Shown in pieces: positions 1 through 64,000 of a stretch of DNA of 64,000 nt. The stretch lies in assembly GCF_010994095.1 (NCBI RefSeq), contig NZ_WJYO01000002.1, forward strand, positions 558,001-622,000. Reading direction: 5' to 3'. A model generated the notes under the pieces. The model did not search any database and had not been told where the DNA came from. It saw nothing but the letters and a program-made list of their open reading frames with translations. Position 1 is the first letter of the stretch. Every line of letters begins with the position of its first letter. Both the position numbers and the translations under genes were made by a program. Origin of the DNA: Mumia xiangluensis (GTDB taxonomy: Bacteria; Actinomycetota; Actinomycetes; Propionibacteriales; Nocardioidaceae).

Positions 1-330
1 CCCGATCTCGTCGAGGGCCGACGTCGCGCGGACGAACGGCGGAGTCTCCACGACGTACGGCGGCAGCGCGGCGAGCGCATCGCTGACGGCGGTGTAGGGG
101 GCGGGTGCGGGGTCGGCCAGGACGTCGAGGACCGCGCGGACCTTCGCGAGCGGGAGCCCGCCGACCTCGACGAGCGAGCGCACGAGTCGCAGGCGCTGGA
201 GGTGGCTCTCGTCGTACGACGCCTGCGTGGCGCTGGTCGCGCGGCCGGGCGGGAGCAGGCCCTCGCGCAGGTAGTACTTGATCGTGGGCACCGCGACGCC
301 GGACGCCGCAGCGAGCTCAGAAATCCGCAT
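1..330 (-). CDS. MerR-family transcriptional regulator (3' end outside window)
   Basis: Begins MRISELAAASGVAVPTIKYY, the classic MerR winged-helix start, followed by LREGLLPPGR and a second helix with QASYDESHLQRLRLVRSL. 110 codons are visible without a stop; the C-terminal effector part lies beyond base 1. The short visible linker after the HTH does not show a metal-binding motif. It is divergent from the small membrane protein at 411, and two tandem palindromes lie between them, so it probably controls both itself and that gene. Effector unknown. Confidence 0.88.
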   Translation of the reverse strand, partial: MRISELAAASGVAVPTIKYYLREGLLPPGRATSATQASYDESHLQRLRLVRSLVEVGGLPLAKVRAVLDVLADPAPAPYTAVSDALAALPPYVVETPPFVRATSALDEIG

Positions 331-348
331 AGCTGTTCCTCTCTTGCC

Positions 349-394
349 ATTGGAGAGTAGCACTATCTAATATTGGATAGTCGCACTCTCCAAT
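349..394. promoter_or_regulatory. Tandem 23-bp palindromes, likely MerR operators
   Basis: Two abutting palindromes: 349-371 has arms ATTGGAGAGT and ACTATCTAAT around AGC; 372-394 has arms ATTGGATAGT and ACTCTCCAAT around CGC. Arms match their reverse complements at 8/10 and 9/10 positions, and the two units also resemble each other directly. They fill the divergent promoter between the MerR gene and the membrane protein. Centre-to-centre distance is 23 bp, about two helical turns. Assignment to the MerR protein is inference from position. Confidence 0.7.
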
Positions 395-410
395 TGCAGA
401 AGGGCCGCCC

Positions 411-824
411 ATGGACGCAGCAACCACCATCACCGCAGGCGTCGTCGTCCTCACGGTGATCACGATCGAGACCGGCGGCGCGTTCATGCTCCGCGTCGTC
501 GGAGGTCGCCAGCCGGCGAACGCTCTCCAGACCTCGTTCTTCCGCGCCGGGCACGCGCACGCCGGGGTGCTCGTCATCCTCGGGCTCGTCACCCTGCTGC
601 TGACCAGCTCGGCAGGCGTCGACGAGCCGTGGGCCATGATCGGCCCGCTCGGAGTCCTCGTGGCCGCCATCGTCATGCCGGCGGGGTTCTTCCTCTCCGT
701 GCTCGGCAGCGACCCGCAGCGGCCAGGCAGGCTGATCGTGCTCGTCTACGCCGGCGCCGTGCTCCTCGCCGCCGGGCTGGCCACCACCGGCATCAGCCTG
801 GTGGTGACCGGCGCGACAGCGTGA
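411..824 (+). CDS. Small four-helix integral membrane protein
   Basis: 137 residues with four hydrophobic stretches (about residues 5-26, 50-67, 75-98 and 107-130). A conserved-looking GHAHAGVL motif sits before helix 2. Family not recognised by name. It is transcribed divergently from the MerR regulator and probably repressed or activated by it through the tandem palindromes immediately upstream. Its stop codon directly abuts the leuS stop (TGATCA), leaving no intergenic terminator. Function unknown; a transport or stress membrane role is possible but unsupported. Confidence 0.75.
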   Translation: MDAATTITAGVVVLTVITIETGGAFMLRVVGGRQPANALQTSFFRAGHAHAGVLVILGLVTLLLTSSAGVDEPWAMIGPLGVLVAAIVMPAGFFLSVLGSDPQRPGRLIVLVYAGAVLLAAGLATTGISLVVTGATA

Positions 825-3302
825 TCAGACGACGATGTTGACGAGCTTCGGGGCGCGGATGATCACCTTGCGGATCTCCGCGCCCTCGAGGTGCCGGGCG
901 ACGTTCGGCTCGGCCAGCGCGAGCGCCTCGAGCTCCTCGTCGGAGATCGACGGCGGGACCTCGAGCTTGCCGCGGACCTTGCCCTTGACCTGGACGACGC
1001 AGGTCACCGTGTCGTCGACCAGCAGCGCCGGATCGACCGTCGGCCACGCCTGCTGAGAGACCGACGGCGCGTGACCGAGCTCCGCCCACATCTCCTCGGC
1101 GACGTACGGAGCAACCGTGCTCAGCAGCATCGCCGTCACCTCGGACGCCTCCCGGACCGCCGGGTCGGCCGCACCCGCACCGGAGTCGATCGCCTTGCGG
1201 GTCGCGTTCACCAGCTCCATGACGCGGGCCACGACGACGTTGAAGCGCTTCGAGTCGTACAGGTGCTCGCACTCCGCCACCGTCTTGTGCGTGACCCGGC
1301 GCAGCGCGACGTCACCGGACGCGGCGTCGACGCCGGGCTCGCTCGCGACCTCGTGGGAGATGCGCCAGGCGCGCTGGAGGAACTTCGAGGCACCGGCAGG
1401 CGACACGTCCGCCCAGTCGATGTCGTCCTCGGGCGGCCCGGCGAAGACGAGCGTCAGCCGCACGGAGTCGACACCGAACTCCTCGATCTGCTGACCGAGG
1501 TCGATGCCGTTGCCGAGCGACTTGCTCATCGCCTTGCCCTGGTTGATCACCTGGCCCTGGTTCATCAGCGCGGTGAACGGCTCCACGAAGCTGACCAGCC
1601 CCATGTCGTGCAGCGCCTTCGTGAAGAACCGGCTGTAGAGGAGGTGCAGGATCGCGTGCTCCACACCGCCGACGTACATGTCGACCGGCATCCAGTGCTT
1701 CACCTCGGCCGGATCGAACGCGCCGCCCGTGTAGCCAGGCGAGCAGTACCGGAGGAAGTACCACGACGAGTCGACGAACGTGTCCATCGTGTCGGTGTCG
1801 CGCGACGCGTCGCCGCCGCAGGACGGGCAGGTCGTACGCACCCAGTCGGTCGCCGCAGCCAGCGGTGACGTGCCCTTGGGCGCCAGGTCGGCCCCGGTCA
1901 GGTACGGGAGCTCGACGGGCAGCTGGTCGTCCGGCACCGCGACCTCGCCGCAGTCCGGGCAGTGAACGATCGGGATCGGGCAGCCCCAATAGCGCTGCCG
2001 GCTCAACAGCCAGTCGCGCAGCCGGAAGTTGATGGTCCCCTCGCCGACGCCGTCCGCGCTGAGCTTCTCGATGATCGACGCGATGCCCTCGACCTTGTCG
2101 GCGATGCCCTCGAGCGCGGGCGAGTTGACGTACGCTCCGTCCCCGCTGGTCGCGACCCCGGTCTCCTCCGGGTTCTCCTCCCCCGGCACGTCGACGACAC
2201 GGCGCACCGGGAGGTCGTACGTGCGCGCGAAGTCGAGGTCGCGCTGGTCGTGGGCAGGCACGGCCATGACAGCGCCGGATCCGTAGTCGGCCAGCACGTA
2301 GTCGGCGGCCCACACCGGCATCGACTCGCCCGTCAACGGGTTCGTCGCGTGCACGCCCAGGAACACCCCGGTCTTGGGCCGCTCCGTCGACTGGCGCTCG
2401 ATCTCCGTGGCCTGCTTCGTGCGTTCGAGGTACGCGTCGAAGTCACCGCGCTGCTCGTCGCTGACGAGCTCGGCGGCCAGCTTCGCGTCCGGGGCGACGA
2501 CCATGAACGTCGCGCCGTACAACGTGTCCGGGCGCGTGGTGAACACCCTGATCGGCTCGTCGCGGCCGGCGACGGCGAAGTCGACCCAGGCGCCCTCAGA
2601 GCGGCCGATCCAGTTGCGCTGCATGGTGAGCACACGCTCGGGCCAGGCGCCCTCGAGCTGCTCCATGTCGTCGAGCAGGCGCTGCGCGTAGTCGGTGATC
2701 TTGAAGTACCACTGCGTCAGCTCGCGCTTGGTGACCACGGCGCCGCAACGCTCGCACACGCCCTGCACCACCTGCTCGTTGGCGAGGACGGTCTGGTCGT
2801 TCGGGCACCAGTTGGCGTACGACGCCTTCCGGTAGGCCAGTCCACGCTCGAACATCTTGAGGAACAGCCACTGTGTCCAGCGGTAGTACTCCGGGTCGGA
2901 GGTGTGCAGGCGGCGCGTCCAGTCGAAGCTCACGCCGTAGCGCCGGATCGACTCGGCCTGCGTCTCGATGTTGTCGTACGTGAAGGTCGCCGGGTTCTCG
3001 TTGCGCTTGATCGCGGCGTTCTCGGCGGGCAGGCCGAAGGAGTCCCAGCCGATCGGGTTGAGGACGTCGTAGCCCTTCAGACGCCAGTAGCGGGCGAGCA
3101 CGTCGTGCAGCGCGAAGACCTCGCCGTGACCCATGTGAAGGTCGCCCGACGGGTACGGGAACATCGTCAGCGCGTAGCGCCGCTCACGACTCGGGTCGCT
3201 GCCGTCGGCGTCGAAGGGCCGGAGCTCGTCCCACACTGCGCGCCACTTGTCCTGGATGGCGCGGACGTCGTACGACGCCGCTTCCGCGTGCTGGGTGCTC
3301 AC
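825..3302 (-). CDS. leuS: Leucyl-tRNA synthetase
   Basis: Charges tRNA-Leu with leucine in the cytosol. 825 residues, close to E. coli LeuS. The HIGH signature is HMGH at about residue 57 ([13 protein letters not shown]), the zinc-knuckle-like CERCG is near residue 182, the editing domain lies in the middle and the KMSKS loop reads AMSKS at about residue 590. Start is GTG with GGAGGAG 6 nt upstream; this start leaves the structured leader at 3303-3421 outside the gene. Convergent, with zero gap, to the membrane gene at 411-824. Confidence 0.97.
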
Positions 3303-3347
3303 CTGGGTCTCCTCCGAAAGATCGTTCGTACGGCTCCGTACACAGAA

Positions 3348-3398
3348 CAGCCCCTCGTGCAGAGGGGCTGCCGCGCTGACCGGACGGGTCAGCGCGGC
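3348..3398 (-). promoter_or_regulatory. leuS leader: two abutting strong hairpins
   Basis: Reading toward leuS, hairpin A pairs 3398-3387 with 3381-3370 (12 bp, arm GCCGCGCTGACC, 5-nt loop) and hairpin B pairs 3370-3362 with 3356-3348 (9 bp, arm CAGCCCCTC, 5-nt loop). They share base 3370. B is followed by TTCTGTGT, a weak U-run. The stop codon of a 10-codon uORF lies inside the 5' arm of hairpin A. The arrangement suggests translation-coupled attenuation of leuS. No T-box signature (AGGGUGGNACCGCG) is present. Confidence 0.6.
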
Positions 3399-3421
3399 TC
3401 GATAAGGTGCTCGCCGTACAT
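3389..3421 (-). CDS. Putative leaderless leader peptide of leuS (10 codons)
   Basis: ATG at 3421 encodes [10 protein letters not shown] then TGA. A -10-like TAGCAT lies exactly 6 nt upstream of the ATG, so the transcript would begin at the start codon. The single Leu is a CTT codon, rare in this GC-rich genome. The stop overlaps the 5' arm of leader hairpin A, so ribosome position could decide which hairpins form. Supported by spacing and context only; conservation not testable here. Confidence 0.45.
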
Positions 3422-3488
3422 GCGCCCATGCTAGCGCGAGCGTGATGGAGGGCCTGGCCCCCCAGCGGTCGAGCAGGAGCGGCTCGGA

Positions 3489-3773
3489 CTACTCCGGCCC
3501 GGCCTTGTGATCGTCGAACGCCTCCGGCGGGACCTCCTCCACCACGAGCGGGCGGAGGAAGGCCCAGAGGATGAACGCGATCGAGACGCCGAGCAGGATC
3601 AGCCCGTTGACGAGGTTGACGTTGAACCCGTCGGCCTTCGCCAGCTCCTCGTCGGTGGCGTTGAAGATGCCGAGGAGCGTCAGGATGACCCCGTAGATCC
3701 CCATCAGCGCACCGATGATCGTCCGGATGTCGAATGCGGACGAGATCTGGAAGCGACGCTTGCCGTCAGCCAC
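3489..3773 (-). CDS. Small membrane subunit partner of the SSS symporter
   Basis: 94 residues; two hydrophobic helices (about 20-40 and 55-75) after a short basic N-terminus MADGKRRF. It is 13 bp downstream of the sodium:solute symporter on the same strand, so co-transcribed. Small two-helix proteins next to SSS-family transporters are common in actinobacteria and may be accessory subunits. No catalytic motif is visible. Confidence 0.7.
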   Translation of the reverse strand: MADGKRRFQISSAFDIRTIIGALMGIYGVILTLLGIFNATDEELAKADGFNVNLVNGLILLGVSIAFILWAFLRPLVVEEVPPEAFDDHKAGPE

Positions 3774-3786
3774 GGGCGTACTCCTC

Positions 3787-5502
3787 TCACCAGAAGATGA
3801 TGTTCAGGGCGATCACGAGGACCAGCGAGATCGACGCGAGCACGGTGGGCCGCTGGTACCAGGGAAGCAGGTGCGCGAGCGGGTCGCGCAGCTGGTCCTT
3901 CGGGGTGAGCGAGTAGACGAACCCGCGCAGCTGCGTGGCCGGCTTCGGCTGCGTCATCAGGCTCACCACGATGCTCACCGCGATGTCGACCACGAACGCC
4001 GCGCTCGCCGCCACGAAGCTCGCGCCCTGGCCGGACAGCGGGATGACTCCGAGGCTCGCACTGCCGAAGGCGTCCTCGCTGAGCAGCGCGACGGTGACGG
4101 CCGCCCCGGTGCCGGAGACGAGCCCCACCCAACCGGCGGTCGACGTCATCCGCTTCCAGAACATGCCGAGGATGAAGGTCGCGAAGAGCGGAGCGTTGAA
4201 GAACCCGAAGAGGGTCTGGAGGTAGTCCATGAGGTTGGAGTACCCGGAGGCGATGATCGCGGTGAAGATGGCGATCACGGTCGCACCGATGGTCGCGTAG
4301 CGACCGACCTGCGTGTAGTAGCCGTCCGGCCTGTCCTTCTTCACGTACTGCTGCCACAGGTCGATGCTGAAGACGGTGTTGAACGCCGAGATGTTCGCTG
4401 CCATGCCTGCCATGAACGACGCGATCAGGCCTGCGATCGCGAGTCCGAGCATGCCGTTGGGCAGGAGGTCGCGCATGAGGAGCAGGATCGCGTCGTTGTA
4501 CTGGACGCCTGAGCTGTCGTCCCCGGCCTTGAGATCGATCATCTCCGGGATCAGGACCGCGCAGATCATGCCCGGGACGACCACGATGAAGGGGATGAAC
4601 ATCTTGGGGAACGTGCCGATGATCGGGGCGCTGCGGGCTGCGGACATCGACTTCGAGGCCATCGCACGCTGCACCTCGACGAAGTTCGTCGTCCAGTAGC
4701 CGAACGAGAGCACGAAGCCCAGCCCGAACACGATGCCGACCACCGACCAGAACGGGTCCTCGATGCCCGTGAGGTTGGTGCCCGGCCACGACGACAGCTG
4801 CTCGGCTCCGCCCGGGGAGTCCGTGATCTTGTCGGTCAGGCCGTCGATGCCGCCCACCTTGTGGAGCGCGACGAGCGTGAGCGGCAGCAGCGCGGCCACG
4901 ATCACGAAGAACTGGAGGACCTCGTTGTAGATCGCCGCGGACAGACCACCGAGGGTCGTGTACGTGAGGACGACGACCGCCGCGGCGATCAGCGACACCC
5001 ACAGCGGCCAACCGAGGATCACGTTCACGATCGTCGCGAGCAGGTAGAGGTTGACGCCGGCGATCAGCAGCTGCGCGATCGCGAAGCTCAACGCGTTGAC
5101 GAGGTGCGCGCCGGTCCCGAACCGCATGCGCATGAACTCGGGCACGCTCCGGACCTTGGAGCCGTAGTAGAAGGGCATCATCACGATGCCGAGGAAGAGC
5201 ATCGCGGGGACGGCGCCGATCCAGAAGTAGTGCATCGTCGGCATGCCGTACTGCGCGCCGTTGGCCGACATGCCCATGATCTCGACCGCGCCCAGGTTCG
5301 CGGAGATGAACGCGAGGCCCGTGACCCAGGCCGGGAGCGACCTGCCGGAGAGGAAGAAGTCGATGCTGCTCGAGACCTGACGCTTCGCGATGACGCCGAT
5401 GCCCAGCACGAAGACGAAGTAGATCGCGATGATCAGGTAGTCGGAGAAGTTGGTGTCCAGACGAAACGTGTCGTCGGCCGCCAGCAGTACGGTGGTGTCC
5501 AT
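3787..5502 (-). CDS. Sodium:solute symporter (SSS family, SGLT-like)
   Basis: 571 residues with about 13-14 hydrophobic segments. The N-terminal region carries FLSGRSLPAWVTGLAFISAN, matching the SSS signature of vSGLT-type sugar symporters, with further YNEVLQFF and GLIASFMAGMAAN motifs. Imports a sugar or related solute with Na+. GGGGGGCAG precedes the ATG as ribosome binding site. Forms an operon with the 94-aa membrane protein downstream; divergent from a sugar dehydrogenase lipoprotein at 5590, consistent with sugar metabolism. Substrate not determinable. Confidence 0.9.
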   Translation of the reverse strand: MDTTVLLAADDTFRLDTNFSDYLIIAIYFVFVLGIGVIAKRQVSSSIDFFLSGRSLPAWVTGLAFISANLGAVEIMGMSANGAQYGMPTMHYFWIGAVPAMLFLGIVMMPFYYGSKVRSVPEFMRMRFGTGAHLVNALSFAIAQLLIAGVNLYLLATIVNVILGWPLWVSLIAAAVVVLTYTTLGGLSAAIYNEVLQFFVIVAALLPLTLVALHKVGGIDGLTDKITDSPGGAEQLSSWPGTNLTGIEDPFWSVVGIVFGLGFVLSFGYWTTNFVEVQRAMASKSMSAARSAPIIGTFPKMFIPFIVVVPGMICAVLIPEMIDLKAGDDSSGVQYNDAILLLMRDLLPNGMLGLAIAGLIASFMAGMAANISAFNTVFSIDLWQQYVKKDRPDGYYTQVGRYATIGATVIAIFTAIIASGYSNLMDYLQTLFGFFNAPLFATFILGMFWKRMTSTAGWVGLVSGTGAAVTVALLSEDAFGSASLGVIPLSGQGASFVAASAAFVVDIAVSIVVSLMTQPKPATQLRGFVYSLTPKDQLRDPLAHLLPWYQRPTVLASISLVLVIALNIIFW

Positions 5503-5589
5503 CTGCCCCCCAGCGATCGATCTGCGGCTGTCCCGCTCGGCACACTACTCCCGAAGCCCCACAGCCGCTGACGGACGATACTGGCGGCC

Positions 5590-6729
5590 ATGACGCTGAC
5601 TCGACGCGAGATCCTCGTCGCTCTCACCGCTGCAGGTGTCGGCCTGGCGACCGGCTGCACCGGCGACGACGACCCTGACGCCACCCCGACGACCAGGCCC
5701 ACGACGGAGCCCTCCGCGTCGCCGAGCGCGACCACGCCGTCCCCGTCGCCGACCGCACCTGCCGACCCGACCGCCCTCCGCATCACCGGCACGGTCGCCG
5801 AGGGGCTCACCGTCCCGTGGGGGATCGCGTTCCTCGCCGACGGCAGCGCACTGGTCACCGAGCGCGACACCGCGCGCGTCCTCGCGGTCGGCACCGGGGG
5901 CGTACGCACCGTGGGCGAGGTGCCGGGCGTCGACACCGACAGCGGCGAGGGCGGCCTGATGGGGATCGTCACCACGCCGGACGAGCGCACGGTCATCGCC
6001 TGCTTCACGTCTGCCGAAGACAACCGCATCGTCGCGATGTCGTTCGACGGTCGCCGACTCGGCCGTCCCCGCGTCCTGCTCGACGGGATCCCCCGCGCGA
6101 TGAACCACAACGGCGGACGCCTGGTGATCGGCCCGGACGGCCTGCTGTACGCGAGCACCGGGGACGCCGGCGTCCGTGAGCGCGCTCAGGACGTCGACTC
6201 CGTCGCCGGCAAGATCCTGCGGATGACGCTCGACGGCAAGGCTGCCCGGGGCAACCCCTTCGACAACCGCGTGTGGTCGTACGGCCACCGCAACGTCGAG
6301 GGGCTCGCGTTCGACAGCGACGGCCGGCTGTGGGCGTCGGAGTTCGGGGACCAGAGCACCGACGAGCTCAACCTGATCGAGCGTGGCGGCAACTACGGGT
6401 GGCCGCAGACGGAGGGGCCGACCGAGGCGCGCGGGATCATCGGGCCGAAGGCGTGGTGGAGCACCGACGACGCGTCGCCGGCAGGTGTGGGCATCGCGTA
6501 CGGCACGGCGTACGTCGCCGCGCTCCGCGGTCAGTGCGTGTGGGCCGTGCCGCTGGCGGGCGACGCTGCCCGACGCCCCCGGAGACGGCTCGCGGACGAG
6601 GACCTCGGACGCATCCGCAACGTCGTGCCAGCGCCCGACGGCACGCTCTGGGTCACCACCAGCAACACCGACGGACGGGGTGACCCGCGCGGCGGTGACG
6701 ACAAGATCCTGCAGGTGACCGTCGGCTAG
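5590..6729 (+). CDS. PQQ-type sugar dehydrogenase-like lipoprotein
   Basis: 379 residues. An N-terminal signal ends in the lipobox LATGC (Cys near residue 22), followed by a Thr/Ser/Pro/Asp-rich linker to about residue 60, then a six-bladed beta-propeller of the soluble glucose dehydrogenase (GSDH) family: VPWGIAFLADGS, MNHNGGRLVIGPDGLLY, YGHRNVEGLAF and GGNYGWP are family hallmarks. Probably oxidises aldoses outside the membrane. GATACT sits 7 nt before the ATG with no Shine-Dalgarno sequence, so the transcript is likely leaderless. PQQ use is family knowledge, not shown. Confidence 0.88.
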   Translation: MTLTRREILVALTAAGVGLATGCTGDDDPDATPTTRPTTEPSASPSATTPSPSPTAPADPTALRITGTVAEGLTVPWGIAFLADGSALVTERDTARVLAVGTGGVRTVGEVPGVDTDSGEGGLMGIVTTPDERTVIACFTSAEDNRIVAMSFDGRRLGRPRVLLDGIPRAMNHNGGRLVIGPDGLLYASTGDAGVRERAQDVDSVAGKILRMTLDGKAARGNPFDNRVWSYGHRNVEGLAFDSDGRLWASEFGDQSTDELNLIERGGNYGWPQTEGPTEARGIIGPKAWWSTDDASPAGVGIAYGTAYVAALRGQCVWAVPLAGDAARRPRRRLADEDLGRIRNVVPAPDGTLWVTTSNTDGRGDPRGGDDKILQVTVG

Positions 6730-6739
6730 GCTCGCGGGC

Positions 6740-7711
6740 ATGACCTGGCTCGTGACCGGCGGCGCCGGCTACATCGGATCCCACGTCGTGCGAGCCTTCG
6801 CCGACGCCGGCATGGACGTCGTCGTCCTCGACTCGCTGGAGTCGGGCCACCGGGAGTTCGTCGACGCAGAGGTGCCCTTCGTCGAGGGCAACGTCACCGA
6901 CACCGACCTCGTCCGCCGCACGCTGCGCGAGCGCGCGGTGGTCGGGGTCGTGCACGTGGCCGGCTACAAGTACGCCGGTGTCTCCGTGCGGCGCCCGCTC
7001 CACACGTACGAGCAGAACGTCACCGGGACGATCCACCTGCTCGAGGCCATGGCCGACACCGGCGTGGAGTCGGTCGTGTTCTCGTCCTCGGCCGCGGTCT
7101 ACGGGACCCCCGACACCGACCTGGTCACGGAGACGACACCGACCGCGCCGGAGTCGCCGTACGGCGAGAGCAAGCTCGTCGACGAGTGGGTCCTGCGGGC
7201 GCAGGCGCGAGCGACCGGGCTCCGGCAGACGTCCCTGCGCTACTTCAACGTGGTGGGCTCCGGCTACGACGACCTGTACGACTCCAGCCCGCACAACCTG
7301 TTCCCCAAGGTCTTCCAGACCTTGACGTCGGGAGGCGTGCCGCAGATCAACGGCGACGACTACCCGACGCCGGACGGCACCTGCGTCCGCGACTACGTGC
7401 ACGTCGCCGACCTGGCGCACAGCCACGTCGTCGCCGCGAGGTCGCTGGCCGGCGGCGGCGTGCTCGAGGACGTCTACAACCTCGGCAGCGGAGAGGGCGT
7501 GTCGGTCCGCCAGATCATGGACACGATCGCCCACGTCACCGGCGTCGACTTCACCGCCGAGATCGGACCGCGCCGACCTGGTGACCCGGCCCGCATCGTG
7601 GCGTCCGGCGAGCTCGCCGGGCGCGACCTCGGCTGGCAGATGCGGCACTCGCTGGACGACATGGTCCGGAGCGCGTGGGGCGCGTGGACGCGGGTCGGCG
7701 CCAGGCAGTGA
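6740..7711 (+). CDS. galE: UDP-glucose 4-epimerase
   Basis: 323-residue extended short-chain dehydrogenase. Rossmann motif GGAGYIGSH at residues 7-15; catalytic Ser in FSSSAAVYG and YGESK (Tyr-x3-Lys); the RYFNVVG and DGTCVRDYVHV motifs are typical of GalE. Interconverts UDP-glucose and UDP-galactose for wall polymers or galactose use. TAGGCT lies 7 nt before the ATG (6727-6732), a leaderless-type promoter inside the end of the preceding gene. Could act on UDP-GlcNAc as well. Confidence 0.92.
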   Translation: MTWLVTGGAGYIGSHVVRAFADAGMDVVVLDSLESGHREFVDAEVPFVEGNVTDTDLVRRTLRERAVVGVVHVAGYKYAGVSVRRPLHTYEQNVTGTIHLLEAMADTGVESVVFSSSAAVYGTPDTDLVTETTPTAPESPYGESKLVDEWVLRAQARATGLRQTSLRYFNVVGSGYDDLYDSSPHNLFPKVFQTLTSGGVPQINGDDYPTPDGTCVRDYVHVADLAHSHVVAARSLAGGGVLEDVYNLGSGEGVSVRQIMDTIAHVTGVDFTAEIGPRRPGDPARIVASGELAGRDLGWQMRHSLDDMVRSAWGAWTRVGARQ

Positions 7712-7741
7712 CCGCCGGCGCCAGGACGTGACCCGGCGAGG

Positions 7742-8413
7742 TCAGGCGAGGCCGGCGAACTTCTCGACCTTGTTCGTCGGGCCCGACACGATCAGCTCGT
7801 CGAACTCACCGAGGAACGTCTCCGGTCGCGCGTAGGTGAAGTCTGCTCCGGGCCGCTTCACGCCGACGACGGTGATGCCGTACTGGCTGCGCAGCGCCGA
7901 CTCCGCCAGCGTGCGTCCGATCGCGCTGGCAGGCGCGGCCGTGCGTGCGATCGCGAAACCGTCGTCGAACTCGATGAAGTCGATCATCGACCCCGAGACC
8001 ATGTGCGCGACACGCTCTCCCATCGCCGACTCGGGGTACACGACGTGGCTCGCCCCGACCCGCTCGAGGATCTGGCCGTGCTTGCGGTTGATCGCCTTCG
8101 CCCACACCTCGCGCACGCCGAGCTCGGTGAGCGTGAGGACGGTGAGGACGCTCGCCTCGATGTCGGTTCCGATGCCGACGACGGCGCGGTCGAACTGGTC
8201 GGCGCCGATCTGGCGCAGCGCCTCCTCGTCGGTCGAGTCGGCCTGCACGGTGTGGGTGAACTCGGTCGCCCACTTCTGGACGAGCTCCATGCTCTCGTCG
8301 ATCGCGAGGACCTCGTGTCCCATGCGGGTCAGCGACGCGGCGACCGCGGACCCGAATCGGCCCAGGCCGATGATGAGGACCGGCGCGTCCGGCGGCGGGG
8401 TGTTCTTGGGCAC
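7742..8413 (-). CDS. trkA: Trk/Ktr potassium uptake regulatory subunit
   Basis: 223 residues: RCK_N domain with dinucleotide-binding LIIGLGRFGSAVA and the acidic end of beta-2 in LAIDES, then an RCK_C (TrkA-C) domain from about residue 140. Cytoplasmic nucleotide/ADP-ATP-gated regulatory ring of a K+ channel-like transporter. Directly downstream (10 bp) of the TrkH/KtrB gene, same operon. Single-RCK length is Ktr-like, not the double-length E. coli TrkA. Confidence 0.93.
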   Translation of the reverse strand: MPKNTPPPDAPVLIIGLGRFGSAVAASLTRMGHEVLAIDESMELVQKWATEFTHTVQADSTDEEALRQIGADQFDRAVVGIGTDIEASVLTVLTLTELGVREVWAKAINRKHGQILERVGASHVVYPESAMGERVAHMVSGSMIDFIEFDDGFAIARTAAPASAIGRTLAESALRSQYGITVVGVKRPGADFTYARPETFLGEFDELIVSGPTNKVEKFAGLA

Positions 8414-8423
8414 TGGTCAGCTC

Positions 8424-9794
8424 CTAGCCGATGATCGGTCGCTCTTCAGGAAGGTGGAAACGGCGGGGCTGGGCCCGCAGGGCGAGCGCAGACGCGGTCG
8501 CGACGGTGCCGACGCGCCCGATCAGCATCAGGATCATGAGCACCGCCTGCCCGGCGGCCGGGAGGTCCCCGGTGATGCCCATGGACAGACCGGTGGTGCC
8601 GAACGCCGACGTGCACTCGAACAACGCCTGCTCGACGCTGACGGGCGCGACGACGAGCAGCGTCAACGTCGACACGACCACCAGCATCACCGCCAGCAGG
8701 GCGACGGTCAGCGCCTGGCGCAGCGTGCTCGCCCCGATGCGGCGCGAGCCGATGGTCACGTCCGGGTCGCCGCGGACCTCGGCGAGGATCACGAAGCCGA
8801 GGAGGAGGAAGGTCGTGATCTTGATGCCGCCGGCGGTGCTCGCCGAGCCACCGCCGATGAACATCATGATCGTCGCAATGAGGTTCGTCTCCGGGTGCGC
8901 GTCCGCGTAGTCCACCGAGTTGAACCCGCCGGACCGGGGCATGACCCCGCCCTCGAAGGAGGTCACGAGCTTCTCCGCGACCGACTGCGGTCCGAGGGTC
9001 AGCGGGTTCGACCACTCGATGACCGCGAAGAGCACGGTGCCGACGCCGAGGAGCAGGAACGATCCCCAGACCGTCAGCTTGGTGTGGATCGACCAGCGCT
9101 CGGGACGCCGCCAGCCGCGTGAGAGCTCGGCGAGCACGGGGAAGCCCATCGCGCCGACGAACACCGCGATCGAGATCGGGATGATCAGCGCGGCGTCGCC
9201 GGCGTACTGGACGAGGCTGTCGGGGGCGAGCGCGAAACCGGCGTTGTTGAACGCCATCACCGAGTAGAAGATGCCGTGCCACGCGGCCTGGCCCCACCCC
9301 TCGCCGTGGCGCGACTCGAACCCGAACATGAGGACGACGGCGAGCGCGGCCTCGAACCCGAGCATGGTGATGAGGATGCGGCGGAGCAGCGGCACGACCT
9401 CGCCGAGGTTCACGAGGTGGAGGTCCATCTGCGTCGCGAGGCGCGACCGCAGCCCGATGCGGCCGCCGACGACGACGCCGAGGATCGTCGCGAGGGTCAC
9501 GAACCCGAAGCCGCCGATCTGGACCAGCACGAGCACGACCACCTGGCCGAGCGGCGTCCAGTAGGCGGAGATGTCGACGACGGAGAGACCGGTGACGGTC
9601 ACGGCGGACACCGACGTGAAGGCCGCCGGGAGAACCGCTCCGCCCTCGGCCTCCTCGGACCGCATCCCCGGCAGCAGCAGGATCAGCGTGCCGACGATGC
9701 TTCCCACGACGAACGTCGCGGGAAGGATGCGGACGGGGTGCGCCAACGCGGAGAGCAGAGCGCCCCAGCGCGACCGCCGAGAGGACAGTGCCAC
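8424..9794 (-). CDS. Trk/Ktr potassium uptake membrane subunit
   Basis: 456 residues, TrkH/KtrB family: four M1-P-M2 repeats with filter-like segments such as TVTGLSVVD, AFNNAGFAL, GGSASTAGGIK and CTSAFGTTGLS, each supplying a Gly of the selectivity filter. K+ uptake across the cytoplasmic membrane, gated by the adjacent TrkA-like protein. Length and single-RCK partner fit KtrB better than TrkH. Start MALSSRRSRWG places a short basic tail before helix 1. Confidence 0.93.
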   Translation of the reverse strand: MALSSRRSRWGALLSALAHPVRILPATFVVGSIVGTLILLLPGMRSEEAEGGAVLPAAFTSVSAVTVTGLSVVDISAYWTPLGQVVVLVLVQIGGFGFVTLATILGVVVGGRIGLRSRLATQMDLHLVNLGEVVPLLRRILITMLGFEAALAVVLMFGFESRHGEGWGQAAWHGIFYSVMAFNNAGFALAPDSLVQYAGDAALIIPISIAVFVGAMGFPVLAELSRGWRRPERWSIHTKLTVWGSFLLLGVGTVLFAVIEWSNPLTLGPQSVAEKLVTSFEGGVMPRSGGFNSVDYADAHPETNLIATIMMFIGGGSASTAGGIKITTFLLLGFVILAEVRGDPDVTIGSRRIGASTLRQALTVALLAVMLVVVSTLTLLVVAPVSVEQALFECTSAFGTTGLSMGITGDLPAAGQAVLMILMLIGRVGTVATASALALRAQPRRFHLPEERPIIG

Positions 9795-9803
9795 GCGGGC
9801 AGG

Positions 9804-10838
9804 CTACCCCGTCACGGACCGCTGCGGGCGCGGAGCCATGGTGCTCGACCGGACGAGCAGCTCGACGGTCACCTCGGCGTGGACGGGTTCGCGGGTGTCG
9901 GGCTCCTGGCCGAGCTGGCGCAGCAGGAGCGTCGCCGCGCGTGTCGCCTGCTTGCGGACGTGCTGGTCGACAGTGGTCAGCCCGAACACGTCTCCGAGGT
10001 CGTGACCGTCGATCCCGACCACGGACACGTCGCGGGGTACGTCGAGGCCGAGGTCACGCGCAGCGGTGATCGCGCCGATCGCCAGCTCGTCGGACGCGGC
10101 GGAGATCGCGGTGGGGCGCAGCCTCGGGTCGGCGAGCAGCCGCTTGGCGGCGGCGTACCCGTCCTGGGTGGTGAAACCGCCGAGGGCGATGAGGGCGGGG
10201 ACGATCTCGATGCCGGCGGCGCGTACGGCGTCGGCGTAGCCGCCCTGGCGCGTGGTCGCCAGTGCGAAGTCACCGGCTCCCTCCCACCCGATGTGCGCGA
10301 TCCGGCGGTGGCCGAGCGCCACGAGGTGCTCGGTCGCCAGCCGCGCGGCAGCGAAGTCGTCGATGCTGACCGTCGACACCCCCGGGATCACACCGCCGAT
10401 GCAGACGATGGGGGTGCCGACCCGGAGCAGGTCGGCGCGCTCGGCGTCGTCGAGCTCGAGCGCGACCGCGAGCATGCCGTCGATGCGCTTGCGGAGCAGG
10501 AAGTCGCTGAGCACGAGGTCACGCTCGCGCTTGCCGCCACCGAGGTAGTAGAGCGTCAGGTCGTAGCCCTCGGCCGCGAGCACGGTCGACGCGGTCTCGA
10601 TCACGGTGCTGAAGAACCAGCGGTTGACCCACGGGACGACCATGCCGATGTTCTTGCTGCGCCCCGACGCCAGGCTCGCGGCGTTGTAGGACGCGACGTA
10701 GCCCAGGTCGCGAGCCGCCTGCTCGCTCTGCGTACGTGCCGCGTCGGAGACGTGACCTCGGCCGCTGAGCGCCCGCGAGACCGTCGCGACCGACAGCCCC
10801 GCGCGCTCGGCGACGTCCTTGATGGTCACGCTGGCCAC
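9804..10838 (-). CDS. LacI-family repressor of the sugar ABC/GH13 locus
   Basis: 344 residues. N-terminal HTH VTIKDVAERAGLSVATVSRA (residues 4-23), hinge helix near 48-60, then a periplasmic-binding-protein-like effector domain. GTG start with GAGGAGG 10 nt upstream. It is the last gene of the alpha-glucosidase unit (15 bp after it), and two LacI-type operators lie in the divergent promoter at 12607 and 12773, so it most likely represses both that gene and the ABC importer until an oligosaccharide inducer binds. Confidence 0.92.
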   Translation of the reverse strand: MASVTIKDVAERAGLSVATVSRALSGRGHVSDAARTQSEQAARDLGYVASYNAASLASGRSKNIGMVVPWVNRWFFSTVIETASTVLAAEGYDLTLYYLGGGKRERDLVLSDFLLRKRIDGMLAVALELDDAERADLLRVGTPIVCIGGVIPGVSTVSIDDFAAARLATEHLVALGHRRIAHIGWEGAGDFALATTRQGGYADAVRAAGIEIVPALIALGGFTTQDGYAAAKRLLADPRLRPTAISAASDELAIGAITAARDLGLDVPRDVSVVGIDGHDLGDVFGLTTVDQHVRKQATRAATLLLRQLGQEPDTREPVHAEVTVELLVRSSTMAPRPQRSVTG

Positions 10839-10853
10839 GAGCGTCGGACCTCC

Positions 10854-12563
10854 TCAGGCCGGGTGCGACGGCACGTGGAACCACGCGACCGCGTCAGGGG
10901 CGAGCTGCCCGTCGTGCACCGCGGACGGGACGCTCTCGAGCAGCACCGGCTCGGCGCCGACGGCGACCGGGTGGTCCGACAGGTTGGCGACCACGAGCAC
11001 CTCTCCGTTGACGAAGGCCAGCACCGCAGGCTCGTCGGTGCGGACCCAAACTAGCGAACCCGAGCCGAGCGCGAGGGTCTTTCTCGTCGCGAGCGCGTGC
11101 GTGTACAGCGACAGCGTCGACGTGGCATCGGCACGCTGGACGTCACGGGCGTAGCGACGCCAGGTCTCGGGCTGTGGGAGCCACGACAGGCCGCTGTCGT
11201 TGAACCCGTACGCCGGCGCGTCGGCCTCCCACGGGATCGGCACCCGGCAGCCGTCCCGGCCGACGACCGCGCCCGCGCTGCGCAGGAAGTACGGGTCGCG
11301 GCGTGCGTCGTCGGGAATGTCGAGGACCTCGGGAAGCCCGAGCTCCTCCCCCTGGTAGACGTAGACCGCGCCGGGCAGGGCCGTCATGAGAGCAGCGGCT
11401 GCGCGGGCCCGACGCTCCCCGAGTGCGGGATCCAGCGGCGTACCGGCCCGGATGCCGTGTCCGAGGTCGACGTGAACGCCGTCGAGCAGGGCGAAGCGGG
11501 TCGCGTGACGGGTGACGTCGTGGTTCGAGAGCACCCAGGTGCTGGGGGCGCCGACGCCGCCGAACGCCGCGAGGGACTCGTCGATCACGCTGCGGAGCCG
11601 GTCCGCCTCCCACGGCGCGTGGAGGTACGCGAAGTTGAAGGCCTGGTGCATCTCGCGGGGGCGGACCCACTTCGCGGCGCGCGCGAGGGGTGCGACGTTC
11701 GCCTCGGCGCACAGGATCCGGTCGGGGCCCCAGGACTCGAGTCGCTCCCGCCACCGCTCGTACACCGCGTGCACCCCGGGCTGGTCGAACATCGGTGCGT
11801 CCTCGCCAGGGAAGCCGGGGCTGCTCGCACCGTCCGCGCGGCCACCCCAGTCGGGCAGCCCGGGCGCCTTGACGAGCGCGTGCGCGACGTCGACGCGGAA
11901 CCCGTCGACACCACGGGCGAGCCAGAAGTCGAGGACGTCGTCGAAGTACGCACGGACGCCGTCGTCGTCCCAGTTGAAGTCGGGCTGCGACGGGTCGAAC
12001 AGGTGGAGGTACCACTGGCCGGGGCGGCCGTCGGCCTCGGTCACCCGGGTCCACGCCGGCCCGCCGAAGTGCGACTGCCAGTCGTTCGGCGGCAGCTCGC
12101 CGGACTCGCCGCGGCCGTCGCGGAAGTGGAAGTGCCCGCGCTCGCGGCTGCCGGGCGCGGCGGCCAGCGCCGCCTGGAACATCGCGTGGTCGCTCGAGCA
12201 GTGGTTGGGGACGAGGTCGACGATCACGCGTACGCCGTGGGCGTGCGCGGCCTCGACCACGGCGTCGAAGTCGGCGAGCGTCCCGAACATCGGGTCGACG
12301 GCGCAGTAGTCGCTGACGTCGTACCCGCCGTCACGCTGCGGCGACGGGTAGAACGGTGACAGCCAGACGGCGTCGACGCCCAGCTCCGCCAGTGACGGCA
12401 CACGCGCCGCGATGCCCGGAAGGTCGCCGGTGCCGTCGCCGTCTCCGTCGGCGAACGAGCGCGGGTAGACCTGGTAGACGACGGCGTCACGCCACCAGCC
12501 GCGCTCGTCTGTGGGGCGAGCCTGCGGCGTGGGTCCGTCGGTGCGAGGGGCCACGTCGATCAC
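10854..12563 (-). CDS. GH13 alpha-glucosidase / oligo-glucosidase
   Basis: 569 residues from a GTG at 12563 with AAGGAG 7 nt upstream; the open frame extends further but without a ribosome site and through the operator. (beta/alpha)8 barrel: VYQVYPRSF, VDLVPNH, nucleophile Asp in GFRVDVAHAL, acid/base Glu in ILCAEANV and the third Asp in LSNHDVTRH are all visible. Cytoplasmic (no signal), so it hydrolyses alpha-linked oligosaccharides imported by the divergent ABC system. Maltose or a related alpha-glucoside is the likely substrate; exact linkage unknown. Confidence 0.92.
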   Translation of the reverse strand: MIDVAPRTDGPTPQARPTDERGWWRDAVVYQVYPRSFADGDGDGTGDLPGIAARVPSLAELGVDAVWLSPFYPSPQRDGGYDVSDYCAVDPMFGTLADFDAVVEAAHAHGVRVIVDLVPNHCSSDHAMFQAALAAAPGSRERGHFHFRDGRGESGELPPNDWQSHFGGPAWTRVTEADGRPGQWYLHLFDPSQPDFNWDDDGVRAYFDDVLDFWLARGVDGFRVDVAHALVKAPGLPDWGGRADGASSPGFPGEDAPMFDQPGVHAVYERWRERLESWGPDRILCAEANVAPLARAAKWVRPREMHQAFNFAYLHAPWEADRLRSVIDESLAAFGGVGAPSTWVLSNHDVTRHATRFALLDGVHVDLGHGIRAGTPLDPALGERRARAAAALMTALPGAVYVYQGEELGLPEVLDIPDDARRDPYFLRSAGAVVGRDGCRVPIPWEADAPAYGFNDSGLSWLPQPETWRRYARDVQRADATSTLSLYTHALATRKTLALGSGSLVWVRTDEPAVLAFVNGEVLVVANLSDHPVAVGAEPVLLESVPSAVHDGQLAPDAVAWFHVPSHPA

Positions 12564-12606
12564 GTCGGTGCTCCTTGGAGGGCGGAGAGGAAGATGGACC
12601 GGATGT

Positions 12607-12786
12607 TGGAAGCGATTACACCATAGCCTCGCGCCGTGCGGTCGCAAGGGCGAACACAGGCAGAGTTCCCTTCACTCCTGCAATAACAGTGATCGAACGC
12701 CGCGCGTTATCGAACTGTTGCGATCAGGTTTCAAGCTTGCTCTTGCCAGGAGCGCGTTCGGTGACCTAGAAATGGAACCGATTCCA
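12607..12786. promoter_or_regulatory. Two LacI-type operators in divergent promoter
   Basis: TGGAAGCGATTACA at 12607-12620 and TGGAACCGATTCCA at 12773-12786 both fit the LacI/CcpA-type pattern TGNAANCGNTNNCA. The second abuts a -10-like TAGAAA (12767-12772) with TTGCCA 18 bp upstream, covering the malE start point. The first overlaps a reverse promoter reading TTGCGA, 16 bp, TATGGT for the glucosidase. Spacing between centres is 166 bp, compatible with looping by a tetramer. Between them (12621-12772) no gene was seen. Confidence 0.8.
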
Positions 12787-12808
12787 CTACCTCGAAGGAG
12801 CAATCCTC

Positions 12809-14059
12809 ATGCTGGTGAACCGCAGACGCGTCCTGGCCACTGGTGCCCTGGCCGTCGCCTCATCACTCCTGCTCGGCGCCTGCGGGTCGTCCGACGACTC
12901 GGGCTCGGACGACTCGTCGTCGGGTTCGACCACCCTCACGATGTGGGTCGACGCCGAGCGCGCACCGGCACTGAAGGATGCAGCGGCGTCCTTCAAGAAG
13001 GACAAGGACGTCGAGGTCAAGCTCGTCATCAAGGACTTCCAGTCCGCCCGCGACGACTTCATCACCCAGGTCCCGACCGGCAAGGGTCCCGACATGATCG
13101 TCGGCCCGCACGACTGGGTCGGGAAGTTCGTCCAGAACGGCGTCGTCGCGCCGCTGGAGCTCGGCGACAAGGCCGGCGACTTCGAGGACGCAGCGGTCCA
13201 GGCGATGACGTACGAGGGCAAGACGTACGGGCTCCCCTACGCGATCGAGAACGTCGCGCTCGTCCGCAACACGGCACTCCTCGACACGCCCGCCCAGACG
13301 ATGGACGACGTGGTGGCTGCCGGCAACGGCGTCGTGAAGGCCGGCAAGGCGAAGTACCCGTTCCTCGTCGGGCTCGACCCCAAGCAGGGCGACCCCTACC
13401 ACCTCTACGGCATCCAGACCTCGTACGGCGCACCCGTCTTCGAGCGCAACGACGCCGGCGACTACGACCCGAACCAGCTCGGTCTCGGCAACCCCGGCGG
13501 TGTCGAGTTCGCCAAGGACCTCGCCGCCTGGTCCAAGGCCGGCGCGCTGAACCCCAGCATCACCGGCGACATCGCCAAGACGGCGTTCAACAAGGGTGAG
13601 TCCCCCTACTTCCTCACTGGCCCGTGGAACGTCCCGGACATGCAGAAGGCCGGTCTCGAGATCGCGATCGACCCGATCCCGACCGGCGGCGACGAGGCCG
13701 CGACCCCGTTCATCGGCGTCAACGGCTTCTTCATCAGCTCCAAGGCCACCAACGCCCTCGCGGCGAGCGAGTTCGTCCTGAACTACCTCAGCACCGAGGA
13801 CGCGCAGGACGCGCTGTTCAAGACCGGCGGCCGCCCGCCGGCGCTCAAGGCGTCGTTCGAGAAGGCCGCCTCCGACCCGATCGTCGCCGCGTTCGGTGAG
13901 ATCGGCAAGACCGGTGCACCGATGCCGGCCATCCCGCAGATGGACGCGGTGTGGGCCGACTGGGGCGCCACCGAGCTCGACATCATCAAGGGCAAGGTCG
14001 ACCCCGCGACGGCCTGGCCGAAGATGGTCCAGAGCGTCCAGTCGAAGGTCGCCGGCTGA
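12809..14059 (+). CDS. Maltose-type ABC transporter substrate-binding lipoprotein
   Basis: 416 residues. Lipoprotein signal with lipobox LLGAC (Cys about residue 28) and a Ser/Asp-rich linker, then a family 1 solute-binding fold resembling MalE: TLTMWVDAERAPAL, GKGPDMIVGPHDW, YGLPYAIENVAL, GPWNVPDM. GAAGGAG lies 8 nt before the ATG. Captures an oligosaccharide for the MalFG-like permease encoded next. Repressed by the LacI protein through the operator at 12773. Confidence 0.93.
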   Translation: MLVNRRRVLATGALAVASSLLLGACGSSDDSGSDDSSSGSTTLTMWVDAERAPALKDAAASFKKDKDVEVKLVIKDFQSARDDFITQVPTGKGPDMIVGPHDWVGKFVQNGVVAPLELGDKAGDFEDAAVQAMTYEGKTYGLPYAIENVALVRNTALLDTPAQTMDDVVAAGNGVVKAGKAKYPFLVGLDPKQGDPYHLYGIQTSYGAPVFERNDAGDYDPNQLGLGNPGGVEFAKDLAAWSKAGALNPSITGDIAKTAFNKGESPYFLTGPWNVPDMQKAGLEIAIDPIPTGGDEAATPFIGVNGFFISSKATNALAASEFVLNYLSTEDAQDALFKTGGRPPALKASFEKAASDPIVAAFGEIGKTGAPMPAIPQMDAVWADWGATELDIIKGKVDPATAWPKMVQSVQSKVAG

Positions 14060-14074
14060 TCCACAGCCACTGAC

Positions 14075-14103
14075 GGCCGGGGAGCGTCGCTCGCTCCCCG
14101 GCC
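14075..14103 (+). terminator. Intercistronic hairpin between malE- and malF-like genes
   Basis: Perfect 12-bp stem (arm GGCCGGGGAGCG) with a 5-nt loop, starting 16 nt after the binding-protein stop. No U-run follows. Such hairpins commonly stabilise the malE message or partially terminate, giving more binding protein than permease. Confidence 0.7.
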
Positions 14104-14152
14104 GCCGTGCTTCTCCCCACCCTGCTGCCCCGCCCCTGGAGGACCCCGCCCC

Positions 14153-15745
14153 ATGACGCCCACCGACGAACGACGCGGTCTGCGGGCTCGCCTGAGCCGA
14201 CCCGGCGAGACCGACGGGCTGGTCGGGATCCTCGTGAAGATCGTGCTCCTGGGGCTGGTCGACGCGATCGCGATCTACGCGGTGTTCGTGCTCGCCGCGC
14301 AGGAGAAGTGGGCGGTCCTCGCCGTCGCGGTCGTCCTGACGGTCGGCGTCAACGTCGTCTACCTGCGGCGAGACGGTCTCCCCGCGAAGTACCTCGCACC
14401 CGGAATCACCCTCCTGCTGATCTTCCAGGTGTTCGTGATGGTCTACACCGGCTACATCGCGTTCACCAACGCCGGCGACGGCCACAACAGCACGAAGAGC
14501 GACGCGATCGAGGCCATCGCCACCAAGGGCCAGGAGCGCGTCCCGGACTCCCCCCAGTACCAGCTGTCGGTGCTCGAGAAGCGTGCGTCCCTCTGGTTCC
14601 TGGTCACCGCGCCCGACGGCACGGTCGCGCTCGGCTCGTCCGAGGAGCCGCTCGAGGAGGTCGACGACGCCGAGGTCGACGGCAGCGGCAAGGCGGTCTC
14701 CGTCGACGGCTACTCCACCCTGTCGTTCGAGGAGCTGCTCGACCAGCAGGACGAGATCCTCGCGGTCGCCGTCCCGGTGTCCGACAACCCGTCCGACGGC
14801 AGCCTTCGTACGGCAGACGGAAGCACCGCGTACGAGTACCGCTCCAACCTCACCTACGACGAGGCCGCCGACACGTTCACCGACACCACGACCGGCACCG
14901 TCTACCGCGACGGGGGCGAGGGGTCGTACGTGTCGGACGACGGCGAGGCGCTGGTGCCCGGCTGGAAGATCAACGTCGGCCTCGACAACTTCCGCCGAGC
15001 GGTCGAGACGCCACAGCTGCGCGACTCGCTCCTCGCCGTGATCGCCTGGACGTTCGTGTTCGCCACGCTGTCGGTCGCCCTGGTCTTCGGGCTCGGCCTG
15101 TTCCTCGCGATGGTGTTCAACGTCGCCAGCATGCGCGGCAAGAAGTTCTACCGGGTGATGCTGATCCTCCCCTACGCCTTCCCCGCGTTCCTGTCGGGCC
15201 TCGTCTGGGCCGGACTGCTCAACACCGAGTTCGGCTTCATCAACCAGGTCCTGCTCGGCGGCGCCGACATCGAGTGGCTGACCGATCCGTGGCTCGCACG
15301 GTTCAGCGTGCTGTTCGTCAACCTCTGGCTCGGCTTCCCGTACATGTTCCTCGTCTGCACCGGTGCGCTGCAGTCGATCCCGGACGAGATGAACGAGGCC
15401 GCTCGCATGGACGGCGCCAGCCCGTGGCGCGCGTTCAGGGCGGTGAAGCTCCCGCTGCTGCTGGTGTCGGTGGCGCCGCTGCTCATCACGACGTTCGCCT
15501 ACAACTTCAACAACTTCAACGTGATCTACATGCTGACGCGGGGTGGTCCTCGGTTCGAGGACACGACGAGCGACATCGGGGCTACCGACCTGCTGATCAC
15601 GATGGTCTACAAGGTCGCCTTCGGGACGGGCACGGGCCGTGACTACGGCCTCGCCAGCGCGCTCTCCATCATCATCTTCGTCGTCATCGGCGTCATCGCG
15701 GCGCTGCTCTTCCGCCGTACCACGGCTCTGGAGGACATCCACTGA
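14153..15745 (+). CDS. Maltose-type ABC transporter permease, MalF-like
   Basis: 530 residues. Three N-terminal helices (about 20-110), then a large extracytoplasmic insertion (about 115-280, acidic, including GYIAFTNAGDGHN) as in MalF, then the binding-protein-dependent permease domain with the EAA loop EMNEAARMDGASPWRAF (about 415). Partner of the MalG-like protein; the two genes overlap by 1 nt at 15745. No MalK/MsiK ATPase lies nearby, so a shared genomic MsiK-like ATPase is inferred. Confidence 0.92.
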   Translation: MTPTDERRGLRARLSRPGETDGLVGILVKIVLLGLVDAIAIYAVFVLAAQEKWAVLAVAVVLTVGVNVVYLRRDGLPAKYLAPGITLLLIFQVFVMVYTGYIAFTNAGDGHNSTKSDAIEAIATKGQERVPDSPQYQLSVLEKRASLWFLVTAPDGTVALGSSEEPLEEVDDAEVDGSGKAVSVDGYSTLSFEELLDQQDEILAVAVPVSDNPSDGSLRTADGSTAYEYRSNLTYDEAADTFTDTTTGTVYRDGGEGSYVSDDGEALVPGWKINVGLDNFRRAVETPQLRDSLLAVIAWTFVFATLSVALVFGLGLFLAMVFNVASMRGKKFYRVMLILPYAFPAFLSGLVWAGLLNTEFGFINQVLLGGADIEWLTDPWLARFSVLFVNLWLGFPYMFLVCTGALQSIPDEMNEAARMDGASPWRAFRAVKLPLLLVSVAPLLITTFAYNFNNFNVIYMLTRGGPRFEDTTSDIGATDLLITMVYKVAFGTGTGRDYGLASALSIIIFVVIGVIAALLFRRTTALEDIH

Positions 15746-16626
15746 TGAGCACCGTCCCCGCACCGCGCCGCCGCACGTTCCGCCGGTGGTTCACCGACCT
15801 CGGCTGGCGCCACCTGGTCGGCATCGCCGTCACCGTGTACGCCGCGTTCCCGATCCTGTACGTCGTCTCGGCCTCGCTCGACCCGTCCGGCACCCTGGCG
15901 GGCAGCTCGCGGCTGTTCAGCACGATCGACCTCAGCAACTACCGCGACCTGTTCACCGACCCGTCCAGGCCGTACGGCCGCTGGTTCGTGAACACGCTCG
16001 TCGTGGGGGGCGTGACGGCGATCGGCACGGTGTTCCTCGGTGCCCTCGCCGCGTACGCGTTCTCCCGCATGCGCTTCTCGGGACGCCGGGTCGGGCTGCT
16101 GACGCTGATGCTCGTGCAGATGTTCCCGCAGATGCTGGCCGTGGTCGCGATCTTCATCCTGATGTCGACGATCGGCGACGTGTTCCCCGCGATCGGAATC
16201 GGGACGCACGCAGGGCTGATCCTCGTCTACCTCGGCGGCGCGCTGGGGGTGAACACCTATCTGATGTACGGGTTCTTCAACACGGTGCCGGTCTCGATCG
16301 ACGAGGCCGCGCGCCTCGACGGGGCGAGTCACGCGCAGGTGTTCTTCGGGATCATCCTGAGGCTCGTCACGCCGATCCTCGCGGTCGTCGGGCTGCTCGC
16401 GTTCATCACGGCGACGAGCGAGTTCATCATCGCCAGCGTGTTCCTCACCGACCCGGACCAGCAGACGCTCGCCGTCGGCCTGTTCGGCTACGTGTCCGAG
16501 CAGACGTCGACGAACTGGTCGATCTTCGCAGCAGGCGCGGTGCTTGCGGCGATCCCGGTGATGGCGGTGTTCCTGGCGCTGCAGCGCTACATCGTCAACG
16601 GCCTGGTGTCGGGCTCGGTGAAGTAG
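15745..16626 (+). CDS. Maltose-type ABC transporter permease, MalG-like
   Basis: 293 residues, six hydrophobic helices; EAA loop SIDEAARLDGASHAQVFFGI near residue 190 contacts the ATPase. Start overlaps the stop of the MalF-like gene. Last gene of the importer operon; its 3' end overlaps the convergent BenE-like gene by 32 bp. Works with the MalF-like and MalE-like proteins to import oligosaccharide. Confidence 0.93.
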   Translation: MSTVPAPRRRTFRRWFTDLGWRHLVGIAVTVYAAFPILYVVSASLDPSGTLAGSSRLFSTIDLSNYRDLFTDPSRPYGRWFVNTLVVGGVTAIGTVFLGALAAYAFSRMRFSGRRVGLLTLMLVQMFPQMLAVVAIFILMSTIGDVFPAIGIGTHAGLILVYLGGALGVNTYLMYGFFNTVPVSIDEAARLDGASHAQVFFGIILRLVTPILAVVGLLAFITATSEFIIASVFLTDPDQQTLAVGLFGYVSEQTSTNWSIFAAGAVLAAIPVMAVFLALQRYIVNGLVSGSVK

Positions 16627-17815
16627 CCGCGTCCTCGTCGGCAGCGTCCGCCCCGCTGGCGCGTCGTACGACGACGGCGTGGACGACGACGCCCGCGACC
16701 AGCGCCCAGAACGCCGCGCCGATCCCTGCGACGGCGACACCGCTCGCAGCGACGACGAACGTCACGACGGCCGGCTCGCGCGGACCCTCGGCGGTGACTG
16801 CGCCGTGCAGCGCCGCCCCCAGCGTGCCGATCAGCGCCAGGCCGGCGACTGCTTCGACGACGCCCGCAGGAGCCGCCACGACGACCGTCGCGAGCGCGGT
16901 CGACCCCAGCGCGATCACGAGGTACGCCCAGCCGGCGGTCTGCGCGGCGATCCACCGCCGCTCCCGCTCAGGGCCGGCCTCGGGACCTGCGGTCATCGCG
17001 GCCGTGATCGCCGCGAGGTTGATCGCGTGCCCGCCACCGGGTGCGCCCACGACCGTGCCGATGCCGGTGGTCGCCATCGCGGCGCGCCACGGGACGGTGA
17101 ACCCGTACGACGCCATCACGGCGACGCCCGGCACGTTCTGCGCGGCCATCGTGACGACGTACAGGGGAAGTGCGATCCCGACGACCGCCTGCCACTCGAG
17201 GGTGGGCGCGGTCAGGGCGAGGTGCGGGAGCAGAGGGCCGTCGAGGGCGTCGCCGTGGCGCGCGAGCCAGATGCCGACGACGACCATCGTCATGGCGAAC
17301 GCCGCGGGTACGGCCCACCGGGGTGCGCGGCGCAGCAGCACGAGCCACGTGAGGACGACCGGCGCGACCAGCCACGGGCTCGTCACGAGCGCCCGGACAG
17401 GTGCCACACACAACGGGAGGAGGACTCCGGCGAGCATCGCGTGGGCGACCGGCTGCGGGATCCGCGCGACGAGCCGGCCCAGCGCCGGCCAGCCCGCGGT
17501 TGCGAGCACGAGCAGCCCGGTCACGACGAACGCGCCGACGGCTGCGGGCCAGCCTCCGTCGGTGGCGGCAGCGCCCGCCAGCATCGCCGCGCCCGGCGTG
17601 GACCATGCCAGCGTGATCGGGAGCCGGTAGCGCCACGACAGGACGATCATGCCGACGGCCTGCGTCACGCAGAGGACCAGCAGGCCCGAGGCTGCCTCGG
17701 TGTCGCTGGCCCCGACGGCACGCAGACCGGCGAGGACGACGGCGAAGGAGCTCGTGAAGCCGACGAGGGCCGTGACGAGGCCTGTCGTGACCGGCGTACG
17801 TCGTGAGGTGCTCAC
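16595..17815 (-). CDS. BenE-like benzoate/aromatic or nucleobase-type membrane transporter
   Basis: 406 residues from a GTG at 17815 with GAAGGAG 7 nt upstream. About 11-12 hydrophobic helices; the segment VGAPGGGHAINLAAITAAM resembles the BenE family (benzoate:H+ symporter) motif. The paired divergent XRE-cupin regulator is the arrangement seen for many BenE genes. Cytoplasmic membrane. The C-terminus runs 32 bp into malG on the opposite strand. Substrate not provable from sequence. Confidence 0.85.
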   Translation of the reverse strand: MSTSRRTPVTTGLVTALVGFTSSFAVVLAGLRAVGASDTEAASGLLVLCVTQAVGMIVLSWRYRLPITLAWSTPGAAMLAGAAATDGGWPAAVGAFVVTGLLVLATAGWPALGRLVARIPQPVAHAMLAGVLLPLCVAPVRALVTSPWLVAPVVLTWLVLLRRAPRWAVPAAFAMTMVVVGIWLARHGDALDGPLLPHLALTAPTLEWQAVVGIALPLYVVTMAAQNVPGVAVMASYGFTVPWRAAMATTGIGTVVGAPGGGHAINLAAITAAMTAGPEAGPERERRWIAAQTAGWAYLVIALGSTALATVVVAAPAGVVEAVAGLALIGTLGAALHGAVTAEGPREPAVVTFVVAASGVAVAGIGAAFWALVAGVVVHAVVVRRASGADAADEDAATSPSPTPGR

Positions 17816-17843
17816 GGGATGCTCCTTCGTGCAAGGATGAGAT

Positions 17844-17877
17844 CGTTCCGCATACAGAACGTTCCGTAACCGGAACG
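17844..17877. promoter_or_regulatory. Inverted repeats between benE-like and XRE genes
   Basis: CGTTCCG at 17844-17850 and again at 17860-17866, the latter forming a perfect 7-4-7 inverted repeat with CGGAACG at 17871-17877; a GAACGTTC palindrome bridges the two. The block sits in the 79-bp divergent promoter, so it is the probable operator of the XRE-cupin regulator. Confidence 0.65.
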
Positions 17878-17894
17878 ATAGCCGATCTAGGAGG

Positions 17895-18485
17895 ATGCCC
17901 GTGCCGGGGACCCACGGAGCAACCGCGTCGTCCGCCGACACGTCGCTGCGCGTGGGGGCCCGTGTCCGCCGTCTGCGCGAGGACCGCGGGCTCTCGCTGT
18001 CCGCGCTCGCCCGCGCGGCCGGGATCGGCAAGGCCTCGCTCTCCGAGCTGGAGGCCGGCCGCCGCAACGCCACGCTCTCGACCCTGTACGCCCTCGCGGC
18101 TCCCCTGGGCGTGCCGCTCGCGGCGCTCCTCGACGAGGCCGTCGGCGCCGAGGTCTCCGGCGGCGGGGTCACGGCGCGCCTGCTCGACGTCCGGCACCAC
18201 CCGGACAGCACGGTCGAGACGTACGTCATGCACTTCGCGGCCGGAGAGGTCCGCCACTCGCCGTCGCACGGCGCCGGTGTCCGCGAGCACCTCGTCGTCG
18301 TCCGTGGAGCGCTGCAGCTGGGACCGGACACGCAGCCCTGCGAAGCGGTCGCTGGCGAGCACGTCGCGTTCGACGCCGACGTCCCCCACCACTACGCCGC
18401 CCTCGGCGACGAGCCTGCCGAGGGCATCCTCGTGATCGTCACCCCGGCCGGAATCCCGTCGCGAGACCGGTCGGACCCTCCCTAG
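17895..18485 (+). CDS. XRE-family regulator with cupin sensor domain
   Basis: 196 residues. HTH_3 domain at about 18-72 (RVRRLREDRGLSLSALARAA, GIGKASLSELEAGRRNATLS), linker, then a cupin_2 domain at about 105-180 with HHP, GVREHLVVVRGAL and ADVPHHY supplying putative metal/ligand His. RBS GGAGG at 17890. Divergent from the BenE-like transporter, which it likely regulates in response to a small acid. Confidence 0.88.
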   Translation: MPVPGTHGATASSADTSLRVGARVRRLREDRGLSLSALARAAGIGKASLSELEAGRRNATLSTLYALAAPLGVPLAALLDEAVGAEVSGGGVTARLLDVRHHPDSTVETYVMHFAAGEVRHSPSHGAGVREHLVVVRGALQLGPDTQPCEAVAGEHVAFDADVPHHYAALGDEPAEGILVIVTPAGIPSRDRSDPP

Positions 18486-18494
18486 ACTGACCGG

Positions 18495-20465
18495 ATGAGA
18501 TCAGGCATCGACGGCAGCGGCATCGACCACGACGTCCGCGCGCAGGACGACCTCTTCCGGCACGTCAACGGGACCTGGCTCGCCACCAGCGAGATCCCTG
18601 CCGACCGTGCCGTCGCAGGCTCGTTCGTCACGCTCGTGGACGAGGCAGAGGCGAACGTCCGCGCGATCGTCGAGGAGTGCCAGCGCGCGGCCGGTGACCC
18701 CACCGGTACGACGGTCGCGGACGAGGCGGCCAAGATCGGCGCCCTCTACACCAGCTTCATGGACACCGACCGGGTCGAGGCGCTGGGCGTCTCCCCGCTC
18801 GCCGCCGACCTCGCTGCTGTCGACGCCGTCACCGACCTGCACGACGTGGTCGAGGCCATCGGCCGGCTCGAGCGGCAGAGCGCGTCCAGCGTCATCGGCA
18901 TGTACGTCGGACCGGACGCCGGCAACCCCGACCGCTACGTCGTGACCATGGTCCAGGGCGGCATCGGCCTCCCGGACGAGGCCTACTACCGCGACGAGCA
19001 GTTCGCGCCGGTGCGCGCCGCGTACCAGACCCACGTCGCGACCATGCTCGGGCTCGCGGGACTCGACGACCCCGAGGGCCGCGCCGCTCGTGTGTACGCG
19101 CTCGAGGAGAGGCTCGCGAAGGGGCACTGGGACCGCGTCGCCTGCCGCGACGCCGTCAAGACGTACAACCTCCTCGACGCCGACGCGCTCCAGCTGCTGA
19201 TCACGGCGCTCGACTGGCGCGCCTGGGCGGCCGCCGCCCGTTTCGACCCGGCCGTCCTCGCGGAGGTCGTCGTCGCCCAGCCGTCCTACCTCGAGGCGCT
19301 GTCCGAGGCGCTGCGCGACGAGCCTGTCGAGTCGTGGCAGGACTGGCTGCGGTTCCGCCTGGTGTCGTCGGCCGCCCCGTACCTGTCCAGCGCCTTCGTC
19401 GACGCCAACTTCGACTTCTACGGCCGCACCCTCTCGGGCACGGACGAGCTGCGCGCCCGCTGGAAGCGCGGCGTCGGCTTCGCCGAGGGAGCGATCGGAG
19501 AGGGCATCGGCCGCCTGTACGTCGAGCGCCACTTTCCGCCGACCGCCGCCGCACGGATGGACGAGCTGGTCCGCAATCTCGTCGAGGCCTACCGCGGAAG
19601 CATCCTGACGCTCGCCTGGATGAGCGACGAGACCAAGCAGAAGGCCCTCGACAAGCTCGAGTCGTTCACCCCCAAGGTCGGGTACCCGGTGCGCTGGCGC
19701 GACTACGGCGCCCTGTCGGTCGACCCGGCAGACCTCCTCGGCAACGTGCGCCGCGCCTCCGACGTCGCCACCGACCGCGAGCTCGCCAAGATCGGCAAGC
19801 CGATCGACCGCGACGAGTGGCTGATGACGCCGCAGACCGTCAACGCGTACTACAACCCGACCATGAACGAGATCGTCTTCCCGGCAGCCATCCTCCAGCC
19901 CCCGTTCTTCGACGCCGACGCCGACGACGCCGTCAACTACGGCGGTATCGGTGCGGTCATCGGGCACGAGATCGGCCACGGCTTCGACGACCAGGGCTCG
20001 CAGTACGACGGCACGGGTGCGCTCGTCAACTGGTGGACCGACGACGATCGCGCCGCGTTCGAGAAGCTGACCGGCACGCTCATCGCCCAGTACGACGCGC
20101 TGTCCCCGGACGGAGCCGACGGCCAGTCGGTCAACGGCGCGCTGACGATCGGCGAGAACATCGGCGACCTCGGTGGCCTCGGCATCGCGTACGAGGCCTA
20201 TCTCCTGTCGCTCGGGGGCGCGGAGGCGCCCGTGATGGACGGGCTCACGGGCGCGCAGCGGTTCTTCACGTCGTGGGCACAGGTCTGGCGTGGCAAGGTC
20301 CGCCCCGCCGAGGTCGTACGCCGTCTGACCGTCGACCCGCACTCGCCGCCGGAGTTCCGGTGCAACCAGGTTCTCCGCAACCTCGATGCGTTCCACGACG
20401 CGTTCGTGGTGACGCCCGACGACGCGATGTGGCTCGAGCCTGACCAGCGTGTGACGATCTGGTGA
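18495..20465 (+). CDS. M13-family zinc metalloendopeptidase (neprilysin-like)
   Basis: 656 residues. Zinc motif HEIGHGFDDQG at about residue 490 (HExxH) and third ligand in GENIGDLGGL about 60 residues later; NAYYNPTMNEIVFPAAILQ and the C-terminal CNQVLRNLDAFHDAF are M13 hallmarks. No signal peptide is visible, so it appears cytosolic like other actinobacterial PepO enzymes. TAGACT lies 6 nt before the ATG, hence probably leaderless. Translationally coupled to the MFS gene after it. Confidence 0.95.
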   Translation: MRSGIDGSGIDHDVRAQDDLFRHVNGTWLATSEIPADRAVAGSFVTLVDEAEANVRAIVEECQRAAGDPTGTTVADEAAKIGALYTSFMDTDRVEALGVSPLAADLAAVDAVTDLHDVVEAIGRLERQSASSVIGMYVGPDAGNPDRYVVTMVQGGIGLPDEAYYRDEQFAPVRAAYQTHVATMLGLAGLDDPEGRAARVYALEERLAKGHWDRVACRDAVKTYNLLDADALQLLITALDWRAWAAAARFDPAVLAEVVVAQPSYLEALSEALRDEPVESWQDWLRFRLVSSAAPYLSSAFVDANFDFYGRTLSGTDELRARWKRGVGFAEGAIGEGIGRLYVERHFPPTAAARMDELVRNLVEAYRGSILTLAWMSDETKQKALDKLESFTPKVGYPVRWRDYGALSVDPADLLGNVRRASDVATDRELAKIGKPIDRDEWLMTPQTVNAYYNPTMNEIVFPAAILQPPFFDADADDAVNYGGIGAVIGHEIGHGFDDQGSQYDGTGALVNWWTDDDRAAFEKLTGTLIAQYDALSPDGADGQSVNGALTIGENIGDLGGLGIAYEAYLLSLGGAEAPVMDGLTGAQRFFTSWAQVWRGKVRPAEVVRRLTVDPHSPPEFRCNQVLRNLDAFHDAFVVTPDDAMWLEPDQRVTIW

Positions 20466-21712
20466 GCACCGAGGTCTACACCGCCGACCGGGTCGCCGGG
20501 ATCCAACGCCGTACGATCGGCGTCCTCGCGTCCGCGCAGGTGGTCGGCGGCATCGGCGCGGGCGCCGCACTGTCGGTCGGCGCCCTCCTCGTCAAGGACG
20601 TCTCCGGCTCGTCGGCCGTGGCGGGCCTCGCCACCACGATGCTCACGCTCGGGGCGGCGCTCCTCGCCGTCCCGCTCGCCGCGCTCGCGTCCGCGCGTGG
20701 CCGACGCACCAGCCTCTCGACCGGCTGGTTGATCGCGTCGTTCGGCGCCCTCGTCGTCGTCGGGGGCGCGCAGCTCGACGCCACCTGGCTCGTCCTGGTC
20801 GGCCTGTTCGTGGTCGGCGCCAACAGCGCCACGAACTTCCAGTCCCGCTACGCGGCCACCGATCTCGCCGAGCCTATGCACGTCGGGCGCGCGCTGTCGC
20901 TCGTCGTGTGGGCGACGACGATCGGGTCGGTGATCGGCCCGAACCTCACCGAGGCCGGCGCCCGCACGGCCGACGCTCTCGACATCCCCGACCTCGCCGG
21001 GCCGTTCGTGTTCGCGGCCGTCGGCTTCGCCCTCACGGCGACGCTGATGGCGGTCATGCTCAACCCGGACCCGCTGCGGGTGGCGCGGATGATCCGCCCG
21101 ACGCACGACGACACCTCCAAGCGCTCGCGGATGCGCGACGCGTGGCCGATCCTGCGGACGAACGCCGCCGCACGCACGGGCGTCGTGACCGTCGCGGGCG
21201 CCCACGCGGTCATGGTGGCCGTGATGGCGATGACGCCCGTCCACATGGAGGACCACGGCTCGACGCTGACGGTGATCGGCCTCACCATCAGCCTCCACAT
21301 CGCCGGCATGTTCGCCCTCGCGCCGGTGATGGGCATCCTCGCCGACCGCTGGGGACGTGGACGCACCATCACCCTCGGCCAGGCCACCCTGCTGCTCGCG
21401 ACTCTGGTCGCCGGCACCGCGGGCGAGTCGGAGTCCCGGATGATCGTCGGGCTCGTCCTGCTCGGGCTCGGGTGGTCCGCGTCGATCATCGCCGGCTCGT
21501 CGCTGGTCGCGCAGGCCGTCGGGCCCGACTCTCGCCCGGCTGTTCAGGGCGCGTCCGACCTCGTCATGAACCTCGGTGGCGCGCTCGGCGGGCTGCTCGC
21601 CGGCGTGATCGTGAGCGTGTGGGGGTTCGGGCCGCTCAACGTGGTCGCGGCGTTCCTCACCATCCCGGCGATCCGGATGGTGATGGCCGGACGGCACCGC
21701 CTCCCCCACTGA
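20462..21712 (+). CDS. MFS transporter
   Basis: 416 residues, 12 predicted helices, GTG start overlapping the peptidase stop (GTGA). The loop between helices 2 and 3 reads LASARGRRTSL, and the second half has GILADRWGRGRTI, the MFS A-motif twice. No substrate-specific motif recognised; drug or peptide-fragment efflux is possible given coupling to the M13 peptidase. The following 130 bp (21713-21841) holds a weak hairpin and the leader of the PAS gene. Confidence 0.88.
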   Translation: MSTEVYTADRVAGIQRRTIGVLASAQVVGGIGAGAALSVGALLVKDVSGSSAVAGLATTMLTLGAALLAVPLAALASARGRRTSLSTGWLIASFGALVVVGGAQLDATWLVLVGLFVVGANSATNFQSRYAATDLAEPMHVGRALSLVVWATTIGSVIGPNLTEAGARTADALDIPDLAGPFVFAAVGFALTATLMAVMLNPDPLRVARMIRPTHDDTSKRSRMRDAWPILRTNAAARTGVVTVAGAHAVMVAVMAMTPVHMEDHGSTLTVIGLTISLHIAGMFALAPVMGILADRWGRGRTITLGQATLLLATLVAGTAGESESRMIVGLVLLGLGWSASIIAGSSLVAQAVGPDSRPAVQGASDLVMNLGGALGGLLAGVIVSVWGFGPLNVVAAFLTIPAIRMVMAGRHRLPH

Positions 21713-21800
21713 GCAGCGCCCAGGTCTGCTCCGGCCGGCTTCGGCGCAACGGGGGTGCAACCCTTGTCGGGTTCGCGACCGGTGACCTACCGTCGTCGCA

Positions 21801-21818
21801 TGCCACCGGGGGGTGGCA
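21801..21818 (+). repeat. Perfect hairpin in the leader of the PAS gene
   Basis: TGCCACC (21801-21807), GGGG loop, GGTGGCA (21812-21818). It ends about 10 nt before the GGGGGAG ribosome site of the next gene, so it may affect translation or be an operator. No known family matched. Confidence 0.4.
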
Positions 21819-21841
21819 TGCCTGACTGCTCGGGGGAGCCG

Positions 21842-22411
21842 ATGAAGAATCACATGCCGTGGGGGCCGTCACCGGCGCTCGGCCACTACACCTACTGGCC
21901 CCACGCGGAGAAGTGGGAGTTCTCCGAGGGGATGTACGCGATTCTCGGGATCCCGGAGACGACACCCGTGACCACGGACCTCGTCCGTCGGCACCAGCAC
22001 CCTGACGACGCCGGCCGCACCGAGGTGGCGTTCGCGATGCGTGACCTCACCCATCCGGCCGACTACAGCTATCCGCACCGCATCGTCGACGCGCTGGGGC
22101 TCGTCCACGAGGTCGTCGTCGTCGGACGGATCGTCCCCGACGGCGGCGAGCTGGGCCCGCGGATCGACGGGTTCCTCGTCGACGTGAGCGAGGTCGGCGC
22201 CCATCCGGCCCAGAGTGCGCCGATGGTCCCGGTGGAGTTCGACGCCTCTGACCTCGTGATCACGCCGTGCGCGCACTGCCCGCAGTGGTGGGCGGAGATC
22301 GTCCCCTCGGGCGGGATCCAGGTGGTGCGGGAGTGGCACGAGCCCTACTGCCCCGAGGCGCTGCGCTGGTCGGTGCCGGAGCCGCCGATGTTGGCCCGCT
22401 GGGTGTCCTGA
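21842..22411 (+). CDS. PAS-domain protein with Cys-containing C-terminal tail
   Basis: 189 residues from ATG 21842 (GGGGGAG 4 nt upstream). A PAS_3-type fold covers about residues 18-125: KWEFSEGMYAILGI, VRRHQHPDD, YRIVDALG-like and a final GFLVDVSE strand. The tail has CAHCPQWWAEI and a further Cys in PYCPEALRW, three cysteines that could bind metal. No output domain, so a stand-alone sensor or adaptor. Partner unknown; neighbours give no clear hint. Confidence 0.7.
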   Translation: MKNHMPWGPSPALGHYTYWPHAEKWEFSEGMYAILGIPETTPVTTDLVRRHQHPDDAGRTEVAFAMRDLTHPADYSYPHRIVDALGLVHEVVVVGRIVPDGGELGPRIDGFLVDVSEVGAHPAQSAPMVPVEFDASDLVITPCAHCPQWWAEIVPSGGIQVVREWHEPYCPEALRWSVPEPPMLARWVS

Positions 22412-22433
22412 CGCTGGTGCTACGGTGGCGGCC

Positions 22434-23258
22434 GTGTCCGACTCGTCGCCCCCGCGCCCCGCTCATCCCACGCTCGCGGAGTACCGCGCGATCGCGCAGC
22501 CGCCTGAGGTGCGCAACCGGCGCAGCGCCGAGCACTGGGTCGCAGACGTCTACCTCCGTGACATCTCGCCCTACCTGAGCCGCCCTCTCGTACGCCTCGG
22601 GCTGAGCGCCAACGCGGTCACCGGGCTGATGATCCTGAGCGGGTGGGCTGCGGCCGGCTCGCTGTTGATCCCGGGACTGGTCGGCGTCGTCCTCGCCGTG
22701 TTCTTCGGCCAGCTCCAGATGCTGCTCGACTGTGCAGACGGCGAGGTGGCGCGCTGGCGCGGGACGTTCTCTCCGGCGGGCACGTTCCTCGACAAGATCG
22801 GCCACTACACGGCTGAGTCGCTGATCCCGATCGCGCTGGGTGTCCGCGCCGCGGGCGGGTTCGGCGACCTCGACGGGCACTACGGCTGGACGACCCTCGG
22901 CGCCCTGCTCGCCGTACTCATCCTGCTCAACAAGGCGCTCAACGACTTCGTCCACGTCTCGCGCACCTTCTCCGGCCTGCCGCGTCTGGCCGACAGCGCG
23001 GAGACGGCTGCGCCACGCCCGGGCCTGGTCGCCCGGCTGCGCCGCATCGCACGGTTCATCCCGTTCCACCGGCTGTACCACTCGGTCGAGCTGACCCTGC
23101 TCGCGCTCGTCGCCGCGATCGTCGACATCGTCGCCGGCTCGGCGTGGGGCGGGCTCGCCGGGACCCGCACCCTGCTCGTCGTGCTCCTGCCGCTGGCACT
23201 GCTCGCCGTGATCGGGCACTTCGTCACGATCATGGCGTCGTCACGGCTCCGGGCGTAG
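22434..23258 (+). CDS. CDP-alcohol phosphatidyltransferase-family enzyme (teichoic acid cluster)
   Basis: 274 residues with 5-6 helices. The CDP-AP motif reads DCADGEVAR, 8 residues, G, 3 residues, D, 3 residues, then His (residues about 101-126), so the fourth, proton-abstracting Asp of the family consensus is His here. Start chosen at GTG 22434, 7 nt after TACGGT (leaderless spacing). Transfers a phosphoalcohol from a CDP-alcohol to a membrane acceptor; beside teichoic acid genes it may prime or decorate the polymer. Substrate unknown. Confidence 0.8.
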   Translation: MSDSSPPRPAHPTLAEYRAIAQPPEVRNRRSAEHWVADVYLRDISPYLSRPLVRLGLSANAVTGLMILSGWAAAGSLLIPGLVGVVLAVFFGQLQMLLDCADGEVARWRGTFSPAGTFLDKIGHYTAESLIPIALGVRAAGGFGDLDGHYGWTTLGALLAVLILLNKALNDFVHVSRTFSGLPRLADSAETAAPRPGLVARLRRIARFIPFHRLYHSVELTLLALVAAIVDIVAGSAWGGLAGTRTLLVVLLPLALLAVIGHFVTIMASSRLRA

Positions 23259-23343
23259 GACGTCGTCCTCCACGCAAGACCTGCAGGAACGACGAACCAC
23301 CGTTCACGCATGACCAGACGGCCCGTGGCCTAGGATCGGCGGC

Positions 23344-24543
23344 GTGCACCGGTTCAGAAGGCTGGCCAGGATCGCCGCGCAGGCGCGCACGCAGGTCCGC
23401 AACCGGCTCGACCGCGGCTCGTTCGCGGCGCGCTGCAACACCGACCCGGCGGCGCTGGGCGCTCCCGTCGCGCTGTACTTCGCCGACGGCCCCGAGAACC
23501 TCTACCAGCTCCACCAGTGGGACCGCGTGCTCGCGGCGCTCCCCTGGCCCGTCGTCGTGATCGTGTCCCGCCCCGACACCGGGCGCCGGGTGCTCGCCGA
23601 GACGTCGCTCCCGGTCTACTTCGCGCCCGGCTCGACGTACCTCGAGGACCTCCTCGCGCACGGCACGCTCAAGACGGTCCTCTACGTGAACCACCTCCCG
23701 CTCAACTTCCGGATGCTGCGCTTCGCCTCACCGGTCCACGTACACCTCGGACACGGCGAGAGCGACAAGGATTCGAGCGTCACCAACCAGAACAAGGCGT
23801 ACGACCGGGTGCTGGTCGCCGGTCCGGCCGCGCGCGAGCGGGTGGCGGGCGCGCTGCGCGAGTTCGACGACGCGGCGCACGTGCGTGAGGTGGGCCGGCC
23901 GCAGCTCGACCTCGACTACCCGGGCGCGCCGGACTGGCCCGACGACGGCACGACCCGCGTGCTGTACGCCCCGACGTGGGAGGGCGACCGCGCGAGCATG
24001 GCGTACGGATCGGTGGCGTCCCACGGGGTCGCCCTGGTGTCGTCACTGGTCGCCGACCCCCGCTACCGCGTCATCTACCGCCCGCACCCGCGCACCGGCG
24101 TGCAGGACCCGGCGTACGCCGCCGCGGACCGTCGGATCCGCGCACTGCTCTCCGAGCACGGCGAGCGGCACCTCGTCGACGTCGGACCGTACGGCTGGCA
24201 GTGGGCGTTCGCCGACGTGTGCGTCACCGACCTGTCGTCGGTCGCCTACGACTGGCTGGCCACGGCGAAGCCGATGCTCGTGACGGTGCCGACGGAGCCG
24301 CGCACCACCCTGCCGCCGTCACGGCTCCTGGCCGAGGTCCCGCGGCTCCACGCGGCCGACGCCCCTCGTACGGCAGTGCTGCTCGACGGCGACTGGCCAC
24401 GAGACCGCATGCTCGCCCTGTCCGAGCACTACTTCGGCGACACCGCCGACGGGGCAAGCACGAGGCGGTTCCAGTCCGCACTCGACGAGGCGCTCAGGCT
24501 CGCGGACGAGCCGATCGGACCAGCTTCCGCAGCGCCGGAGTGA
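23344..24543 (+). CDS. CDP-glycerol/ribitol glycerophosphotransferase family (TagF/TagB-like)
   Basis: 399 residues. GT-B teichoic acid transferase motifs: LGHGESDK (about 138-145), YAPTWEGD (about 207), IYRPHPRTG (about 240) and VTDLSSVAYDWL (about 296). Peripheral membrane enzyme transferring polyol phosphate from a CDP-polyol. TAGGAT is 7 nt before the GTG start, so leaderless. Its 3' end overlaps the convergent pyruvyl transferase by 50 bp. Shorter than TagF, closer to a TagB-like primase; which polyol it uses is not clear. Confidence 0.88.
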   Translation: MHRFRRLARIAAQARTQVRNRLDRGSFAARCNTDPAALGAPVALYFADGPENLYQLHQWDRVLAALPWPVVVIVSRPDTGRRVLAETSLPVYFAPGSTYLEDLLAHGTLKTVLYVNHLPLNFRMLRFASPVHVHLGHGESDKDSSVTNQNKAYDRVLVAGPAARERVAGALREFDDAAHVREVGRPQLDLDYPGAPDWPDDGTTRVLYAPTWEGDRASMAYGSVASHGVALVSSLVADPRYRVIYRPHPRTGVQDPAYAAADRRIRALLSEHGERHLVDVGPYGWQWAFADVCVTDLSSVAYDWLATAKPMLVTVPTEPRTTLPPSRLLAEVPRLHAADAPRTAVLLDGDWPRDRMLALSEHYFGDTADGASTRRFQSALDEALRLADEPIGPASAAPE

Positions 24544-25747
24544 ACCGGTCCCTCTGGCGACGCGCAGCAGCCACCTCACCGACCGGCGGTGCGAAGGTCT
24601 TGCGCGCGATCCGTCGGTCGAACGCCTCGGCGCCGGCGGCCTGGCCCGGGTCGAAGACGTGCGACAGGCCGTGCGAGTGGAGGAACGCCGAGTAGCGCGC
24701 GAAGCGCTCGGCGTGCCCCGCGAGCAGTGGCCCCCAGTCGGCCTCCGCGTGCAGCGCGACCGCGTCGACGCCGTCGAACTCGACGTCGATCCGGCGGTGC
24801 GGGATCTCGTGGTAGCGCGCGAGCTCGAGGGTGCGGGCGTCGTGGGTCAGGACGTAGGCAGGCGTCCCGGACAGGAGTGCGGCGATGTTCCCGTGGATCC
24901 GGGTCCCGTAGGAGAACGGGAACGACTCGAGCGACGCCATCCAGGTCGGCACGTTCGTCGGGAACCGCGTCCGCCCGTCCGTGATCAGGGGGTGGTCAGG
25001 ATGGATCGGCAGGCGCTCGTCGATGACCGCGCGGTCGCTGGTGCCCTCCAGGAGCAGGTGGAGGGTCTCGAGGTCCTGCGCGAAGTAGACGAGCCCCGGG
25101 TAGCGCGCGACCTGGTCCTCGACGACGGGCGCCATCTGCGCCAGGTACGGCGACAGATTGAACGCGACGGGGCCTTTCGGGTCGAGCCTCTTCCGCGAGA
25201 GTCGGAGCGGGAGGCGGTCGCCGTGCAGGAACATCGACGGGCAGCCGATGACCTCGACGTGCTCGGATCCGAAGCCGAGTCCTGCGAGGTACTCGGCGGT
25301 CCACTCACCCCGGACCCCGATCGACGGCGAGCGGTCGAGCACGGCCCGGACGAAGCGGGTCACCGCGTCGCCGACCTGGCGCGGTGCTGCGACGCGCTGC
25401 CCGACGGCGGACTGGACGCCGACGCCGACGACCGTCACCGGGACGGAGAGCTGCTCGATGGTCTCGGTGATCGCGTCGAGGTTGGGCAGGAACCGTCTGC
25501 GGAACGCATTGGCCAACGGGATGACGACGTGGTCGTACTGGTCGTCGATCTCGGCGGGGCTGAGGGTCCGTGCCCGGTTGAGTCGCGCCACGTCGATCGT
25601 GGTGCCGGGCACCGACAGCGTGCGTTGGACCGCGTAGCTGAAGACCAGGTTGCCCACGTTGTTGCCGATGAGGTTGCGCGCGAGCACCCGCTCGGCGGTG
25701 GGAGCGGTGAAGGGGCTCTTGTGGGCCCGGATCAGCAACCTCGTCAC
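24494..25747 (-). CDS. Polysaccharide pyruvyl transferase family protein
   Basis: 417 residues, GTG start. Family features: GNNVGNLVFSYAVQRTL near the N-terminus, VVGVGVQSAVG, SIGVRGEWTAEYL, VIGCPSMFLHG, and YGTRIHGNIAALLSGTP toward the C-terminus. CsaB-like enzymes add pyruvate from PEP as a ketal to a sugar. In this cluster it would pyruvylate the glycosylated teichoic acid. Upstream 22 bp from the GT2 gene, same strand, so last gene of the unit that starts with the CDP-ribitol synthase. Confidence 0.85.
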   Translation of the reverse strand: MTRLLIRAHKSPFTAPTAERVLARNLIGNNVGNLVFSYAVQRTLSVPGTTIDVARLNRARTLSPAEIDDQYDHVVIPLANAFRRRFLPNLDAITETIEQLSVPVTVVGVGVQSAVGQRVAAPRQVGDAVTRFVRAVLDRSPSIGVRGEWTAEYLAGLGFGSEHVEVIGCPSMFLHGDRLPLRLSRKRLDPKGPVAFNLSPYLAQMAPVVEDQVARYPGLVYFAQDLETLHLLLEGTSDRAVIDERLPIHPDHPLITDGRTRFPTNVPTWMASLESFPFSYGTRIHGNIAALLSGTPAYVLTHDARTLELARYHEIPHRRIDVEFDGVDAVALHAEADWGPLLAGHAERFARYSAFLHSHGLSHVFDPGQAAGAEAFDRRIARKTFAPPVGEVAAARRQRDRFTPALRKLVRSARPRA

Positions 25748-25769
25748 GAATGTCTCCTAAGGCAGTCGA

Positions 25770-26756
25770 CTAACTCAAGAGGAAGCCTAACCCCCATGCC
25801 CCATGGAGCGTCACCATGGCCACCGGAAGGCGGCGCCGCGCCTGCGGATCCAGGTCGCGCCCCTCCCAGAGCGCCGCCGCGGAGACGCCTGCGAGATAGC
25901 CGGCCGGGACCGCGAGCCCGAGCAGCAGCCACGGCGTGGTGAACGCACCGATCACGCCGGCCGCGAGACCGAGCGACGAGGCGACCACCACGGCCGGTGG
26001 TGCGAGATAGCGCGCCGACGCCGTCTCCGGGTGGCGCTTGATCACCCTGCGGCGCCACCCGCCGGTGCGGTACTGCTGGGTCGCGAACGCCTTCCAGGTC
26101 TCGCGCGGGCGATAGGTGACGGCGACGTCGGGGAGGAACCACACCGTCTCGCCCGACTCGCGCAGCCGGAAGTTCAGCTCCCAGTCCTGGGCGCGGACGA
26201 AGTGCTCGTCGTAGCCGCCGATCTTGGCGAGCGCGTCGCGACGGAACGCCCCCAGGTAGACCGTCAGCTGCGGCCCAGCGACGCCGCCGGTGTGGAACGC
26301 CGCTCCTCCGATGCCGAACCGCGACGACATCGCTCGCGCCACCGCACGCCCGAAGGGACTCACACCCTCAGGCGCCATGCGGCCGCCGACGTTCGCCGCG
26401 CCGGTGTCGGCCAGCGCGGTCACGATCCGCGTCAGGTAGTCCGGCGGGAACAGGGCGTGCCCGTCGGCGCGGACGAGGTAGTCGTGCGTCGCAGCGGCGA
26501 TCGCCGCGTTGAGCCCCTGCGGGGTGAGCCCGGTGGGGTTGTCGACGATCGTCACGGTCGGATGCGCCGCTGCCAGCCCGTCGGCGATCTCTCGTGTCCG
26601 GTCGTGCGACGGACCGACGGCGACGACGACCTCGATCTCACCGGCATAGTCCTGGGCGAGGATCCGCTCGACGCACTCGCCGAGGTCACGCTCCTCGTTG
26701 CGCACGGTCATGAAGACCGACACCGGAGGCATCGATCCTGCGCGGTCGGTCGTCAT
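25770..26756 (-). CDS. Family 2 glycosyltransferase, membrane-anchored
   Basis: 328 residues. GT-A fold: VSVFMTVRNEERDLGECVER, DNPTGLTPQGLNAAI, the DxD-like VRADGHAL at about 97, and AQDWELNFRL with the acceptor-site ED-like motif at about 195. Two to three hydrophobic helices at the C-terminus anchor it. ATGA overlap with the upstream polymerase gene means translational coupling. Likely glycosylates or extends the linkage unit of the wall polymer. Confidence 0.88.
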   Translation of the reverse strand: MTTDRAGSMPPVSVFMTVRNEERDLGECVERILAQDYAGEIEVVVAVGPSHDRTREIADGLAAAHPTVTIVDNPTGLTPQGLNAAIAAATHDYLVRADGHALFPPDYLTRIVTALADTGAANVGGRMAPEGVSPFGRAVARAMSSRFGIGGAAFHTGGVAGPQLTVYLGAFRRDALAKIGGYDEHFVRAQDWELNFRLRESGETVWFLPDVAVTYRPRETWKAFATQQYRTGGWRRRVIKRHPETASARYLAPPAVVVASSLGLAAGVIGAFTTPWLLLGLAVPAGYLAGVSAAALWEGRDLDPQARRRLPVAMVTLHGAWGLGFLLS

Positions 26757-29700
26757 CGCAACCCTTCGTCGAGTGGACCGGCATCGATCAGGCGCCGTGC
26801 GGCGGACAGGAAACCGTCCGCGTACGAGCCTGACGCGAATTCGCCGAGGTAGTAGACCCGAGACGCCACCCGGTCCGCGACCAGCGGGTCGTCACCGAGC
26901 ATCGCGTCGATCGCGTCGTCGAGGTTCGCGAGGTTCCCGTCGATCACGTACGCCGCGCGCGCGGCGGGCGCTTCCTCGCAGAGCTGCTCGGGCGTACGGC
27001 CCACCGACACCATCGCGTAAGGCTTGCCCGACTGCAGGTAGTCGGAGACGACCGCCGACACGTCGGCCACCATCGCGTCCGAGGCGTTGAAGCAGTCCAC
27101 GACCGACATCGCTCCCTCGGCGGCCTCCCCCCAGAGGTGCTGCCGCCCCGTGCGGGCCTTGTCGCCGTCGAGGAGCGCGCCGATGCGGGCGATCGTCCGG
27201 GTGGCGTCCGGGAACCGGTAGTTGAACGGGTGGGACCGGAAGATCACCCGCGCGCCCCGGGCGAGCAGCGCGGCGACGATCTCCTCGCCGCGCGGCAGCG
27301 AGTAGACCTCGGAGTCGGCGTACGGCCCGCGCCAGGTCGGCGCGTAGAGCACGGTGCGGTCCTCGAGCGAGCCGATCGGCCCGCGTGCCGGCGCGATGTC
27401 CTCGACCTGCGGACGGCCGACGACCTCGAACTTGTCCGGCGGGATGGCGACGCCGTGGCGGGCATAGCGGTCGATGCCGGCCTGACCCGCCGCGAAGATG
27501 CGGTCGTAGATCGCGTGGACCGGGTTGTAGCAGGCAGGCTTCTCCGAGTCGCCGTGGTTGAGCCACACGTGGGCCATCTGCCGTCGCTCGAGGAAGTGCG
27601 TGTTGTTCGGTGCGTTGTTGACGTAGAACGCGGCCCGCATGCTCGGGACCACGACCTCCTGCAGGCTGCGGATGGTCGGCCGGTGGACGATCGGCGCCGA
27701 CGTGATGCCGTCGATCATGCGGAACATCGTCAGGTTGCGGGTGACGACGACGAAGGGGCGGCCCAGGCGCTCGAAGTACGGCATCCACATGCCGAGCTGG
27801 TACGGGGCGCCGATGTTCGAGCCGAAGTACACCGCGAACTCCGGCGCGTGCGCCTCCAGCGTCGCGTACAGGCGGTCCTCCGCGTCCACGCACCGGTGGA
27901 CGCGGGTCAGACCGACCACCAGCGAGACCAGCGTCGTCGCAGCGACGGCGACGGCAACGGCCACGAGCAGGAACGACCAGCCCGCCGCTCCGCAGATCCA
28001 CAGGGCGACGACCGCCACGATGTTGACGACCCCGACCGTCCCGCGCGAGACGACTTCGCGGATCTCGACCTTCAGCGTCGGCAGGTTCCGCGCCTCGAGG
28101 CCGACGCGCTCCCAGTTCTCGAAGACCGTGGACTCGGCCGCGGTCGCCGCGGCGACGGCCGCGAGGGCGGCGGCGACGGCCCACGACACGCCGTGCCAGT
28201 CGAACCACCCCACGACGAGCGCCAGGAGCAGGAGGATGCGTGAGATCTGCAGCGTGCCGGCGATCAGCGGGTACTGCGGGTTGCCGGGACGTGCCCGACG
28301 GTGCAGCGGCACGAACAGCGCCATCGTGACGAGCGTGACGACCAACGGCAGCGTCGGAGAGGAGCCGACGAGCGTGGCGACGAAGACGAGGAGCGCGAGC
28401 CCGCCCGTGACCACGTCGCGAGCGGCCACGGCCAGCTCTCGCCGGACGGCGCCCAGCGTGAGGCGGCCACCGCCGTCCTCGGTGTCGGCAGCCGCGGTCT
28501 CGTCGGCCGTGTGCTCACGGCGCGCGTCGATGATCTCGCGGGCACGGTCGACGAAGACGTCGGAGTAGCCGTCGGCCGCGAAGTCCCCGAGGTAGTCGGC
28601 GCGTACGGAACGTCGCTCGAGGGCGAGAGGGTCGTCGCCGAGGAGGGCGTCGAGCGCGACGTCGAGGTTCGCGGCGTCTCCCTCGATCACGTACGCGGCA
28701 GAGGCGATCGGGTAGTGCGCAGCGAAGTCCGATCCGTTCTCGGTCATCGCGGTCATCGCGAACGGCTTGCCCGAGAAGAGCCAGTCCACGACCACGCTCG
28801 AGACGTCGGAGACCATCGCGTCCGCGGCGTTGATGCAGTCGAAGATCGACATCGACCGCTCCGCGCGCTCGCCGTAGACGTGCTGGCGGCCGGTGCGCTC
28901 GGCATCCTCGCGGAGCAGCTGGTGGATCGCGCGGATCGTGTCGGTGTCGGTGTCGAAGCGGTAGCTGAACGGGTGTGGCCGGAACACCACCGTCGCGCCG
29001 CGGGCGAGCAGGCCGCGGACGATCGAGACCCCGATCGGCAGCGAGTGGTAGGCGGTCTCGTCGACATGACCGCGCCAGGTAGGGGCGTACAGCACCGTCG
29101 GCTTCTCGGGCACGGGACCGTCGAACCGATCCACGCCCTCGACCTGGGGCCGGCCGACGACGTCGAACTTCTCCCGGGGGATCGAGACACCGTGCGCGGC
29201 GTAGCGACGCACCGCTGCCTCACCGGCCGCGAAGATGCGGTCGTACATCGCGTGGGTCGGGTTGTACGAGGTCGGCTTGTCGGAGTCGCCGTGGCCGAGG
29301 AACACGTGCGTGATCTGGTTGTGGCGCACGAAGATGCTGTTGCCTGACGACGCGTTCACGTAGAACGCCGTCGTGAGCGACGGCACGACCACGTCGTCGA
29401 GATCGCGGGACCCGCGGCGAACGACGATCGGCAGATCGGTGTGCTCGGCCAGCAGCTCCGCCGGGAAGTTGTGACGGGCCACGATCAGCAGGCGGCGCTC
29501 CGTCCGCTGGAGGTACGGGAGCCACATCGTGACCTGGTGGGTGCCGTCCTCGGGCCACGCCGTGTAGACGACCGCCTCGGGGGCGTACCGAGTCACCGCC
29601 CCCGGGAGCTCGGCCTCGATCCTCCGGCCGGCGCGCATCCTGACCGCGGCGTTGATGCCCATGACGATGTCGGGGACTGCCGCGACCAGCGTCACCGCGG

Positions 29701-30244
29701 CCCACCAGACAACAGGCAGCCCGACGCCCGCGGCGACCGCACCGAACGCCAGCGCACCGAGGTGGGCAGCCGTCGCCGCCCCTTCCAGGTCGATCTGCTT
29801 CGGCGCCTGGGCCAGCCCGGGGACGTTCGAGACGAAGGTGACACGGTACTGGCGGGCCTGACCGAGGACCGGCTCAAGGACGACGACACCGATGCTGACC
29901 AGCGCGGCCAGCGACGCCACCCACACCGACGAGTCGCTCCACGCGACGAAGCAGACGGTGATGGCGGCGCCCACACCACCACGGATCGGGCCTGCGCGGC
30001 CGAGGAGGACCAGGTCCTCGGTCAGCGGCAGGTCGTCACGGCGCGTGAACCGCCACGCGTCGAACGCCAGTGCGGCGAGGCTTGCCAGCAGCAGGGCGAC
30101 GACCACGGAGTCCACCACGCCGGCCAGCGCCGCGGCTGCGGCGAGCACGACCGCTGCGGCCGTCCCGATCTCTGTCGCGGCATCGCCGATGCGCGCTGCC
30201 GTGACACGTCCCGCCTCCGGCGGAGCCAGCCCCGCGTCAGCCAT
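26753..30244 (-). CDS. Two-module TagF/TarL-like teichoic acid polymerase (tandem duplication)
   Basis: 1163 residues made of two similar halves with a period of 581 residues. Each half has several membrane helices (about 25-200 and 605-780) followed by a CDP-polyol glycerophosphotransferase domain. Module 1: GHGDSDK 317-323, YAPTW 386-390, RPHP 422-425, SDVSSVVVDWL 479-489. Module 2: NHGDSEK 896-902, YAPTW 967-971, RSHP 1003-1006, ADVSAVVSDYL 1060-1070. Module 2 changes two family positions (P to S, S to A). Starts 8 bp inside the CDP-ribitol synthase, so it probably polymerises ribitol phosphate. A bifunctional primer/polymerase is the natural inference. Confidence 0.88.
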   Translation of the reverse strand: MADAGLAPPEAGRVTAARIGDAATEIGTAAAVVLAAAAALAGVVDSVVVALLLASLAALAFDAWRFTRRDDLPLTEDLVLLGRAGPIRGGVGAAITVCFVAWSDSSVWVASLAALVSIGVVVLEPVLGQARQYRVTFVSNVPGLAQAPKQIDLEGAATAAHLGALAFGAVAAGVGLPVVWWAAVTLVAAVPDIVMGINAAVRMRAGRRIEAELPGAVTRYAPEAVVYTAWPEDGTHQVTMWLPYLQRTERRLLIVARHNFPAELLAEHTDLPIVVRRGSRDLDDVVVPSLTTAFYVNASSGNSIFVRHNQITHVFLGHGDSDKPTSYNPTHAMYDRIFAAGEAAVRRYAAHGVSIPREKFDVVGRPQVEGVDRFDGPVPEKPTVLYAPTWRGHVDETAYHSLPIGVSIVRGLLARGATVVFRPHPFSYRFDTDTDTIRAIHQLLREDAERTGRQHVYGERAERSMSIFDCINAADAMVSDVSSVVVDWLFSGKPFAMTAMTENGSDFAAHYPIASAAYVIEGDAANLDVALDALLGDDPLALERRSVRADYLGDFAADGYSDVFVDRAREIIDARREHTADETAAADTEDGGGRLTLGAVRRELAVAARDVVTGGLALLVFVATLVGSSPTLPLVVTLVTMALFVPLHRRARPGNPQYPLIAGTLQISRILLLLALVVGWFDWHGVSWAVAAALAAVAAATAAESTVFENWERVGLEARNLPTLKVEIREVVSRGTVGVVNIVAVVALWICGAAGWSFLLVAVAVAVAATTLVSLVVGLTRVHRCVDAEDRLYATLEAHAPEFAVYFGSNIGAPYQLGMWMPYFERLGRPFVVVTRNLTMFRMIDGITSAPIVHRPTIRSLQEVVVPSMRAAFYVNNAPNNTHFLERRQMAHVWLNHGDSEKPACYNPVHAIYDRIFAAGQAGIDRYARHGVAIPPDKFEVVGRPQVEDIAPARGPIGSLEDRTVLYAPTWRGPYADSEVYSLPRGEEIVAALLARGARVIFRSHPFNYRFPDATRTIARIGALLDGDKARTGRQHLWGEAAEGAMSVVDCFNASDAMVADVSAVVSDYLQSGKPYAMVSVGRTPEQLCEEAPAARAAYVIDGNLANLDDAIDAMLGDDPLVADRVASRVYYLGEFASGSYADGFLSAARRLIDAGPLDEGLR

Positions 30245-31643
30245 TCGTGATCGCCGCGGGGCCGCTCTCGCGTCGGATGTCGATGACGTGACCGGTCTGC
30301 GAGGACAGGAGGACGTCGAGCGACTGACGGGCGACCTCGTCGGACGAGAGCAGGGTGCCTGCCGGCTCGTCGCCGAAGGCCTTGGTACGCATCGGCGTGC
30401 CGGTGCGCTCCGGGTTCACGCAGTTGACCCGGACGGAGCCGGACCACTCGTCGGCCAGCGCCTGGGTGAGGTTCACGACGGCTGCCTTCGCCGACGAGTA
30501 GAGCGAGTAGCCCGAGCGCCCGCGGGTGTACGACGACGAGGTGAACAGGAGCAGCGAGCCGGAGGTCTCGGCGAGGTGCGGGTAGAACTCCTGGGCGATG
30601 AAGATCGGTCCGAGGTAGTTGACCTCGGTCGCGTTGTAGATCGTCTCCTCGCTGGTCTCCGCGAGCGGGGCGATCGGCAGGACGCCGGCGGTGTTGACGA
30701 CATAGTCGACGCGGCCGGTCTTCGCGAGGACGGTCTCCGCGGCGGCGCGGACGTCGCCGCGTCGCTCGACGTGGGTGTCCGTGGCCGATCGCGAGAACGA
30801 GAAGACGTGGGCGCCGGCACGCTCGGCGATCGCGGCGATGTCTCCCCCGATGCCGTACGAACCCCCGAAGACCACGACCGTCTTGCCCTCGAGCGCTGCG
30901 ACCTGCTCGGCCTCGCTCAGGGCGTCCGGACGCTCGGCCGAGGCGAGCTGGAAGAGCTTGTCGGCGATGTAGACGTCGATCGGCTCGGTGACCTTCATGT
31001 TGCGCTCGTGACCGTCGACGACCGTGATCGGGACGCTCGGGTTGTAGCGAAGGACCACGGTGCAGTCGTCGGTGGCGACGAAGTCGGGGTCCTTGTCAGC
31101 CTCGGCGTACGCCGCGCGGATCACCGACAGGCGGAACGCCTGGGGGGTTTGCCCCCGTCGCAGGAGGTGACGCGGGAGGACGTCGGAGATCGTGCCCGAG
31201 TCCTCGTGGACCTGCACGATCGTGTCCGCGGACGGGATGACCGTGTCGACCGCCTCGTACTCGTCGAGGGCAGCGACGACGTCCTCGATGATCGTCTGGG
31301 ACACCAGCGGGCGCACCGCGTCGTGCAGGAGGACGTTGCACTCCTGGTCGCCGAGCGCGGCGAGGGCGCGCTGGGTGGTGGCGTTGCGGGTGTCGGCGCC
31401 CTCGAGGACCTGGGTGACCTTGTCGTAGCCGCCGCTGCGCACGATGGCACGGATGGGGTCGAGGTGCCCCGGCGTCATCATCACGACGATCTCGTCGATC
31501 AGCGGGGAGGCCTGCATGGCGGCGATCGTGTGCTCGATGATCGGCTTGCCGGCGATCTTGATCAGCTGCTTCGGGATCGAGAGCCCGACTCGGGTCCCGA
31601 CACCGCCGGCGAGCACGACGGCCACGTTTCGCATCCTAGTCAC
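30237..31643 (-). CDS. Bifunctional ribitol-5-P cytidylyltransferase / ribulose-5-P reductase (Bcs1/TarIJ-like)
   Basis: 468 residues. N-terminal half (about 1-230) is an IspD/TarI-type cytidylyltransferase: VVLAGGVGTRVG, PKQLIKIAGKPI, HDAVRPLVS, TDDCTVVL. C-terminal half (about 240-460) is a short-chain dehydrogenase: VVFGGSYGIGGDIA cofactor loop, VNTAGVLP, and catalytic YSLYSSAK (Tyr-x3-Lys). Same order as Haemophilus Bcs1/Acs1, which makes CDP-ribitol from ribulose 5-phosphate. GTG start 7 nt after TACCCT, leaderless. First gene of the reverse teichoic acid unit. Confidence 0.9.
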   Translation of the reverse strand: MTRMRNVAVVLAGGVGTRVGLSIPKQLIKIAGKPIIEHTIAAMQASPLIDEIVVMMTPGHLDPIRAIVRSGGYDKVTQVLEGADTRNATTQRALAALGDQECNVLLHDAVRPLVSQTIIEDVVAALDEYEAVDTVIPSADTIVQVHEDSGTISDVLPRHLLRRGQTPQAFRLSVIRAAYAEADKDPDFVATDDCTVVLRYNPSVPITVVDGHERNMKVTEPIDVYIADKLFQLASAERPDALSEAEQVAALEGKTVVVFGGSYGIGGDIAAIAERAGAHVFSFSRSATDTHVERRGDVRAAAETVLAKTGRVDYVVNTAGVLPIAPLAETSEETIYNATEVNYLGPIFIAQEFYPHLAETSGSLLLFTSSSYTRGRSGYSLYSSAKAAVVNLTQALADEWSGSVRVNCVNPERTGTPMRTKAFGDEPAGTLLSSDEVARQSLDVLLSSQTGHVIDIRRESGPAAITNG

Positions 31644-31713
31644 GACCTAGAGGGTAACTTGTCGGACGAGACACGAGCCCCAGGGTGCGCGTGGATCACT
31701 TTGTTCGCGCGCG

Positions 31714-31756
31714 TACAGTAGGCGTGCTACGCGGGGGTCCGTCCCCGACGGGACGG
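31714..31756 (+). promoter_or_regulatory. Promoter and hairpin leader of the TagGH genes
   Basis: TACAGT at 31714-31719 is a plausible -10. The leader then contains a perfect hairpin, CCGTCCC (31739-31745), CGAC loop, GGGACGG (31750-31756), ending 21 nt before the ATG. The hairpin may protect the mRNA or tune translation. Confidence 0.45.
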
Positions 31757-31777
31757 GGATCCGGACGAAAGGGACCG

Positions 31778-32590
31778 ATGGTCGACTCGAGCTACACGCG
31801 GTCGCCCGTTGCGCGGATGCGCGCGATCTGGGGCGCCCGTAAGATCCTGTTCCTCCTCGTGCGGCGCGACCTGAAGGTCCGGTACGCCAACTCCGTCCTC
31901 GGCTACATGTGGACGGTGCTCGACCCGCTGCTGATGAGTTTCGTCTACTGGGCGATGTTCAGCATCCTCTTCGCCCGCAACGTCCCCGGTGACGACCCGT
32001 ACATCGTCTTCCTGCTGGCGGGCATGCTGCCCTGGCAGTGGTTCAACAGCACTGTCTCCCAGAGCGCCAAGGCGCTGCGCAGCTCGTCGCGGCTGATCCG
32101 CTCCACGAACCTCCCCCGCGAGATCTGGATCCTGCGCGTCGTCGCGTCGAACGGCGTCGAGTTCCTGTTCTCGATCCCCGTGCTCGCCGGCTTCCTCATC
32201 GCCTACCAGGTGCCCCTGCACTGGAACATGCTCGTCACGTTCCCCCTGGCGATCGTGCTGATGGCGGTCCTGCTCACCGGCATCGGGCTCGGGTTGAGCG
32301 TCCTCACCGTGATGGTCCCCGACCTGGATCGTCTGGTGAAGATCTTCCTGCGCCTGTTCTTCTACGCGTCGCCCGTCCTCTACTCCGTGACCAAGCTTCC
32401 GCCAGACCTGCGGTGGGTCTATGTCGCGAACCCTGTGGCGGACATCCTCCAGATGTTCCGCTCGGGGATCTTCCCGCATTACCTCGAGTGGACCCATGTC
32501 GGCTACACCGCTGTGGTCTCGCTGCTCGTGCTCGCCCTCGGATGGTGGCTGTTCGCGCGGCTCGAGCGCACCGTGCTCAAGGAGCTCTGA
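31778..32590 (+). CDS. tagG: Teichoic acid ABC exporter, permease subunit
   Basis: 270 residues from ATG 31778 with GAAAGGGA upstream. ABC-2 family: six helices, N-terminal LLVRRDLKVRYANSVLGYMW typical of Wzm/TagG, and FFYASPVLYSV in the second half. Forms the membrane channel that flips undecaprenyl-linked wall polymer outward. Divergent from the CDP-ribitol synthase and 3 bp before the ATPase gene. Could export another polymer in principle, but the neighbours argue for teichoic acid. Confidence 0.92.
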   Translation: MVDSSYTRSPVARMRAIWGARKILFLLVRRDLKVRYANSVLGYMWTVLDPLLMSFVYWAMFSILFARNVPGDDPYIVFLLAGMLPWQWFNSTVSQSAKALRSSSRLIRSTNLPREIWILRVVASNGVEFLFSIPVLAGFLIAYQVPLHWNMLVTFPLAIVLMAVLLTGIGLGLSVLTVMVPDLDRLVKIFLRLFFYASPVLYSVTKLPPDLRWVYVANPVADILQMFRSGIFPHYLEWTHVGYTAVVSLLVLALGWWLFARLERTVLKEL

Positions 32591-32593
32591 CCT

Positions 32594-33448
32594 GTGACCG
32601 AACCCATCATCTCCGTCCAGGACATCTCGATCCGGTTCCACCGGTCGCGTCGTCACCGGAGTCTCCGCGACCTGCTGTTCAAGGGTGAGTCCGGCGTCCG
32701 AGCCGGCGAGTTCTGGGGCCTGCGCCACATCTCGTTCGACGTGCAGCCGGGCGAGGCGATCGGCGTGGTCGGCCGCAACGGTCAAGGCAAGTCGACGCTG
32801 CTCAAAACCATCGCGGGCGTCCTCATCCCCGACGAGGGCCGGGTCAACGTCAACGGCGGCGTCGCGCCGCTGATCGAGATCACCGGCGGCTTCGTCGGCG
32901 ACCTGACGGTCCGCGACAACATCTACCTCGCCGCGGGCCTGCACGGCATGGGCAAGAAGCAGATCGCCGCCTCGTTCGAGGAGATCGTCGAGTTTGCGGA
33001 GATCGAGGACTTCGTCGACACCCCGTACAAGCACCTGTCCTCCGGCATGAAGGTGCGCGTCGCGTTCAGCGTCGTCTCGCGGCTCGACGAGCCGATCATG
33101 CTCGTGGACGAGGTCCTGGCGGTCGGTGATCGCGCTTTCCGCGAGAAGTGCTTCGAGCGCATCGACGAGATGCTCTCGCAGGGCCGCACGCTGTTCATGG
33201 TGTCGCACAGCGAGGCCAACCTCACGCGCTTCTGCACGCGCGGCCTCTATCTGCGCGAGGGCACGCTCGTGCTCGACGGCCCGATCCAGGAGGTCGTCGA
33301 CCAGTACTTCAGCGACTCCGGCGACGAGGCCGCGCTCCGCCGCCGCCACGAGCGCAGGATGCGCAGGATGCGCCGGCTCGGGCTCCTCAACGAGGAGGAC
33401 GAGGAGGAGGACGACGGCGACGAGGACAACCTCCGTACCGTCGTCTGA
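32594..33448 (+). CDS. tagH: Teichoic acid ABC exporter, ATPase subunit
   Basis: 284 residues, GTG start. Walker A VGRNGQGKST at about 60-68, Q-loop near ITGGFVG, signature HLSSGMKVRVA, Walker B IMLVDEVLAVGD, H-loop VSHSEA. The C-terminus after about residue 250 is a short Arg- then Glu/Asp-rich tail; no Wzt-type carbohydrate-binding domain. Drives export through the TagG-like subunit. Confidence 0.93.
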   Translation: MTEPIISVQDISIRFHRSRRHRSLRDLLFKGESGVRAGEFWGLRHISFDVQPGEAIGVVGRNGQGKSTLLKTIAGVLIPDEGRVNVNGGVAPLIEITGGFVGDLTVRDNIYLAAGLHGMGKKQIAASFEEIVEFAEIEDFVDTPYKHLSSGMKVRVAFSVVSRLDEPIMLVDEVLAVGDRAFREKCFERIDEMLSQGRTLFMVSHSEANLTRFCTRGLYLREGTLVLDGPIQEVVDQYFSDSGDEAALRRRHERRMRRMRRLGLLNEEDEEEDDGDEDNLRTVV

Positions 33449-33449
33449 C

Positions 33450-33470
33450 CGCAGGCGGCACCCGCCTGCG
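33450..33470. terminator. Hairpin between convergent tagH and GT2
   Basis: CGCAGGCG (33450-33457), loop GCACC, CGCCTGCG (33463-33470); 2 nt after the tagH stop and 4 nt before the end of the reverse gene, so it can serve both strands. No U-run, as usual in actinobacteria. Confidence 0.65.
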
Positions 33471-33474
33471 CACC

Positions 33475-34359
33475 TCACACGACCGGGGGCCTCCAGCGGC
33501 GCGTCATCACGAGGACCGTCCGCCACCGCATGGGTCGGCGCGGCCCCGGATCCGTGCGCCATCCCTCGCGCCAGCCCGCGAACCACGGGCGAAGCGACCG
33601 TCGCCCGCCCGCGGACCGGACCCCGCGGACGACAGCGACAGCCGTCCAGGTGGCGACGTACGCCCAGGTGAAGGGCCAGCGCAGGTTTCGGCGGGCGAGC
33701 CACACGCGGTTGCGGGCGTTCAGCCGGTAGTAGTAGTCGTGGCGTGCCGGATCGATCGCCGGGTGCTCGCAGCTCAGGTCTCCGCGGTACCAGACCTCGT
33801 AGCCGGCGTCCCAGACCCGCCACGCCAGCTCGATGCCCTCGTGGGCGTAGAAGTACTCGTCACCCCATCGCCCCGCGGCGTCGAACGCCGTCCGACGGGC
33901 GACGAGGACACCCTCCCAGAGCGAGAAGACCGGCGACGACCGCGTCGGGTCGCCCTTGCGCATCCGGGGGATCCATCGGGTCGGCGCCTCCTCCCCCGGG
34001 CTCTCGACCCGGGGTTGGACGACCCCGAGCCGCGGGTCCGCCGCGAAGAGGGCCGCGGCACGCGCCAGGAAGTCGGTGTCGGCGAGGCGCGCATCGTCGT
34101 CGACGAACAGCAGAAGGTCTCCCGCGACGTGGGGCACGCCGGCGTTGCGCCCTGCGGGGATGCCGAGATTCTCCGGCAGCGCGACGGTCGCGACGCCGTC
34201 GGGGAGACCTGTCGGCTCCCAACCGTTGCCGACGCACACGACCTCGACGTCGACTCCCTCCTGCGCGAGAACCGATTCCAGGGCAGCCCGCAGCTCGGCG
34301 GGGCGCTTCCCCTGGGTGAGGACGACGGCTCCGACTCGGGGGCGTACGGCGGTGGTCAC
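33475..34359 (-). CDS. Family 2 glycosyltransferase (rhamnosyl/galactosyl type)
   Basis: 294 residues from GTG 34359, which lies 7 nt after TACGGT; upstream codons are not gene-like. VGAVVLTQGKRPAELRAALES, VCVGNGWEP, NLGIPAGRNAGV, then DDDARL (DxD) near residue 93 and EGIELAWRVWDAGYEVWY with the base-containing motif near residue 190. One hydrophobic stretch near residue 240. Probably a sugar transferase of the teichoic acid or wall galactan. Convergent with tagH. Confidence 0.85.
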   Translation of the reverse strand: MTTAVRPRVGAVVLTQGKRPAELRAALESVLAQEGVDVEVVCVGNGWEPTGLPDGVATVALPENLGIPAGRNAGVPHVAGDLLLFVDDDARLADTDFLARAAALFAADPRLGVVQPRVESPGEEAPTRWIPRMRKGDPTRSSPVFSLWEGVLVARRTAFDAAGRWGDEYFYAHEGIELAWRVWDAGYEVWYRGDLSCEHPAIDPARHDYYYRLNARNRVWLARRNLRWPFTWAYVATWTAVAVVRGVRSAGGRRSLRPWFAGWREGWRTDPGPRRPMRWRTVLVMTRRWRPPVV

Positions 34360-34403
34360 GCGAGCCACCGTACCGTCCGGTCCGCGTCGGCCCGGGCCCC
34401 AGG

Positions 34404-34829
34404 TCAGGAGGCGATGGCGTCGTCGCGGACCGACACGAGATGGTTCGCGGGGACGACGTCGATGCGCAGCTCGCGGCTCTTGACGACGATGCGCCCGGCA
34501 CTGTGGAGCAGGCGGTAGCGGCCGGCACGGCCCCGGGTCATCTCGACCAGCAGGGGGCGGTGGTCGGTGCGAGCCGGCCGCAGCCGGGCACGCCACGAGG
34601 GACGCCATGAGCGGACGCTCGCGTCGGCGAACGTCAGCACGATGCGCACAGGGACGTCTGCGACAGGTGACGTGTCCGCGGGGAGCAGCAGCGTCACCAC
34701 CATCACGGACTCGGATCCGGGCTGGAGGGAGACGTGACCGAGCCGGGCGCCGGGCAGGCTGGCGAGGATGTCCCCCGGCCACAGCCCGAACCCGCGCGCC
34801 CGGTCGGACAACCTCACCGGCCTGCGCAT
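34404..34829 (-). CDS. Hypothetical beta-rich protein
   Basis: 141 residues. No helix-like hydrophobic segment or signal; alternating hydrophobic pattern (VSLQPGSESVMVVTLLLP, VRIVLTFADASV, GRYRLLHSAGRIVV) suggests an all-beta fold. ATG 34829 is 6 nt after TGTGAT, a leaderless-type promoter. 44 bp before the GT2 gene on the same strand. Not recognised; a carbohydrate- or membrane-associated accessory role is only a guess. Confidence 0.55.
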   Translation of the reverse strand: MRRPVRLSDRARGFGLWPGDILASLPGARLGHVSLQPGSESVMVVTLLLPADTSPVADVPVRIVLTFADASVRSWRPSWRARLRPARTDHRPLLVEMTRGRAGRYRLLHSAGRIVVKSRELRIDVVPANHLVSVRDDAIAS

Positions 34830-34878
34830 GCCGGAATCACAACACACCAGTCCCCCCGCGGGAGGTAGCCACGCGGTG

Positions 34879-35496
34879 TCACCTTCCGGCGAGCATGTCC
34901 TCGAAGGAGGTGGTCAGGGCGAACGGGTCGGCCGGCGCCGACGACGCACGCGCCGCCACCAGCTCGGCCAGCTCGGCGCCTCCCCTGTGGACCCGTGCCT
35001 GGAGAGCGCCGCTGATGCCGTCGACGCCACCCCAGTCCTCCGACGCGGCGAACACGGCGGTCGGGACGACCACGGCCCGCAGGTAGGCGAACATCGGCCG
35101 GAGTGCGTGCTCCAGCGCCAGCGAGTGACGTGCTGTGCCGGCTGTCGCCGCGATCAGCACGGGCTTGCCCGCGAGCGCGTCCTTCTCGAGCACGTCGAAG
35201 AAGGACTTGAAGAGCCCGGAGTACGACGCGGTGAAGATCGGCGTCACCACGACCAGCCCGTCGGCGCTCACGACGTCGTCGATCACGGCCTGGAGCCCGG
35301 TCGGTGCGAAGCCGGTCAGCATGGCGTTGGTGATGTCGTGCGCGTGCTCGCGGAGCTCGTGCACCGTCACCTCCGCCTCGACGCCGCGGGTCATGAGGTC
35401 GTCGCGTACGGCCTGGGCCAGGCGGTCGGCCAGCAGCCGGGTCGACGAGGGCTGGCTCAGCCCTGCGCTGACGACGGCGATCCTTCGCGTGGTCAT
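34879..35496 (-). CDS. NADPH-dependent FMN reductase (CE1759-type)
   Basis: 205 residues. Flavodoxin-like fold: VVSAGLSQPSSTRLLADRL phosphate loop, VTPIFTASYSGLFKSFFD flavin/NADPH site. Start ATG 35496 with GAAGAGG upstream and a 4-bp ATGA overlap with the luciferase-like gene, so the two are coupled. The pair is the recognised CE1759/CE1758 LLM duo: the reductase supplies reduced FMN to the monooxygenase. Physiological substrate unknown. Confidence 0.88.
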   Translation of the reverse strand: MTTRRIAVVSAGLSQPSSTRLLADRLAQAVRDDLMTRGVEAEVTVHELREHAHDITNAMLTGFAPTGLQAVIDDVVSADGLVVVTPIFTASYSGLFKSFFDVLEKDALAGKPVLIAATAGTARHSLALEHALRPMFAYLRAVVVPTAVFAASEDWGGVDGISGALQARVHRGGAELAELVAARASSAPADPFALTTSFEDMLAGR

Positions 35497-36653
35497 GCGG
35501 TCACCTCTTCCTGGAGGTCTGCCTCGGGCGAGCGTCCGGTGACGTCGTCTCCCGTGGCGTGGACGGTGGTGTCGCGGCCGCCGCCGGCGGCGGCGACGAG
35601 CGACGCGTGGGTCGGCGCGTCCGGCACGTGGTCGGGCTTCAGGGCGGCGAACTCCTTGCGGAGCACCGGGACGACCTCCTCGCCGAGGATGTCGAGCTGC
35701 TCGAGCACCGTCTTGAGCGGCAGGCCGGCGTGGTCCATCAGCCACAGCTGGCGCTGGTAGTCACCGACGTAGTCGCGGAACCCGAGGGTCCGCTCGATGA
35801 TCTGCTGCGGGCTGCCGACGGTCAGCGGGGTCTCGCGGGTGAAGTCCTCGAGGCTCGGCCCGTGCCCGTAGACGGGCGCGCTGTCGAAGTACGGCCGGAA
35901 CTCGTTGACCGCATCCTGGCTGTTCTTGCGCATGAAGACCTGTCCGCCGAGGCCCACGATCGCCTGGTCGGCGCTGCCGTGGCCGTAGTGCTCGAAGCGC
36001 TGCCGGTAGAACGCGATCATGCGCTCGGTGTGGCTGGCCGGCCAGAAGATGTGGTTCGAGAAGAACCCGTCACCGTAGTAGGCAGCCTGCTCGGCGATCT
36101 CGGGGCTGCGGATCGACCCGTGCCAGACGAACGGCGCGACGCCGTCCAGCGGGCGCGGGGTCGAGGTGAAGCCCTGCAGCGGGGTGCGGAACTTGCCCTC
36201 CCAGTCCACGACGTCCTCGGTCCAGAGGCGGCGCAGCAGGTGGTAGTTCTCGACCGCGAGCTCGATGCCCTCACGGATGTCCTTGCCGAACCACGGGTAG
36301 ACCGGGCCGGTGTTGCCGCGGCCCATCATGAGGTCGTTGCGACCGTCCGACAGGTGCTGCAGCGTGGCGTAGTCCTCCGCGATGCGCACCGGGTCGGTCG
36401 TCGTGATCAGCGTCGTCGAGGTCGACAGGATGATCCGCTTCGTCTGCGCGGCGATGTAGGCGAGCGTCGTCGTCGGGGCGGAGGGGATGAAGGGCGGGTT
36501 GTGGTGCTGGCCCGTCGCGAAGACGTCCAGGCCGACCTCTTCGGCCTTCTTGGCGATCTCGATCGTCGCCTTGATCCGCTCGTGCTCCGTCGGCGTGGTG
36601 CCCGTGGTGGGGTCGGTGGTGACGTCGCCGACGGTGAAGATCCCGAACTGCAT
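35493..36653 (-). CDS. Luciferase-like FMN-dependent monooxygenase (CE1758-type)
   Basis: 386 residues, TIM-barrel LLM family: FGIFTVGDVTTDP, DVFATGQHHNPPFIPSAP, ILSTSTTLITTTDPVRIAEDYATLQHLSDGR, DLMMGRGN and SPQQIIERTL. The reaction is flavin-dependent oxygenation of an unidentified substrate. First gene of a two-gene operon with its FMN reductase. C-terminal 35 residues after HVPDAPTHA are Gly/Asp-rich and probably disordered. Confidence 0.88.
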   Translation of the reverse strand: MQFGIFTVGDVTTDPTTGTTPTEHERIKATIEIAKKAEEVGLDVFATGQHHNPPFIPSAPTTTLAYIAAQTKRIILSTSTTLITTTDPVRIAEDYATLQHLSDGRNDLMMGRGNTGPVYPWFGKDIREGIELAVENYHLLRRLWTEDVVDWEGKFRTPLQGFTSTPRPLDGVAPFVWHGSIRSPEIAEQAAYYGDGFFSNHIFWPASHTERMIAFYRQRFEHYGHGSADQAIVGLGGQVFMRKNSQDAVNEFRPYFDSAPVYGHGPSLEDFTRETPLTVGSPQQIIERTLGFRDYVGDYQRQLWLMDHAGLPLKTVLEQLDILGEEVVPVLRKEFAALKPDHVPDAPTHASLVAAAGGGRDTTVHATGDDVTGRSPEADLQEEVTA

Positions 36654-36741
36654 CTCTGCCTTCTCTCCGATCGCCCTGATGCGATCACTGGATCAAACTA
36701 GTACACCCTTCAACTATCTGCCACACGGCCCTATTCCCCTG

Positions 36742-36857
36742 CGCCGGTTGAGCGAGCACAGCCCCACCGCTGGTTGAGCGAGCGCAGCCCCCACCGCTGG
36801 TTGAGCGAGCGCAGCCCCCACCGCCGGTTGAGCGAGCGCAGCGAGTCGAAACCCACC
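36742..36857. repeat. Tandem GGTTGAGCGAGCGCAGC repeats
   Basis: Four units starting at 36742, 36768, 36795 and 36822 (26, 27, 27 and about 36 bp). Core CGGTTGAGCGAGCGCAGC or CTGGTTGAGCGAGCGCAGC followed by CCCCAC; the last unit ends in GAGTCGAAACCC. This resembles dispersed intergenic repeats of Nocardioides-like genomes. It fills most of the 239-bp gap 36654-36892; the rest holds the promoter of the LLM pair. Confidence 0.85.
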
Positions 36858-36892
36858 ATCCCCTGTCACCGCAACCGCCTACCGTGGATCGC

Positions 36893-37429
36893 ATGAGCGC
36901 CGATCCTGCCCTCGAAGCCCTCCGATCCCTCCTTCTCGACCACGTCGACCGGATCGACGAGCTGGTCGACTCCCTCACCCGAGACCTCCCGATGCCGGTC
37001 GGCACCTATCGTCCGGACGGGCAGTCCAACACCGTGTGCTGGTTGGTCTGGCACCAGTCCCGCGTCCTCGACGACCACGGGGCCGACCTTGCCGGTGCTA
37101 CGCAGGCCTGGACCGACGGCGGCTGGTCCGACGAGCTGGCACTGCCGTTCGCCGCCTCGGCGACCGGCTACGGGCAGTCCCCGGACGAGGTCGCCCAGGT
37201 CGTCGCGAGCGGCTCCCACCTCGCGGCCTACCACCACGACGTCACCGACCGGCTGCGCGCCCACCTTCGCGAGCTGGACGTCGAGGAGCTGTCGCGCGTC
37301 GTCGACGAGCGCTGGGAGCCGCCGGTGACTGCGTCCGTCCGGATCGTCAGCATGCTCGACGACAGCATCCAGCACCTCGGACAGGCCTCGTACGTCCGTG
37401 GTCTCGCCGAGCGCGCTGGGCTCGGCTGA
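36893..37429 (+). CDS. DinB-family (DUF664) putative metal-dependent thiol transferase
   Basis: 178 residues. Four-helix DinB fold; putative metal ligands are His in VWHQSRV (about 48), HHDV (about 113) and QHLGQASYVRG (about 162). Many actinobacterial members use mycothiol or bacillithiol. ATG 36893 is 7 nt after TACCGT (leaderless spacing), preferred over the GTG nine bases upstream. Confidence 0.85.
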   Translation: MSADPALEALRSLLLDHVDRIDELVDSLTRDLPMPVGTYRPDGQSNTVCWLVWHQSRVLDDHGADLAGATQAWTDGGWSDELALPFAASATGYGQSPDEVAQVVASGSHLAAYHHDVTDRLRAHLRELDVEELSRVVDERWEPPVTASVRIVSMLDDSIQHLGQASYVRGLAERAGLG

Positions 37430-37445
37430 CCGCTGGGCCGGACGC

Positions 37446-37486
37446 CGTGGACGATCGGTGCTCTTCCGAGGCACCGATCGTCCACG
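37446..37486. terminator. Bidirectional terminator hairpin
   Basis: Perfect 16-bp stem with arm CGTGGACGATCGGTGC (37446-37461), 9-nt loop, matching arm 37471-37486. It lies between the convergent DinB and rskA genes and serves both. Confidence 0.85.
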
Positions 37487-37506
37487 TCACCAGCGCGCGG
37501 CCCCGG

Positions 37507-38226
37507 TCAGGTGGTCTCGATCAGCACGATCGGGTCCGACGTCGGCTCCTCCGAGCCACCCGCCGGCTCGATGCTGATCGCGACCGCGGTGACACCGGTG
37601 ACGTCGTCCATGACGTGCGCCCCCCGCGATCCCTGCTCGTCGCGCGGCAGCACTCCCGCGCTGTGCATGGCGCCGTCGCTCTGCGTCCACATCTGGTAGT
37701 CCTCGTCCTCGGCCAGCTTCGGCAGGTCCGAGACCACCATCACGGCCTTGGCGAGCTCTGCGGACTGGAGGACCCGCACGGTCCCGCCGCCCTCGACCGG
37801 CGACGACACCATCGCGGCGTCCGGTGCTGACAGGACCGCCGTGATCGCCTCCTGCTGAGCCGCCATGTCGTCGGCCCGGTCCCGCTGCGTCACGCCGAAC
37901 ACCGCCGCACCGACCACGAGCGCGAGCGAGGCGGCGACCAGCAGTGCCCGCGTCGCCCAGCGGGTACGGGGGTGGCTGGCGAGGTCGACGACGACCGGCC
38001 GTTCCTGGGGCGTGCGCGCCACGGCGTCGAGGACGGTCCGGCGCAGGTGCTCCGGCACGTGCGTCTCCTCGGCCGCGCCGAGACGAGCGGCCGTCGCCCG
38101 GAAGCCGCGGACCTCCTCGGCGCAGTCGGAACACTCGGCGAGGTGGGACTCGTACGCGTCCCGCTCCGCCGCGTCGAGGGCGTCGAGCGCGTACGCGCCG
38201 GAGAGGTTGTGCGGATCGCTGGTCAC
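37507..38226 (-). CDS. rskA: Anti-sigma-K factor
   Basis: 239 residues from a GTG overlapping the sigK stop (GTGA). N-terminal zinc-binding anti-sigma motif HLAECSDC (H-x3-C-x2-C, about 29-36), one transmembrane helix (about 95-115), and an extracytoplasmic RskA domain with DEDYQMWTQSDG and VAISIEPAGG. Holds SigK at the membrane until regulated proteolysis. Acts on the adjacent SigK and so on the divergent oxidoreductase-fasciclin genes. Confidence 0.93.
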   Translation of the reverse strand: MTSDPHNLSGAYALDALDAAERDAYESHLAECSDCAEEVRGFRATAARLGAAEETHVPEHLRRTVLDAVARTPQERPVVVDLASHPRTRWATRALLVAASLALVVGAAVFGVTQRDRADDMAAQQEAITAVLSAPDAAMVSSPVEGGGTVRVLQSAELAKAVMVVSDLPKLAEDEDYQMWTQSDGAMHSAGVLPRDEQGSRGAHVMDDVTGVTAVAISIEPAGGSEEPTSDPIVLIETT

Positions 38227-38822
38227 GCCGTCACCCCCAGGCAGTCGCGGAGCCGGATGAGACCGTCTCGAAGTCGGGTCTTCACCGTGGCCGGGTTCGC
38301 ATCGAGGATCGACGCCGTCTCGGCGTAGGTGTGTCCTTGGTAGTACGCGAGGCCGACGGCCTCCCGCTGCAGCTCCGTCAGCGTCTCGAGGCACCGGCGT
38401 ACGGCCTGGTGCTCCAGGCGGACGGTGACCTCGTCGGCGACCTGGTCGTACGCGGGTCCGCCCGTCCAGTCGTAGCGCTGGTCGCGGTCGGAGGCGGCCT
38501 GGTCGTGCCGCACGACGTCGACCGCCCGGCGGTGCGCGAGCGTGAGGACCCACGTCTTGGGCCGCCCCCGGCTCGCGTCGAAGCGCGGAGCCTTCTGCCA
38601 GACCTGCAGGAACACCTCCTGCGTCACCTCCTCTGCCCGCACCGGGTCGCGGACGACCCGGCGCACGAGCCCGAAGACCGACCCGGCCAGCGCGTCGTAC
38701 ACGGCGCCGAACGCCTGCTCGTCTCCGCGGGCGACGCGCGCCATCAACGGCTCGAGCGGATCCTCGTACGGGGGGTCACCCTCGTCGTTCTCCGCGCGAC
38801 GACCGCGCTCCGGACCTGGCAT
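38223..38822 (-). CDS. sigK: ECF sigma factor SigK
   Basis: 199 residues. Region 2 at about 27-95 (AFGAVYDALAGSVFGLVRRV, EEVTQEVFLQVWQ), region 4 at about 130-195 (QREAVGLAYYQGHTYAETAS, ANPATVKTRLRDGLIRLR). Same size and order (sigK-rskA) as in mycobacteria. AGGAGG lies 4 nt before the ATG. A SigK-type promoter at 38882-38856 reads into the gene, indicating autoregulation. Confidence 0.94.
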   Translation of the reverse strand: MPGPERGRRAENDEGDPPYEDPLEPLMARVARGDEQAFGAVYDALAGSVFGLVRRVVRDPVRAEEVTQEVFLQVWQKAPRFDASRGRPKTWVLTLAHRRAVDVVRHDQAASDRDQRYDWTGGPAYDQVADEVTVRLEHQAVRRCLETLTELQREAVGLAYYQGHTYAETASILDANPATVKTRLRDGLIRLRDCLGVTA

Positions 38823-38855
38823 CGGTCCTCCTGCTCCTGGGGGATGTCACGGGTG

Positions 38856-38944
38856 ATTCGACACCGTGGGCGTCATGGATGGGTCGAGGAACTTCTCGTC
38901 ATTCTGCCGTGCCCGACCCATCCGGCGCCCCGCTGGTGCCGAAT
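38856..38944. promoter_or_regulatory. Two divergent SigK-type promoters
   Basis: Forward: CCATCC (38918-38923), 15 bp, CCGAAT (38939-38944), then 7 nt to the ATG at 38952. Reverse: CCATCC (38882-38877), 15 bp, TCGAAT (38861-38856), toward sigK. These match the mycobacterial SigK elements CCATCC and CCGAAT. The two -35 elements form the inverted repeat GGATGGGTCG (38877-38886) and CGACCCATCC (38914-38923). Confidence 0.82.
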
Positions 38945-38951
38945 CAGGAGC

Positions 38952-40571
38952 ATGGTCGAACCCATGGCATCGCATCGCTTCCTCGCTGCGGGCGCTGGAG
39001 TCCTCGCCGGACTCGCAGGCCTCGCAGCGGGGTCGGCGACCGCCACGTTCACCGGGGGTCCCACCCCCGTGATCGCGGTGGGGAACGCCGTGGTCGCACG
39101 AACGCCGGGGTTCCTCAAGGACTTCGCCGTACGCCAGTTCGGCGAGAACGACAAAGCCGTCCTTCTCGGGGGGATGGCAGTCGTTCTCGTCGCGCTGGCA
39201 GCGGTTGCCGGCTGGATCGGGCTCACCAGGCCGCGGGTCGCCGTCGGTCTCGTCGTCGCGCTCGGGGTGCTCGCCGCCCTCGCGACAGCCGTCGACACGA
39301 CCACGTCCGCCCCGATCGCCGTCGCGCTCCTCGCACCGCTGGTCACCACGGTCGTCGGCGTGGCCGCTCTCCTCCAGCTGTTGCGTCCGTTGCAGGCGGG
39401 CGCCACCCAGCCGGTCGAGCGCCGCCCCGGCGACGCTGCCCCGCTCGAGCGCCGCCCCGGCGACGCTGACCCGCTCGGGCGCCGCCCCGGCGACGACCTG
39501 CCCTCAGGGTTCGACCGGCGGCGCTTTCTCACCGCCGTCCTCGGGACGGCGGCGGTCGCGGCAGTCGGCGCCGGCATCACCCGGACTCTCGGCACCTCAG
39601 GTGCTGCCGTGTCGCGCGCCGGCGTCAAGATCCCGGCGCCCGCGAGTGCCGCCCCCGCGCTGCCGGCAGGCGTCGACCCGCTCGAGGGCATCTCGTCCTA
39701 CCTGACCCCGAACCGCGACTTCTACCGCGTCGACACCGCGCTCCTCGTCCCGGACGTGCCCGCCGACACCTGGCGTCTGCGCATCCACGGCGACGTCGAC
39801 CAGGAGCTCGAGCTGGACTTCGCCGAGCTCCTCGACGAGCGCCTGATCGAACGCCGCATCACCCTGACGTGCGTCTCCAACGAGGTCGGGGGGCCGTACG
39901 CCGGCAACGCGACGTGGATCGGTGTCCCGCTCGCGGACCTGCTCCGCCGGGCAGGGGTTCGCGAGGGTGCCGACGCGCTCAAGTGCACCAGCGCCGACGG
40001 GATGGTCATCGGCACTCCGCTGGAGGTCGTCCTGGATGGCCGCGACGCGATGATCGCCATCGCGATGAACGGAGAGCCGCTCCCCCTCGACCACGGCTTC
40101 CCCGCACGCATGGTCGTGCCCGGGCTGTACGGCTACGTGTCGGCGACCAAGTGGCTGGTCGACATCGAGGTCACGCGGTTCGCGGACTTCACGGCGTACT
40201 GGACCGAGCGCGGGTGGGCCGAGCAGGCACCGATCAAGCTCGCCTCCCGCATCGACGTCCCCCGCTCGTTCGAGTCGCTCGCCGCCGACGCGGTGCGCGT
40301 CGGCGGCGTCGCCTGGGCGCAGCACACCGGCGTCGACAGCGTCGAGGTGCGCGTCGACGACGGACCGTGGGAGCGCGCGCGGCTCGTCCCGCAGGACGGC
40401 ATCGACACCTGGCGGCAGTGGACCTGGCAGTGGGACGACGCATCGCCGGGCGACCACGAGCTCACGGTCCGCGCGACAGACGCGGAAGGCAACACCCAGA
40501 CCTCCGACCGGGAACCACCCCGGCCGGACGGATCCACCGGCTGGCACAGCGTCAGATTCTCGGTGAAGTGA
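38952..40571 (+). CDS. Membrane-anchored sulfite-oxidase-type molybdopterin oxidoreductase
   Basis: 539 residues. N-terminal membrane part with about four helices (8-150), a repeat linker (about 155-180), an internal Tat-like motif DRRRFLTAV near 187 with a following hydrophobic stretch, then the SUOX molybdenum-cofactor domain; the Mo-ligand Cys is in [11 protein letters not shown] at about residue 307, and the C-terminal Mo-co dimerisation domain starts about 430. Resembles mycobacterial Rv0218-type proteins. ATG 38952 is 7 nt after the SigK -10, so leaderless. Substrate unknown. Confidence 0.88.
39417..39497 (+). repeat. In-frame 30-bp tandem repeat in the oxidoreductase linker
   Basis: Units start at 39417, 39447 and 39477 (last one partial), encoding [20 protein letters not shown] and GRRPGDD. 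It links the membrane part to the Tat-like motif and catalytic domain. Period of 30 bp keeps the frame, so copy number could vary without breaking the gene. Confidence 0.9.
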
Positions 40572-40593
40572 CCGATCCCCAAAGGAAGGCACG

Positions 40594-41283
40594 ATGATGC
40601 GAACCACCACTGGAAAGAACCGTCTGCTGGCGACAGCAGTCCTTCTCGCCTCGCTGACCCTCGTCACCTCCGCGTGCGGCGGCGACGACTCGGACGCGGG
40701 CACGAGCGACTCGTCGAGCGCGTCCGCCTCGCCGAGCGACGACGCGATGGCCGAGGACGACGCGATGGCCGACGCCTCGTCCGACCTGGTCGGACCGGGC
40801 TGCGCCGCGTACGCCGAGCAGGTGCCGGACGGCGCAGGGTCGGTCGACGGGATGGCACAGGACCCCGTCGCGACGGCCGCGAGCAACAACCCGCTCCTGA
40901 AGACCCTCACCGCCGCGGTGAGCGGTCAGCTCAACCCCGACGTGAACCTCGTCGACACCCTCAACGGTGACGAGTTCACGGTGTTCGCGCCGGTCGACGA
41001 CGCGTTCGCGAAGCTGCCGAAGGAGACGGTCGCCGAGCTCTCGACGCCCGCCGGCGCGGAGACCCTGACGTCCGTGCTGACCTACCACGTCGTGCCGGGG
41101 CAGCTGAGCCCAGACGAGGTCGTCGGCACGCACACGACGGCCAACGGCGCCGAGCTCGAGGTGGCAGGCACGCCCGACGCACTGACCGTCGGGGCCGATG
41201 ATGCCGCCGTGATCTGCGGCGGCGTCAAGACGGCCAACGCGACCGTCTACCTCATCGACACGGTGCTGATGCCGCCGATGTGA
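40594..41283 (+). CDS. Fasciclin-domain lipoprotein (MPT83/MPT70-like)
   Basis: 229 residues. Lipobox VTSAC (Cys about residue 28), a Ser/Asp-rich linker, then a single FAS1 domain (about 80-229): [26 protein letters not shown] and the closing [13 protein letters not shown]. Resembles the SigK-controlled mycobacterial antigens MPT83/MPT70. 22 bp after the molybdo-oxidoreductase with AAAGGAAG as ribosome site, so it shares the SigK promoter. Confidence 0.92.
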
Positions 41284-41291
41284 GCGCGTCC

Positions 41292-41363
41292 CTCGCTGGT
41301 CGAGGACACTCACCCTCGCCGGTCGAGGTCACTCACCCTCGCTGGTCGAGTAGGGCGGAGCGC
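41292..41363. repeat. 23-bp direct repeats of the GGTCGAG family
   Basis: Units beginning CTCGCTGGTCGAG or CTCGCCGGTCGAG at 41292, 41315 and 41338, each ending CACTCACC except the last, which continues GTAGGGCGGAGCGCC. Same family of intergenic element as is common in Nocardioidaceae-like genomes. Confidence 0.8.
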
Positions 41364-41410
41364 CAGCGGAGCCCGTATCGAGGCCCCCAGTCTCGATGCG
41401 GGCTCCGCTG
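41364..41410. terminator. Large hairpin between fasciclin and HhH genes
   Basis: Arm AGCGGAGCCCGTATCGAG (41365-41382), 9-nt loop, arm 41392-41409 matching at 17 of 18 positions, extended by a C-G pair. Lies between convergent genes and is part of the repeat element upstream; probably terminates both. Confidence 0.75.
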
Positions 41411-41423
41411 CAGCCGAGACCTC

Positions 41424-42005
41424 TCAGCCCTGCTCCTTCGCCGCCTTCGCTGCCGCCTTCTGCTCCTTCTTGAAGGTCCGCACCTCCTGCAGCGTCGTGG
41501 CGTCCACGACGTCGGCGATGGAGCGGCGCGAGCCCTCCTCGGCGTAAGCGCCGGCGGCCTCGCGCCAGCCCTTCGGCTCGACCCCACGCTGCTTGCCGAG
41601 CAGCGCGAGGAAGATGCGGGCCTTCTGGTCGCCGTACCCGGGAAGGGCCTTCAGGCGCTTGAGCACCGTCTTGCCGTCCGGGTCGCCGTCGGTCCAGATG
41701 CGGGTCGGGTCACCGTCGTACTCCTCGACCAGGAGGCGGGCGAGCTCCTGGATCCGCTTCGCCATGGCACCCGGATAGCGGTGCACGGCCGGAGGCGTCG
41801 AGCACATCGACGCGAACGCCTCGGGGTCCTGCTCGGCGATCGTCGTGACGTCGAGCGTCCCGAGTCGCTGCGCGATCTTGTGCGGCCCGGCGAACGCGGC
41901 CTCCATCGGATACTGCTGGTCGAGCAGCATCCCGACGAGCAGCGCGAACGGGTCCGAGTCGAGGAGCCGATCCGCGTCGACGTCTCCCGTGAGGTTCAGG
42001 CTCAT
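41424..42005 (-). CDS. HhH-GPD-type base-excision repair protein
   Basis: 193 residues. Starts FALLVGMLLDQQYPMEAAFAG-like, typical of the actinobacterial HhH-GPD family (TIGR03252 type). Helix-hairpin-helix LKALPGYGDQKARIFLALL at about 122-140. The catalytic Asp of AlkA/EndoIII-type enzymes is not clearly placed after the HhH (sequence continues GKQRGVEPKGW). Lys-rich C-terminal tail. DNA glycosylase activity is uncertain. Confidence 0.82.
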   Translation of the reverse strand: MSLNLTGDVDADRLLDSDPFALLVGMLLDQQYPMEAAFAGPHKIAQRLGTLDVTTIAEQDPEAFASMCSTPPAVHRYPGAMAKRIQELARLLVEEYDGDPTRIWTDGDPDGKTVLKRLKALPGYGDQKARIFLALLGKQRGVEPKGWREAAGAYAEEGSRRSIADVVDATTLQEVRTFKKEQKAAAKAAKEQG

Positions 42006-42062
42006 GGCCGCATGATCTCACGATGCTGAGGCACGTCGCCGCGACGTCGTACGGTGTGGGGC

Positions 42063-42584
42063 ATGGCCGTCCCTGCACGCGTCACCGCTGCCGTCGACGC
42101 CCTCCCCTTGACCCCGGCGAGCGACGTCCTGGAGATCGGTTGCGGCCCCGGCGCCGCAGCGGCGCTGATCCTCGAACGGCTCTGCTCCACCGGGTCGTAC
42201 CTCGGTGTCGACCGCTCGGCCGTCTCCGAGCGCCGTACGCGGCAACGCTGCGCCGACGTCGGCCCAGACGCCCGCTGGGACGTCGTACGCGGCGCCATCG
42301 AGGAGGTCACGCCCACGCTTCCGGATGCCGCGTTCGACGTCGTGCTCGCCGTCAACGTCAACGTGTTCTGGACGACCGACGCGTCCGAGCTCGTGGGCGA
42401 GCTGCGTCGCACCCTGCGGGTGGGGGGCTGCCTGTCGTTGTTCTACGAGGCCCCGGCGGGCCTGGCCGGACCGAAGGTCCGCGACGGCGTCGAGCGATCC
42501 CTCACGGGGGGCGGCTTCCCGTCCGTGGTCCGTCTGAGCCCTTCTCCCCGCGTGAGCGAGTTCCGCACCGCGAACGACGCCTGA
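42063..42584 (+). CDS. Class I SAM-dependent methyltransferase
   Basis: 173 residues. Motif I VLEIGCGPGAAAALI (about 22-36), acidic motif II in YLGVDRSA, then AFDVVLAVNVNVFW (motif IV-like). ATG 42063 lies 7 nt after TACGGT; the GTG nine bases upstream is less likely. Small-molecule type; substrate not inferable. Divergent from the HhH gene by 57 bp. Confidence 0.85.
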   Translation: MAVPARVTAAVDALPLTPASDVLEIGCGPGAAAALILERLCSTGSYLGVDRSAVSERRTRQRCADVGPDARWDVVRGAIEEVTPTLPDAAFDVVLAVNVNVFWTTDASELVGELRRTLRVGGCLSLFYEAPAGLAGPKVRDGVERSLTGGGFPSVVRLSPSPRVSEFRTANDA

Positions 42585-42597
42585 CGCGCCGCCGTCC

Positions 42598-42978
42598 TCA
42601 CAGCACGGCTGCGACGACGGCCCAGCCGAAGGCCGCCGCGGTGCAGGTGAGGGCGAGCGTGCCGCAGGCGTTGAGCACAGCACGGCCAGTCGCGCCGACC
42701 TGGGCCAGGCGGACGGTGTCCATCATCGCCGCCGAGAACGTCGTGTAGCCGCCGCAGAATCCGACGGCCGCGACGGCGTACGCCTGCGAGCCGAGCGCGC
42801 CGTCCGCGCACGCCGCCGCGAGCCCGCCGATCAGCAGCGACCCCGAGACGTTGACCACGATCGTGCCCCACGGCATCACGCCCAGCCATCGTCGACGCAC
42901 CAGTGTCTCGACGACGAACCGGCACGTCGCGCCGATCCCGCCGGCGAGACCGACGAGCACCAGCTCCCCCGCGGTCAC
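42598..42978 (-). CDS. crcB: Fluoride channel subunit, second CrcB/Fluc
   Basis: 126 residues from a GTG overlapping the stop of the first crcB. Four helices; GATCRFVVETLV, WGTIVVNVSGSLLIG (the conserved Asn) and GFCGGYTTFSAAMMD with the Thr-Thr-Phe-Ser motif that lines the fluoride path. Two adjacent crcB genes usually make a heterodimeric dual-topology channel exporting fluoride. Confidence 0.93.
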   Translation of the reverse strand: MTAGELVLVGLAGGIGATCRFVVETLVRRRWLGVMPWGTIVVNVSGSLLIGGLAAACADGALGSQAYAVAAVGFCGGYTTFSAAMMDTVRLAQVGATGRAVLNACGTLALTCTAAAFGWAVVAAVL

Positions 42979-43382
42979 GTGGCCCTCCGGGCGGACCGGG
43001 CGCCGAGGACGATCCCGGCGACGCACGCGGCGAGACCGAGCGCGACGGATCCGACCGCGTACACCACCGCGGTCGCAGCGTCGTCAGCGCGGGTGAGCTC
43101 CACGGACTCCAGCGCGAGGCTCGAGAAGGTCGTGAACCCGCCGAGCACGCCGGTGCCGAGCCCGAGTCGCACGAGACGTCGACGCGGTGTCTCATCGCCG
43201 GTACGAAGCAGGCGCTCCAGGAGCAGACCGAGGAGGAACGCGCCGGTGACGTTCGCGATCAGGGTCGCGTACGGGATGCCGCCGTCGTGCGGGAGCACCT
43301 CCCCCAGCACGGCCCGTGCCGTCGTACCCAGCGCTCCGCCTGCCGCGACCGCGGCGACCAGTCTGATCCGTCTCCCACGCAC
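42975..43382 (-). CDS. crcB: Fluoride channel subunit, first CrcB/Fluc
   Basis: 135 residues starting at GTG 43382 (V-RGRRIRLV), with AGGGG 6 nt upstream. The ATG at 43418 is rejected because it lies inside the fluoride riboswitch. Motifs GALGTTARAVLG, ATLIANVTGAFLLG and GVLGGFTTFSSLALE are CrcB signatures. Four helices. Controlled by the riboswitch immediately upstream; coupled to the second crcB. Confidence 0.93.
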   Translation of the reverse strand: MRGRRIRLVAAVAAGGALGTTARAVLGEVLPHDGGIPYATLIANVTGAFLLGLLLERLLRTGDETPRRRLVRLGLGTGVLGGFTTFSSLALESVELTRADDAATAVVYAVGSVALGLAACVAGIVLGARSARRAT

Positions 43383-43388
43383 GCCGAT

Positions 43389-43481
43389 CCCCTGCCCCTC
43401 GAACGGAACAGGGTCCATCAGCCGGGTCGGCGGTTCAGACCGGGCAGGTCTCGGCGGGATCCATCGCCGCGCACCATGCTA
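43389..43481 (-). ncRNA. Fluoride riboswitch (crcB motif) with promoter and RBS switch
   Basis: RNA from 43468 downward: stem GGCG / CGCC with 8-nt loop AUGGAUCC, a second stem closed by GCC / GGC (about 43447-43424), then UGAUGG and GGACCC (43416-43411), which pairs with the loop at 5 of 6 positions as the pseudoknot. This matches the Thermotoga crcB aptamer layout. -10 TAGCAT (43481-43476) is 7 nt before 43468, so the aptamer starts at +1. CCCTG (43413-43409) can instead pair with CAGGG of the crcB ribosome site (43394-43390), giving fluoride-on translation. Confidence 0.85.
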
Positions 43482-43502
43482 GACGCCGGTGCGCCACGAG
43501 GG

Positions 43503-45719
43503 TCAGCCGAGCGGTGTGCGGCCCAGCACCCCGTCGGGGTCGTAGGTCGCCTTGACCTCGCGCAGCCGGGCGAGGGTCGACGGCGGGAACGTCTTGGCGA
43601 GCGTCTCCGGTGTGGTCACGGTCTCGAAGTTCCCGTAGAGCGCGTCCACGACGCGGTCCCACGCCTCGTCGACGTCCTCGCCGGGGGTCGCGACGAAGAT
43701 CACGCTGTACGCGCGGTCGCGGTGCGCGAACGCAGTCGCGTCCGCGTCGAGGTCGCCCGCCGCCCCGGGGAAGGCACGGACCTGGATCAGGCCGAGCCGG
43801 CCGTCGTCCATCAGGTGTCCTGCCGTCCGCGCGGCCTCGTCGTCGAGGTGCGCGACCAGCGCCGAGCGGGTCGGCGGCTGCGGGTGACCCGCGGTCGGGT
43901 CGCCGGTGGAGCGGATGATGCCCTGGTACGGCGTCACCTGGGCCTGCTGCTGCACCACCGGCGCAAGGTGCAGGAACGGCTCGATGGCGCCGACCGCGGC
44001 CTCGGTGTCGTCCCCGGCCCACACGAGCATGATCCGGGCGTAGGTCTGACCGTCGCCGGCGGGGAAGACCGTGGTGAACGGCGTGAGCCGGCGAGGGCTC
44101 GACTCGATGAGCGCGCCGAGGCGGGCGAGGTAGTCGGGCGTGTCGTCGAGCTGGTGCACGATCACCGCGAGCACGACGTCGGTCAGCTCCATGGCCTCGA
44201 TGTCGAGGCTGGTGACGATCCCGACGTACTCGCCACCGCCGCGCACGGCCCAGAACAGGTCCGGGTGGTGCTCGGCGTCGGCGCGGACCACCGTGCCGTC
44301 GGCCAGGACGACGTCGGCGCCGACCACGTGGTCGATCGTGAGCCCGAACTCACGAGCCAGGAGCCCGATGCCGCCGGAGGTGCCGAGTCCGCCGACGCCG
44401 ACGTCGCCGGAGTCGCCCGAGCTGATCGCGAGCCCGTACGGCGTGAGACCTTGGGCGACCTCGCGCCAACGCAGGCCGGCGCCGAGCCGGACGAGCCCAC
44501 GGTCACGGTCGAGGACCTCGAGCGATTTGAGACGGCCGAGGTCGATGATGATCCCGCCGTCGTTGGTCGAGCGTCCACCGACGCCGTGACCACCGCTGCG
44601 CGCGACGAACGGCACCGCCTGACGGCGGGCGTACGCGACCGCCTCCGCGACCTCGGCGGTGTCGGCTGGCCGCAGGACCAGCCCTGGGCTGCCGGGATGG
44701 ACGTAGCTGTGCCGGACGCGCGCGTACTGGGCGTCACCGGGCTCGACCGCGTCGGCGGCCAGCGAGTCGGGGATCGCGTCGTAGTCGATGCCCGGGGCGC
44801 GACGGGCGAGAGCCGCCGCGCCCCGGACGCGTTCACCCGACGACGAGGTCTCACGCCCCTCCCCGACCGCGGCGCGCAGCCGCGGCACGACCTCCTCGGC
44901 GAACTCCTGCATGCTGCGGGGATCGTCCGTGCCGAGGATGAAGGTGCTGATGCCGTCCTCGATCGCGTACGCGAGAAGCTGCTCGGCCCAGGCCTCGGGC
45001 CGCCCCTGCCACTCGCGGCCGCCGGTGATGTTGAGCAGCCGCCGGATCTCGCGTGGATCACGTCCCGCGGCTGCCGCCGCCTCGTCGATGACGGTGTTGC
45101 CTGCGGCGAGGTCCCCCGCCTGCAGGTAGCTCAGGCTGGGGAGCCACCCGTCTGCCTTCTCACCGATCAGCCGCTGCATGCGCGGCTTGTAGGCGCCGAG
45201 CCAGATCGGCACGTCGTGCGCGGGCGCGGGGCCGCGCTTGGCGCCGTTGGCGGCGTGGAACTCGCCCTGGACGAACAGCCCACCACGCTCGTCGGCGGCC
45301 CAGATGCCCCGGATCACGTCGATCGCCTCGCTGAGGGCCTGCACGCTCTGCCCGGGGGTCAGCTTCGGGCCACCCATCGCCTCGATCGCCTCCCAAAACG
45401 CGCCGGCGCCGAGCCCGAGGTCGATCCGGCCACCGGCGAGCAGGTCGAGGCTGGCGACGGAGCGCGCGAGGACGGCGGGGTTGCGCAGCGGGAGGTTGAG
45501 GACGTTCGGCGCCAGATGCACACGCTCGGTGCGCGCGGCGACGTAGCTGATGAGCGTCCACGTGTCGAGGAACGCGGGCTGGTAGGGGTGGTCCTGGAAG
45601 GTCACCAGGTCGAACCCGAGCTCTTCGCTGAGCTGAGCCAGAGCGACGACCTGGTCGGGCGCGGCGTTCTGGGGCGTGATGAACGTGCCGAATCTCAGGT
45701 CGTGGCCGTAGTCGGGCAT
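43503..45719 (-). CDS. Fusion: luciferase-like (F420/FMN) oxidoreductase + BBE-type FAD oxidase
   Basis: 738 residues from ATG 45719 (GGAGG 5 nt upstream). Residues about 1-300: LLM TIM barrel (FGTFITPQNAAPDQVV, NLPLRNPAVLARSVASLDLLAGGRIDLGLGAG, ADGWLPSLSYL). Residues about 320-738: FAD_binding_4 domain with VARSGGHGVGG carrying the His (about 378) that binds FAD covalently, GTSGGIGLLAREFGL, and a BBE C-terminus ATYDPDGVLGRTPLG. The Cys usual for bicovalent FAD is replaced (GDSGDVGVGG). Divergent from a MarR regulator with shared operators. Substrate unknown. Confidence 0.85.
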   Translation of the reverse strand: MPDYGHDLRFGTFITPQNAAPDQVVALAQLSEELGFDLVTFQDHPYQPAFLDTWTLISYVAARTERVHLAPNVLNLPLRNPAVLARSVASLDLLAGGRIDLGLGAGAFWEAIEAMGGPKLTPGQSVQALSEAIDVIRGIWAADERGGLFVQGEFHAANGAKRGPAPAHDVPIWLGAYKPRMQRLIGEKADGWLPSLSYLQAGDLAAGNTVIDEAAAAAGRDPREIRRLLNITGGREWQGRPEAWAEQLLAYAIEDGISTFILGTDDPRSMQEFAEEVVPRLRAAVGEGRETSSSGERVRGAAALARRAPGIDYDAIPDSLAADAVEPGDAQYARVRHSYVHPGSPGLVLRPADTAEVAEAVAYARRQAVPFVARSGGHGVGGRSTNDGGIIIDLGRLKSLEVLDRDRGLVRLGAGLRWREVAQGLTPYGLAISSGDSGDVGVGGLGTSGGIGLLAREFGLTIDHVVGADVVLADGTVVRADAEHHPDLFWAVRGGGEYVGIVTSLDIEAMELTDVVLAVIVHQLDDTPDYLARLGALIESSPRRLTPFTTVFPAGDGQTYARIMLVWAGDDTEAAVGAIEPFLHLAPVVQQQAQVTPYQGIIRSTGDPTAGHPQPPTRSALVAHLDDEAARTAGHLMDDGRLGLIQVRAFPGAAGDLDADATAFAHRDRAYSVIFVATPGEDVDEAWDRVVDALYGNFETVTTPETLAKTFPPSTLARLREVKATYDPDGVLGRTPLG

Positions 45720-45735
45720 GCGATCCTCCGTGCTT

Positions 45736-45779
45736 GGTTGATAGATCAACCGTACATCGCACTGGATGACACATCAACC
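45736..45779. promoter_or_regulatory. Two MarR-type operators
   Basis: Perfect palindrome GGTTGATAGATCAACC at 45736-45751 and an imperfect copy GGATGACACATCAACC at 45764-45779, centres 28 bp apart. They fill the divergent promoter between the LLM-FAD fusion and marR. The second ends 6 nt before the -10 TAGGCT of marR. Confidence 0.75.
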
Positions 45780-45798
45780 TCCCGGTAGGCTGGACGAC

Positions 45799-46299
45799 GT
45801 GACCGCGACTCCGACCACCGACGCCGGCATGGACGCCTGGCGCGCGTACGCCGCTGCACACGAGCGCCTCGTACGCCACCTCGCGCGCGAGATCACGCGT
45901 GAGACGGGCCTGTCGGACGCGGACTACGCCGTCCTGGACGCCCTGGTCGACGTGCCCGGCGGCCGGCTGCGCTCACGCGAGCTCCGCCTCGCGCTCGAGT
46001 GGGAGAAGAGCCGCCTGTCCCACCAGATCCGCCGCATGGAGCAACGCGGCCTCCTCGCGCGCGAGACCTGCGAGGCCGACGGACGCAGCGCCGACGTGGT
46101 GATCACCCCGGAGGGACGGACGACGTCCGCCCGAGCCAGAGCCGTACGGGAGGCGTCGCTGCGGTCGTTGGTGCTGGAGACCCTCGGCGCCGATCGCGTG
46201 GAAGGCCTCGCCCAGACTGCCTCGCTCCTCGGTGCTCGGCTCGCTCGCGCTGCCGAGGAGGACCCCCACTGCAGGGCCGCCCTGGCCGCCGAGGACTGA
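45799..46299 (+). CDS. MarR-family transcriptional regulator
   Basis: 166 residues from GTG 45799, which is 7 nt after TAGGCT. Winged helix: LSDADYAVLDALVDVPGGRLRSRELRLAL, EKSRLSHQIRRMEQRGLLAR, RSADVVITPEG wing. Probably represses the divergent LLM-FAD fusion and itself through the two palindromes at 45736-45779. Ligand likely the enzyme substrate or a related phenolic, by family analogy. Confidence 0.9.
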   Translation: MTATPTTDAGMDAWRAYAAAHERLVRHLAREITRETGLSDADYAVLDALVDVPGGRLRSRELRLALEWEKSRLSHQIRRMEQRGLLARETCEADGRSADVVITPEGRTTSARARAVREASLRSLVLETLGADRVEGLAQTASLLGARLARAAEEDPHCRAALAAED

Positions 46300-46305
46300 G
46301 CAGCC

Positions 46306-46935
46306 TCAGGATCCGCGGACGAAGCGCAGGATCGGCGATCCCGGATCCGTCGAACGCCGTCCCGAGTCGATCCAGGCGATCTGCGCGTCGACGAGGCGTA
46401 CGGCGCCCTCCCCCGCCAGCGACCTCGCTGGCGCTCGCGTCGCCATCTGTCGCTGAGTGACAGAGCGGTAGGCCTGGAGGGCCGGAGCCTGGGGCGCCGC
46501 AAGCAGCGTCCGCAGCGCCGACCACTGGTCTCGCCCGAGCGAGCGCCGGTTCCCGAAGGCGACGTCCGCACCGAGTCGCGCGATCCTCCCGCCGGCGTCC
46601 CAGAAGCTCATCCCGACCCACCCACGGAATCCTGGGAACACGACCACGCGTGTCACCGAACCGAGCGCGACCTCGCGTCGCCGGATCGTGAGACGACCCC
46701 GCACGAGGTCCCATCGGTGCGACGGCGCCGCCCCGAGTGCCAGCCCGACGATCAGCAGCGACAGCGCGCACGCGATCCCCAGCACGAGCGGCACGTCAGG
46801 AGGGACCTCACCCTGGTCGACGGTGGCCGCCACGGCCAGCCCCACGACGATGAGCGGCGGCGGAAGCGCGACGGCTGCAACCTTGAGCCCGAGCCCGGTA
46901 CGGAACCTCACGACCGGTGGCGCCTGCTCGCGCAC
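46306..46935 (-). CDS. Membrane protein with PH-like domain, unknown
   Basis: 209 residues. Two hydrophobic helices (about 17-38 and 48-68), then a beta-rich part (RGRLTIRRREVALGSVTRVVVF) like bacterial PH domains, and a short Arg-rich tail. Ends 6 bp from the convergent marR stop. No named family recognised; no catalytic residue pattern. Confidence 0.6.
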   Translation of the reverse strand: MREQAPPVVRFRTGLGLKVAAVALPPPLIVVGLAVAATVDQGEVPPDVPLVLGIACALSLLIVGLALGAAPSHRWDLVRGRLTIRRREVALGSVTRVVVFPGFRGWVGMSFWDAGGRIARLGADVAFGNRRSLGRDQWSALRTLLAAPQAPALQAYRSVTQRQMATRAPARSLAGEGAVRLVDAQIAWIDSGRRSTDPGSPILRFVRGS

Positions 46936-46974
46936 GCGGACTCCTTCCCTCGACGCCTGGCGGCGCCCATGGTC

Positions 46975-48633
46975 TCAGACGCCGACCGCCTGCTTCCACG
47001 TCCGGTAGCCGCCGTCGAGGTTGACGACGTCCGTACGCCCGAGCTGACGCAGCAGCCGTGTCGCCGCATGGCCACGCTGCCCGACCGCGCAGGTGACGAC
47101 CAGCCGTCCCGACGGCAGCTCGGCGTGCCGGATACGGAGCTCGTCCAGCGGCAGGTTCACGGCGCCGGGCAGCGTCCCCGACGCGTACTCCCCCGGCGTC
47201 CTGACGTCGACCACGGTCGCACCGTCACGCATCGCCCTGTCGACCTCGTGCCACTGGACGCTGTCCGTGATGCCGGCGGCGAGGTTGTCGGCCACCATGC
47301 CGAGCATGTTCACGGGGTCCTTCGCTGAGCCGTACTGCGGCGCGTACGCGAGCTCGAGATCGGCCAGCTCGCTGGCCCGCAGGCCGCCGCGCATCGCGGT
47401 GGCGATCACGTCGATCCGTTTGTCCACGCCCGACTCCCCCACACCCTGCGCTCCGAGGATCGCGTCGGTCTCCGGATCCACGAGCAGCTTCAGCGCCATC
47501 GCACGGGCCCCGGGGTAGTAGCCGGCGTGGTCGCTCGGGTGCGTGTGGACGACCCGTACGGGCCGCTCGGCGGCCCGTAGGCGCTTCTCGCTCCACCCGA
47601 CCATCGCCGCGGTCAGGCCGAACGCCCCGACCACGGCCGTACCGAGCACCGGGGTCGCGCTCACGTCGCGACCGGAGACGACGTCCGCGACGAGGCGGCC
47701 CTGCCGGTTGGCGGTCTGCGCGAGCGGGACGAGGGTCGCACCGCCGCTCAGGGCGTCGCGCTTCACGGCGACGTCACCGACGGCGTACACCGAGGGGTCG
47801 CTCGTGCGCTGCTGCTCGTCCACGACGATCCCGCCACGCTCGCCGACCTCGAGCGCCGCTCGCTCGGCGAGTGCGGACTCCGGGACCACGCCGACCGCGG
47901 TGACGACGACGTCTGCGGGCAGCGTCGTCCCGTCGTCCAGGGTCGCCGTGGTGTCGTCGATCCTCACGACCGCGGCGCGCGTCCGTACGGCGACGCCGCT
48001 CTCACGGAGCCGCTGGTCGACCACGGCGGCCATCTCGGGGTCGAGAGGCGGCAGCACCTGCGGCTCGCGCTCGACGAGGGTGACGGCCAGCCCCCGGCGG
48101 ACGAGGTTCTCGGCGAGCTCGATCCCGATGAAGCCGGCGCCGACGACCACCGCCGTACGCGCGCCGGCGCGGTCGCCGCCGCCGAGCGCCGCGAGGATCG
48201 CGTCCATGTCGTCGAGGTCGCGCAGGGTGTGAGCGCGCTCCACGCCGGGGATCGACGGGCGTACGGCGCGCGCCCCGGTCGCGAGGACGAGGTCGTCGTA
48301 CGGCTCCTCGTACTCCTCGCCCGTCTCCAGGGCCCGCACGACGACGACGCGGCGCGTGCGGTCGAGGGCGACGACCTCGTGCCGCGTCCGCACGTCGAGG
48401 CGGAACCGGGCCGCCAGCGACGCCGGCGTCTGGAGCAGGAGGTCGTCGCGCTCCTGGATCACACCGCCGACGTGGTACGGCAGCCCGCAGTTGGCGAAGG
48501 ACACGTGGGTCCCACGCTCGAGCACGACGATGTGGCGGTGCTCGTCGTTGCGGCGGAGGCGAGTGGCCGCGGACATCCCGGCGGCAACACCTCCGACCAC
48601 GACGGTGCGTCGCGGCGCACCCACGGCGCTCAC
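46975..48633 (-). CDS. CoA-disulfide/persulfide reductase with C-terminal rhodanese
   Basis: 552 residues from a GTG that overlaps the stop of the Cys-rich gene. Pyridine nucleotide-disulfide oxidoreductase: VVVGGVAAGMSAATRLRR, active Cys in SFANCGLPY, NAD site VVVGAGFIGIELAENL, FAD site VYAVGDVA, and the CoADR-type SALELAYAPQYGSAKDPVN-like segment. C-terminal rhodanese (about 455-552) with active loop CAVGQRG. CoADR-Rhd enzymes reduce CoA disulfide and per/polysulfides. Probably controlled by the divergent CsoR-family regulator. Confidence 0.9.
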   Translation of the reverse strand: MSAVGAPRRTVVVGGVAAGMSAATRLRRNDEHRHIVVLERGTHVSFANCGLPYHVGGVIQERDDLLLQTPASLAARFRLDVRTRHEVVALDRTRRVVVVRALETGEEYEEPYDDLVLATGARAVRPSIPGVERAHTLRDLDDMDAILAALGGGDRAGARTAVVVGAGFIGIELAENLVRRGLAVTLVEREPQVLPPLDPEMAAVVDQRLRESGVAVRTRAAVVRIDDTTATLDDGTTLPADVVVTAVGVVPESALAERAALEVGERGGIVVDEQQRTSDPSVYAVGDVAVKRDALSGGATLVPLAQTANRQGRLVADVVSGRDVSATPVLGTAVVGAFGLTAAMVGWSEKRLRAAERPVRVVHTHPSDHAGYYPGARAMALKLLVDPETDAILGAQGVGESGVDKRIDVIATAMRGGLRASELADLELAYAPQYGSAKDPVNMLGMVADNLAAGITDSVQWHEVDRAMRDGATVVDVRTPGEYASGTLPGAVNLPLDELRIRHAELPSGRLVVTCAVGQRGHAATRLLRQLGRTDVVNLDGGYRTWKQAVGV

Positions 48634-48803
48634 CGGCGCCCGAACGGCGGGAGCCAGCTCGCGAGCGAGCGTGGCTTGACGGCGGCGCGGTCGCACGTGC
48701 AGCGATCAGCCTTCGGGACCGGCCCCATGACGGACGCGACGTGTTGCCCACATCCCGCCCAGGTCGTCTTGCCACACGTCTTGCACGCCACGGCTCGGCA
48801 CAT
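48630..48803 (-). CDS. Small Cys-rich conserved protein (57 aa)
   Basis: ATG 48803 with AAGGAGG 8 nt upstream; 57 codons, stop at 48630. N-terminus MCRAVACKTCGKTTWAGCGQ and later CTC: six Cys and a His arranged C-x2-C, C-x2-GQH and C-x-C, a probable zinc or iron site. Similar short proteins occur widely in actinobacteria. Coupled (GTGA) to the CoA-disulfide reductase-rhodanese and divergent from the CsoR-family gene. Confidence 0.8.
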   Translation of the reverse strand: MCRAVACKTCGKTTWAGCGQHVASVMGPVPKADRCTCDRAAVKPRSLASWLPPFGRR

Positions 48804-48818
48804 CTCTTGTCCTCCTTG

Positions 48819-49137
<319 letters not shown>

Positions 49138-49147
49138 CCGCCTCAGG

Positions 49148-50836
49148 TCAGGCCAGCACACCGAGCACGGCGAGCACGCCGGCGGCTGCCGCCACGGCGT
49201 AGCCGACGGCGATCAGCCCCGGGGCGAAGCGGATCGCCTGCGGGGCGCCGACACCGCGGTCACGCTGTGCGGTGCGCGAGACGCGGACCGCGCCGTAGAG
49301 CGCGGCGACGACGACCAGGAGCAGGCCGATCATGTCCCACGCGATCGACCGGCCCGCGATCTCCACGACCGGCAGGACCCGGCGCAGCCACTCGAACGGC
49401 GCCCGGACAGAGGCGTCCTGCCCTGAGATGCTGCCGACCACGACGGCGATGAAGGCGATCAGCGCGATGATGCCCGCGGCCTTGTCGAGCCACCAGCCGC
49501 GGTGCACCTTCCCGCGCTCCTGCGCCCAGCCGTGCTCGGTGTCGGGGAAACGGCGGCGCGCGGCGTACTGGCCGTCCCACCACCCGTTACGACGCCAGAT
49601 CGACGCCTTCACGCGCGCCGGATCGAGAGCGCGTACGGCCTTGCGGTGCGAGTGGCGCTGCGCACGGGCCACGAGGTGGACCGCGGCCGCGTCGTAGCCG
49701 CGCTCGTGCGCCGCCTTCAGCGTGAGCGCGAGACGGCGGTTGTCGAACATGCGCTGGAGGCCGTCGGGCGGTCCCGCGGGCGGCGTCGGCTGCGGCACGG
49801 CGACCGTCTGCGGCGCCGGCGGCGCGGGCGGCGCCGGAGGTGTGGGCGGCTCGGGCGACGGCGGGGGAACGGCCGGGGCCGCCACGCGCGTCGGGCTCGG
49901 CGCCTCGGGTGTACGCCGGGGGGCCTTCGGGATGACCGCGCCGGGGGCCAGGCGTTCGAGCTCGGCCACGACCTCGCGCATCGGCGGGCGGTCCTCAGGG
50001 GCGACGGCAGTGGTCCGGCGTACGAGCGGCAGGAGCGCGGCGGGCACGCCCCGAAGGTCGCTGCGCCCCTCGGCGACCGCGCTCATCGTGCCTGCGTCGT
50101 CCCCGCGCGGGAAGGGCATGGTGCCCGAGGATGCGAATGCGATGAGGAGTCCGATCCCGTAGACGTCGCTGGCCGCGGTGCCGCGGTCGCCCGCGAGGCG
50201 CTCGGGAGCCGCCCAGGCCACCGACCCGATCATCTCGCCGGTCGAGGTGAGGTCGTGGACGTGCTCCCCCTTCGCGATGCCGACGTCGATGAGGGTCGCG
50301 CGGCGTCCGGCGAGCACGGCGTTGGCGGGCTTCACGTCACGGTGGACGTAGCCCAGCTCGTGGAGCCGGCGCAGCGACCGCGCAGCGTCGAGGGCCGCCG
50401 TCACCACGGTCTCCTCGGAGAGCGGACCGACGTGACGCACCGCATCGGCGATCGTGACGCCCTCGAGGAGCTCCATCGCGAACCACGGGCGGGTGGCACG
50501 GAGGTCGCCGTCGAGGTAGCGGGGAAAGCCGGCCCCGCCGAGCCGGTGGAGCAGCTCGGCCTCGCGCGCGAACCGCTCGCGGGCGCCGTCACCGACGTAG
50601 GTGAGCAGCTTGACCGCCACTGGAGGCCCGCTCGGCGCCCGGCCGACGTAGACGGCGCCGAATCCTCCGGACCCGATCAGAGTCTTCAGGTGGTACGGGC
50701 CGGCGGTCCCGCCGTCGGCCTCGAGGGGCGTGGCGATGCCGGTCGCGACGCGTGCCGTCGGGGCATCACGATCGACCCGGCGGTCGCCCACATGGACCGT
50801 CGGGACGTGGTCCTCCGCGGTGTCGCCCGCTGACAT
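49148..50836 (-). CDS. Membrane-anchored Ser/Thr protein kinase
   Basis: 562 residues. Kinase domain about 45-300: GSGGFGAVYVG (P-loop), VAVKLL (Lys), HRDVKPAN catalytic loop, IDVGIAKG in place of the usual DFG, WAAPERL. Then a Pro/Ala-rich linker (about 320-365), a cytosolic segment, and three C-terminal helices (about 455-560). The DVG change is conservative but noted. Topology is inverted relative to PknB types: helices at the very end and no extracellular PASTA domain. Confidence 0.88.
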   Translation of the reverse strand: MSAGDTAEDHVPTVHVGDRRVDRDAPTARVATGIATPLEADGGTAGPYHLKTLIGSGGFGAVYVGRAPSGPPVAVKLLTYVGDGARERFAREAELLHRLGGAGFPRYLDGDLRATRPWFAMELLEGVTIADAVRHVGPLSEETVVTAALDAARSLRRLHELGYVHRDVKPANAVLAGRRATLIDVGIAKGEHVHDLTSTGEMIGSVAWAAPERLAGDRGTAASDVYGIGLLIAFASSGTMPFPRGDDAGTMSAVAEGRSDLRGVPAALLPLVRRTTAVAPEDRPPMREVVAELERLAPGAVIPKAPRRTPEAPSPTRVAAPAVPPPSPEPPTPPAPPAPPAPQTVAVPQPTPPAGPPDGLQRMFDNRRLALTLKAAHERGYDAAAVHLVARAQRHSHRKAVRALDPARVKASIWRRNGWWDGQYAARRRFPDTEHGWAQERGKVHRGWWLDKAAGIIALIAFIAVVVGSISGQDASVRAPFEWLRRVLPVVEIAGRSIAWDMIGLLLVVVAALYGAVRVSRTAQRDRGVGAPQAIRFAPGLIAVGYAVAAAAGVLAVLGVLA

Positions 50837-50914
50837 CCGGCCCCTCGTACGTCGTCGGTGATCTCCGCGAAGCCTAGCAACGCCGCAGGCCGGCGACGGT
50901 TTCCTGGCCGCGCG

Positions 50915-51529
50915 TCACGCCCCGCGGACCAGCATGTAGGCCACCGCGAACATGACCGCGGCGATGCCGGCGTCGACCATCCGCCAGGCCCACGGGCGCG
51001 TGAAGACGGGCTGCAGGAGGCGTGCGCCGTACCCGAGCGCAGCGAACCAACCCCAGCTCGCGGCCAGCGCGCCCAGGGCGAAGGCCCAGCGGGAGTCGCC
51101 GTACGACGAGCCGATGGACCCGAGCAGCAGAACCGTGTCGAGGTAGACGTGCGGGTTCAGCCAGGTGAGAGCGAGCGCGGTGGACATGACGACCCAGCGC
51201 GACGTCCGGACCCCCCTGTCGTCGACGTCGAGCCGACCGCCCGAGACGGCGCGCCGCGCTGCGAGAAGTCCGTAGGTGACGAGGAACGCCGCACCGCCCC
51301 ACCGCGCGACCGCGACCAGGGTCGGCGCCCCCGCGATCAGCGCTCCCATGCCCGCGACCCCGGCGACGATCAGCACCGTGTCGGACAGCGCGCACACGAC
51401 GACCACCAGGCCGACGTGCTCGCGGCGCAGTCCCTGCCGGAGGACGAAGGCGTTCTGGGCGCCGATCGCGACGATCAGCGAGAGCCCGGTGAGCAGTCCT
51501 GCCGCGAGGACCGAAAGCGTGTCTGCCAC
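50915..51529 (-). CDS. LysE/ArgO basic amino-acid exporter
   Basis: 204 residues, six helices. GLSLIVAIGAQNAFVLRQGLRREHV at the N-terminus is the LysE signature, with LTWLNPHVYLDTVLLLG. GTG start. Exports lysine or arginine. Divergent from a LysG-like regulator, the standard LysE/LysG pair. Confidence 0.93.
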   Translation of the reverse strand: MADTLSVLAAGLLTGLSLIVAIGAQNAFVLRQGLRREHVGLVVVVCALSDTVLIVAGVAGMGALIAGAPTLVAVARWGGAAFLVTYGLLAARRAVSGGRLDVDDRGVRTSRWVVMSTALALTWLNPHVYLDTVLLLGSIGSSYGDSRWAFALGALAASWGWFAALGYGARLLQPVFTRPWAWRMVDAGIAAVMFAVAYMLVRGA

Positions 51530-51598
51530 CCCTCGACCGTAGGCACCGGTTCTTCTTCAGTCCAGCTAATGTTTCTTACGTCGATGAAGGAGTGCTTC

Positions 51599-52477
51599 AT
51601 GAACGACCTCGCCCTGGAACAGCTCCGTACGCTCGTGGCGGTCGTCGACGAGGGCAGCTTCGAGGCTGCCGCCGCTGCCCTGCGCATCACGCCGTCGGCC
51701 GTCAGCCAGCGGATCAAGGCGCTCGAGGCGGCGACCGGCCGCGTGCTCGTACGCCGTACGCGTCCGGTGGCCGTGACCGAGCAGGGCGCGGAGGTGCTCC
51801 GCCTGTCGCGCCAGGTGGACCTCCTGGTCCGCGAGCTGCGGCCGGCCGACGGCGACGCGCTCCCCCTCACGGTCCCGCTCGTGGTCAATGCCGACTCGCT
51901 GGCGACCTGGTTCCTGCCGTCGGTCGCGCCGGTCCTCGGCCGGGTCCGCATCGACGTCCAGCGCGAGGACGAGCAGCACTCGCTGGCGCGCCTGAGGGAC
52001 GGCAGCACGCTGGCGGCGGTCTCCGCGGACGCCGACCGCGTCCCCGGCTGCTCGGTGACCGCGATCGGCGTGATGCGCTACCGCGCGATGGCGAGCCCCG
52101 CCTTCATCGAGCGCTGGTTCGCCGACGGAGTCACGGCCGCGACGCTCGAGCGTGCCCCGATGGTGAACTTCGACCGCCTCGACGACCTGCAGCGCCGGTT
52201 CGTGCGTCACGTCGCCCGCGGGAGCAGAACCGAACCGCCGAGCCACTACGTCGCGGGCTCCGACGCCTTCCGCAACGCGGTCCGGCTCGGGATCGGGTGG
52301 GGCATGCTGCCGGATCTCCAGTCCGCCGACCTCGAGGCCGCCGGCGAGGTGCGCGAGATCGCCGAGCGGACGCGCACGGACGTGAAGCTCTACTGGCACC
52401 AGTACCAGCTCGACTCGCCCTCGCTCGCGATCCTCTCCGAGGCCGTCAGCGACGGCGCCGGCGCCTGGCTCCGCTGA
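51599..52477 (+). CDS. LysG/ArgP-like LysR-family regulator
   Basis: 292 residues from ATG 51599 with GAAGGAG 6 nt upstream (the ATG at 51584 is too close to that site). HTH about 1-60: LALEQLRTLVAVVDEGSFEA, TPSAVSQRIKALEAATGRVL. The effector domain follows with VNADSLATWFLP and YVAGSDAFRNAV, characteristic of ArgP/IciA types. Activates the divergent LysE-type exporter when lysine or arginine is high. Confidence 0.92.
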   Translation: MNDLALEQLRTLVAVVDEGSFEAAAAALRITPSAVSQRIKALEAATGRVLVRRTRPVAVTEQGAEVLRLSRQVDLLVRELRPADGDALPLTVPLVVNADSLATWFLPSVAPVLGRVRIDVQREDEQHSLARLRDGSTLAAVSADADRVPGCSVTAIGVMRYRAMASPAFIERWFADGVTAATLERAPMVNFDRLDDLQRRFVRHVARGSRTEPPSHYVAGSDAFRNAVRLGIGWGMLPDLQSADLEAAGEVREIAERTRTDVKLYWHQYQLDSPSLAILSEAVSDGAGAWLR

Positions 52478-52486
52478 CGCCCCGCC

Positions 52487-52870
52487 TCACCGGGGCGCGA
52501 CGTCGCCGACCAGGAAGTCGTCGACGCCGAGCGCCCGCAGTGCCGGCCGGACCGCCCTCGGGACACGACGTCGCTGCGGGTCGTGGACCTTCCTCGGCGC
52601 CGCCACGCTGATCGTCCGACCGCGCGTGGTGACGGTCGCCTCCCCCGCGGCGAGCACGTTGCGCACCCAGTCCGCCTCGGCGCCGTACACGAGGGCGAGC
52701 GTCACCTGATCGCCTTCTCGGAACACCGCGACAGGCGTCCGGTACGTCCGCCCGGACCTGCGTCCGCGATGCGTCACGACGCCGAACCCGGGGACGTACG
52801 GCGCGACGTGGACGATCGCTCGGTTGGGCAGCGCGCGGTTGAAGCGGCCCACGCGCGTGGGGATCGGCAT
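52487..52870 (-). CDS. Deazaflavin (F420)-dependent nitroreductase-family protein
   Basis: 127 residues from ATG 52870. Split beta-barrel of the DDN type: FNRALPNRAIVHVAPYVPGF, THRGRRSGRTYRTPVAVF, ADWVRNVLAAGEATVTTRGR. Binds F420 by family analogy. Convergent with the LysG gene (9 bp). Substrate unknown. Confidence 0.85.
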   Translation of the reverse strand: MPIPTRVGRFNRALPNRAIVHVAPYVPGFGVVTHRGRRSGRTYRTPVAVFREGDQVTLALVYGAEADWVRNVLAAGEATVTTRGRTISVAAPRKVHDPQRRRVPRAVRPALRALGVDDFLVGDVAPR

Positions 52871-52915
52871 GCTCGAAGGCTCCCACGAGTGTCCCGTGCG
52901 CGCCATGATGGGGAC

Positions 52916-53140
52916 GTGTCCGACCTGAGGGACGATCTCGAGCGATGGGAGCGCGCCGGCGGGACGTGGCGCGTCGTCGCCCGCACCTCCGCCCGGGCGA
53001 CCGTGGCGCTGTGCCGCTGCGACGGCGGCGAGGAGGTCGAGCGACTGATGTCGGCGGACCCCGCAGTGCTCGACGCGCTCGCCCAGCGGCCGAGCAGCGA
53101 CGACAACCCTTGGATAAGGCCCCCGGACCCAGCAGGATGA
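52916..53140 (+). CDS. Small conserved actinobacterial protein (74 aa)
   Basis: GTG 52916 is 6 nt after CATGAT (leaderless spacing). 74 codons: SDLRDDLERWERAGGTWRVV, then VALCRCDGGEEVERL and RPSSDDNP. Two closely spaced Cys (CRC). Resembles short conserved hypothetical proteins of actinobacteria; function unknown. Precedes the zinc-ribbon gene by 4 bp, probably co-transcribed. Confidence 0.6.
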   Translation: MSDLRDDLERWERAGGTWRVVARTSARATVALCRCDGGEEVERLMSADPAVLDALAQRPSSDDNPWIRPPDPAG

Positions 53141-53144
53141 AGCC

Positions 53145-53441
53145 ATGAGATGCCCCAACGACGACACCACCCTCGTCATGAGCGAGCGCAGCGGGATCGA
53201 GATCGACTACTGCCCCGAGTGCCGCGGAGTCTGGCTCGATCGCGGCGAGCTCGACAAGATCATCGACCGCGCCGGAGCCCAGACAGCGCCCGCGCCGACG
53301 CCGGCACCGACGCCGGAGCGGACGTACCAGGAGCGCCCCCCGCAGCAGTACCAGCAGCCGTCGTACCCGCAGCGGGGCTACGACGACCGCGGCTACAAGC
53401 GGAAGAAGAAGGAGAACTGGCTCTCCGACCTGTTCGACTGA
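53145..53441 (+). CDS. TFIIB-type zinc-ribbon protein
   Basis: 98 residues. MRCPNDDTTLV and YCPECRGVWLDRGELDKI form the zf-TFIIB zinc ribbon (C-P-x-D...C-P-x-C-x-G-V-W-L-D-x-G-E-L). The rest is a Pro/Gln/Tyr-rich linker and a Lys-rich end with NWLSDLFD. Function of the family is unknown. Confidence 0.85.
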   Translation: MRCPNDDTTLVMSERSGIEIDYCPECRGVWLDRGELDKIIDRAGAQTAPAPTPAPTPERTYQERPPQQYQQPSYPQRGYDDRGYKRKKKENWLSDLFD

Positions 53442-53456
53442 GCCGCCGACCCGGCT

Positions 53457-54290
53457 TCAGTGGGCCTTGCCGGCCTTCCAGTAGCCGACGAAGGTGATGT
53501 TCTCCTTCGGGACGCCCGCCTGCACCCAGTGCCGCCGCGCACCCGCCACGAGGCTGGACTCCCCGACGACCCACGCGTACGCGGGCTCGTCGGGGAGGGT
53601 CAGCGCCTCCACGGCCCGGAGCGCTGCCTGACCGGGCACCGCCGAGGGATCGTCGCGGACGACCCAGGCAACCTCGATCCCGGCCGGCGCCTCGAGGTCC
53701 TGACGATCCGCGTCGCTCGGGACCTCGACCACGGCATGGCCGACCGCGGTGGCGTCGAGCGAGGCAAGGATCCCCGCGACGGCCGGCAGGCCGGTCTCGT
53801 CCGCGGCGATGAGCACCCGAGACGTGCCGGCAGCCGGGTTGAAGCACAGACCCTCGTCGAGGAGCGCCACGGCATCACCGGGGTTGCACGACTGCGCCCA
53901 CGACGCCGCGGGCCCTGCGGTGCCGTCCTCCGCCGACCCGTGGACGACGAAGTCGACGTCGATCTCGGGCCCGTCGACGCCGTCGGCCCGGTAGGCGCGC
54001 ACGGTGTAGTTGCGGAGCACAGGCCGCTCGGTCTTGGAGACGGTCAGGAACTTGAGGTACGACAGCGTGGTGAGCTTCTTCGGGACGCGGGCCAGCGACG
54101 TGTCCGAGACCGGCAGGAACAGCCGGAACCACTGGTCGTACCCGAGGGGGACGAAGTCGGCCACGTCACCACCGCCGAGGGTCACTCGCACGTAGCTCGG
54201 CGAGATCTGCCGGCGTCCCACGACGTGCAGCGTGAGCAGGCCAGGTGTGCGTGCTTCGACGCGGGTCGAGTCCAGGTTGGCGCGGGCCAC
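53457..54290 (-). CDS. Siderophore-interacting protein (ferric-siderophore reductase family)
   Basis: 277 residues, ViuB/SIP family. FAD-binding beta-barrel with RNYTVRAYR (the R-x-Y-T/S motif) and a SIP domain with VLIAADETGLPAVAGIL and YAWVVGESSLVAGARRHW. Releases iron from ferric siderophores in the cytosol using NAD(P)H via FAD. An iron box lies 23 bp upstream of the start codon, so iron-repressed. No siderophore biosynthesis gene nearby. Confidence 0.92.
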   Translation of the reverse strand: MARANLDSTRVEARTPGLLTLHVVGRRQISPSYVRVTLGGGDVADFVPLGYDQWFRLFLPVSDTSLARVPKKLTTLSYLKFLTVSKTERPVLRNYTVRAYRADGVDGPEIDVDFVVHGSAEDGTAGPAASWAQSCNPGDAVALLDEGLCFNPAAGTSRVLIAADETGLPAVAGILASLDATAVGHAVVEVPSDADRQDLEAPAGIEVAWVVRDDPSAVPGQAALRAVEALTLPDEPAYAWVVGESSLVAGARRHWVQAGVPKENITFVGYWKAGKAH

Positions 54291-54312
54291 GGGTCCTCCT
54301 CGGACGATTGAG

Positions 54313-54326
54313 TTAGGCGAGCCTAA
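54313..54326. promoter_or_regulatory. DtxR/IdeR-type iron box
   Basis: TTAGGCGAGCCTAA at 54313-54326, a perfect 6-2-6 palindrome resembling the actinobacterial iron box (TTAGGTTAGCCTAACC core). It precedes the siderophore-interacting protein gene. Confidence 0.8.
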
Positions 54327-54359
54327 CCAACACGACCGGCCGGTGTCGAGGCGGGACCG

Positions 54360-54440
54360 CTACCCCTCGCTCTCGGCAGCGCGCTTGAGCAGCGACAGCC
54401 TGCGGTCCCACGCCTCGGCATGCCGCTGCAGGTCGCGTCA
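54360..54440 (-). pseudogene. Possible 3' remnant of a lost gene
   Basis: Between the MFS end and the iron box, the reverse strand has a coding-like tail DLQRHAEAWDRRLSLLKRAA followed by ESEG and TAG, but an in-frame TGA lies just two codons upstream of it. The composition and helix-like pattern suggest the end of a regulator (possibly). No intact gene fits here. Low certainty. Confidence 0.25.
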
Positions 54441-54475
54441 GGTGCACATGGCGCCCGCGCCGAACAGGCTCGTCG

Positions 54476-55921
54476 CTACTGCGAGCGCCGCGGCCGGCAG
54501 GCGATGACGACCACTGCGCCGGCGAGAGAGAAGGCCGCCGTCACGAGCGCGGCGACGTTCCAGCCGTCGTACAGGTCCTGCTGCGTCGAGCCGTGCGCGT
54601 CGACGATCACGGAGACGACGGTGACCCCGATCGCGGAGCCGACGTAGCGGGCGGTGTTGTTGGCCCCGCTGCCCATCGCCTCGCGCCCGACAGGGACGCT
54701 CGCCACCGCCTCGCGTCCCAGCGCCGCGTTGAGCACGCCGCTCGCGACGCCGGCGAGCAGGAGCGCAGGCACGAACCGCCACCACGACGTGTCCGGGCCG
54801 ACGCCCGTCAGCAGCGCCTGCCCGGCCGCCACGCCGAGCAACCCGGCCGCCAGCAAGGACCGACCGCTCCATCCCGACGGCAGGCGCCGCGCCAGCAGGG
54901 ACGACACCACGCTCGTCGCGGACCACGAGAGCAGCAGGATGCCCGCACCGAGCGCACCGATGCCGAACCCGGTGTCGAGGAAGATCGCCATGAACGAGAA
55001 GAGCGCGATCACGCCCATGCCCGTGGCGAACGCCGCAGTGGTCGCGGCCACGAACGGCCTGTGGCGCAGCAGGGCGAGATCGAGCATCGGAGCGCGCCCT
55101 CGACGCTCCGCGACGACGAACCCGACCAGGAGCGCGGCGGACGCGACGAAGAGCCCCCCGGACAGGAGCCCCCGTCCCGGCTCGCGGCTCTCGACCAGCC
55201 CCGCCAGGAGGCAGCTCAACCCGCCGGCGATGAGGAGCCCGCCCCACCGGTCGAGCCGGCGCCGCACCGGCGCACGCGACTCGTCCAGGTAGCGGAGCGC
55301 CCCGACGACGGTCACGAAGGCCGCGACCGCGAGGACGGCGTACGCCAGACGCCACGACACCCACACGTCACAGAGGCCCGCGACCACCGGGCCGACCGCG
55401 ATGCCGGCGCCGAGCGAGGCGCCCCACGCGCCTGTCGCCGCCACACGCGCAGGCCCGGGCGCGAAGGCGTGCGCCAGGATCCCGAGGCTCGCCGCAGTCA
55501 CTGCCGCGCCGCCGACGCCCTGCACGACCCGCGCGAGGACGAAGGTCGTTGGGTCGGAGACCACGGCGCACACGAGACCCCCGAGGGCGAGCACGACGAG
55601 GCCGACCACGAACGTACGGCGCCGCCCCAGGTCGTCGGCGACCGCGCCGGCGGTCAGCAGGGCGGCGGCGAGGCCGATGCTCATCGAGCTGAGGATCCAG
55701 GTCCGCGCGGCGGTGCTCGCGTCGAGCGACGCGGCCGTCGGCACGATCGTGGCGAGCGGCAGCGTGAACGCCATGATCATCAGCAGCGTCCCCGAGGCGA
55801 CGACGGCGAGCGTCGCTCGCGGGTGTCGTGAGCCGAGGCTCGCATCCACTGCCACAGAAACCGCCACCGCACGTCCCCTCGACCGGCGAGAGACGGACGT
55901 CGGCGTTGCAACGACCGTCAT
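54476..55921 (-). CDS. MFS transporter, DHA2-like 14-helix
   Basis: 481 residues with about 14 hydrophobic helices. AGAVADDLGRRRTFVVGLVVL is the MFS A motif and GASLGAGIAVGPVVAGLC matches the C motif of drug:H+ antiporters. ATG start. Divergent from the Rrf2-type regulator; the shared operator lies directly before both starts. Likely drug or toxic-metabolite efflux. Confidence 0.9.
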   Translation of the reverse strand: MTVVATPTSVSRRSRGRAVAVSVAVDASLGSRHPRATLAVVASGTLLMIMAFTLPLATIVPTAASLDASTAARTWILSSMSIGLAAALLTAGAVADDLGRRRTFVVGLVVLALGGLVCAVVSDPTTFVLARVVQGVGGAAVTAASLGILAHAFAPGPARVAATGAWGASLGAGIAVGPVVAGLCDVWVSWRLAYAVLAVAAFVTVVGALRYLDESRAPVRRRLDRWGGLLIAGGLSCLLAGLVESREPGRGLLSGGLFVASAALLVGFVVAERRGRAPMLDLALLRHRPFVAATTAAFATGMGVIALFSFMAIFLDTGFGIGALGAGILLLSWSATSVVSSLLARRLPSGWSGRSLLAAGLLGVAAGQALLTGVGPDTSWWRFVPALLLAGVASGVLNAALGREAVASVPVGREAMGSGANNTARYVGSAIGVTVVSVIVDAHGSTQQDLYDGWNVAALVTAAFSLAGAVVVIACRPRRSQ

Positions 55922-55922
55922 C

Positions 55923-55943
55923 TCGTAACAGATGTGGTTACGA
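55923..55943. promoter_or_regulatory. Operator between MFS and Rrf2 genes
   Basis: Inverted repeat TCGTAAC (55923-55929), 7-bp spacer, GTTACGA (55937-55943). It overlaps the -10 TACGAT of the regulator and touches the MFS start, so binding would block both. Confidence 0.72.
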
Positions 55944-55950
55944 TAACAGC

Positions 55951-56385
55951 ATGAGCGCCAACAGTCGCCTGACTATCGCGGTCCACATGCTGAGCGTCCT
56001 CGAGCTCCGACGCCGGCGGGACCACGAGTGGTCGACGTCGGAGCAGGTCGCGCACAGCGTGCGCACCAACCCTGTCGTCGTTCGCCGCATGCTCGGCGAC
56101 CTCCGCGACGCCGGGCTGGTCGAGTCACGGCGCGGCCCCGGGGCCGGCTGGCGGATGGCGCACGACGCCACCGAGATCAGCCTGGCCGACGTCGACGACG
56201 CCCTGGGCGCCGAGCCGGCGTACGCGATGCACCGCAACGAGCCGAACCCCGCCTGCCCCGTGGCCCGTGGGATCCGCCCGGCGCTCGAGCCTGTCTACGC
56301 CCGCGTCGACGACGTCGTCCGAGCCGAGCTCGCACGCACGACCCTCGCCGACGTGTTCCGTACGACGATGGCGCTGGCGGACTGA
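55951..56385 (+). CDS. Rrf2-family transcriptional regulator (YwnA-like)
   Basis: 144 residues from ATG 55951, 6 nt after TACGAT. Winged helix: RLTIAVHMLSVLELR, SVRTNPVVVRRMLGDLRDAGLVESRRGPGAGWRMA-like wing, ISLADVDDALG. Only one Cys (ACPVARG), so no Fe-S cluster of IscR/NsrR type. Likely represses the divergent MFS pump. Confidence 0.88.
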   Translation: MSANSRLTIAVHMLSVLELRRRRDHEWSTSEQVAHSVRTNPVVVRRMLGDLRDAGLVESRRGPGAGWRMAHDATEISLADVDDALGAEPAYAMHRNEPNPACPVARGIRPALEPVYARVDDVVRAELARTTLADVFRTTMALAD

Positions 56386-56451
56386 ACCCAGTCGTTCGTC
56401 GGCGGGTGCGGCGATAGCCTGACGGCACCATCGCCAAGCCTGGAGGAACGC

Positions 56452-57810
56452 ATGTCCGACGACCGCATCCGGATCACGCTCGACGAGTCGGAGATGCCGA
56501 CCCACTGGTACAACATCGTCGCGGACCTTCCCACGCCCCCGCCGCCGCCGCTGCATCCCGCGACGCACGAGCCGGTCGGTCCGGACGATCTCGCGCCACT
56601 GTTCCCGCCGGAGCTGATCGCGCAGGAGGTGACCACCGACCGCTACGTCGAGATCCCCGAGCCGGTCCGCGAGGTCTACCGCCAGTACCGCCCGTCCCCC
56701 CTCGTCCGTGCCGTGCGATGGGAGAAGAAGCTCGGCACGTCAGCACGGATCTACTACAAGTACGAGGGTGTCTCCCCCGCCGGCTCGCACAAGACCAACA
56801 CGTCGGTCCCGCAGGTCTACTACAACGCGCTCAACGGCGTCACGCGCCTGACGACCGAGACCGGCGCCGGCCAGTGGGGCACCGCGCTCGCGTACGCGTG
56901 CTCGCTGTTCGGGCTGGAGTGCGAGGTGTGGCAGGTCGGCGCGTCGTTCGACACCAAGCCGCAGCGCCGCACCCTCATCGAGGTGTTCGGCGGCAAGGTC
57001 CACCGCTCGCCGAGCACGCTGACCGAGTTCGGCAAGGCCTTCGACCCCGAGCACCCGGGCTCGCTCGGCATCGCGATAACCGAGGCCGTCGAGCTCGCCG
57101 CGCAGGACGACGCGACCAAGTACGCCCTGGGGTCCGTGCTGAACCACGTGCTGCTCCACCAGAGCGTGATCGGCGAGGAGGCGCTGCTCCAGCTCGCGAA
57201 GGCGGGCGAGCCGGGCGCCGACGTCGTCATCGGCTGCGCGGGCGGCGGCTCGAACTTCGCCGGGCTCGCCTTCCCGTTCCTCCGCGAGAAGCTCGCCGGT
57301 CGCCAGGAGCCGACGATCGTCGCCGTGGAGCCGTCCTCGTGCCCGACGCTCACCCGCGGCGAGTACCGCTACGACTTCGGTGACACCGGCGGGATGACGC
57401 CGCTCATGAAGATGTACACCCTCGGCCACGACTTCGTCCCGTCACCGATCCACGCCGGCGGTCTCCGCTACCACGCGATGGCCCCGCTGGTCTCCCACGT
57501 CGCACACGAAGGCCTGATCGAGGCCGTCGCCCTGCACCAGAGCGAGTGCTTCGAGTCGGCCGTCGAGTTCGCGCGCACCGAGGGCATCGTTCCTGCTCCC
57601 GAGTCGTCGCACGCCCTCGCCCAGGCACGGCGTACGGCGCTCGCCGCGGCCGAGTCCGGCGAGGAGCCCGTCATCGTCATCGGCCTGTCCGGTCACGGCC
57701 TGCTCGAGCTGGGGGCGTACGACTCGTTCCTGCACGGCCGCCTCGACGACGACCCCCTGAGCGACGACGCGCTGTCTGCGTCGCTGGCAGCCGTACCCGC
57801 GGTGGGATGA
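56452..57810 (+). CDS. TrpB2-type tryptophan synthase beta-like enzyme
   Basis: 452 residues, longer than TrpB1. N-terminal extension with [20 protein letters not shown], typical of TrpB2. PLP Lys in [15 protein letters not shown], and phosphate loop [12 protein letters not shown]. Condenses indole and serine (family knowledge); no trpA or other trp gene nearby, so it probably acts stand-alone on free indole. Leadered: GGAGGAA before the ATG, TAGCCT at 56414. Confidence 0.93.
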
Positions 57811-58607
57811 CGTCGGCGGAGCTCGTCGAGATCGCTCCAGGCGTCCTCGTCGCGACCCACCCGTTCTGCGCCACGACCACCACGGTGGTCGTCGGCGCAG
57901 ACGGGAGGGAGTGTCTCCTGGTCGATCCGGCCGTCACAGCGGAGGAGATCGACGCGCTCGCCGCTGCGCTCGCCGCGCGTGGACTCACGGTCACGGGCGC
58001 GTTCTCGACGCATCCGCACTGGGACCACCTCCTCTGGCGCCCGGCCTTGGGCGACGCTCCGCGCTGGGCGACCGCGGCAGGTGCTCGACGAGCGCTCGAG
58101 GTCACCGACGACAACGTGCGCAAGGCTCACGAGGCCCTCGACGGCGTGGACACGAGCGGCATGGCACGCGTGGTGGCGCTCCCGGCCGGCGCGACCGCGC
58201 TGCCGTGGTCGGGCCGCGCGTGCCGGGTCGTCGAGCACGCGGCACACGCCCAGGGGCATGCGGCACTGCTCGTCACCGACGCCCGCGTCCTGGTGGCCGG
58301 AGACATGCTGTCCGACGTCGAGGTCCCGTTGCTCGACCTGGAGGCCGCCCGCCCGTGGGACGACTACGCCGAGGCGCTCGACCGGTTCGCGGAGATCGCG
58401 CTGTCGATCGAGGTGGTGGTCCCGGGCCACGGCACGGTCGGCGACCGCGCGGAGCTGCTCCGTCGCATCGCGGCCGACCGCACCTACCTCGCGGCTCTCC
58501 CCCTCGACGAGGAACCCGACGATCCGCGGCTGGCGGGCTCGGCGGACTGGCTCCTCGCCGAGCACGCAGCAGCACGCCAGCGGGTCCGCGCGGACCTCGG
58601 CGGCTGA
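57807..58607 (+). CDS. Metallo-beta-lactamase-fold hydrolase
   Basis: 266 residues; ATG overlaps the TrpB2 stop (ATGA), so translation is coupled. Zinc motif THPHWDH (H-x-H-x-D-H) at about residue 65, [21 protein letters not shown] (Asp ligand) and VPGHG (His ligand). Glyoxalase II-like fold. Coupling to TrpB2 suggests a shared pathway but the substrate is unknown. Confidence 0.9.
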
Positions 58608-58614
58608 GTGGCTC

Positions 58615-59943
58615 TCACCCCGCTGCGCCTGGCCGCAGCACGCGTACGGCGACCGGCGGCGCCATCAGGCTCGGCGGCGGATCGACCAGGTTCGTGACCC
58701 GGAGGAACGCGCGCGCGACCGCCGGATCCCGCCGTGCGACCCGCTGCAGGCGCCCGACGTACCGACTGACGACACCGTGCCCCCGCGGATGCGTGCCTCG
58801 TACCCCGGGGATCTGCAGATCGGTTCCTTGGACGACCGCCCACGCCGTGTCGACGATCGCCGCCGCAGCCTTCGGGTAGGTGGTCCGCACCTCGTCCTCT
58901 CCCACGGCCACCGCCCGACCGAGCGCGACAGCCTCCTGCGCGGTCAGGCTCATCCCCTGGCCGAAGGTCGGGTCGACGCTGCAGATCGCGTCCCCCACCG
59001 GCGCGTACCCGTACGGCAGGTCGCCGAGCCGCTCGAAGTGGCGCCGACGGCAGTCAGGGAACCGGTACACCAGTGGCTCGTGCAGCGGATCCCGGTCGCG
59101 CAGCAGCTCAGCGAGCTCCGGAGCGACCACGAGGTCAGCCAGCTGCCGGAGGCCGTCGGTGTCCAGCGGCGGCGGCACGTCGCCGTACCCGAAGAGCGTG
59201 AGCGTCCACGTGCCGTCCTCCTGCCGGATCGCGACGCCGCCCTTCGGCACGTCGGGAGTCGCCGCGCTGACGACGAAGGCGAGCCCGTCGAGGTCGTCGT
59301 CACGCGCCTTCACGTGGACCGTGACGTAGCGGATACCGACCTCGATCCGCTCCTCGACCGGCGCGGACGCGCCGATGTCGGGCAGCCACCGTGCCGCGCG
59401 CCCCGACCGTCCGGTGGCGTCGATCACGAGGTCCGCCGGGATCGCGTCCTCGCTCCCGTCGCCGTCCCGGTCGCGGACCATGACGCCCGTCACGCGCCCG
59501 CCCTCGGCCGCCAGGTGCGCGACGTCAGCCGCCTCGCGGAGCTCGATCTCGGGGAGCTCGGCGACTCGGGCACGGATCGTGTGCTCGAGCAGGGGGCGAG
59601 ACACCGCGAGCCCTCGGTCGCCGGTCTCGCACTGCGCGATCAGTCCACCGCCCACCCACCACCGGCCGGCCGAGCCGATGTCGGCGCCGGAGACTGCCCC
59701 CGCGTCGACCAGCTGGTCGGTGAGCCCGGGGAGCAGCTGCTCCATCGCCGCTCGGCCGGACGAGAGGACGCCGTGGGTGTGCGGCGCCTGCGGTGTCCCC
59801 GGCCGCGCGTGCGGCTCGTCGGGCACGTGGTCGCGCTCCAGGACGACGACGCGCTGGGCGTACGGGCGGACGGCAGCCGCGGCGAGCAGGCCGGCCATGC
59901 TGCCTCCGGCGACCACGACCGTGTCGAGTGCTGTGGTGGACAT
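58615..59943 (-). CDS. FAD-dependent monooxygenase/oxidoreductase
   Basis: 442 residues from ATG 59943 with GAGGAGG 6 nt upstream. Rossmann VVVAGGSMAGLLAAAA (GxGxxG-like, GGSMAG), ADLVIDATGRSGRAARWLP, and the DG-type GDAICSVDPTFGQGMSLTAQEA of group A flavoprotein monooxygenases. Likely oxidises or reduces a lipid/aromatic. Co-oriented 46 bp after the AAA-HTH gene. Convergent (7 bp) with the MBL gene. Confidence 0.87.
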   Translation of the reverse strand: MSTTALDTVVVAGGSMAGLLAAAAVRPYAQRVVVLERDHVPDEPHARPGTPQAPHTHGVLSSGRAAMEQLLPGLTDQLVDAGAVSGADIGSAGRWWVGGGLIAQCETGDRGLAVSRPLLEHTIRARVAELPEIELREAADVAHLAAEGGRVTGVMVRDRDGDGSEDAIPADLVIDATGRSGRAARWLPDIGASAPVEERIEVGIRYVTVHVKARDDDLDGLAFVVSAATPDVPKGGVAIRQEDGTWTLTLFGYGDVPPPLDTDGLRQLADLVVAPELAELLRDRDPLHEPLVYRFPDCRRRHFERLGDLPYGYAPVGDAICSVDPTFGQGMSLTAQEAVALGRAVAVGEDEVRTTYPKAAAAIVDTAWAVVQGTDLQIPGVRGTHPRGHGVVSRYVGRLQRVARRDPAVARAFLRVTNLVDPPPSLMAPPVAVRVLRPGAAG

Positions 59944-59989
59944 GAGTGCCTCCTCGAGCTGGTGGCTCCAGCGTCGAGGCGCGGGCCGC

Positions 59990-62107
59990 TCACTCTCCAG
60001 ACGAGTTGCTGCCCATTTCCTGCTCACGACGCTCCGCCGAGTGCGGCAGGACCGGCGGCCCGTGGAGCTCCCAGTCCCACAGGAGCTCCTCGACCCGGTC
60101 GATCCCGGTGGACAGGTGCCGGCGGTAGGTGCTGAACGGCAGCCCGAGCATCCCGGCGACCTTCTCCTGCGAGCCCCCCGGACGGAGGTACGTGCGGTCG
60201 ACGGCCCGGGCGGCGAGCTCCATCCGAGGCGCCTCCGCAAGCATCGACACCGCCTGCTCCGCGCGCTCCGCCAGCACCGTGACTGCCTCGTTCGCCTCGG
60301 TCGTCCCAGCCCCGGCGAGCCGCGAGCCGACGAGCGGGTTGCGGCGCAGGCGTGGTGGGTCGTGCAGGTCCTTGAGAAGCTGGCGGACGGCGTCGTGGAA
60401 GTCGGCCCGCGCCAGCGCCACCGGAGCCACGACGGACGCCGGGGCCGTGCCCGTGTCGTCGAGCTCGCGGGCTCCGAGCCCCGCCAGCCACGCGACGTAC
60501 GGGCTCCTGGCGAAGTCGCGCGCCCACACACCGACGTCCGCTCCCCCGACCCGGCAGCACCCCAGACGCTCGAAGCCGATGTACGTCCAGATCGGCGCCC
60601 ACGCTTCCTCCTGCATGCTCGACACGACGACCCAGCCGAGACCTCCGATGCGCCACGCCCACAGGGAGTGGGCCGCAACCTGGTCCGACACGGGCCCGAT
60701 CCGACCCGGGACGTCGGTGTCGAGGCCGACCTGGTGGATGACGACCTCGCCGGGCTCGGGAGGCCGGCGCGCGGCGAGCGCCTTCAGCGCCCACGCCGCG
60801 ACCGGGTCGTGGTCGGGAGCATCGGCGGCCGCGAGATCGAGCCGCGCGGTCAGGCAGACGCCCGTACGGCGGCCGCCGGCGTCCTCGAAGACCGTCCACG
60901 CCTCGGGCTGCTCACGCACCCAGTACGCCGCGACGTCCGTGCGTGCCTCCGCCGCGAACGCGTCCACGATCCACGCCGCGTCGGCAGGAGTCGACGGTCG
61001 GGCGACGAGCGCACCGAGGTCCTCGAACGCGTACAGGTCCTGCGCCTGAGGATTGCCCCGGTGGAGGTGGAGGAGATCGGCCGCCAGGCGGTCGCGGTCG
61101 GCCCCGGACGGCCGGGACATCCGGTCCAGGACGACGTCGCGGATGCGTCCGTGCAGGGCGACGAACGCCTCGCGATCGCGCCATCGGAGGTCGCGGTCCA
61201 GCGCGTCCCGAACGACCTCGTGGAGCGTCAGGCCGTCGGGGTGGGACTCCGCGTACGGTCGCTCGCGAACCCACGAGAGCAAGGTGTCCGCGTCCTCGTC
61301 CTCGAGGTGGAGGACCTGGCGCAGCATGCTGCGATCGACGCGCCGGGCGTGACCGCAGACGTGGAGCGCCTCACGCTGGAGCGCGGTCACCCCGTCGTCG
61401 AGGAACCTCCCCAGCAGGCGCGCCGTCACGTCCGGGTCGTCCAGGAGCGGACTGACCCCGCCCGTCGCCGCACCGGCGTCGTGCTCGTCCGTCGCGATGA
61501 CCAGGGCGAGCGGGTGCCCCCGGCTGCCGCGTACGAGGGCGGCGACGGTCTCGTCGTCCGTCACGCCGCGCGCACGGACGAGAGCAGCTGCGGCATCGGC
61601 GTCGAGGTTGCGAACCGGCACCACGAGGCCGCACGCGGCGAACGCCGGGTCGAGGCGCCACGACTCCGGTGGCGGCCGCCGTCCCGCGACGACCACGTGG
61701 GCGTCGACCGGGAGGGAGGGGACGAACGCGCGCCAGAACCACCCGGCGGCGGGCTCCAGCAGCTCGAACCGGTCGATCACGAGCACGGACTCCGCGGCGA
61801 ACCGAGACGCTGCGCCATCTGCTGGAGTGCTCGCGCCGGCGTCCGCCTGCAGCCACTGCTGGAGCCCACCGGGGCCGGGCTCCAGGTTGGCGCAGTCGAC
61901 GGTCACGACGGGCCGCCCCGATGCGGCCGCCTCGCCCGCGATCGCGTCGAGCAGCGCCGACTTGCCGACCCCGCCGGGTCCGTGCAGGTACGCGAGCATC
62001 CGGCCGTCGTCGTCGAGGAACGCCCGCAGCGTCGCGAGCTCGCGGTCGCGACCGACCAGGGACCTTCGGCGAGCACGGTCGAACAGGGCGCGTGCCGTCC
62101 GGGTCAC
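59990..62107 (-). CDS. AAA-type ATPase regulator with C-terminal HTH
   Basis: 705 residues. Walker A GPGGVGKS (43-50), Walker B-like SVLVIDRFELLEP, STAND-like ATPase and winged-helix region to about 340. A middle part (about 370-600) has AGRIGPV- and VSSMQEEAWAPIWTYIGFERLG, GNAT-like in layout. The C-terminus (about 640-690), YLRPGGSQEKVAGMLGLPFSTYRRH, is a sigma-region-4-like HTH. Probably controls the FAD monooxygenase gene downstream. Ligand unknown. Confidence 0.75.
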   Translation of the reverse strand: MTRTARALFDRARRRSLVGRDRELATLRAFLDDDGRMLAYLHGPGGVGKSALLDAIAGEAAASGRPVVTVDCANLEPGPGGLQQWLQADAGASTPADGAASRFAAESVLVIDRFELLEPAAGWFWRAFVPSLPVDAHVVVAGRRPPPESWRLDPAFAACGLVVPVRNLDADAAAALVRARGVTDDETVAALVRGSRGHPLALVIATDEHDAGAATGGVSPLLDDPDVTARLLGRFLDDGVTALQREALHVCGHARRVDRSMLRQVLHLEDEDADTLLSWVRERPYAESHPDGLTLHEVVRDALDRDLRWRDREAFVALHGRIRDVVLDRMSRPSGADRDRLAADLLHLHRGNPQAQDLYAFEDLGALVARPSTPADAAWIVDAFAAEARTDVAAYWVREQPEAWTVFEDAGGRRTGVCLTARLDLAAADAPDHDPVAAWALKALAARRPPEPGEVVIHQVGLDTDVPGRIGPVSDQVAAHSLWAWRIGGLGWVVVSSMQEEAWAPIWTYIGFERLGCCRVGGADVGVWARDFARSPYVAWLAGLGARELDDTGTAPASVVAPVALARADFHDAVRQLLKDLHDPPRLRRNPLVGSRLAGAGTTEANEAVTVLAERAEQAVSMLAEAPRMELAARAVDRTYLRPGGSQEKVAGMLGLPFSTYRRHLSTGIDRVEELLWDWELHGPPVLPHSAERREQEMGSNSSGE

Positions 62108-62191
62108 GCCTCATGGTCGCACGGAGCCCGCCCTGACCTGGGGTTCTTGACCGGCGGCCGAGGAGCATCGGCGGCCGGCGGCAGCTGCGGC

Positions 62192-62953
62192 TCAGTCCAG
62201 CGCGACGCGCGCGCCGTGCGGCGCCAGCACCGCGCGAAACGGAGCACCTTCGGCTGCATCGACGAACCGCTGGCCGGGCGTCTCGAAGAGATGCTGGCGG
62301 GTGGCCGCGCCGATCCTGCCCATGCCGACAGGCCAGAACGTGCCCCAGTGCACGGGTACGGCCCACCGCGCGCCGACCTGCATGACCAGGTCGGTCGCCT
62401 GCACGGGGTCCACGTGGTCGTCACCGAGGGTCGGCCCCCACCCTCCGACGGGCACGAGCGCAAGGTCGACCGGCGCGACGTGCGAGACGTCGGTCCGCGG
62501 GCCGGTGTCGCCGGGGAACCAGAAGGACTCGTTCCCCGGGGCGGAGACCCGGAACCCGAGCGGCGGCGAAACCCGGCGCGACCAGCGGTGCCGAGTCGCA
62601 GGATGGTCGGCCTCCAGAACCTGCACCTGCAGGCCCGCGATATCGAGGACGTCCCCGGGGAGCACCTCGTGGACGTCGAGGTCGAGGCCCGTCAGCAGGT
62701 CGCTGCTCGCACCGGGCACGACGATCGGGGTGCCCGGCCGGATCCGCCGGAGCGACGGCAGGTGGAAGTGGTCGAGATGCAGGTGCGAGATCAGCACGAG
62801 GTCCGCGAGGGCGGCCGACGGGCCGGGGGCCGGCGACCTCCTGCTGAGGTGGACGAACCGGTTGACGAGGACCGGGTCGGTGAGCACCCGCACACCGCCG
62901 AGCTCCACCGTCGACGTCGAGTGTCCCCACCACGTCACTGAGAGTGTCGTCAC
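62192..62953 (-). CDS. MBL-fold hydrolase, UlaG-like
   Basis: 253 residues, GTG start. WWGHSTSTVELGGVRVLTDP, HLHLDHFH (H-x-H-x-D-H), FPGDTG and VPVHWGTF match the L-ascorbate-6-phosphate lactonase/NAPE-PLD-like MBL group. Substrate unknown. Leader 62954-63009 shows a GGCGAGCC block similar to, but weaker than, the iron box at 54313. Confidence 0.87.
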   Translation of the reverse strand: MTTLSVTWWGHSTSTVELGGVRVLTDPVLVNRFVHLSRRSPAPGPSAALADLVLISHLHLDHFHLPSLRRIRPGTPIVVPGASSDLLTGLDLDVHEVLPGDVLDIAGLQVQVLEADHPATRHRWSRRVSPPLGFRVSAPGNESFWFPGDTGPRTDVSHVAPVDLALVPVGGWGPTLGDDHVDPVQATDLVMQVGARWAVPVHWGTFWPVGMGRIGAATRQHLFETPGQRFVDAAEGAPFRAVLAPHGARVALD

Positions 62954-63009
62954 GCAAGAACTCTAGGGAAGGCGAGCCTCCTGCACCGGCCTGACGAGGA
63001 AAGCACGAA

Positions 63010-63039
63010 AGGCCGGAACCCCCACAGGGTCCGGCCTTC
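63010..63039 (-). terminator. Terminator after tRNA-Ala
   Basis: AAGGCCGG / CCGGCCTT arms (63010-63017 and 63032-63039) with an inner ACCC/GGGT extension. Lies 10 nt after the tRNA 3' end on the reverse strand. Confidence 0.8.
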
Positions 63040-63049
63040 GGTGTGATCT

Positions 63050-63125
63050 GGTGGAGCATAGGGGATTCGAACCCCTGACCTCTTCCATGCCATGGAAGCG
63101 CGCTACCAACTGCGCCAATGCCCCG
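63050..63125 (-). tRNA. tRNA-Ala (anticodon GGC)
   Basis: Reverse strand, 5' GGGGCAT acceptor pairing with ATGCTCC, D-arm GGCGCAGTTGGTAGCGC, anticodon arm CTTCC-ATGGCAT-GGAAG with GGC at 63092-63090, T-arm AGGGGTTCGAATCCCCT. Discriminator A and an encoded CCA. Follows the histidine phosphatase gene, an arrangement common next to rsfS in actinobacteria. Confidence 0.97.
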
Positions 63126-63165
63126 CGCGGCGAGCGGCGAACCGCTCATCGAGCCGAGGTCGATC

Positions 63166-63867
63166 TTAGCGGGTCGACCCCAATGTCCTGAAACCGGGGT
63201 CCCCCTCCTCCTGCTCGTCGCCGTCTCCCGAGTCGGCAGCGTCGTCGCTCATCTCCGGGACTGGCAGGTTGCCGGCGTTCCACTCGGTGACCTGCCACCG
63301 CGAGAAGCCCTCCTGAAGGACCGCCCAGCAGCTGTTGCTGAAGCCGCCGAAGGAACGCCAGTGCTCCTGCGGCAGGCCGATGAAGGCACAGATCCCGACC
63401 CGGATGACGGCTCCGTGAGCGACGACCACGACGGTCTGGTCGCGCTGCATCGACGTCGCGATGTCGCGGAGCGCGTCGCTGAACCGCGCGCCGGCCGCGG
63501 CGTGCGTCTCTCCCCCGGGCGAGACGATGTCCTCGCCTCGCTTGAAGCGTGCCTCGAGCTCGGGATAGCGCTCACGGATCTCCTGGTGCGTGAGACCCTC
63601 CCGCTCGCCGAAGGCCACCTCCCGGAGTCGCGGGTCGGTCTCGACCGGGAGATCCACGATCCGGGAGAGCGCAGCGGCCGTCGCCGAAGCACGTTGCAGG
63701 TCCGAGCTGACGATCCGCGACGGCTCGAGCACCGCGAGGCGCGCCGCCGACTCCGCGGCCTGAGCCCGTCCGGTCGCGTTGAGCAGGGTGTCGGTCTGGC
63801 CCTGGAGACGGCCACCGATGTTCCAGTCCGTCTGGCCGTGACGCCAGACGATGATGCGACGGCTCAT
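63166..63867 (-). CDS. Histidine phosphatase (phosphoglycerate mutase superfamily)
   Basis: 233 residues. RHGQTDWN (RHG motif, catalytic His at residue 10), Arg in SSDLQRA, Glu in EVAFGEREGL and second His in VVAHGAVIR. Acid C-terminal tail. Overlaps the rsfS stop (ATGA), so they are coupled. Probably a broad or sugar-phosphate phosphatase, not glycolytic PGM. tRNA-Ala lies 40 bp downstream. Confidence 0.92.
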   Translation of the reverse strand: MSRRIIVWRHGQTDWNIGGRLQGQTDTLLNATGRAQAAESAARLAVLEPSRIVSSDLQRASATAAALSRIVDLPVETDPRLREVAFGEREGLTHQEIRERYPELEARFKRGEDIVSPGGETHAAAGARFSDALRDIATSMQRDQTVVVVAHGAVIRVGICAFIGLPQEHWRSFGGFSNSCWAVLQEGFSRWQVTEWNAGNLPVPEMSDDAADSGDGDEQEEGDPGFRTLGSTR

Positions 63868-64000
63868 GCGTCGGCGACGGGAGGCTGACCGGCCAGCGGG
63901 ACCGCCTCGGGGTCCTCGAGCTCGCGCGACTCACGCGGCGCGGGTGCACGTCCCGCCGCGTCGCCGATCTCCGGGAGCGGGATCGCCGGGCAGTCGCCCC
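63864..64000 (-). CDS. rsfS: Ribosome silencing factor RsfS (5' part outside window)
   Basis: Only the last 45 codons are visible, reading DCPAIPLP followed by an acidic, Pro-rich tail ending PPVADA. D-C-P-x-I-x-L is the RsfS C-terminal signature. The tail is longer than in E. coli RsfS. Stop overlaps the start of the histidine phosphatase, matching the usual actinobacterial nadD-rsfS-phosphatase order. Confidence 0.75.
   Translation of the reverse strand, partial: GDCPAIPLPEIGDAAGRAPAPRESRELEDPEAVPLAGQPPVADA

Follow-up and report, generated by a model that had tools for sequence, protein, structure and literature searches.

What does a bacterial gene cluster make when it sets ribitol-phosphate genes beside a pyruvyltransferase? 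Such a cluster lies at positions 22425–34359 of the window, the 64,000-nucleotide stretch that we analyzed from the genome of Mumia sp., a soil actinobacterium of the Nocardioidaceae. It contains an IspD-SDR fusion, two TagF-family proteins, two family 2 glycosyltransferases (GT2a and GT2b), a pyruvyltransferase, a CDP-alcohol phosphotransferase and an ABC exporter; every gene named in the original prediction is therefore present, as judged by Pfam profile matches. The original interpretation is largely upheld: we assign a probability of roughly 0.6 to the proposal that the product is a wall teichoic acid of the poly(ribitol phosphate) type with pyruvate ketals. Gene identities, operon structure, fold, motif and residue conservation, co-occurrence and the absence of the pyruvyl gene from one relative were computed directly.

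Gene content and organization of the cluster

Third-position GC is 0.89–0.94 in the first eight genes of the cluster and 0.88 in the trimmed gt2b gene, so these ORFs behave like real genes. Two further named Mumia records (L038 and L039) retain the same gene set at 74–92% identity, which rules out a chance assembly. The genes for the synthase, TagFL, GT2a and the pyruvyltransferase form a tightly packed minus-strand operon, in which synthase and TagFL overlap by 8 bases, TagFL and GT2a overlap by 4, and 22 bases then precede the pyruvyl gene. A divergent intergenic region, read from the sequence, separates this operon from the exporter genes (31644–31777, with the exporter start taken as ATG 31778).

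The IspD-SDR fusion (30237–31643, minus strand) is a predicted bifunctional CDP-ribitol synthase that joins an IspD/TarI-family cytidylyltransferase domain (PF01128, 1.4e-47) to an SDR reductase (PF00106, 2.6e-30) in one protein of 468 amino acids, an arrangement comparable to the domain order of Haemophilus influenzae Acs1/Bcs1. In the PDB, the best match of the IspD half is the ribitol-5-phosphate cytidylyltransferase TarI (6xhp; 6.2e-31, 111 bits), with IspD (2xwl, 102.5 bits) trailing by less than 9 bits. Among NCBIfam models, ispD scores best on this half (172.8 bits; cut-off 181.3), ahead of D-ribitol-5-phosphate cytidylyltransferase (151.3 bits; cut-off 166), and neither reaches its cut-off. 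The cytidylyltransferase half thus appears, narrowly, to be nearest to the solved TarI enzymes. At E 0.001 the genome yielded no further IspD-family protein, so the fusion may also serve isoprenoid synthesis; a match at C3:279001, considered as a housekeeping IspD, was dropped because by eye its ORF begins like GlmU, and rough patterns gave no convincing CarD/IspD/IspF-like motif in 26 genome stretches (~531 kb, overlaps included).

Two TagF-type proteins had been predicted. Two PF04464 proteins are indeed encoded, but they hold three TagF-like catalytic halves, as the larger protein, TagFL (26753–30244, minus strand; PF04464 in two stretches, 4.5e-20), is a tandem duplication of a unit combining membrane segments with a catalytic half. 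The TagFL halves are 51% identical over 375 residues, its eight hydrophobic segments fall into two groups and its motifs read HGDSDK and HGDSEK; it is likely to be the ribitol-phosphate polymerase. TagFs (23344–24543, plus strand; 399 amino acids; PF04464, 9.1e-10) carries an HGESDK motif and no hydrophobic (membrane) segment, and is perhaps the priming transferase. All three halves match only about positions 186–293 of PF04464 and represent a divergent branch. A TagF profile matched Cps3D (8qoy, 2.4e-8), TarL (8va1, 5e-6) and TagF (3l7i, 0.033) in the PDB, where a single-sequence search with the large TagF found nothing at E 1. The AlphaFold model of TagFs (pLDDT 87.4) retrieved TagF (3l7l, 4.5e-10) and TarL (8va1, 6.7e-10) among GT-B proteins in a Foldseek list headed by UDP-GlcNAc 2-epimerases. 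Because general GT-B proteins also head the list for the pyruvyltransferase model, fold alone cannot name the substrate.

The candidate catalytic histidines H137 and H248 (TagFs numbering), equated with His residues of CroT/TagF from motifs, are invariant in 12 of 12 rows. The window type reads HG[DE]S[DE]K in all 46 homologous ORFs, as against the HGTP of glycerol-phosphate polymerases, and three TagF ORFs at the genome's other locus retain HGTP[LF]K. Pro447 of TagF is reported to be conserved in glycerol-phosphate transferases but not in ribitol-phosphate transferases, for which Gly is given at this position (PMC10299916). The window type has neither, reading Ser in 46 of 46 ORFs; the residue of TarL itself does not appear in the excerpted text of PMC11666461. 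Ribitol-phosphate polymer synthesis, as originally predicted, is supported at the level of sequence.

Two plus-strand genes encode a TagG-like permease (31685–32590, likely start ATG 31778; PF01061, ABC2_membrane, 6.4e-20) and a TagH-like ATPase (32594–33448; PF00005, ABC_tran, 1.4e-20). The best NCBIfam model is the capsule permease KpsM for the former, far under its cut-off, and NF010065, teichoic acids export ATP-binding subunit, for the latter (5.2e-57, under its cut-off). The original prediction had also suggested looking for TagO and TagA elsewhere in the genome. There are two PF00953 genes, MraY in the mra cluster and one of TagO/WecA type beside the atp operon (neighbors named from their ORFs), but a genome search for a TagA-type ManNAc transferase (PF03808) at E 0.001, whose controls matched in 7 of 14, gave none. 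Some other enzyme, GT2a or GT2b perhaps, would therefore need to finish the linker.

A pyruvyltransferase with a conserved putative PEP site

The polysaccharide pyruvyltransferase (24494–25747, minus strand; 417 amino acids) is encoded by the last gene of the operon and is the sole PF04230 match in the genome (1.9e-17; 64.6 bits against a cut-off of 25.3). Pvg1p (5ax7) ranks first of 999 chains aligned to its model (pLDDT 92.2), with Z 15.8 and rmsd 3.5 over 253 residues; GT-B epimerases tie with it at Z 15.1, and the fold therefore does not separate the pyruvyltransferase from other GT-B enzymes. A single-sequence search of the PDB found nothing at E 1, and a profile search likewise found nothing.

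The putative PEP-site residues R146, R283, H285 and R305 are the same in all 97 aligned rows, the window among them, with R305 lying twenty residues beyond the R283-x-H285 pair. For CsaB, the PEP-site residues are reported as R148, R306, H308 and K328, and an Arg at K328 lowers kcat about eightfold and leaves the enzyme active (PMC10435577); our residues were matched to these by motif spacing rather than by alignment to CsaB. The Mumia protein thus shares with CsaB and Pvg1p the Pfam family, the GT-B fold and the spacing of PEP-site Arg/His residues. The acceptors differ, being ring sugars for CsaB and Pvg1p, whereas for the Mumia enzyme we predict an acyclic polyol phosphate.

Co-occurrence and natural absence among relatives

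Of 80 pyruvyl gene loci, 39 also contain both halves of the fusion. For the other 41 loci, IspD-SDR is present elsewhere in the genome in 29 of 39 genomes, and all four genomes of the group that is sister to the Mumia pyruvyltransferase in our tree carry it elsewhere. No IspD-SDR was seen in the remaining 10 of these 39, so the pyruvyltransferase family must have other acceptors too. Within the Nocardioidaceae, the fusion occurs in 45 of 49 pyruvyl-positive genomes versus 36 of 148 pyruvyl-negative ones, a difference whose Fisher p is inflated by shared ancestry. The two genes are apart in most family genomes, lying within 6 kb of each other in 9/45 and within 20 kb in 13/45.

Within the genus, all six genomes carry the fusion as well as the CDP-alcohol gene, and the block could be read in five genus genomes or look-alikes (the window, L038, L039, L133 and L140). 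One of the six genus genomes retains the cluster without the pyruvyltransferase, which marks pyruvylation as a separable tailoring step.

A counterpart in Nocardiopsis metallicus

The teichoic acid of N. metallicus was reportedly described by Tul'skaya in 2014 as a 2,4-pyruvyl 1,5-poly(ribitol phosphate). According to a review, every ribitol of the 1,5-poly(ribitol phosphate) that forms the major wall polymer of this species bears a 2,4-pyruvate ketal (PMC6801904); the predicted polymer, originally called unusual, had thus already been described chemically. The genome of strain DSM 44598 contains one IspD-SDR at 1e-60, 60–66% identical to the window's halves. Both of its PF04230 proteins lie in the same short gene row as the fusion, as does one of its two PF04464 places, and the ATG of the TagF-like gene overlaps the synthase stop.

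This gene match is the decisive context for reading the Mumia cluster, and the pyruvyl step is supported by it as well as by family, fold and operon position. The two systems agree in predicted backbone and substituent and in a core of IspD-SDR, TagF-like protein and pyruvyltransferase. They differ in that the N. metallicus locus has two tandem pyruvyltransferases and one TagF-like gene, then an AT3-SGNH acyltransferase; searches of this locus gave no counterpart of GT2a, of the CDP-alcohol transferase or of the exporter, and pyruvyl and synthase identities to Mumia are 45–66%.

Discussion

We propose that the IspD-SDR fusion would reduce ribulose 5-phosphate to ribitol 5-phosphate and convert it to CDP-ribitol, from which TagFs and the double-headed TagFL would build up the chain by placing ribitol phosphate on a lipid-linked primer and elongating it. 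The pyruvyltransferase would then use phosphoenolpyruvate to form a ketal, most likely bridging ribitol O2 and O4 by analogy with N. metallicus. Finally, the TagGH-like ABC exporter would move the chain out, and a putative LCP-type ligase could attach it to peptidoglycan. The substrates, the order of steps, the pyruvate position and the wall attachment of the polymer in this scheme are those that we infer.

A possible but doubtful alternative keeps the ribitol-phosphate backbone and moves the pyruvate: GT2a (25770–26756, minus strand; PF13641, 8.7e-25; two C-terminal hydrophobic segments) would add a sugar branch, and the pyruvyltransferase would ketalate that sugar, for example at positions 4,6 of a hexose. 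Most characterized pyruvylated polymers carry the ketal on a sugar, and Pvg1p acts on galactose. In Mumia, GT2a, whose start overlaps the TagFL stop, lies between the polymerase and the pyruvyl gene, only 22 bases from the latter in one operon, and it adjoins the pyruvyl gene in L135 and L140; it was not found in the N. metallicus locus. Sugar acceptors are also reported for N. halotolerans, whose teichoic acid contains 4,6-pyruvylated GalNAc (PMC6801904), and for CsaB, which acts on ManNAc (PMC10435577). The two genes nevertheless part company in both directions: L133 and L134 have GT2a but no pyruvyl gene, and the pyruvyl gene abuts IspD-SDR in L138 and L139, where no GT2a homologue was found, as none was in five Nocardiopsis loci.

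Ketals on the ribitol itself remain our preferred reading, and two further alternatives question the ribitol. The fusion could make another CDP-polyol (of mannitol or arabinitol, for example), in which case the pyruvylated polyol-phosphate chain would be built from that polyol instead. A teichoic acid of pyruvylated mannitol phosphate is reported from Brevibacterium iodinum (PMC6801904), SDR specificity is unreadable from sequence, and Ser replaces Gly in the transferase motif; we nonetheless consider another polyol improbable, as the best structural relatives of the fusion are ribitol-5-phosphate cytidylyltransferases and the N. metallicus fusion goes with a ribitol-phosphate polymer. More improbable still is a reading in which the IspD half does the housekeeping work of isoprenoid synthesis and the genes around it have come together without any shared function. 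The best NCBIfam score and the lack of another IspD-family match would fit such a role, but the half is fused to an SDR, is tightly coupled with TagF-type, GT2 and pyruvyl genes and is present in all six genus genomes, with the block read in five genus genomes or look-alikes, and the 116 of 197 family genomes in which the full fusion is absent at 1e-60 (some genomes being incomplete) need isoprenoids too.

Better-known systems share parts of this design. Like Staphylococcus aureus TarIJL (TarL, 8va1), the Mumia cluster is predicted to make and polymerize CDP-ribitol and has a TagH-like exporter; it differs in its fused IspD-SDR, duplicated, membrane-anchored and divergent TagF halves and pyruvate, and no TagA was found in its genome. 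H. influenzae Acs1/Bcs1, a bifunctional CDP-ribitol synthase (PMC4873967), together with Bcs3 offers the same combination of synthase, TagF-like ribitol-phosphate transferase and ABC export, but in a Gram-negative capsule with ribose and, as far as known from the sources available, no pyruvate. In the Firmicute Tetragenococcus halophilus, the ribitol teichoic acid genes, named tarIJL by the authors who described them, are followed by a putative pyruvyltransferase gene, and those authors already pointed to N. metallicus (PMC9045211, in excerpt); we liken this system to Mumia by description, without sequence comparison.

More broadly, we would put at even odds the proposal that an actinobacterial pyruvyltransferase branch ketalates open-chain ribitol phosphate instead of a ring sugar and has repeatedly joined or left CDP-ribitol cassettes (in Mumia, Nocardiopsis, Micromonosporaceae, Streptomyces and Propionibacteriaceae), giving a first gene assignment for actinobacterial pyruvylated ribitol teichoic acids. 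What is new is this actinobacterial assignment; the polymer chemistry and the Tetragenococcus pyruvyltransferase beside tarIJL were already known. Our literature search found no paper linking a pyruvyl transferase with ribitol teichoic acid, or actinomycete genomes with pyruvylated teichoic acid. The excerpted review treats actinobacterial pyruvylated wall polymers mainly as chemotaxonomic markers of unknown function and gives no genes for them (PMC6801904). The matching genes of N. metallicus supply candidates for the biosynthesis of a polymer that had been studied chiefly as a chemical structure. If the proposal is true, pyruvyl transfer extends to an acyclic acceptor. A strain of known chemistry, a small operon and a Mumia relative missing only the pyruvyl gene would open to experiment, in soil bacteria, both the biosynthesis and the function of the extra negative charge, whether in cation binding or in recognition by lectins, toxins or phages.

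Two genes at the cluster's edges call for comment. The CDP-alcohol phosphotransferase-like membrane protein (22425–23258, plus strand; 277 amino acids; PF01066, CDP-OH_P_transf, 1.6e-6) has five hydrophobic segments, and in the window and four homologues its motif ends DKIGH or DKLAH, with His in place of the last Asp of the family motif. We rejected it as a core component of ribitol polymer synthesis: at E 1e-30 no more than 9 of the 197 family genomes contain it, and it is also present in Cellulomonas alba (L088), whose genome lacks IspD-SDR at 1e-60. GT2b (33475–34359, minus strand; 294 amino acids after trimming the start from the longest ORF; PF00535, 1.2e-11) is a candidate linker glycosyltransferase, 84–89% identical in four other Mumia-type loci (L038, L039, L133 and L140), 74–75% in L134 and L136 and 64% in the C. 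alba locus.

Organization of the cluster and proposed pathway

All genes named in the original prediction, which read this region as a candidate pyruvylated poly(ribitol phosphate) wall teichoic acid cluster, are present by Pfam, NCBIfam and ORF calls (window on contig C2, 558001–622000, GC 71%; genome 4.62 Mb in nine contigs). Read from the ORFs, they form three transcription blocks. Block A (+) encodes a CDP-alcohol phosphotransferase (22425–23258) and TagFs, a short TagF-like protein (23344–24543). Block B (−) comprises the IspD-SDR fusion (31643–30237), TagFL, a long TagF-like protein (30244–26753), the family 2 glycosyltransferase GT2a (26756–25770) and the pyruvyltransferase (25747–24494); by called ORF starts, fusion and TagFL overlap by 8 bases, TagFL and GT2a by 4, and 22 bases separate GT2a from the pyruvyltransferase. 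Block C (+), an ABC permease and ATPase, is followed by a second family 2 enzyme, GT2b (33475–34359, −). Two other Mumia loci (L038, L039) hold the same genes at 74–92% identity; the genes are also present in G005 (L140), one of the genomes assigned to the genus (G001–G005). The closest named relatives in the pyruvyl search (best 80 of 328 relatives) are Mumia sp. zg.B17 and Mumia quercus, both Nocardioidaceae. Upstream of block A, a protein lacking a Pfam match (21755–22411) has counterparts in G005 (84%) and G003 (51%), both from the genus.

In our best reading of the order of events, CDP-ribitol would be made first, TagFs would prime, TagFL would extend the chain, a pyruvyl group would be transferred from PEP on the cytoplasmic side, and the ABC transporter would export the polymer. 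The priming enzymes expected elsewhere in the genome were recovered in part: a TagO/WecA-type enzyme probably starts the primer, but no TagA was found in the genome, and we therefore infer that the second linker sugar may come from GT2b or GT2a. The trio of GT2b, TagFs and the CDP-alcohol gene recurs at L088 (Cellulomonas alba) and L136, two loci that lack the fusion; block A plus GT2b may thus serve more generally to make primers. At L136 (genome G185, 4938–9509), homologues of GT2b, GT2a, TagFs and the CDP-alcohol transferase accompany a stand-alone IspD-like protein (38% identical), and the locus has no SDR fusion, an arrangement that suggests a sister cassette using another CDP-polyol.

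The pyruvate ketal may sit either on ribitol or on a sugar added by GT2a. G003 retains block A, IspD-SDR, TagFL, GT2a, the exporter and GT2b, and gave no pyruvyl match; only 83 bases lie between its TagFs and GT2a ORFs, with no convincing pyruvyl gene remnant in that gap. G030, from another genus, likewise has the fusion, GT2a, TagFs and the CDP-alcohol gene, with the pyruvyl gene absent. Judged from these gene contents, the pyruvyl step can be separated from the rest of the pathway, and GT2a has its own function.

A chemical anchor in Nocardiopsis

L072 comes from the genome record of Nocardiopsis metallicus DSM 44598, which we take to be, like VKM Ac-2522T, the type strain. The major teichoic acid of VKM Ac-2522T is a 1,5-poly(ribitol phosphate) in which every ribitol bears a pyruvate ketal at positions 2 and 4 (PMC6801904). 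At L072, an IspD-SDR ends at 7881, where it meets a TagF-like gene with the motif HGDSDK and a candidate ATG at 7878; next come two pyruvyltransferase ORFs (9878–11416 and 11539–13080). Genome-wide, N. metallicus has one IspD-SDR (1e-60), two PF04230 proteins, both in this locus, and two PF04464 places, one of them here; by elimination, L072 is thus the best candidate for the pyruvylated polymer. Fusion, TagF-like and pyruvyl genes also share loci in N. alba, N. listeri, N. flavescens and Nocardiopsis sp. MG754419. Directly 3′ of both N. metallicus pyruvyltransferases lies an AT3-SGNH acyltransferase (13336–15474), and an ORF whose beginning is similar is likewise downstream in N. listeri (L065, 11698–13821).

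The polymer class is already known. In T. halophilus, a putative pyruvyltransferase follows tarIJL, and N. metallicus is cited there (PMC9045211). Our literature search, with most subscription journals outside its coverage, found no actinobacterial genes assigned to a pyruvylated ribitol polymer; the main text of a Streptomyces ribitol teichoic acid paper, so far as available, makes no mention of pyruvate (PMC13274773).

Association of the fusion with the pyruvyl gene

Among the best 80 of 328 relatives from the pyruvyl search of genome contigs, 39 loci contain both fusion halves, leaving out two with one weak half. The other 41 loci represent 39 genomes, of which 29 carry the fusion elsewhere (one in two pieces, one with stops) and 10 gave no match at 1e-60, in a search that also took in two Nocardiopsis control genomes. 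On a quick tree with long branches flagged, and counting only rows that are linked or both long and unlinked, 11 changes are needed to account for linkage. In the sister group of the Mumia enzymes on this tree (L041, L051, L055, L074), the genes are unlinked or the contigs short, and all four genomes have the fusion. Across 197 family genomes, 81 have the full fusion (excluding seven single-domain matches), 49 the pyruvyl gene and 45 both; with the largest genus set aside, the fusion is present in 15 of 17 pyruvyl-positive genomes. Counting against the association, the two genes lie within 6 kb in only 9, and within 20 kb in 13, of the 45 genomes with both.

Individual enzymes

Bifunctional cytidylyltransferase/reductases that convert ribulose 5-phosphate to CDP-ribitol are known from H. 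influenzae (Acs1/Bcs1; PMC10299916, PMC4873967). For the N-terminal half of the fusion, a PDB search placed ribitol-5-phosphate cytidylyltransferase 6xhp first (111 bits), with plain IspD structures close behind (102.5 bits). Against a ribitol assignment, the NCBIfam ispD model scored above the ribitol model, both under their own cut-offs. No other IspD-family protein was found in the whole genome (E 0.001), which leaves the isoprenoid cytidylyltransferase missing, unassembled or replaced by the fusion; a second IspD-family match was rejected, as its ORF is GlmU-like.

TagFs has no hydrophobic segments, and TagFL consists of a tandemly duplicated module of membrane segments plus a TagF-like half. 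A profile from 12 such halves matches Cps3D (2.4e-8), TarL (5e-6) and TagF (0.033). Glycerol-phosphate transferases conserve the Pro447 of TagF, and ribitol-phosphate ones have Gly instead (PMC10299916). A scan of 46 homologous ORFs, using a pattern that permitted Ser, Gly, Pro or Ala there, gave Ser in all 46 (HG[DE]S[DE]K, 48 occurrences); the window type therefore lacks the glycerol signature, yet also lacks the published ribitol residue.

Contig C1 (1–45000; L014–L016) carries a second teichoic acid locus, whose TagF domains are canonical. Of its six distinct PF04464 stretches, read from profile matches, three TagF ORFs carry HGTP[LF]K and HGTP was not seen for the remaining three. It includes an exact tandem repeat with two TagF ORFs (7489 bases compared, offset 8741). 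Contig C8 (L017–L019) duplicates the beginning of C1 in inverted orientation, identical over the first 9000 bases compared, and thus looks like assembly redundancy.

The pyruvyltransferase is the sole PF04230 match in the genome, and its AlphaFold model is good (pLDDT 92.2). Yeast Pvg1p tops 999 aligned chains (Z 15.8), in effect a tie with GT-B epimerases (15.1). R146, R283, H285, D303 and R305 are identical in all 97 aligned rows (94 different sequences). CsaB binds PEP through R148, R306, H308 and K328 (PMC10435577); the window enzyme, matched by spacing alone, has the same R-x-H and a basic residue 20 further on.

Only 9 of the 197 family genomes have the CDP-alcohol phosphotransferase (E 1e-30). 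Judged by what we take to be the family motif, its last aspartate is His in all five proteins compared (22425–23258 of the window, L038, L039, L043 and L088).
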